In this document: one piece after another, positions 1 through 22,554 of the stretch
Numbering within the stretch: the stretch's first letter is position 1
How the letters are laid out: the number at the start of each line of letters is the position of its first letter
Virus record (IMG/VR): IMGVR_UViG_3300000477_000015
Coordinates: 1,092-23,645 of that record
Length of the DNA stretch: 22,554 bases
Direction: 5' to 3' (one strand)
Source of the DNA: a virus
Translations under genes and position numbers: made by a program
The notes under the pieces: model-generated
Database searches by the model: none
What the model was told of the DNA's origin: nothing
What the model saw: only the letters and a program-made list of their open reading frames with translations

Positions 1-54
1 TTGTATGCACCCCTCAAATCCTGTAAAAAATATTAAATCACTATCATTACTCAT
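1..54 (-). CDS. Start of a downstream tail-fibre-like gene (partial, runs off the window)
   Basis: The 18 visible codons begin MSNDSDLIFFTGFEGCIQ. The ATG lies inside the last codons of the preceding gene (ATGAGTAA overlap), the same stop/start coupling seen at 20299-20306. A start such as 'LIFFTGFE' is reminiscent of phage tail-associated proteins with a LamG-like jelly-roll fold, but 18 residues are far too few to assign a family. By position it would be a distal tail or receptor-binding component translated together with the tail-tip gene before it. Confidence 0.5.
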   Translation of the reverse strand, partial: MSNDSDLIFFTGFEGCIQ

Positions 55-2236
55 ATCTTGCCCCAAAATGAGTGTATGTTGTTTCACCAATATAATATCC
101 AATAACCACTAACTCTGAATCTTCTTCTTCCATTTCTCTTGTATATTCAAAACTCGTATCAGTTAATCCCGTTTCTTCTCTGATTAAATTTCCATTCTCA
201 TCATATATACGCACAGTGTAGGTTGTTCCCTCTTCAGGGTCAATACCTTCTTCTAACTGATCAACGATGTTTGTTCCTTGTTCTATTCTATTTCTATGTT
301 CCCATGAAATCACTCCTAAATCTTCTGTAAAATTTAATGGTCTATATTCACCATTTATACGAAATTTACCTGGAGGATATGGTCTAATAAATCTATTATT
401 CATTACAATCATATCATATGCACCTAAAGGTTGTGCTAAAACAGAATCCTTTAATTGTGTACAAGCCAAAGCATGTACAGTTTCTCCAGATAAATATTCA
501 CGATAATCTGTATTAATTACACTTCCAAAAAACCAAATACGTGAACCACTATTATGATATTGTGGAATTGTATCTAAAACTCCTCTCTTTATTTTGAAAG
601 TCTGATCTGAATTAATCTGTTCAATAAAAACAGCTTCATCATTAATCATAGCATAAGTTCCACCCTGAATCTTATATCTACTTACTAAATGACTAATTTT
701 AATTATAGTTTCTTCTTCAGAAGCAGGAAGAAAATCTTCAATTAAACCAATAGGAGTAAAATCACGAAGTCCATTAGCTCTCATATCATGAAATTGTTCA
801 GCAGCAGTAAAAAATTGAAAACCAATTGCTTCTGCTTGCGGACGAACAACTCCGTAATTAATGAAACCACTCATCTCATCAATTTCATCCCAAGCTATTT
901 GAGAATCTTGCAAATGTTTAGCTAGAACATAATATGGAAGTTCTTCTAATCTAGCGTAAGGAGGTCTTTTCGGAAAAGCTGAATACGGTTTTTGTGTGAT
1001 TTCTTTTGGAGGTCTTGTTCTATCTGAAACTATATAAACTGATTCATCTACACCTGAAATATCCTGAAAAAATTCAATCAGAACTTCGTTATTATTTAAA
1101 ACACCATAAGAAATATTCGATACTCTAACAACAACAGAATCAACTCCATAATCAGGCCATTGAATTTTAAACACATCACCAACAGTAAAATGAGAACATT
1201 CACGATTGCAAAGTATTTTTCCACCAATTAATTCTGTTCCTGCTTTTCTTAATTCCCGTGCTGCTACTCTATTAGCAAGAGCAGCATGTGAGATATATTT
1301 AAACTGTAAATCTTTTCCTATTTGTTGTCCTTGCGAACTAAGTAAAGAAATATCATGTAATGTAATACTTGCTTCTTCATCAATAACAGCACTATGATAA
1401 TTTAAAACAACTGTATTGATTAATTCATTTTTTGCCCGTCTAGTAAAATCAGTCATTTCCAATATACGATCAGGACCGACTACTTCAAGTGAATCAATAT
1501 CATAATCATTTCTGAGAAGTTTTAATTTAAATTTTCCTACACGAATATCAACATATAAAAAAGCATCTATATGCCGAACAACTTCATTGATAACACTTTG
1601 AATTTCATCTCCACGATCCCATATAAATGATAATCCAAACCCTTCATTAAATAAAATATCAGCAGCATATATAAATGATTCATTGTCTAAATCTTCAACA
1701 GGATAACCTAATCCCCATACAGTATTAGTTAAACATTCTCTGACTATATGGGCTGGATTCATATCAACAAATACTGGAAGTCTTACGATGGCAGTATAAA
1801 TATTACTGTGTTGTCGTTGGAAAAAAGTATCCCAAATAAGATGCATATATCCATTAACAACAGTAAAATCTATATTTGTTCTTCCAAATGGGCTTCCAAT
1901 ATTTTCAGCAAAACTATTTACATAAATTCCTGTTCCTTCAAGAGTCAGCATTGCATAATAGATTCTTCCGCCACTTTTCCAAGCAAGGTAAATCATTCCT
2001 CCAATGACTTTAATGCGAATCTTATTATTACCGCTTCCATTTTCAGAAACAAGAACCCAATTACTAGGTCTCCCTATTCCTACATATACTTTTCCATCAT
2101 TCTCAATCCAAGCATAATAAACAGTTGTTCCAGAAACAGGGTATCTGATAGTTGCTTCTGCTGGTTCTTCAGGCCAATCATGTTCTTCTTCAACTTCTTC
2201 ATCTTTTTCATAAACACCCACAGCACTAAATTCCAT
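47..2236 (-). CDS. B2: second copy of the central tail-tip protein, C-terminal half (Phage-tail_3-like)
   Basis: The protein has 729 residues. From about residue 159 (NPAHIVREC) to near the end it aligns almost gap-free with B1 (4811-6676): matching landmarks keep an offset of about 141 residues, including YPVEDLDNESF, EGFGLSFIWD, CNRECSHF (Cys343 in B2, Cys202 in B1) and RFIRPYPPG. This block resembles the putative phage tail protein family (Phage-tail_3) that builds the central tip/fibre of siphoviruses and gene transfer agents. Residues about 36-155 form an extra part with YYAW, IYLAW and HLIW strands that looks like three blades of a beta-propeller. The C-terminus (TYTVRIYDENGN) looks like a fibronectin-III-type strand set. 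ATG 2236 is the only ATG, GTG or TTG in this frame, but its ribosome binding site is poor and the frame is open and homologous to A1 up to about 2442, so the true N-terminus is probably longer. Confidence 0.85.
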   Translation of the reverse strand: MEFSAVGVYEKDEEVEEEHDWPEEPAEATIRYPVSGTTVYYAWIENDGKVYVGIGRPSNWVLVSENGSGNNKIRIKVIGGMIYLAWKSGGRIYYAMLTLEGTGIYVNSFAENIGSPFGRTNIDFTVVNGYMHLIWDTFFQRQHSNIYTAIVRLPVFVDMNPAHIVRECLTNTVWGLGYPVEDLDNESFIYAADILFNEGFGLSFIWDRGDEIQSVINEVVRHIDAFLYVDIRVGKFKLKLLRNDYDIDSLEVVGPDRILEMTDFTRRAKNELINTVVLNYHSAVIDEEASITLHDISLLSSQGQQIGKDLQFKYISHAALANRVAARELRKAGTELIGGKILCNRECSHFTVGDVFKIQWPDYGVDSVVVRVSNISYGVLNNNEVLIEFFQDISGVDESVYIVSDRTRPPKEITQKPYSAFPKRPPYARLEELPYYVLAKHLQDSQIAWDEIDEMSGFINYGVVRPQAEAIGFQFFTAAEQFHDMRANGLRDFTPIGLIEDFLPASEEETIIKISHLVSRYKIQGGTYAMINDEAVFIEQINSDQTFKIKRGVLDTIPQYHNSGSRIWFFGSVINTDYREYLSGETVHALACTQLKDSVLAQPLGAYDMIVMNNRFIRPYPPGKFRINGEYRPLNFTEDLGVISWEHRNRIEQGTNIVDQLEEGIDPEEGTTYTVRIYDENGNLIREETGLTDTSFEYTREMEEEDSELVVIGYYIGETTYTHFGARYE

Positions 2237-2442
2237 ATCTTCTTTTAAATCTGGATAAATCTGTGGGTCAGGTGTAATCCATCCATCTACATCACTAAAT
2301 TCAATCGTATATGTTTCTCCAATTTGTAATTCAACCCAATCATAATGATCTTCCCAACCAGTAAGACCTTGAATTTTCCATTTAGCTCCAGCATCACGTA
2401 CTGATTCTGGATGGATATATATTACTATTTTGGATTTGACAT
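2237..2442 (-). pseudogene. Orphan X module: coding frame upstream of B2 with no usable start
   Basis: The frame of B2 stays open from 2236 up to a stop at 2465-2467. The roughly 68 codons from 2442 encode a module (IHPESVRDAGAKW, then a WEDHYDWVEL stretch, then DVDGWITPDPQ) that matches the C-terminus of A1 (IEPEAVRDAGAQW, WMDHDEKVEL, DIEGWNKPDKQ). The conservation shows the frame is or recently was translated. It contains no ATG, GTG or TTG. An ATG at 2440-2442 lies in another frame and reads MSNPK, then TAG; a minus-1 shift on the AAAA run at 2428-2431 would join it to this module (MSNPK-IVIYIHPE). Possible readings are a frameshift mutation, an assembly error in the A run, ribosomal frameshifting, or a non-standard start. 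Confidence 0.6.
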
Positions 2443-2450
2443 TTATTTCT

Positions 2451-3041
2451 CTATAAATACATAATTAAAATCATATCATTAATATAATCACGTCCTGAAA
2501 CTATATTAATATATAACCAATCTCCAGCTTGTATTATACCAACATTTCCTTGAAAAGCACACATATGAAAAATATTAGTTCTGTTTATAGAAGGATTTCT
2601 GAGTTGGATTAAATGATCTTTTTCTCGTAAATAAGGAAGTTTACCGATATTTATAGGATTTGTTTCTCTTGTAACTGCTTCAGGGAAATAAATACCTTCA
2701 TAAGAATATGATATATTAGGCAACGGAGCATAGCTATATGAAGCACCATTTAAACTAACAGTACATAATCCTTCAATAAAATCAAAAGAATCATAGTTAT
2801 CTTTAGGTTCATTTGCATATCTCAAAACAAAATAAGCATTAAAAAAAGCATCAGGAGAATCAGCTAAAACAAGATCAAAAGAAACTGCTTTTGCATCTAC
2901 AGGTATAAAAACTTTATATTTATTACGCTCTTCATTACTTGGAGAAAAATTAGTAACTACTTGTTCAGCAGATTTTTCAATTCCAGAAAAAAATCTTTTC
3001 TTTGTAAATATGTGTGTATCACTTAAAGCTGTATAATACAT
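2451..3041 (-). CDS. Unrecognised tail-associated protein (196 aa)
   Basis: I do not recognise this 196-residue protein. It is rich in aromatic residues and beta-strand-like stretches (KVFIPVDAKAVSFDLVLA; NAYFVLRYA), with no signal peptide, membrane helix or clear coiled coil. It starts at an ATG with a weak AAAGAAA binding site, 9 bases after the 413-residue gene, and is presumably co-translated with it. Its stop is followed 8 bases later by the out-of-frame ATG in front of the orphan X module. Because it sits between the two halves of the second tail-tip copy, a role as a receptor-binding, decoration or fibre-attachment protein is likely, but this is inference from position only. Confidence 0.7.
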   Translation of the reverse strand: MYYTALSDTHIFTKKRFFSGIEKSAEQVVTNFSPSNEERNKYKVFIPVDAKAVSFDLVLADSPDAFFNAYFVLRYANEPKDNYDSFDFIEGLCTVSLNGASYSYAPLPNISYSYEGIYFPEAVTRETNPINIGKLPYLREKDHLIQLRNPSINRTNIFHMCAFQGNVGIIQAGDWLYINIVSGRDYINDMILIMYL

Positions 3042-3050
3042 AATTTTTCT

Positions 3051-4292
3051 TTATAAAATACTAGAACCATGTGTTACTTCATCAGAACTGTATTTATTGC
3101 ATTGAACAGGATTTTTTACTGGACAATGAATATCTTGATCCAAACATTTAACACCAACCATACCATGCCATGCATCTGGATTTCTTCCTACTCCATCAAA
3201 TACTTCCGTAATATTAAATTTTTCAAAATAATTACCAACACACATTCTTGCTGTAATAATTTTTCCAGGACCTATTCCTCTTCCTTCCATTGCTTCGCCT
3301 ACACCTCTAAATTCTCTAGCTCTCCACGAATAATAGGAATAATCAAGACAGATACTAAGACTTAAAAAATCCTTATAATCTAAATTAGTTGTCTTTACTG
3401 CATCAAAACAAAGATTGTTTCTCCAAAATACCATGTCCTTATATGCGAATAAGGGCTGTTCATATGGGGTATTGCAATGCCAAACTCCCCACCAAGGCCA
3501 TCTAGTTCTTCGCCATGCAAATCCTCTTGGCCCACCAAAAATATCACCACCAACATTATATCCAGTTCCTTCTAAGCACCAATTCTGTAATGCAGCACAT
3601 CCAACATGAAGTGCAACTACATTTCCTTGATGAATAAGACTACGTGCTTGACTTCCCATACCAATTCCAGCGTACATTGTAGCACCATAAAATTCATCCA
3701 TTTCAGAAAGTCCGTAAGTCCCATGAAAATTGAATCCCCCGCTTCTAATTCGTCTAGGATTAGGAAAATTTGTTCTTTGAGATGGTCTTATAGTATCAAT
3801 TCCTAAAATTCCTTCATTAGGATCAATGATATGCCATCCAGTATAACAAGCCCCTCCTCTTATATTATAACCATCATCACGCCTACTTTGTTTCCAGAAA
3901 AAATGCATTACACCAACTTCTTCACTTATTTTAAAACGAAGTCCCCTTTTAGCATGTCCTGTAGTTATTTGACGTGACTGCCAATTACTACCATCTTTAT
4001 CTACTTGAGCCATCCATATTTGAGGAGAACTTGTTCCTCTATGACAAGTACCAAGCCAAGCATAATAAACTCTATCATTAAATTTTTGTGCTTGAGGACC
4101 ACCATGACCAGTAGAAGTTATATCTGCTTTAGGATCTTTTTCTTCAAGTGTAGGTTCAGGAGGGAAATCAGTAGGATCACTTACTGGATGAACTCCTATA
4201 TCATCATAAATAGCATCTTCATCTTCAAACCATTCATCTGGATCAAAATAAAAATCTCCAGTTTCAGGTAAATAATTATCATAATCTGTCAT
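3051..4292 (-). CDS. Cysteine-rich propeller-like tail protein (413 aa), probable host-contact protein
   Basis: The family is not recognised. The first 60 or so residues are very acidic (DPDEWFEDEDAIYDD). Then come strands of the type DRVYYAWLG, QIWMAQVDKDG and GVMHFFWKQ, which resemble sialidase-type beta-propeller blades and the N-terminal extension of B2 (TTVYYAWIEN, MIYLAWKS). The middle is rich in glycine and tryptophan (RRTRWPWWGVWHC). There are 11 cysteines, three of them close together near the C-terminus (KCLDQDIHC then PVQC), which is unusual for a cytoplasmically assembled tail protein. It starts 2 bases after A2, with GGAG inside the last codons of A2 acting as binding site, so it is translationally coupled. 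A receptor-binding role is inferred from position and fold type. Confidence 0.75.
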   Translation of the reverse strand: MTDYDNYLPETGDFYFDPDEWFEDEDAIYDDIGVHPVSDPTDFPPEPTLEEKDPKADITSTGHGGPQAQKFNDRVYYAWLGTCHRGTSSPQIWMAQVDKDGSNWQSRQITTGHAKRGLRFKISEEVGVMHFFWKQSRRDDGYNIRGGACYTGWHIIDPNEGILGIDTIRPSQRTNFPNPRRIRSGGFNFHGTYGLSEMDEFYGATMYAGIGMGSQARSLIHQGNVVALHVGCAALQNWCLEGTGYNVGGDIFGGPRGFAWRRTRWPWWGVWHCNTPYEQPLFAYKDMVFWRNNLCFDAVKTTNLDYKDFLSLSICLDYSYYSWRAREFRGVGEAMEGRGIGPGKIITARMCVGNYFEKFNITEVFDGVGRNPDAWHGMVGVKCLDQDIHCPVKNPVQCNKYSSDEVTHGSSIL

Positions 4293-4294
4293 AA

Positions 4295-4801
4295 TTACTC
4301 CGATAATCCTGTTCTTCTAACTCCAGCTATAATAACATCATCAACTGGATCTTTTCCTACATAAGGAATAGATGCTTTTTCTGAGTACCATTTATCAAAG
4401 GTATTTACTCTTTCAACTGCAAATGACCAAGGATCAATATAAGGGCTATCTCCAACATATACTTGATTAAGAACAGCTCCTAAAACACCTCTATTAGCAG
4501 ATATATTATCAAATCCTAATATCCTTCCTAAATACTCATTTTGATCTTGATCTTCATCCCCAAACTCAATATCTACATAACAAGCAACACCACCATGATC
4601 TTCATATAATCCAGGTCTATTAACAAAAATAGTTCCTGTTTCTCGTATATTACCATGCCATACAGGTTCTTCTCCTACATTTATTTGTCGTACACCATCA
4701 GGAACAGCATGACAAAGAACCAAATGCATACCTACAAAATAACGATATCCTGTTATATCCTTTTGAATTGTACCTCCAGGACTACCTTTTTCCTTACCCA
4801 T
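4295..4801 (-). CDS. A2: second copy of the tail-tip N-terminal protein, lacking module X (168 aa)
   Basis: This protein is a shortened paralogue of A1 (6689-7633). Shared landmarks in order are MGK at the start, ITGYRYFVGMHLVLCH (A1: IIGYEYSVGMHLISCH), QINVGEEPVW (A1: QINIGDYTAW), YVDIEFG (A1: YVDVEWG), NRGVLG (A1: HRGVLG) and GDSPYIDPWSF (A1: GNSPYVKSWSF). It lacks the 35-45 residue insert that A1 carries near residue 72 and the whole C-terminal X module. In related phages this domain is the N-terminal part of the central tail-tip protein and is fused to the domain seen in B1 and B2. It has a good GGAG site before ATG 4801 and ends in LSE-TAA, with the same junction sequence found at the end of A1. 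Confidence 0.8.
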   Translation of the reverse strand: MGKEKGSPGGTIQKDITGYRYFVGMHLVLCHAVPDGVRQINVGEEPVWHGNIRETGTIFVNRPGLYEDHGGVACYVDIEFGDEDQDQNEYLGRILGFDNISANRGVLGAVLNQVYVGDSPYIDPWSFAVERVNTFDKWYSEKASIPYVGKDPVDDVIIAGVRRTGLSE

Positions 4802-4810
4802 AAAATCTCC

Positions 4811-6676
4811 TTATTCGACTTCAGCAACCCAACTAAGATTATTACCTTCTGATTGTGAAGAACTAGATTTAAGAATAAAAAGAGCATGACGATAAATAGT
4901 ATGTTCGTGTTTCTGCCATGATTCCCACTCATCACGCACACTAAATAATTGAATCGTTAATTTACTATTCAATCTATCAAGTCCTAAATCTTCTTTTTCT
5001 TGAGTATTAGTATATATATAACTTGTTCCTTCAATCTCAGTTTCTTCTCTCAAAAGTTCATCATTTTCATCATACATACGAATAGTATATGTCGTTCCTT
5101 CTTCAGGACCTATATTTCCTTCTTCTTGCTCAACTATGTATGCTGTTTGTTGTAATCTATCTCTGTGATTCCAAGTAACTTCTATATCTTCTCCTACTCG
5201 AATAAAAATAGGATATAATTTATCATTTAAACGAAAATTACCAGGAGGATAAGGACGAATAAATCTGTTATCAATAACAATAGAATCTTCTGGAGCTAAA
5301 CTAACAGGAAGAATTCCTTTAGCAGTAACAGACCTTGCTTTCATAAAAACTTCTTCACCAGTAACATATTCTATTCTATCAGTTCCATAAAATTGCTGAA
5401 TAAAAATAATTTTATCCCCTGCTGAATGTTCTTTTGGAGTAGTATCAAGAACTGCTCTATGTATATATAATTTAAAAGGAGGAACAGTTGTCATTCCGAT
5501 AATCTTAATTAATTCATCATTCAAAACAGCAAAAGTTCCCATGCGTACTTTATAAATATCAGAACTAAAAATACTAATTGAAAAAACTGTACTTAATTTT
5601 CCAATATCCTCATCTAAAATAGCATAAGGAGCAAATGGAAAATATTGTGCATGAGTTGAATAATTCTTTCCTTCTGTTTTACTGCTTAAAAAATAATGAT
5701 ATGAATCATTTGTTGGCTTATCAGCCCCATACATAACATAACTCATATTTTCATCAGGACCAATTTCATCCCATATAATCTCATGTTCTCCAAATATATG
5801 AACAAGAGAAAGATAAGGCATTTCTATAATAACTCTATGTTCAGAAGGTTCAGGATAATTTATAGGATCTTCCCATTTTGAAATAGGAGAATCAATATAA
5901 ACTGAATCCTGTAAACTATTAAAATCTTGTACTGCTTCAATAGCAATTTTATTATCTTCTAAAGAACCATATTGAATTGAAGAAATTCTCATTATTTCTG
6001 TTTCAATTCCATAATCTGGCCATTGTAATTTAAAAACATCACCAAGAGTAAAATGAGAACACTCTCGATTACAGATAATAGTAATTTTTGAAATTTCAGT
6101 AGAATATGTTTTAAGCTCTCTCATTGCTACAGCATTAGCAACATTAGAATTAGAAATACCATGTAATGTAACATCTTTTGGTATAATCTGTCCTTGAGCT
6201 TGTATAAGTGCTAAATCATGTATTGTAATACTTACATCTTGATGAGTATGTCCATCTGTATATGTTAATGTAAGAGTATTAATTAATTCAGTCTGAGTAC
6301 GCCTATAATAATCAGTTATTTCTATAATTTGTTCTGGACCAATTATAGGAAGTTCATCAACATCATAATCTACTCTTATTAACTTAATGACAAATTGTCC
6401 TGTCTTTTGATCTAAAAATAAAACAGCATCAATATGCCTTAAAATCTCAGTAATAAATTCCTCAATTTCTCCACATTGATCCCAAATAAAAGATAAACCA
6501 AATCCTTCATCATATAATGTCTGTGCTGCATTAATAAAAGATTCATTATTCAAATCTTCAACAGGATATCCCATTCCCCACTTCACATTAATTAGACATT
6601 CTCTAATTAAATGAATAGGATTTATATCATATAAATCAATTTCAGTTTCATGAAATTGGGATTGTGGTTCACTCAT
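4811..6676 (-). CDS. B1: central tail-tip protein, C-terminal half (Phage-tail_3-like)
   Basis: The 621-residue protein starts, after a short leader, with INPIHLIREC at residues 18-26, the sequence that in D3112/DMS3-like and GTA-like tail-tip proteins follows directly on the A domain in the same chain. Further landmarks are YPVEDLNNESF, EGFGLSFIWD, a DYDVDEL segment, CNRECSHF (Cys202 and Cys206) and RPYPPGNFR near residue 470. The C-terminal 100 residues (TYTIRMYDENDE) look like a fibronectin-III-type domain. It most likely forms the central tip or fibre below the hub and contacts the host. ATG 6676 is preceded by GGAG in a duplicated decamer. It shares roughly half its residues with B2 and is longer than B2 at the C-terminus. 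Confidence 0.85.
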   Translation of the reverse strand: MSEPQSQFHETEIDLYDINPIHLIRECLINVKWGMGYPVEDLNNESFINAAQTLYDEGFGLSFIWDQCGEIEEFITEILRHIDAVLFLDQKTGQFVIKLIRVDYDVDELPIIGPEQIIEITDYYRRTQTELINTLTLTYTDGHTHQDVSITIHDLALIQAQGQIIPKDVTLHGISNSNVANAVAMRELKTYSTEISKITIICNRECSHFTLGDVFKLQWPDYGIETEIMRISSIQYGSLEDNKIAIEAVQDFNSLQDSVYIDSPISKWEDPINYPEPSEHRVIIEMPYLSLVHIFGEHEIIWDEIGPDENMSYVMYGADKPTNDSYHYFLSSKTEGKNYSTHAQYFPFAPYAILDEDIGKLSTVFSISIFSSDIYKVRMGTFAVLNDELIKIIGMTTVPPFKLYIHRAVLDTTPKEHSAGDKIIFIQQFYGTDRIEYVTGEEVFMKARSVTAKGILPVSLAPEDSIVIDNRFIRPYPPGNFRLNDKLYPIFIRVGEDIEVTWNHRDRLQQTAYIVEQEEGNIGPEEGTTYTIRMYDENDELLREETEIEGTSYIYTNTQEKEDLGLDRLNSKLTIQLFSVRDEWESWQKHEHTIYRHALFILKSSSSQSEGNNLSWVAEVE

Positions 6677-6677
6677 T

Positions 6678-6697
6678 ATTACTCCGAATTACTCCGA
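6678..6697 (-). repeat. Tandem decamer ATTACTCCGA (two copies) at the A1/B1 junction
   Basis: On the plus strand ATTACTCCGA occurs at 6678-6687 and again immediately at 6688-6697. Read on the coding strand it supplies the last codons and stop of A1 (TCG GAG TAA) and then a second GGAG used as the binding site of B1. A single copy lies at 4294-4303, at the end of A2, where it plays the same double role. The shared junction indicates that the gene boundary existed before the cassette was duplicated. Confidence 0.7.
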
Positions 6698-7633
6698 AAT
6701 AGGTGTATATGTACCTTCAACACTATAACGTCCTCTTTTTAAAACAAAATCTTGCTTATCAGGCTTATTCCAACCTTCAATATCTTTAAAAACCAAAATA
6801 ACTTGTGTATTTTCTTCTAACTCAACTTTTTCATCATGATCCATCCAATCAGATAAAGGATCTTGTGGATCCAACACCCACTTTCTAGTTGCATTATAAG
6901 TCCCTGTATTAGGATCATAAGAATAATCTACTAAAACAGATTTCATATTATACTTATAAACTCTCCATTGTGCTCCAGCATCTCTAACTGCTTCTGGTTC
7001 TATTAAAACTTTAAATATAGCAGGATATTCACCAAAAGAAATAATAGGTTCTTTAACTGTACGTGTTACTGCATGTATTTCTTTAATATTTTCTTGCCAA
7101 TCATCAGTTAATTCAAAATTACTTACTAAAAAACTCCAAGACTTAACATATGGACTATTTCCTATATAAGGACGTCTTAAAACAAATCCAAGAACGCCTC
7201 TATGTGCTGAAGTATTTTCTGCTCCTAATTGCTCAACAAGATAATCATTCTGTCCTTGACTTTGAGAACCCCATTCAACATCAACATAACCTTCAACTCC
7301 ACCTTCCGATTGTGCCCAATTAGTAGGTTCTGCTCTATTTGCAGGCCTACGCCATGGATTTTCTATTGGATCAGGAGATTCCCATTCATCTCCTAAATCA
7401 AAACCTTCAATATCAGCGGGTCCAGCAAATAAATTGGGTTTGTCTATTTTAATTTGTTTTCCTTGTTCATTTTCTGAAAATAAAATAGTACCAACCCAAG
7501 CAGTATAATCTCCTATATTAATCTGTAAAAGAGAACTAACTGGACCATGACAACTGATTAAATGCATTCCAACAGAATATTCATAGCCAATAATCTGCTT
7601 CTGTTTACTGCCGCTTTCTCTATCTTTGCCCAT
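6689..7633 (-). CDS. A1: tail-tip N-terminal protein with C-terminal X module (314 aa)
   Basis: Residues about 14-190 correspond to the N-terminal domain of central tail-tip proteins of lambda-like, D3112-like and GTA-like phages (GYEYSVGMHLISCH, INIGDYTAW, HRGVLGFVLRRPYIGNSPY, WSFLV). Residues about 72-115 form an acidic, Pro/Trp-rich insert absent from A2. Residues about 205-314 form module X (IEPEAVRDAGAQWRV, WMDHDEKVEL, DIEGWNKPD), a beta-sandwich-like unit of the 'GA-x-W ... GW-x-x-P' type found in bacterial surface proteins. The start has a weak AAAGAAAAA site. The gene abuts the 63-residue gene upstream and is 12 bases from B1. In most relatives A and B are one chain, so A1 and B1 probably assemble into one tip complex. 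Confidence 0.8.
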   Translation of the reverse strand: MGKDRESGSKQKQIIGYEYSVGMHLISCHGPVSSLLQINIGDYTAWVGTILFSENEQGKQIKIDKPNLFAGPADIEGFDLGDEWESPDPIENPWRRPANRAEPTNWAQSEGGVEGYVDVEWGSQSQGQNDYLVEQLGAENTSAHRGVLGFVLRRPYIGNSPYVKSWSFLVSNFELTDDWQENIKEIHAVTRTVKEPIISFGEYPAIFKVLIEPEAVRDAGAQWRVYKYNMKSVLVDYSYDPNTGTYNATRKWVLDPQDPLSDWMDHDEKVELEENTQVILVFKDIEGWNKPDKQDFVLKRGRYSVEGTYTPISE

Positions 7634-7824
7634 TATTTTTTCTTTTTAACATTTTCTATTACTTTATTAATCATGGCATTGTTATATTTTTCAGCTTCCT
7701 CAATAGGAAACCCGTTTTTCAAGAAGTCTGTCCATGATTGGCCGTGTCTTTCAAAAAGCTTTCTTACGCCTTTCATACAGTACTTAACATTTCTGATGTC
7801 CTGAATATAAATTCTATCAGCCAT
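7633..7824 (-). CDS. Small conserved tail-region protein (63 aa), function unknown
   Basis: This short protein has the pattern I-x-D-x-R, YC-x-x-G-x-R, F-x-x-HG-x-x-W-x-x-FL (here IQDIRNVKYCMKGVRKLF, then RHGQSWTDFLKNG) and a basic end (KKKK). Similar 60-75 residue proteins occur in D3112/DMS3-like phages between the hub gene and the tail-tip gene, in the same order as here. It overlaps the genes on both sides by one base, so translation is coupled. It has one cysteine, no membrane helix, and no assigned function. Its base composition is richer in G+C than the tip genes that follow. Confidence 0.75.
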   Translation of the reverse strand: MADRIYIQDIRNVKYCMKGVRKLFERHGQSWTDFLKNGFPIEEAEKYNNAMINKVIENVKKKK

Positions 7825-8099
7825 TATTTCTTCTTTTCATCCCCGGATTCAATCTTGGTAACTTCTTTGATAGGCTCAGTTTTAAGATCACCGTACCAGA
7901 CAACATTCGGTCCCTTTAACCACCTAGTACCGAAGACTACTGGAATTTCTCTGCCAGGGCTCACTGTAGGGAAATCGAAGTCACCTTTTCCTGCTGGTTT
8001 AGCATGTTCACGATCAGCTATTTGAGGAGCCTGAGAAGGAGGTCTAAGCATGTAGCTGATTACTAAACTAGCTACAAAAAATCCAATATTCCACCACAT
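7824..8099 (-). CDS. Small tail-tip protein with N-terminal hydrophobic helix (91 aa)
   Basis: Residues 3-17 (WNIGFFVASLVISYM) form a hydrophobic segment long enough for a membrane or buried helix. It is followed by a proline-rich linker and the motif SPGREIPVVFG ... GPNVVWYGDL, which is conserved in small phage proteins encoded between hub and tail-tip genes. The C-terminus is charged (ESGDEKKK). A GGAG site lies 7 bases before ATG 8099. A role in the tail tip or at the host membrane is possible, but this is inference. Its codons are more often G- or C-ending than those of the neighbouring tip genes. Confidence 0.75.
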   Translation of the reverse strand: MWWNIGFFVASLVISYMLRPPSQAPQIADREHAKPAGKGDFDFPTVSPGREIPVVFGTRWLKGPNVVWYGDLKTEPIKEVTKIESGDEKKK

Positions 8100-8109
8100 A
8101 CAAATTCTC

Positions 8110-9075
8110 CTATACTAAAGCATTTCCTAAATCAGAAAATGGATTAACTAATGGTATGTAAGGAAATCCTCCAAAATTTAGAAGATTATCAAATTTATCT
8201 CTACATGTTTCAAGAGAATGATTACATCCAGCATAAATATTAGTATCAGCACCAATTTCAATATCAGGAGATAATGGTTTATTTATTTTTAATAAATCTC
8301 CTTCATGTCCAATAATATGTCGATGTACAAATTGTCCAATCTGAATATAACCTCCTACATACCAACCATTGCTTTTATCTCCAGCTCCACTAACTGTAAC
8401 TAAAACACCATCAATATCTGTTATAGTTCCTGAATGTTTAAAATCTTCTTTGGATACATTACACCTTCCTGCTCCTTGACTATACAAAGAATGACGACAA
8501 ATATATTGAAATTTAGCTAATAATCCATATCGTTTTAAAGAAGTAAAAACTGATTCACAATTAAATTTAGCTTCATCACCAGTAAATGAAACAGTAACAA
8601 CTCTACCTTTCCATATGGCTATAAAATTACTGGACAAAAATTTAGCAGGAGTAAAATCATCAGCAGGAGAAGCTTCAGGTGAATAATCAGGGGAAAAATC
8701 AGGAGATAAATCAGCAGAACCAATTAATTTATGTCCTCGATAAACAGTTAAAGAAGTTACTGTTTCAGGAGTATTTAAAATAAATAAACTTGCTAAAGGA
8801 TTATTTCTAGCTACAGTTATTTCCAAATCTGATTTAGAAATATCATTTGTCTGATCAATATCATTTCTTGTTATAGGAATAGAAACATAAACATTCTCAT
8901 CAGCATAAAGATCATGATAACTATCAGTAACAGGAGAAGATTCTTCTCCATGTCCTGCCATATAAATATGTTTATCCGCAGAAGTAAATCTCCAACTAAA
9001 TCCTTGAGCTTGAAAATGATATAATTCAATAGGATTTCCTTGATTTACACTTTCTTCAATAGCCCAATAACTCAT
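8110..9075 (-). CDS. Tail hub protein, DUF2163/phage BR0599 family, probable Fe-S protein
   Basis: The C-terminal half carries the family signature CRHSLYSQGAGRC (Cys193, Cys205) and CNHSLETC followed by KFDNLLNFGGFPYIP and NPF (Cys284, Cys291). In lambda gpL and the GTA hub protein a comparable set of four cysteines binds an iron-sulfur cluster, so the same is expected here. The protein forms the hub below the distal tail ring and holds the tip protein. Residues about 122-139 are a low-complexity Ser-Pro-Asp stretch (SPDFSPDYSPEASP), probably an extension of a loop. The start codon overlaps the stop of the upstream gene (ATGA), with GGAGTAGAAG before it. The length of 321 residues is typical for the family. 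Confidence 0.88.
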   Translation of the reverse strand: MSYWAIEESVNQGNPIELYHFQAQGFSWRFTSADKHIYMAGHGEESSPVTDSYHDLYADENVYVSIPITRNDIDQTNDISKSDLEITVARNNPLASLFILNTPETVTSLTVYRGHKLIGSADLSPDFSPDYSPEASPADDFTPAKFLSSNFIAIWKGRVVTVSFTGDEAKFNCESVFTSLKRYGLLAKFQYICRHSLYSQGAGRCNVSKEDFKHSGTITDIDGVLVTVSGAGDKSNGWYVGGYIQIGQFVHRHIIGHEGDLLKINKPLSPDIEIGADTNIYAGCNHSLETCRDKFDNLLNFGGFPYIPLVNPFSDLGNALV

Positions 9076-10223
9076 TCTTCTACTCCAATAACAGGAAATG
9101 TTACACTTACTACATTTTCTTCTTCATGACTTAACTCAACTCTATCCGTATCTAAACGATACAAACCTAAAAAATAAATAGCTTTTATATCATCAGGATC
9201 ACCTAATCCACTATTTAATGTAATTGTTTCTTCACTATTACTAATTTCAGAACATCCAGTAATCTTTCTTATTTCAACAGAACCATCATATTTATAACAG
9301 ATAATATTCTGAAACATAGGATTATCTTGTAAATACCTATAATAAAAAATATTTTCAATAATTAAAGTTGTTCCGTATTCAATTACTTGAATATCATGTT
9401 CAAAATTTGGAATCCAAAATGAATTTAATCTCCCTGATATATTATGTAACCATCTTTTAAAATTCCATATTTTTTCTCTTCCGACTAAATCAAAATGAAC
9501 ATTCTGAATAGATTGACGATGCCAGTCCATTCTCGAAAACACTTCAATTGAACCTATTTGATAATCAATTTTATTTAAACTCTGTCTTATTTCTTTTGTT
9601 ATAGAATTTCCATCTATATCAAAAGGATCAGCAAGCACATCATAATCTTTATATTGAGTTTCTAATTCTAATGCTTCAATTCCTTTATTAAACTCAACTC
9701 TCCAAAATAAATTTATTTCTTTTACATGAGAATAAATATCAAAAGTATTTGTTTGTTCTAAATATGCTCTTTTGGCAGGCATGATAAAAGATAAAGAACT
9801 ATAAGAATATATTAATGGTGTTTTTAAAGTAATAGTATTATCACTCACATCTTGTATTTCAACGAATTCATTAAAAGTTTCATCTTCCCATAAAGATATA
9901 TATTGACTATTTTGAAAATCATAATGCTTGGTATCAACATTTAATGAAGTACTTCCAGAAATAAAACTAGAATCAATTCTTTGTGCTTCAGTCCATACTG
10001 GAATAATAAATCTATTTTCAAAATTACCAAAAAGCATAGATTTCAATTTTGCAAAATGAGAATTACTACTTACATGCACTACCCATTCAAACTTTTGTCT
10101 TGGAAACTTTCTGATTTTTAATCTTTGTTCATTACCAAGATGAGCTTCAAGAATATCAGTAACCCATTCATATGATTCTTCTGTAGGCATTGAAGGTCTA
10201 TATGGAAACAAATCATATTGCAT
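9072..10223 (-). CDS. Distal-tail-like minor tail protein (383 aa)
   Basis: The gene lies directly between the tape measure gene and the hub gene, the place of the distal tail protein (Dit / DUF2460-like) in GTA-like and D3112-like phages. The end (FLGLYRLDTDRVELSHEEE, then VSVTFPVIGVEE) resembles the C-terminus of minor tail proteins of that position. Residues about 85-150 (GSTSLNVDT, then EFVEIQDVSDNTITLKTPL) look like a small beta module of the kind also found inserted in the capsid protein. No signal peptide or membrane helix is seen. The gene overlaps both neighbours (1 base with the tape measure, 4 bases with the hub). The identity is inferred from order and partial similarity, not from a diagnostic motif. 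Confidence 0.7.
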   Translation of the reverse strand: MQYDLFPYRPSMPTEESYEWVTDILEAHLGNEQRLKIRKFPRQKFEWVVHVSSNSHFAKLKSMLFGNFENRFIIPVWTEAQRIDSSFISGSTSLNVDTKHYDFQNSQYISLWEDETFNEFVEIQDVSDNTITLKTPLIYSYSSLSFIMPAKRAYLEQTNTFDIYSHVKEINLFWRVEFNKGIEALELETQYKDYDVLADPFDIDGNSITKEIRQSLNKIDYQIGSIEVFSRMDWHRQSIQNVHFDLVGREKIWNFKRWLHNISGRLNSFWIPNFEHDIQVIEYGTTLIIENIFYYRYLQDNPMFQNIICYKYDGSVEIRKITGCSEISNSEETITLNSGLGDPDDIKAIYFLGLYRLDTDRVELSHEEENVVSVTFPVIGVEE

Positions 10224-13200
10224 TATTTTATTACCTGTTTAATATATGAAGAATTCCTTTTAATAAAATTCTTTATTACTTTTTCACCAGAACTAGAAGT
10301 AGCCCAATCATTAAACAAAGATGGATCAAGCACATTCACAATTCTTGTTCCTTTTTCTTGTGATTGTTTTTGATATTCCATTTTATCTAATTTTCTATTT
10401 ATATCTTCCAGCATTCTTTTTTCTTGAACTACATCAGTTTTAGAAACAACTCGTTCTCCTTTTTCCAATATAGCTGGTATCTCATTAGAAGATAATCCTT
10501 TATGAAATCTAGGAGCATTTGCAAATATATTAGGATCAACTACTCTTGAAACTCCATCTTTTCCTACAATTCCTCCACTATGTAATGTAGCTGTAGTAAC
10601 TCCTCCTAATGTATTTGGTATTGAAGAAGTAGAGCTTCCAAATAACCCCATAGCTCCTTGCAAAGCATTAAACATTAATTGCTGTGCAATCATCTGAGAA
10701 ATATTTCTAAAGAAATCATACGCAAAACTTCTGAATGCTTCTTTTGCTGTCTCTGCACCTATAGCAAAATCAACAAAAGCATCAGCAAATCCACTCCCAA
10801 AATTAGTGTACATTTCTTCACCTAATCTAGCAGTGAATTCTCCCCATCCTTCAATATCTCTTTGTGCTCTCTCAGAGCCAAGCCTTAATCTTTCCCAAAA
10901 GTTTCCTTCAGCAATAATTTGTGCTTCTCGCTTTTCTTTTTCAAGATCCTCAATCCTATTTAAAAATCGTTGATGTGATAATTCCTTCTCAAGTAATAAC
11001 TGTTCATATTCATGATGATCTTTTCCATATACTTCTTTATATTCTCTTAAACGATCATCATAAAGTTCCATCAATCTAGAATTTAATTCTCTTTCAGCTT
11101 GTACTTTTATTTGTACTTGCTCATACGCAAGTTTTTCTTCATAACCAAAAGTACCAATAACTCCAGGACGTTGACTTTCCAATAAAGCTTCTGCCCCTCT
11201 ATCAATTCCAATTGTAGCAAGTTCTTTTCTTTGTTCAGCTATCGTTTTTTCTCTTTCAAAAAGCATGTCAGCTTTTTGAATTTCAGCATCCAAACGATCA
11301 AGACCTGACTCTTTTAAATCAAGATTTAATTCATTTAACTCTTCACGAAGTCGTTTAAGTTCTCCTTCATTTGCTTTTACATCATCAATTTTACTAATAG
11401 CTTTTTCTCTTTTTTCAATTTCTCTTTCAATGCGTTCAATAGCCAAATCAGCATTAGCAATAACAGAATCATATTCTTCCATTCTTCCACGAATAACATC
11501 CTCACGAAAAGCAAGTTCTCTTGCTCTCATTTCACGATCAAGAATCTGAATTCTTTTATCAGTTTCATTAACAATATCCTGAGTAATTCGTTCTTCAACT
11601 GCTTTTCTTCTATCTCTCATTTCCTGTTGATGATCTAAAACATTAATCCAATTCTCAATAGTTTCATCTTCCTCAAACATGGCTCTAGCTTCATCAAGAC
11701 GCATTTTTGCGTATTTCTTTTCAATTCTCAAAGCTTCCATAGAACCAGATTCAACCTGAAGCATTTCCTCTTTTTGTCTTGCTTCTAAAGCAGTTAATCT
11801 ATCATCCCAATGCTTCTCAAATATATCTAGTTCAAGATCAAACAAATTTCTTCGTGCTTGAAGATAAGCTATTTCCGCTTGTCTATCTTCTGGTCTCTGT
11901 TCATATACCATTCTTCTAGCATTGAGTATAGCTTGAGCGTATTCCTTACGAATCCTAAGCTCTTCCATTGAGTTATTACGAACATCAACTAATCTTTTCT
12001 GTTCAGCTAAATTGATTCGCTCAATCATTTCATCATAAACACCTACTTCATGTCTGCGACTTTCAAGCTGAACTTCTTGCCGTTCAATTCTGCGCTCTTC
12101 TAACTCATCCTGGAGTTCTTTTATTCTTTCCTGTTGATCACCTTGTTCTTTAAGTGTATTAATCAATTCTCTTCTTTCAGAAATTTCTTCATCAAGATTT
12201 CTCAAACGAGCTTGAATCTCCATTCCTTCTGCATCATAAACTGCTCTTTGACCCTCAATCACACTACGTTCAATATCAAGTAGTTCTCTTCTTAAAGCAC
12301 GCTCACGTCCATCAATCCTGCGTTCAAATTCATTAATAAGATCATCAGTTAATTTTTTCTCAACAGCAAGAACTCTATCAGCATGATTCTTTATAGCATT
12401 ATAAAGATTCATTAAATTTTCATGAGTAGAATCAGCCATATAACGATCTTCAGCTAAATCCAACAATCTTCTTGACTTTTCACGTTCAATTTCCAATTCT
12501 TTATTAGAACCTTCTTCCACAGCAAGGAGTTGTTCCATAGCTTCTCGTTCAATTAATTCACGACGGTCACTCCAATATTTTTCTTCAAGTGCATTTCTCT
12601 TTGCATTTAAATTTTCCTGAGCATCAAGAAATTGTTTATAATTTTCATCAGTACCATGTCTTCTGTACTCTTGTTCAGCTAAACGAAGTCTATCCTGAGC
12701 AAATTTAAGCTCAACCTGTAGTGCTTCTCTGGTATTATCACGAAGATGTAAAAGTTGCTCATCTCTTCTTAATTCCATTTTTGAAATATATTCATCATAA
12801 AGAGATGCTTCTTCCATTATTGTATTATATCTATCTTGTAACCATTCCTTTTCTTTTTCTCTTATTAACTTATTAACATCTTCAATTGTCTCAATATGAG
12901 GACCAAAAACTTCCTGTAATTTACGTTTTACTTCTTGAGGAGATTCTCCTTGCATAGTTTCAATATCAGCAAACTCAACTCCACCAAAAATACCTTCAAC
13001 AAACTCTCTCATGTCATTTCCAACTTCTCTAAGCTCATCTCTCTGAGCATACAGTTCGGCTCTTTGTCCTACTGTTAAGTCATTGAAAGATTCCAAAATT
13101 GAAGGACTTATATCTTTCAAAGTTCTTGCAAAAACTTCATAAGAACTGATAGTTTCATCAATAGCAGCTCCCATTCCTTTTATTCGTCTTGTAATTCTGT

Positions 13201-16159
13201 CTTTTAATTCTTCTCCAACTCGCATTTCTTCATTTACATATTCAAGAACTTCCGCTAATTCTTTATTTCCTTCAAATAATTCAAAAATCATTCTATTAAG
13301 AGTATCCATTTCTCTTTCAAGTATTCTGGAAGCTCCTTCAATACGCTGCATAGCATCAGTTGCATCTTCAAAACTATTTATCACTTCATCAGGAAAAAGA
13401 TAATCCAAATCAAGTTGACGTAAACGATATTGTAATCCCTCAAAAGAGGATTCTCCTTCTTTTACCCATTTTACTAACTGTAATAATTCATTTTGAACAT
13501 TTTGTAATTCAGCTTCAGCAGGAGCACCCCAATTAACGGACATATCACTAATAAATTTCTGAAGAATGGGACCAGCATCTCTATCTATGGATTCAGATAA
13601 TTTTTCAACTTGTTCTCTTGTATGAGCAGCAGCTTCTTCCATTGTCCAATCTTCAACCTCACCTCTACTACGCATATAACTTGCTAAATTATGCACTAAA
13701 TCTCTGACTTCATCTTCCAACTCCTCAGAACCAGGTAGAAATCTATCCATAGCTCCTTCAGCCCATCTTTCAAGAGGGGCATAACCAAACTCATATCCTC
13801 CCATTCTAAGAGTCATCATACTATCGCCAAATTCGCTAATAGAATTTCCTAAAAATCCCATCACTCTACTTAATGTCGAGGCTTCTTCAGTTGATTCTCT
13901 TAAAACATCAGGAATTTCTACTCCAAACCAATGATTTAACCTTTCTGACTGCTTAATAACATAATCCATTTGTTGTGTGGCAGCAGAAAATTGTTCTTCA
14001 AGCTGGTCTATTGTGACAGTCTTTATTGCATCTTGTAGAGCACGAAATCCTTCTGCTCCTTTTTTAGGAACAACATCTAAACTATACCCAAGTTCATCTT
14101 CAAGTAATTGAGAAAGGTTTTGTCCTTCAACTTCAATTTCTCTAAAGCGTTGTATAGTTTCATCCCATTCAGCACTTCCAAAAGCATTCGTTAAAGCATC
14201 TCCCCATGATTGAATTCCATCCGCAGATGCTTGGAAAGCATTAGCAGTTCTACTCGCTTCTCTCGCTAAATTTCCAAATTTATTCGCAGCTTGTTCTATT
14301 TTATGTAATGCGTAAACAATTCCTACAATAACCAATGTGGTTACACTGACAAATCGAAGTAAAGCTGCTTTTAATGCTGTAATTCCAGCTTTTGCCGCAG
14401 CAATAGGAGTTGTTGCTCCTGCAAAAACAGCAGTTAATTGAACGGTTGCAACTGTAGCTGCTTTTGAAGCAAGTGCCACAGAACCTAATTTTGTTATTAA
14501 ATGTCCAATTAAAGAAATTACACCAGTTAAAGCCGCTACCTTTACAAATGCCCCAACTAAATGTCCATATTCCTGAAATGCACGTTCAATTGCCGTTGAT
14601 AACTGTGCTAAAGTATCAACTAATCCTTGAAAAAATTCTCCCATTCCTGATTCGCCAATAGCAATAGCAGCAAGACGCACTCTATCCTGTAAATTCTTAA
14701 ATGAAAGTGATAAGCCTTCAATCTGTGTCTCTGCCATTCGTGAAGCAGCGCCATATTCTCTTGTTTGAGTTATAGCTTGAGATAAAGCATTTGTTCCATC
14801 AGCAACAGAAGCAATTAATACAGAAGCTACCTGTGCTGCTCTTAATCCAAAATAATCTGCTGCTCTTGCTACATTAACACTTTCAGTACGAGTATCCCAA
14901 AGCAAAGGAATCAAATTTTCAAGGGCACGTTCCCACCCTACAAATTCAGGATTAACATCTCTGACAGACATTCCTATTGATTGTAAATCTTCAGCTAAAC
15001 CTCCAGCCGCACTTTGCATCCTGAGCATCATACGTCTAAGTCCAGTTCCCATTGTGCTTGCACGAATACCATGATCAGCAAGTACCATGAGAGAACCAGA
15101 AACTTCATTTATAGACAATCCTGCCTGATAACCAGCAGCACCAACATAGTTGAATGCTGTAATAAGTTTATCTACCGCAAGTTTTGATTCATTGATTGCA
15201 TTGGCAAAAATATCCGCAATTCTTCCACTTAAAACAGCTTCCACTTTAAACGCACGAATGGATGTAGTCATTAAATCAGATACACGAGCAAAATCCGTCA
15301 TTGTGCCAGTCGCAAGACGAGCAACAGCCTCAACAGTAGCAATGGACTCCTGCATATCCAAACCAGCTTGTCCTAGGACACGCATACCTTCTGCTACTTC
15401 TCCAGCAGAAAATTTTGTTACTCTGGAGACATCCTTTATAACATCTCCAAGTATTTGTGCTTCTGATCGTGTGATATTAAGGATAGCTTCTAAATTACGG
15501 AGAGCTTGATCAAATTCAGAAATGGTTTGAGCAGTCGTTCTTATAGCATTTTTTAATCCTTGAATAACCATTGCAGCAAGAACAAAAGCTGCAAATTGTC
15601 TTATTCTAGCATTAATTCTTTCATAAATAGAATTAAGTCCTTGTAGAACTCTTTCCTTTAACGAAAGTTGCTCTGTGTGTCTTCTTGTAGCTTCTGCTGC
15701 TTGTGTTGAAACCTGAGTCCATTGTTCTCCTTGCTGTATTTGTCTCGATACATCAGCTCCTGCCATTCCTCCAGCAGGAGCTTGAAACGGAGCTAATCTA
15801 GGATCAGTACGTTGTTGTGTCCCAACTACTTGTGCTCCTGCCATTCCTGAAGCAGGAGCACGCATAGGAGATAAAGCAGTGCGATTTGTACGTTCTAAGG
15901 CTTGATTATATTCACGAACCTGACGAACTAAGTTTTGAAGAGATTGACGAGTGGATTCAATATTTTGTCGTATTTTAGCTTGGGACCTTTGTAATTCCAT
16001 CCCAAAACGCTGTACTCCTCTTCCAGGAGTCGTAACCTCTAATCTATGTGATTCCTCACGAAGCAAACGCATTTGGTTTCTAAGAGTTGCTATTCCTCTT
16101 AGAAACTCATTACTAACACTTCCAGCAAGATTTATAAATATTCCACCACGACTAGCCAT
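10223..16159 (-). CDS. Tail tape measure protein (1978 aa)
   Basis: The protein fixes tail length and fills the tail tube. An N-terminal coiled coil is followed by a TP901/PhageMin_Tail-type domain at residues about 215-420 (FDQALRNLEAI, TKFSAGEVAEGMRVLGQAG, GLSINEVSGSLMVLADHGI, GLRRMM). A strongly hydrophobic stretch follows at about 525-615 (TTLVIVGIVYAL), as in other tape measures. Residues 1121-1630 are a very charged coiled coil made of two units offset by 254 residues (YDEYISK at 1121, YDEMIER at 1375). The C-terminus resembles the lambda tape-measure C-terminal domain (FGSGFADAFVDF; HSGG at 1860-1863; EIPAILEKGERVVSK). Expected tail length is near 300 nm at about 0.15 nm per residue. 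The start has GTAGGAG 7-8 bases upstream and follows the stop of the GT frame directly. Confidence 0.95.
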   Translation of the reverse strand: MASRGGIFINLAGSVSNEFLRGIATLRNQMRLLREESHRLEVTTPGRGVQRFGMELQRSQAKIRQNIESTRQSLQNLVRQVREYNQALERTNRTALSPMRAPASGMAGAQVVGTQQRTDPRLAPFQAPAGGMAGADVSRQIQQGEQWTQVSTQAAEATRRHTEQLSLKERVLQGLNSIYERINARIRQFAAFVLAAMVIQGLKNAIRTTAQTISEFDQALRNLEAILNITRSEAQILGDVIKDVSRVTKFSAGEVAEGMRVLGQAGLDMQESIATVEAVARLATGTMTDFARVSDLMTTSIRAFKVEAVLSGRIADIFANAINESKLAVDKLITAFNYVGAAGYQAGLSINEVSGSLMVLADHGIRASTMGTGLRRMMLRMQSAAGGLAEDLQSIGMSVRDVNPEFVGWERALENLIPLLWDTRTESVNVARAADYFGLRAAQVASVLIASVADGTNALSQAITQTREYGAASRMAETQIEGLSLSFKNLQDRVRLAAIAIGESGMGEFFQGLVDTLAQLSTAIERAFQEYGHLVGAFVKVAALTGVISLIGHLITKLGSVALASKAATVATVQLTAVFAGATTPIAAAKAGITALKAALLRFVSVTTLVIVGIVYALHKIEQAANKFGNLAREASRTANAFQASADGIQSWGDALTNAFGSAEWDETIQRFREIEVEGQNLSQLLEDELGYSLDVVPKKGAEGFRALQDAIKTVTIDQLEEQFSAATQQMDYVIKQSERLNHWFGVEIPDVLRESTEEASTLSRVMGFLGNSISEFGDSMMTLRMGGYEFGYAPLERWAEGAMDRFLPGSEELEDEVRDLVHNLASYMRSRGEVEDWTMEEAAAHTREQVEKLSESIDRDAGPILQKFISDMSVNWGAPAEAELQNVQNELLQLVKWVKEGESSFEGLQYRLRQLDLDYLFPDEVINSFEDATDAMQRIEGASRILEREMDTLNRMIFELFEGNKELAEVLEYVNEEMRVGEELKDRITRRIKGMGAAIDETISSYEVFARTLKDISPSILESFNDLTVGQRAELYAQRDELREVGNDMREFVEGIFGGVEFADIETMQGESPQEVKRKLQEVFGPHIETIEDVNKLIREKEKEWLQDRYNTIMEEASLYDEYISKMELRRDEQLLHLRDNTREALQVELKFAQDRLRLAEQEYRRHGTDENYKQFLDAQENLNAKRNALEEKYWSDRRELIEREAMEQLLAVEEGSNKELEIEREKSRRLLDLAEDRYMADSTHENLMNLYNAIKNHADRVLAVEKKLTDDLINEFERRIDGRERALRRELLDIERSVIEGQRAVYDAEGMEIQARLRNLDEEISERRELINTLKEQGDQQERIKELQDELEERRIERQEVQLESRRHEVGVYDEMIERINLAEQKRLVDVRNNSMEELRIRKEYAQAILNARRMVYEQRPEDRQAEIAYLQARRNLFDLELDIFEKHWDDRLTALEARQKEEMLQVESGSMEALRIEKKYAKMRLDEARAMFEEDETIENWINVLDHQQEMRDRRKAVEERITQDIVNETDKRIQILDREMRARELAFREDVIRGRMEEYDSVIANADLAIERIEREIEKREKAISKIDDVKANEGELKRLREELNELNLDLKESGLDRLDAEIQKADMLFEREKTIAEQRKELATIGIDRGAEALLESQRPGVIGTFGYEEKLAYEQVQIKVQAERELNSRLMELYDDRLREYKEVYGKDHHEYEQLLLEKELSHQRFLNRIEDLEKEKREAQIIAEGNFWERLRLGSERAQRDIEGWGEFTARLGEEMYTNFGSGFADAFVDFAIGAETAKEAFRSFAYDFFRNISQMIAQQLMFNALQGAMGLFGSSTSSIPNTLGGVTTATLHSGGIVGKDGVSRVVDPNIFANAPRFHKGLSSNEIPAILEKGERVVSKTDVVQEKRMLEDINRKLDKMEYQKQSQEKGTRIVNVLDPSLFNDWATSSSGEKVIKNFIKRNSSYIKQVIK
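12037..12799 (-). repeat. First of two 254-residue repeat units in the tape measure coiled coil
   Basis: The unit from Tyr1121 to about residue 1374 aligns with the next unit starting at Tyr1375 (12037, running down to about 11275). Matching pairs include YDEYISK/YDEMIER, RDNTREALQVE/RNNSMEELRIR, EEKYWSDR/FEKHWDDR, EEGSNKELEIE/ESGSMEALRIE and DGRERALRRELLDIE/DREMRARELAFRE. Each unit contains two subrepeats of about 75 residues, so four copies are visible, and a weaker fifth may lie after residue 1660. The copies differ at most positions, so the duplication is old. Confidence 0.75.
15756..15859. repeat. Two palindromic repeats 78 bp apart in the tape measure gene
   Basis: GCTCCTGC and GCAGGAGC form perfect 8-base arms around a 10-base loop at 15756-15781, and the same arms and a similar loop recur at 15834-15859. 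The distance is 78 bases, so both copies keep the frame and encode APAGGMAGA and APASGMAGA in the linker after the N-terminal coiled coil. Confidence 0.7.
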
Positions 16160-16971
16160 CTATTGTGCTCCTACAGTTTTCTTTCCTTGTGCCCATTTCT
16201 TATGTTTTCTTTTCATTTCCTTAGTCAATTTATCCTTTTCTTCTTGACTAAGATGGTCATAGGACTTTGGATCTTGAAATAAAGGAAGTTCCTGTTGTCC
16301 TTGTTGTCTATTGGCTTCACCGTGATGTGACTGTTTTAGATTTTTAATCTTTTTACTTAAATCAACTCCTTGTAATGCAGCATAAAAACAATAATCATTG
16401 TATTTTTCACTTTGTATATGCTCATACATGAGTTGAATTTGTCCTAAATGTAATCCTCCTTCATAATATCGTTTATAATATACATGTTGTAAGGAATACT
16501 GTGGATAATGCTGTAAAATCGTTAAAATTACCTCTTCAAAGGCTGCTTCTGGTTTTGAAGGGCTTGCTGCATCTGAGCTTCCCCCATCAATCCCGCTGCT
16601 CTGTTGAAGAGGTTCTTGAAGTTTTTTATGAAGCCCTCATAATTCACTTCAAAAACAGCGTTTGCAATTTCATAAATTTGATTGTTAGTCATTTCATCAA
16701 AGGAAGGACGTTCTTCTTCATCTACAGCATATTCAAGAATTACCTGAAGATTTTCTGTAATCAAATTTTCCATAAATCCAATAGCTTCCTCATTTGTCTT
16801 AAAATCAGAAACACTGGAAAGTTCATCAATAGAATTAATAAGACGATTTGCTAATTGGAATTGATCATTCGCAGAGAGAGGATAAACTTTGATTGTGCGT
16901 AATTCTCTTGTCCCAATATCAATTTCTTTGATTTCAGGATTCAATTTCTTCTTTGTTGTGTTCTGAGCCAT
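16160..16971 (-). CDS. GT-type tail assembly chaperone fusion made by minus-1 frameshift (270 aa)
   Basis: The minus-1 frame relative to the G-like gene is open without interruption from 16636 to its stop at 16160. Slippage at A AAA AAC (16621-16627) joins the first 117 codons of the G-like frame to 153 codons of this frame, giving about 270 residues. The joint would read FIKN-LQEPLQQSS. The added T-like part has a Gln/Tyr-rich segment (TILQHYPQYSLQHVYY), then a hydrophilic basic end (KRKHKKWAQGKK). The layout matches gpG/gpGT of lambda: two overlapping frames immediately before the tape measure gene, which the long form binds during tail assembly. An internal ATG at 16429 could be taken for a separate 89-residue gene, but it has no good binding site and the frame upstream of it is open into the overlap. 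Confidence 0.85.
16528..16971 (-). CDS. G-like tail assembly chaperone (147 aa)
   Basis: This is the short, unshifted product. It is acidic and mostly helical, with segments such as LSANDQFQLANRLINSI and NNQIYEIANAVFEVNYEGFIKN, which resemble tail assembly chaperones with a domain of the type seen in bacterial 'tail assembly chaperone' families. It has a strong AAGGAG site 7 bases before ATG 16971 and follows the terminator of the tube gene. The frameshift site lies 30 codons before its stop. Lambda gpG is of comparable size (140 residues). Confidence 0.85.
   Translation of the reverse strand: MAQNTTKKKLNPEIKEIDIGTRELRTIKVYPLSANDQFQLANRLINSIDELSSVSDFKTNEEAIGFMENLITENLQVILEYAVDEEERPSFDEMTNNQIYEIANAVFEVNYEGFIKNFKNLFNRAAGLMGEAQMQQALQNQKQPLKR
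16621..16627 (-). promoter_or_regulatory. Slippery heptamer A AAA AAC for minus-1 ribosomal frameshift
   Basis: On the coding strand the G-like frame reads ATA AAA AAC, so the heptamer is in the correct phase (X XXY YYZ). The minus-1 frame has a stop just upstream (16637-16639) and is open from there to 16160. No strong stem-loop is obvious directly 3' of the site; a weak GC-richer region follows at 16580-16600. Confidence 0.85.
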
Positions 16972-17043
16972 TTCACTTTCTCCTTAATATTTTGAGATTA
17001 AAAAATTCCTTAAAAAGGATTGATGCTTTCCTCTAAACAAGGA

Positions 17044-17111
17044 CTAATAAAAAAATAAAAAAATTTAATAGTTATGTCAAACTCCCCAATCAATTAAGAA
17101 AGGGGAGTTTG
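17044..17111 (-). terminator. Hairpin terminator after the tail tube gene
   Basis: CAAACTCCCC (17078-17087) and GGGGAGTTTG (17102-17111) form a perfect 10-base-pair stem with a 14-base loop, starting 9 bases after the stop of the tube gene. On the coding strand it is followed, after about 10 bases, by a long T-rich tract (17044-17068). The gap before the T tract makes it not fully canonical. It would limit transcription from the highly expressed tube gene into the chaperone and tape measure genes. A small TCCTT/AAGGA hairpin with a following T run lies at 17000-17019. Confidence 0.7.
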
Positions 17112-17120
17112 AGTTAGTGA

Positions 17121-17750
17121 TTAAGAAGTTTCACTTGATCCAAAATAGATTCGTCCAAGAGGAGCAGAATCCCAAGCATCATTTCCACCTTCAACACCAG
17201 AATCAGCACGTTTAGCTTCAAACGTAATTGGGACATTGGCGTTATCAGTTTCATTGAAACTCAGTTCCACACTACTTGTAACCTGTGCTCTCGGAAAGAT
17301 AATATACATGTGATCCGTCTGATTAGGATATGTATATATAGCTTCCATACGAACATAAGAAGGAAGTTTAATAGAACCAAGTTCAATTTCATCTTTTTCA
17401 CCTTCGTCAGCATCAACAGAGTGAGGATAATTTTCATCATCTGCATCAATACCACGAGCAATAGCCAAGTTCCTAAGAGAAAGTTCCTTAAACTCACACT
17501 CAAGAGCAGCAGTTTCACTCAAAGGAATTGTCAAATCCTCAAGCTGCGGAAAACCAGAAAGCAAACGCCAATACTCAATTTCACTGGTAAAGTTAGTGGA
17601 ATTCAATGCTCCCAAAGACTTTTCATTTTCATCAAGAATCTGATCTCTTTCTGAAATATTATCAGAAGAAGATCCTACAAGAATTTTCGCAAGTCCCAGA
17701 GCTACCGTAGAGGTATTTCTGGTAACTGGACCACTTCTAGTAATTGCCAT
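17121..17750 (-). CDS. Major tail tube protein (209 aa)
   Basis: The protein is placed directly before the assembly chaperones and tape measure, as major tail proteins are. It is acidic and rich in short beta strands (SSVELSFNETDN, VPITFEAKRADSG), with a start MAITRSGPVTRNTSTVALGLAKILVGS typical of tube subunits that report each region of lumen contact. It ends GRIYFGSSETS. It has the best binding site in the window (AGGAGG, 8 bases before ATG 17750), a candidate promoter upstream and a hairpin terminator behind, all in line with the high copy number of a tube subunit. Codons are more often C-ending than in minor tail genes. The assignment is by position and character rather than a single motif. 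Confidence 0.85.
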   Translation of the reverse strand: MAITRSGPVTRNTSTVALGLAKILVGSSSDNISERDQILDENEKSLGALNSTNFTSEIEYWRLLSGFPQLEDLTIPLSETAALECEFKELSLRNLAIARGIDADDENYPHSVDADEGEKDEIELGSIKLPSYVRMEAIYTYPNQTDHMYIIFPRAQVTSSVELSFNETDNANVPITFEAKRADSGVEGGNDAWDSAPLGRIYFGSSETS

Positions 17751-17791
17751 AATTAAATCCTCCTATGACTTTCACTTTTTTATTTAGGTTA

Positions 17792-17821
17792 TTAATAATT
17801 CAACTTCGTACTTTTTCACAA
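17792..17821 (-). promoter_or_regulatory. Candidate promoter for the tail tube gene
   Basis: In the 80-base gap upstream of the tube gene the coding strand has TTGTGA (17816-17821) and TATTAA (17792-17797) separated by 18 bases, a fair match to a sigma-70-type promoter. AT-rich DNA gives many such matches by chance, so this rests mainly on its place before a strongly translated gene. Confidence 0.3.
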
Positions 17822-17830
17822 TGAACTGGA

Positions 17831-18040
17831 TTATGAAGGAAAAAAATTTATAATATTTTCATGACGACAATTTTGACGAAAGCACTTAATTTTTATTGAT
17901 CCAAAAACCTCAAGATCAACTACATTATCACCATCAGCACTTCTTCCAAATCTAAAAACAAAAGTACCGTTTGGTTTTCTTTTTAATAATTTTTTACCAC
18001 AACTTTGACAACTTATCCATGAATAATCTGTTACTACCAC
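17831..18040 (-). CDS. Small Com-like zinc-ribbon protein (about 69 aa)
   Basis: A CQSC knuckle near the N-terminus and KCFRQNC near the C-terminus (C-x2-C and C-x4-C) with the context IKIKC...CRHENIINF resemble the Com zinc-ribbon family of Mu-like phages, where Com activates translation of mom. Between the pairs lies a basic, beta-like stretch (KRKPNGTFVFRFGRS). The frame is open to a TTG at 18064. I prefer GTG 18040, which overlaps the stop of the tail terminator gene and has GGGG 6 bases upstream. The gene is placed between tail terminator and tube genes, where no such regulator is expected. A nucleic-acid-binding regulator or a structural zinc protein are both possible. Confidence 0.65.
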   Translation of the reverse strand: MVVTDYSWISCQSCGKKLLKRKPNGTFVFRFGRSADGDNVVDLEVFGSIKIKCFRQNCRHENIINFFPS

Positions 18041-18480
18041 ACTGTACCCCACTTTAAGAAACAAGTAACAGCAGACATTCTTGATTGATCCCTAGCAAAA
18101 GAAGTATCCTCTTGTGGAAGAAACTGAATTTTCATTGCTCCTATCTTCTTCCAAGGATGACTGTCAGTATCATATAAATCAATAAATCCAGGAAACATAA
18201 CTTCAATTATTTTGTCTCTCACTTGAGCATTTTTTATTCCTTCTGGATCTTTAATCGTAAATGTATAAAGACTTAAAGTACATTGGCTTACATGACGATT
18301 ATTAATTCCTCCTAAAGCAATAGAAATCCAAGCTCCATCAGAATCTTTAACTCCAGGATCACTTGTAATTATCCTATCAAAATACAGAGGATATTCTGTT
18401 ATATTATCAACAAAAAATTTCTTTACTGATCGTCTTATATTTAATTCTTTTACAGTAGGATCAAGCATAGTGGAACTCAC
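18034..18480 (-). CDS. Probable tail terminator protein (148 aa)
   Basis: The size and place (after the gp10-like gene, before the tube gene) fit the tail terminator that caps the tube and joins it to the head. The N-terminal helix (TVKELNIRRSVKKFFVDNI) is followed by strands (WISIALGGI, QCTLSLYTFTI) and a second helix (KNAQVRDKIIEVMF), an order typical of the gpU/gp17-type fold, and it ends in a strand (MSAVTCFLKWGTVW). The start GTG 18480 overlaps the previous stop (GTGA), indicating coupling; ATG 18468 is an alternative start. The family call is inference from order and predicted strand pattern. Confidence 0.65.
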   Translation of the reverse strand: MSSTMLDPTVKELNIRRSVKKFFVDNITEYPLYFDRIITSDPGVKDSDGAWISIALGGINNRHVSQCTLSLYTFTIKDPEGIKNAQVRDKIIEVMFPGFIDLYDTDSHPWKKIGAMKIQFLPQEDTSFARDQSRMSAVTCFLKWGTVW

Positions 18481-18686
18481 ATTTTATGTACTGTCTGAGA
18501 AAATTCTTTAAGAATAGGATAAAATTTTTCATTTAAAAACTTTTCAGCTTCAATCATTTCTGGTTCTTTTTCACCATCAAATTCTATTTGAGCATGATCT
18601 AATAAATTTTTCAACATAAGTAATTGCTCTGCTGAAAATTCAATAGTAACCCAAATGTCTCTTTTTTCTATATTTATAATACGCAT
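18477..18686 (-). CDS. Hypothetical protein (69 aa)
   Basis: This small acidic protein is not recognised. It contains an amphipathic helix (SAEQLLMLKNLLDHAQIEF) and a second helix (MIEAEKFLNEKFYPILKEF). It has an AAGGAT site 5 bases before ATG 18686 and overlaps the next gene by 4 bases. It lies in the head-tail joining block and is presumably expressed with it. No function can be given. Confidence 0.6.
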   Translation of the reverse strand: MRIINIEKRDIWVTIEFSAEQLLMLKNLLDHAQIEFDGEKEPEMIEAEKFLNEKFYPILKEFSQTVHKM

Positions 18687-18703
18687 AATTATCCTTAAGA
18701 TAT

Positions 18704-19693
18704 TTATCCTGTTCCAAGACCCATTCTAATTCCAGAAACTCCAGTCATTCTTCGTGACATTTGTTTTAAAGTTTGCCATCTTTGATCTTCAGCATTCCAA
18801 AATCTACGCACTCTTTTAATTATTTTTTCATCTCCCTGAACTAATTGATTTATAACCTCCTGATTCTCTTCTACAATTCCAGGAACTCTATCTCTCATAG
18901 CGCCAGGTAAATGTTTGGGTTTAGGAGCAGCTAAAGGACGTACTGTTCCTGAATAATCAATATCAGGAATATCATCAGCTTCTTCCATCATTCTTGCTTC
19001 CTCTCTCGCAAAAAACGCTTCTTCTGCACTCATTGTATCATCATCTTCTCTTGAAAAAGTAAATGGATTACCATCAATATCTCTAGCAGGATATTCCCAA
19101 TGATTTGCTAATTCACGTAAAATTGTATTTAATCCATTTACAACAGGAGCAGCTACATCTACTGATTTATCATTAACCCAACTTTGAAATCCCATTGCAA
19201 AAATAGGTCTTGGAGGTTGCAACACATTATATCTAGCACTTCCAAATTCAAGTATTTTTGCATAAGTAGCAATATTGGTAATTGTACCTATTTGTAAACC
19301 TGTCACATATAAATTATCGGGAATTCCTACAGCAAATCTTCCTCCTCCCATATCAAGAGCACGAATAGAATTAACCATTGTTTCTGTAGCAATTCCAATA
19401 TGCGGTCTTAATGTCACTCCATCCCAATACTCTGGTCTATTTTTTTTATATTCCCAATAATCAGACAAAGCAGGAACTTGAAAAGCAAAACTTTGTCCCC
19501 ATATATATTGCCGTAAATAATCAGCTAAACTATTAGCAGCAGTTCTATTAAGCGCATGCCCTCCTTCTTCTCCAACCCAATATCTTGCATGACGACTAAT
19601 CTTATCAAGAGTATGTCCTGTTGCTCTTGCTGCTCTGGATAATTTCTGAAGTTCTCTATATCCAACAGTCATGACAGACGCATATCTAGCCAC
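18704..19693 (-). CDS. HK97 gp10-like neck / tail completion protein (329 aa)
   Basis: The central segment ATYAKILEFGSARYNVLQPPRPIF has the layout of HK97 gp10-type tail-component proteins (YA...LEFG...PPRPF). The N-terminal part is basic and helical (RELQKLSRAARATGHTLDKISRHAR). The protein is longer than usual for the family: after residue about 190 it has an acidic linker (SREDDDTMSAEEAFFAREEARMM is part of it) and a basic end (KRVRRFWNAEDQRW). The start is GTG 19693 with GGAG 6 bases upstream, overlapping the previous gene by 8 bases. The family acts at the joint between the head connector and the tail. Confidence 0.7.
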   Translation of the reverse strand: MARYASVMTVGYRELQKLSRAARATGHTLDKISRHARYWVGEEGGHALNRTAANSLADYLRQYIWGQSFAFQVPALSDYWEYKKNRPEYWDGVTLRPHIGIATETMVNSIRALDMGGGRFAVGIPDNLYVTGLQIGTITNIATYAKILEFGSARYNVLQPPRPIFAMGFQSWVNDKSVDVAAPVVNGLNTILRELANHWEYPARDIDGNPFTFSREDDDTMSAEEAFFAREEARMMEEADDIPDIDYSGTVRPLAAPKPKHLPGAMRDRVPGIVEENQEVINQLVQGDEKIIKRVRRFWNAEDQRWQTLKQMSRRMTGVSGIRMGLGTG

Positions 19694-20306
19694 TGAAAGC
19701 TCCTAACTGACAAAAATGTACTCCAGTTAATCGAGTAGATTCAACTAATTCAACAGTCCAAGGATTAGGATCAATATCAACAGTTATTTTATCTCCTGTT
19801 TTTATATCAATAAATTTTGACACAATAAAAAGTTTTTTCATCTCAGGAAATCTTCCATAATCTTCATCTCTTATATTCTGACGTTCAATTGGATAGGTAA
19901 AAAGGCTATGATGAGCTTCATAAATATTATTCCATTCATCAACTAATTCGTAATTTTTATTTCTTTCTCTTTCCTTACGCTGCAACCAAAACTTTGAATT
20001 GCATTTATAAAGAAAACTTTCTTTCGTAATAGCAAAACCTTCAAAATATTCACTCACCATACTTGCTATTAAATAAAATGTATTATCAGCAAGTATATTA
20101 AGCACAAATCCAGGCTTAGCTTCTGTATCATGAGGAAATGAACTGATAACTTCGTATTCATTTTCATAAGGTCTTCTACTTTGCCAATCACGTTCTGGAT
20201 CAATTTTAGTAGAAAACCATTCTTCAGTTTCATAATTATAGATAGAAACAGGTTCACCTACTTCTTCTATAACTAAACGAATGTCATTTCCTAAAACATT
20301 ACTCAT
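19686..20306 (-). CDS. Probable head-closure / stopper protein (206 aa)
   Basis: I chose ATG 20306 (MSNVLGND) because it overlaps the stop of the previous gene (ATGAGTAA), as in other gene pairs of this window; the frame is open to an ATG at 20327, where the AAGG would touch the start codon. The end (FIDIKTGDKITVDIDPNPWTVELVES, written here in part) has the beta-barrel pattern of head-closure proteins, and the place between adaptor and gp10-like gene fits. The protein is longer than typical stoppers and carries a charged helix (FWLQRKERERNKNYELVDEW). The assignment is inference. Confidence 0.6.
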   Translation of the reverse strand: MSNVLGNDIRLVIEEVGEPVSIYNYETEEWFSTKIDPERDWQSRRPYENEYEVISSFPHDTEAKPGFVLNILADNTFYLIASMVSEYFEGFAITKESFLYKCNSKFWLQRKERERNKNYELVDEWNNIYEAHHSLFTYPIERQNIRDEDYGRFPEMKKLFIVSKFIDIKTGDKITVDIDPNPWTVELVESTRLTGVHFCQLGAFSG

Positions 20307-20727
20307 GCTTAAAATACCTATGCACATCCTTAGTTATGTCATTTCCAAAACTGTCATAAACAAATCCGCTTTCAATATACATAGTCAAAGAACTGCTCAA
20401 GGCAAGATCATCAAGCATATCCTCGAACTCTTTATCCATTTCTTGAATAAGAGCATGATAATGATTAAATCTGTGGTTTAAAGCAAGTTGTTTATAACGG
20501 AAACGATGTGCTGATTGAATGCGTAATATATCAAGGGCATGTCGTTTTCCACGCTTTAATGCCCATATTTTCTTAGTTGGATCACTAATAGGAAATTTAT
20601 ATCCTAATTCATTGACCGCCTGAAGGGCGGAAAACTCCAGCCCCTCAGGAGTCAATAAATCAGAGGACAACCCTAGTGATAGTTGAATTTTTTCAATCAA
20701 TTCAAATTCATCTTCAATGGGTTCCAT
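20299..20727 (-). CDS. Probable head-tail adaptor protein (142 aa)
   Basis: The mostly helical protein has a basic central helix pair (LKRGKRHALDILRIQSAHRF, then QLALNHRFNHYHALIQEMDKEF), a pattern seen in adaptors that bind the portal ring, and it follows the capsid gene block. It has GGAG 6 bases before ATG 20727, located in the last codons of the preceding gene. Residues about 25-40 (TPEGLEFSALQAVNELG) are encoded by a GC-rich imperfect palindrome (20619-20649) that stands out from the AT-rich surroundings. The family call is inference from order and helical pattern. Confidence 0.6.
   Translation of the reverse strand: MEPIEDEFELIEKIQLSLGLSSDLLTPEGLEFSALQAVNELGYKFPISDPTKKIWALKRGKRHALDILRIQSAHRFRYKQLALNHRFNHYHALIQEMDKEFEDMLDDLALSSSLTMYIESGFVYDSFGNDITKDVHRYFKHE
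20619..20649. repeat. GC-rich imperfect palindrome inside the adaptor gene
   Basis: CCTGAAGGGC (20619-20628) pairs with GCCCCTCAGG (20640-20649) around an 11-base loop; on the coding-strand RNA the single mismatch becomes a G-U pair, so the stem is 10 base pairs. A smaller hairpin CCGCC/GGCGG (20616-20630) overlaps it. Confidence 0.6.
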
Positions 20728-20730
20728 TTG

Positions 20731-21048
20731 TTACTCCATAGTCTTTTTTGAAGTAGGAGCCCTTCTCCTGGTTGTCTTCGGTTTGGTTTCTTCTTCAGTT
20801 TCAGTTGTCTTTTCCTCTGTCTCAACAACATCTTCCTCAGTATCAATAGTGGTCATTTCACTTTTTATCTGGGGTTTTGTTTTTTTATCATATTGGAGAA
20901 CACGAACAACTGACGATTTTTCCTTTTCTGCTTCTACTTGAACTTCAGAAGGAATTCCCCGAGGGGAGTCCACTGAGTAAACTCCCTTCGGGATTTTTCC
21001 TGTCTTAGTCCTGAGTGTATAAAGCAATTCAACTTTTCTTATACTCAT
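20731..21048 (-). CDS. Small acidic, threonine/glutamate-rich protein after the capsid gene (105 aa)
   Basis: The family is not recognised. Residues 1-60 look folded (VELLYTLRTKTGKIPKGVY). Residues about 64-93 are low complexity, rich in Thr and Glu (TTIDTEEDVVETEEKTTETE), and the end is basic (KTTRRRAPTSKK). Small proteins at this place are often head-tail joining or capsid-linked proteins; the disordered tail suggests a flexible partner-binding end. It has AAGGAG about 10 bases before ATG 21048 and its last codons supply the binding site of the adaptor gene. A GC-rich hairpin lies in the first third. Confidence 0.65.
   Translation of the reverse strand: MSIRKVELLYTLRTKTGKIPKGVYSVDSPRGIPSEVQVEAEKEKSSVVRVLQYDKKTKPQIKSEMTTIDTEEDVVETEEKTTETEEETKPKTTRRRAPTSKKTME
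20959..20991. repeat. GC-rich hairpin inside the 105-residue gene
   Basis: CCGAGGGGAGT (20959-20969) pairs with ACTCCCTTCGG (20981-20991) around an 11-base loop. On plus-strand RNA the stem is 11 base pairs with one G-U and is followed by GATTTTT, so it could act as a terminator for antisense transcription; on the mRNA side it has one A-C mismatch and no T run. Confidence 0.6.
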
Positions 21049-21072
21049 TATAAGACTGCTCCTTTTTCAGAT

Positions 21073-22320
21073 TTACGATCCACTATCTTCCTCAAACACC
21101 TTGAAGGTCATAATAGCATTAGGCCAGTACATAACAGGCAGACCCTTATTCTGAATTCTCATCCAGAGACCATCAGGATCCCATTCATCCTTGGTATCGC
21201 CGTACATACCCCAATTACGATTAAGACCAAAAGGAGCTTCCATAAACTCAGCAATAGTTTCTCCTTCAACAGAACTGGAGAAAAACATCAGCTTATCGTC
21301 ACAAGCAAACTTCTTTCTGAGAGAAATACGACCCTTTCCTTTGCCAATAGAAGTATTAACTTCATCAGCAAAATTCAGAGTATTATTTGCATAGTTGACG
21401 CTGGTTATTTCAGCTTCCTCATATTCAAACATAGTACCCATGTTATAAATACGGCAAGGACCAGGGCAGAAATCAGTAGCATCTTCAACTGTAACAGATG
21501 TGCTCGATCCACCGGTAATATCACCGGTTGTCCAAGATGAAATATCAAAAAATTCATCATAAACAATCAGGTTACCGAGACCCATCAAGTTCGCAAAAAC
21601 ACGCTGAGGATCACGATACAGGTCACCTTCACCAAAATGGGACTTCTTCAACAGATCCTGAAGATGCTCATCAAACATCCACCAAGAAAGCATATCACTG
21701 GTAATGACAGCGTACTCAGGTTCACGTCCAAGTTCATCCACATACTCCTTACGAAAATCAAATACGTCTTTCAAAGGAGTAGCAGAGCTTCCCTTACTTC
21801 CATCAGCCTTCTTCCAATAATCATCTCCAGATAAAGACTGAATGTTCTGAGAAGGAACATTGTAATTCACAGTGAACTTACTCCCACCCTTAATCTGATA
21901 AGAGAACTTATGATTAAAGAGCATTTGAGAAATCATCCACTCTTTCCTGCGATCACAACGAGCACGAAGCCGCTGAATCCTGCGAGCAGTTTGCTTCTCA
22001 GCAGTATAATAAGTCTGTTCAGTTAGAGGTTCACGCAGATTGTTCAGAATTACTTCATCCAGGAAAGTTTTTTCTTTCCAGTATGCAGCAACCGCAGAAC
22101 CTTCACTATAAAACTGATCATCTCCGACATTGGGAGCAGGAGAGCCAGGAGCAACAAAAGGAGTCATTCCTACGCTTCCATACTCAACCATCCATCGAAT
22201 TGTATCAGAATCAGCCCTATCTGTAGGAAACAAATTCACAAAAAGCAGATTCTCTTGACGAGGGAGCTTTTGTATGAATTTATTCAGAGTTTCCAATCTA
22301 AGAATTCCAGCACCTTTCAT
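21073..22320 (-). CDS. Major capsid protein, gpE family (415 aa)
   Basis: The N-terminal half has the features of the lambda gpE-type capsid family: PFVAPGSPAP near residue 55, LREPLTEQ, and a long basic helix (RRIQRLRARCDRRKEWMISQM) leading to a strand region (NHKFSYQIKGGSKFTVNYN). The end (EAPFGLNRNWGMYGDTKDEWDPDGLWMRIQNKGLPVMYWPNAIM, in part) also fits. The protein is longer than usual: residues about 258-326 (SVTVEDATDF, EYEEAEITSVN, NTLNFADE) form an apparent beta domain inserted before LRKKFACDDKLMFFSSS. It has a strong AGGGGGTG binding site, and C-ending codons are frequent, in line with very high expression. It builds the icosahedral shell. Confidence 0.9.
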   Translation of the reverse strand: MKGAGILRLETLNKFIQKLPRQENLLFVNLFPTDRADSDTIRWMVEYGSVGMTPFVAPGSPAPNVGDDQFYSEGSAVAAYWKEKTFLDEVILNNLREPLTEQTYYTAEKQTARRIQRLRARCDRRKEWMISQMLFNHKFSYQIKGGSKFTVNYNVPSQNIQSLSGDDYWKKADGSKGSSATPLKDVFDFRKEYVDELGREPEYAVITSDMLSWWMFDEHLQDLLKKSHFGEGDLYRDPQRVFANLMGLGNLIVYDEFFDISSWTTGDITGGSSTSVTVEDATDFCPGPCRIYNMGTMFEYEEAEITSVNYANNTLNFADEVNTSIGKGKGRISLRKKFACDDKLMFFSSSVEGETIAEFMEAPFGLNRNWGMYGDTKDEWDPDGLWMRIQNKGLPVMYWPNAIMTFKVFEEDSGS

Positions 22321-22334
22321 AATTCACACCCCCT

Positions 22335-22554
22335 TTACTTTATAACGTAAAAAATGCCATCTTCGTGAGCATTTAGATTACTACGTGCAGAGCTGTCCAT
22401 TCCAATTACAGAGTCTTTGTAAAGAACAGCGTTACCAACAACAACAGAAGTCAAAGCACCTTCAACTTCATCTGCTTCCTCAGCCATTCCAGTATCAGTT
22501 TCCTGATCCAGAACATAATAGTTTCCATCCTGACGATGCTTAATGTAGGCATCA
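22335..22554 (-). CDS. Probable capsid cement/decoration protein (C-terminal part)
   Basis: The 5' end lies outside the window; 72 residues are visible. Features are GNYYVLDQETDTGMAEEADE, then VVVGNAVLYKDSVIGMDSS and a glycine-containing end (EDGIFYVIK). Small beta-rich proteins of this kind (head decoration gpD-like or DUF2190-like cement proteins) stand just before the gpE-type capsid gene in many phages. The end is only 14 bases from the capsid start codon, so both are on one transcript. Confidence 0.6.
   Translation of the reverse strand, partial: DAYIKHRQDGNYYVLDQETDTGMAEEADEVEGALTSVVVGNAVLYKDSVIGMDSSARSNLNAHEDGIFYVIK

What the first reader, a model, noticed from the sequence alone, without database searches (positions are those of the whole stretch)
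47..7633. Duplicated and diverged central tail-tip cassette (A1-B1 and A2-B2)
A1 (6689-7633) and A2 (4295-4801) share landmark motifs in the same order, and B1 (4811-6676) and B2 (47-2236) align almost without gaps over about 590 residues. Related phages usually have one central tip protein, with A and B in a single chain. Two complete but diverged sets suggest either two alternative or mixed tail tips (hetero-oligomers), or one host-contact and one structural copy, which could widen host range.
Basis: partly seen in the sequence, partly recalled or inferred. Interest (0 to 1): 0.8.

Follow-up and report, generated by a model that had tools for sequence, protein, structure and literature searches.

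The report
Phage with two diverged tail-tip hubs
This virus of bacteria carries two complete, strongly diverged sets of the protein that closes and steers the tip of its tail, where nearly all isolated relatives carry one; two other uncultured phages turn out to do the same, which suggests that some phages may build alternative tail tips.

Summary
B1 and B2 are 44% identical over 556 residues (E 9e-159). A1 and A2 are 33% identical (E 1e-32). A followed by B is the baseplate hub protein solved in phages JBD30 (8rk3) and Chi (8vjh), normally one chain and one trimer per tail. Here each hub is cut at the same A/B boundary and the set is present twice, while the neighbouring distal-tail, upper-baseplate and small chaperone-like genes are single. 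Set 2 is interrupted: two orphan genes lie between A2 and B2, and B2 has an extra N-terminal domain homologous to the tail of A1. B2 is not decaying: it is open over about 800 codons, keeps 75 of 90 conserved hub columns, and its hub part is modelled with high confidence as a JBD30-type hub. The tree places B2 beside B1 plus the nearest relative (support 100/100). Tandem or dispersed double hubs also occur in two other IMG/VR contigs (L171, L126), each pairing a compact hub with one carrying a ~390-residue insert at that boundary; 749 GenBank phages show at most two. Best reading: alternative hubs competing for one tail-end socket, set 2 carrying extra, probably host-contact, modules. The duplication is shown; the mechanism is inferred.

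The parts
6689..7633 (-). A1, 314 aa: hub N-terminal part (residues ~7-197, corresponding to about the first 150 residues of JBD30 gp53, with an A1-specific insert) plus C-terminal 'GAQWRV' repeat-type domain
   Evidence: phrog_1101 3.8e-36; A HMM hit 7043-7615; Chi hub 8vjh_A 3.6e-8
6692..7021 (-). C-terminal domain of A1, homologous to the N-terminal domain of extended B2; sits at the A/B boundary
   Evidence: BLASTP 2.4e-10 without composition correction; phmmer 1.4e-7 in the other direction
6674..6687 (-). A1 stop codon / ribosome-binding site / B1 start (TCGGAGTAATAATG), the same motif as at the A2 end
   Evidence: the DNA search: 3 hits (2 exact) against 0.36 expected with up to 2 mismatches
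4811..6676 (-). B1, 621 aa: hub core, linker and two FNIII-type domains, with a C-terminal tail beyond the last domain
   Evidence: PF13550 6.2e-13; phrog_1101 3e-195; 8vjh_A 1.7e-81 and 8rk3_o 5.4e-64
4295..4801 (-). A2, 168 aa: second hub N-terminal part, without the A1 insert or extra domain
   Evidence: phrog_1101 2.2e-37; 8vjh_A 3.9e-9 and 8rk3_o 3.2e-8
4290..4303 (-). A2 stop codon / ribosome-binding site / start of the next gene (TCGGAGTAATTATG)
3051..4292 (-). 413-aa orphan ORF between A2 and B2; its N-terminal part has a weak YYAW-type repeat shared with the B2 N-terminus
   Evidence: no hit in Pfam, PHROGs, GenBank phages or IMG/VR; weak BLASTP 1.7e-4 to B2 N-terminus; AF2 model unusable, pLDDT 31
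2451..3041 (-). 196-aa orphan ORF between A2 and B2
   Evidence: no family hit; no IMG/VR relative; only chance-level phage hits
2234..2443 (-). domain in the B2 frame upstream of the annotated ATG, homologous to the A1 C-terminal domain; the nearest upstream ATG is in another frame
47..2236 (-). B2, 729 aa from the ATG (frame open to 2464): N-terminal repeat region (~1829-2143) then second hub core, linker and FNIII domains (~50-1768), ending without the C-terminal tail of B1
   Evidence: PF13550 3.6e-8; 8vjh_A 1.3e-80 and 8rk3_o 8e-61; AF2 residues ~236-800 mostly at pLDDT 80-97; Z 35.3 to 8rk3_b
7633..7824 (-). 63-aa single-copy gene annotated as tail assembly chaperone in PHROGs
   Evidence: phrog_1196 1e-20
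7824..8099 (-). 91-aa single-copy gene, homologous to the very N-terminus of phrog_1101, which is fused to the hub in both L126 copies
   Evidence: phrog_1180 1.5e-25, phrog_1101 4.3e-11
8110..9075 (-). single-copy upper baseplate protein (JBD30 gp50 / Chi gp27 / GTA hub type)
   Evidence: PF09356 2.2e-16; 8vjh_D 1.4e-22, 8rk3_g 1.1e-14
9072..10223 (-). single-copy distal tail protein (JBD30 gp49 type)
   Evidence: 8rk3_U 1.6e-19; phrog_1082 1.2e-93
10223..16159 (-). tape measure protein, single copy
   Evidence: PF10145 1.5e-33

Best explanation
A1+B1 and A2+B2 are two complete, anciently diverged copies of the siphophage baseplate hub (JBD30 gp53 / Chi minor-tail-protein type), each made as two polypeptides cut at a boundary where relatives often carry inserted domains. 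Shown: the homology, the double set, single-copy neighbours, integrity of both copies, and double hubs in two other phages. Inferred: the tail has one three-fold socket, formed by the distal tail and upper baseplate proteins, that takes one hub trimer, so hub 1 (compact, with a C-terminal tail of the kind that docks the receptor-binding protein in JBD30) and hub 2 (with extra modules at the A/B boundary: 413-aa ORF, 196-aa ORF and the B2 N-terminal domains) compete for it. A burst would then hold virions with one tip or the other, which differ in what they touch on the host surface.
For: Homology and solved structures. Partners single copy: distal tail, upper baseplate, tape measure. [quoted passage not shown] B2 keeps 75/90 and B1 80/90 conserved hub columns (others mean 90%, minimum 77%), and B2's hub part models as a JBD30 hub. 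Tree: B2 is sister to B1+L022, 100/100. B1-B2 identity is 54% in the core and 28% in linker+FNIII-1; the core/C-half ratio is 1.59 against a median of 1.30 for 1,019 relative pairs (5-95%: 1.04-1.67). Recurrence: L171 has a compact hub directly followed by a hub with a 391-aa insert; L126 has one of each. In these, the hub N-terminal parts resemble each other by genome (13 sites against 1) while the insert is shared by copy type, E 2e-12, as expected if both copies must fit the same tail. A/B boundary inserts in other phages include VWA and LamG-type domains.
Against: No virion data; nothing shows that both hubs are made or assembled. The core/C-half ratio lies inside the 5-95% range of ordinary pairs. 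The by-genome signal rests on two contigs and few sites and could also mean independent duplications. No regulatory switch was seen: one 17-nt imperfect inverted repeat pair only. A one-socket tail is taken from JBD30, not shown here. The C-terminal difference of B2 could instead mean that it binds something other than a receptor-binding protein.
Confidence: 0.45

Rival explanations
1. Division of labour in one tip: hub 1 closes the tube, and the second set sits elsewhere in the tip (stacked below hub 1 or around it) as a carrier of the orphan proteins and the B2 N-terminal domains.
For: Set 2 holds two extra genes and an extra N-terminal region exactly at the A/B boundary, and B2 lacks the C-terminal tail that B1 has. 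Chi-like phages carry a partial second copy of B's distal half inside one chain, so a repeated distal module in one tip is possible.
Against: B2 keeps the whole conserved hub core, including its N-terminal half with 54% identity to B1, more than a peripheral carrier would need. The Chi-type repeat lacks that core.
Confidence: 0.22
2. Mixed hubs: A1/A2 and B1/B2 assemble into hetero-trimers or crossed A-B pairs in the same virion.
For: Both hubs are cut into separate A and B polypeptides, which allows crossed pairing. The stop/start signal is the same at both A ends.
Against: Linker and FNIII regions, which pack between neighbouring subunits in JBD30 and T5 (PMC11445458, PMC10038345), are only 28% identical between B1 and B2 (linker plus FNIII-1). 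In L171 and L126 each hub is one chain.
Confidence: 0.13
3. The second set is a spare: a duplicate or acquired copy in slow decline or kept as a recombination reservoir, not assembled into virions.
For: B2 has the longer branch (0.98 against 0.68 for B1 from their fork) and slightly lower retention of conserved columns. Its start region is unclear.
Against: No stop in the ~800-codon frame, codon usage like the rest of the phage (r 0.94), confident hub fold, and a double-hub state present in both L126 and L171 although the hubs of the two phages are now only ~55-57% identical.
Confidence: 0.12
4. Assembly artefact: the contig joins tail modules of two related phages from one metagenome.
For: Metagenomic contig; reads are not available for coverage checks.
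Against: B1 stop and A2 start are 9 bases apart with a good ribosome-binding site. Composition and codon usage are even over the two sets. The same tandem layout occurs in the unrelated sample of L171.
Confidence: 0.05

Closest known systems
Baseplate hub gp53 of Casadabanvirus JBD30 (PDB 8rk3, 8rk6, 8rk7; PMC11445458)
   Same: Both A and B regions are homologous along their length (8e-61 for B2 and 5e-64 for B1). Same neighbours in the same order: distal tail, upper baseplate, two small genes, hub.
   Different: JBD30 has one gene, one chain of 735 aa and one trimer. Here the hub is cut into two genes, present twice, with orphan genes inside set 2.
Minor tail protein / hub of phage Chi and other Casjensviridae (PDB 8vjh; e.g. 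FSL SP-030, DoubleBarrel, Enc34)
   Same: Homologous hub (E 1.7e-81) that also carries repeated B material.
   Different: There the second copy covers only B's distal half, in the same chain (in Enc34, in a second ORF), about 23-30% identical to B1/B2. Here the complete A+B hub is repeated.
IMG/VR contigs 3300045952_000240 (L171) and 3300005294_000064 (L126)
   Same: Two complete hubs in one phage; one compact, one with a ~390-residue insert at the A/B boundary.
   Different: Each hub is a single chain with the small N-terminal domain fused on. They form a separate clade, so the duplication is independent of the window's.
Phage lambda gpL/gpI/gpJ and RcGTA gp13/gp15 (PMC10721106)
   Same: Precedent for spreading one hub over several polypeptides; the B2 model aligns with lambda gpJ (Z 20.0).
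   Different: Their cut lies between hub domain I and the rest, not at the A/B boundary, and there is one set.

Membership tests
Siphophage baseplate hub (JBD30 gp53 / phrog_1101 type) | Sequence homology along the hub N-terminal part and the core-linker-FNIII part | tested here: met
   phrog_1101 matches for A1, A2, B1, B2; 8rk3_o and 8vjh_A matches
Siphophage baseplate hub (JBD30 gp53 / phrog_1101 type) | Predicted hub fold | tested here: met
   B2 model: Z 35.3 to 8rk3_b over 559 residues, 32.7 to 8vjh_A, 20.0 to lambda tip 8iyk. rmsd over the whole chain is large (20 A), probably because domains are placed differently relative to each other. Only B2 was modelled
Siphophage baseplate hub (JBD30 gp53 / phrog_1101 type) | Gene order distal tail - upper baseplate - small genes - hub | tested here: met
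   compare
Siphophage baseplate hub (JBD30 gp53 / phrog_1101 type) | A and B in a single chain | tested here: not met
   A1|B1 and A2|..|B2 are separate ORFs; one search found only three other split A-B pairs (L012, L049, L117) against 155 single-chain pairs. The B proteins are filed as hub homologues, the split set as a variant
Siphophage baseplate hub (JBD30 gp53 / phrog_1101 type) | Trimer closing the tail tube in the virion | not testable with these tools
   needs virion structure or proteomics
Chi-type internally repeated tip protein | Second copy limited to the distal half of B, within one chain or one adjoining ORF | tested here: not met
   second set holds A, hub core and distal part in separate ORFs
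Double-hub arrangement (compact plus insert-bearing hub) as in L171 and L126 | Two complete A-B sets in one phage, one with a large insert at the A/B boundary | tested here: met
   here the material at the boundary is spread over separate ORFs and has no detectable similarity to the L171/L126 insert

The most novel reading that the evidence does not exclude
Some uncultured siphophages keep two hub genes for the single tail-end socket, one compact and one loaded with contact domains at the A/B boundary, so that one burst yields virions with two kinds of tail tip: host-contact diversity made by the tip scaffold itself, without DNA inversion or retro-mutagenesis, a state that arose at least twice and was retained.
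Probability: 0.35. Interest if true: 0.8.

Novelty: new variant of a known kind. Interest (0 to 1): 0.55.

Why it matters
The hub is among the most constrained parts of a siphophage tail tip: it closes the tube, holds the tape measure and carries the receptor-binding parts, and every solved siphophage tip consulted here has one. A phage with two full hubs raises a direct question about tail assembly (which hub starts the tail?) and about how host contact can vary within one clone. The A/B boundary, where relatives insert VWA, LamG and other domains, also appears as a natural mounting point for contact modules in this hub family.

Tried and rejected
(1) Similarity limited to motifs: rejected. 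(2) The Chi-type partial repeat as the same thing: rejected, it lacks A and the hub core. (3) Many GenBank phages with two hubs: the 838 places in 757 records looked like it, but with B's N-terminal half as query it is 751 places in 749 records, so the surplus comes largely from Chi-type repeats; the two surplus places were not traced. (4) Apparent second hits in G038, G069, G074, G094 and others: wrap-around of a record or fragments, not second complete hubs. (5) Identity of the 413-aa and 196-aa ORFs: no homologue found in Pfam, PHROGs, GenBank phages or IMG/VR; AF2 of the 413-aa ORF without relatives gave pLDDT 31 and was not searched. (6) Relationship of set-2 boundary material to the L171/L126 insert: none detectable. 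(7) A-domain tree: too short; A2 joins A1+L022 only with support 81. (8) DNA inversion or repeat-based switch: no suitable repeats. (9) Single-protein IMG/VR scans with B1, B2 and the upper baseplate protein found no relatives; alignment-based scans were needed. (10) Literature searches for duplicated hubs or tips found no clear precedent in the open-access library.
Full report
WHAT IS THERE. The window is the minus-strand structural module of a siphophage: major capsid protein (21073-22320), tape measure (10223-16159), distal tail protein (9072-10223), upper baseplate protein (8110-9075), two small genes, then A1, B1, A2, a 413-aa ORF, a 196-aa ORF and B2. The record is a 23,645-bp viral contig; the window is bases 1092-23645. 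Downstream of B2 lies one further ORF of at least about 326 aa without an assigned function.

THE DUPLICATION IS REAL. B1 and B2 share 44% identity over 556 residues (E 9e-159); A1 and A2 share 33% with an A1-specific insert (E 1e-32). A and B match consecutive stretches (78-220 and 220-800) of one family, phrog_1101. The same family occurs as one chain in the solved hubs of JBD30 (8rk3_o, 735 aa) and Chi (8vjh_A, 1296 aa), with E-values of 5e-64 and 1.7e-81 for B1 and 8e-61 and 1.3e-80 for B2. In JBD30 this protein, gp53, is the baseplate hub: a trimer at the tail end, held by distal tail and upper baseplate proteins, gated at its tip by three helices, with its C-terminus docked into the receptor-binding protein (PMC11445458). 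The partners of the hub are present once in the window.

First, set 2 is opened up at the A/B boundary: 413-aa and 196-aa ORFs lie between A2 and B2. Second, B2's frame is open upstream of its ATG (2236) as far as 2464 and encodes there a domain (IHPESVRDAGAKWKI...DVDGWITPD) homologous to the C-terminal domain of A1 (IEPEAVRDAGAQWRV...DIEGWNKPD), E 2e-10. The nearest upstream ATG is in another frame, so the true start is unsettled (an unusual start, slippage, or a sequence error). Both A genes end in the same stop/ribosome-site/start signal, TCGGAGTAATWATG, found exactly only at these two places in the window. The boundary thus looks homologous in both sets.

THE A/B BOUNDARY IS AN INSERTION SITE IN THE WHOLE FAMILY. 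In 58 of 155 single-chain A-B pairs the boundary holds more than 200 extra bases, and in the second IMG/VR scan 69 of 72 do; both samples are chosen by similarity and are not an unbiased rate. Pfam names von Willebrand A domains in KY006853 (Erythrobacter phage R6L), L129 and L150, a LamG-type lectin fold in L085, and weak sugar-binding-domain matches in L072 and L124. Binding to host surfaces is a plausible role for such domains but is inferred.

IS THE SECOND SET ALIVE? The B2 frame has no stop; it keeps 75 of 90 columns that are at least 80% conserved among 59 other hubs (B1 80; the others average 90%, minimum 77%); its codon usage matches the rest of the phage (r 0.94); and its hub part (about residues 236-800 of the extended frame) is modelled mostly at pLDDT 80-97 with Z 35.3 to the JBD30 hub. 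Its branch is longer than that of B1 (0.98 against 0.68 from their fork). The C-terminus differs: B1 ends with a tail of about 30 residues like other hubs, B2 stops near the last strand.

WHERE IT CAME FROM. L022, a short IMG/VR contig with A and B in one unsplit chain, is 56% identical to B1 and 41% to B2. The tree puts B2 beside B1+L022 with 100/100 support. So the two copies separated before L022 and B1 did, by duplication or by acquisition from a close relative; the tree cannot tell these apart. Because L022 is unsplit, the split is either parallel in both copies, reversed in L022, or was copied from one set to the other.

HOW RARE IS IT? With the N-terminal half of B as query, GenBank phages give 751 places in 749 records; the two surplus places were not traced and could be records cut at their origin. 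Chi-like phages have a partial second B (distal half only) in one chain. Among roughly 210 other IMG/VR loci scanned, many of them fragments, two contigs hold two complete hubs: L171 (compact hub 4550-7051, then insert-bearing hub 7055-10753) and L126 (insert-bearing hub L169:12503-16123, fibre genes, compact hub L169:2592-5969). They form a separate clade, so complete double hubs arose at least twice.

WHAT THE OTHER DOUBLE HUBS SUGGEST. In L171 and L126 the ~390-residue inserts are homologous to each other (25% identity, E 2e-12), which points to one ancestral compact/insert-bearing pair. Yet in the hub N-terminal part the copies resemble each other by genome (13 informative sites by genome, 1 by copy type, 5 crossed); the core gives 10, 8 and 2; the distal part gives 8, 8 and 9. 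This fits copies that must keep fitting the same tail while their tip sides drift apart, but the numbers are small and independent duplication with a transferred insert also fits. In the window, B1 and B2 are 54% identical in the core, 28% in linker plus FNIII-1 and 34% in the whole C-terminal half; the core/C-half ratio of 1.59 is high but inside the 5-95% range (1.04-1.67) of relative pairs.

MECHANISM. Most likely (0.45): two alternative hubs for one tail-end socket, hub 2 with extra contact modules. Alternatives: set 2 elsewhere in the same tip (0.22), mixed or crossed hubs (0.13), unused copy (0.12), chimeric contig (0.05). No step beyond homology, integrity and recurrence has been shown; none of it has been tested in a virion.

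VERDICT. The hub family is known and solved; complete duplication with both copies cut at the insertion-prone boundary is a new variant. I found no clear precedent in the open-access literature that could be searched, which does not exclude one elsewhere.

Noticed in passing
window 2234-2464: In-frame coding sequence upstream of the annotated B2 start, with the nearest ATG in another frame next to a short A-run: unusual start, slippage site or sequence error.
   Followed up: partly
L171:4550-10753 and L169:2592-16123: Two further phage contigs with two complete hub genes, one compact and one with a ~390-residue insert at the A/B boundary; the inserts are homologous to each other.
   Followed up: yes
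A/B boundary of hub genes in many loci, e.g. L005:9404-10003, L085:4010-4747, L129:4662-5285, L150:3114-3812: Insertion hot spot in the hub protein with VWA, LamG-type and unassigned domains.
   Followed up: partly
L007, L008, L009 (Casjensviridae): Partial second copy of the distal half of B inside the tip protein; in Enc34 the protein is annotated as two ORFs.
   Followed up: partly
window 21073-22320: Major capsid gene has clearly different codon usage (GC3 0.34 against about 0.06-0.16 in the other genes tested, RSCU r 0.59) and no tblastn match in 50,697 GenBank phage records.
   Followed up: no
window 9072-10223: The distal tail protein matches JBD30 gp49 only from residue 194 on; the N-terminal ~190 residues of the JBD30 protein have no counterpart here.
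   Followed up: no
window 17831-18064: 77-aa ORF with a CxxC...CxxxxC pattern, looks like a small zinc-ribbon protein.
   Followed up: no
window 3051-4292 and 1829-2143: A YYAW-type repeat is shared by the 413-aa orphan ORF and the B2 N-terminal region (19 nt at 95% identity, and weak protein similarity); possibly pieces of one repeat domain now in separate ORFs.
   Followed up: partly
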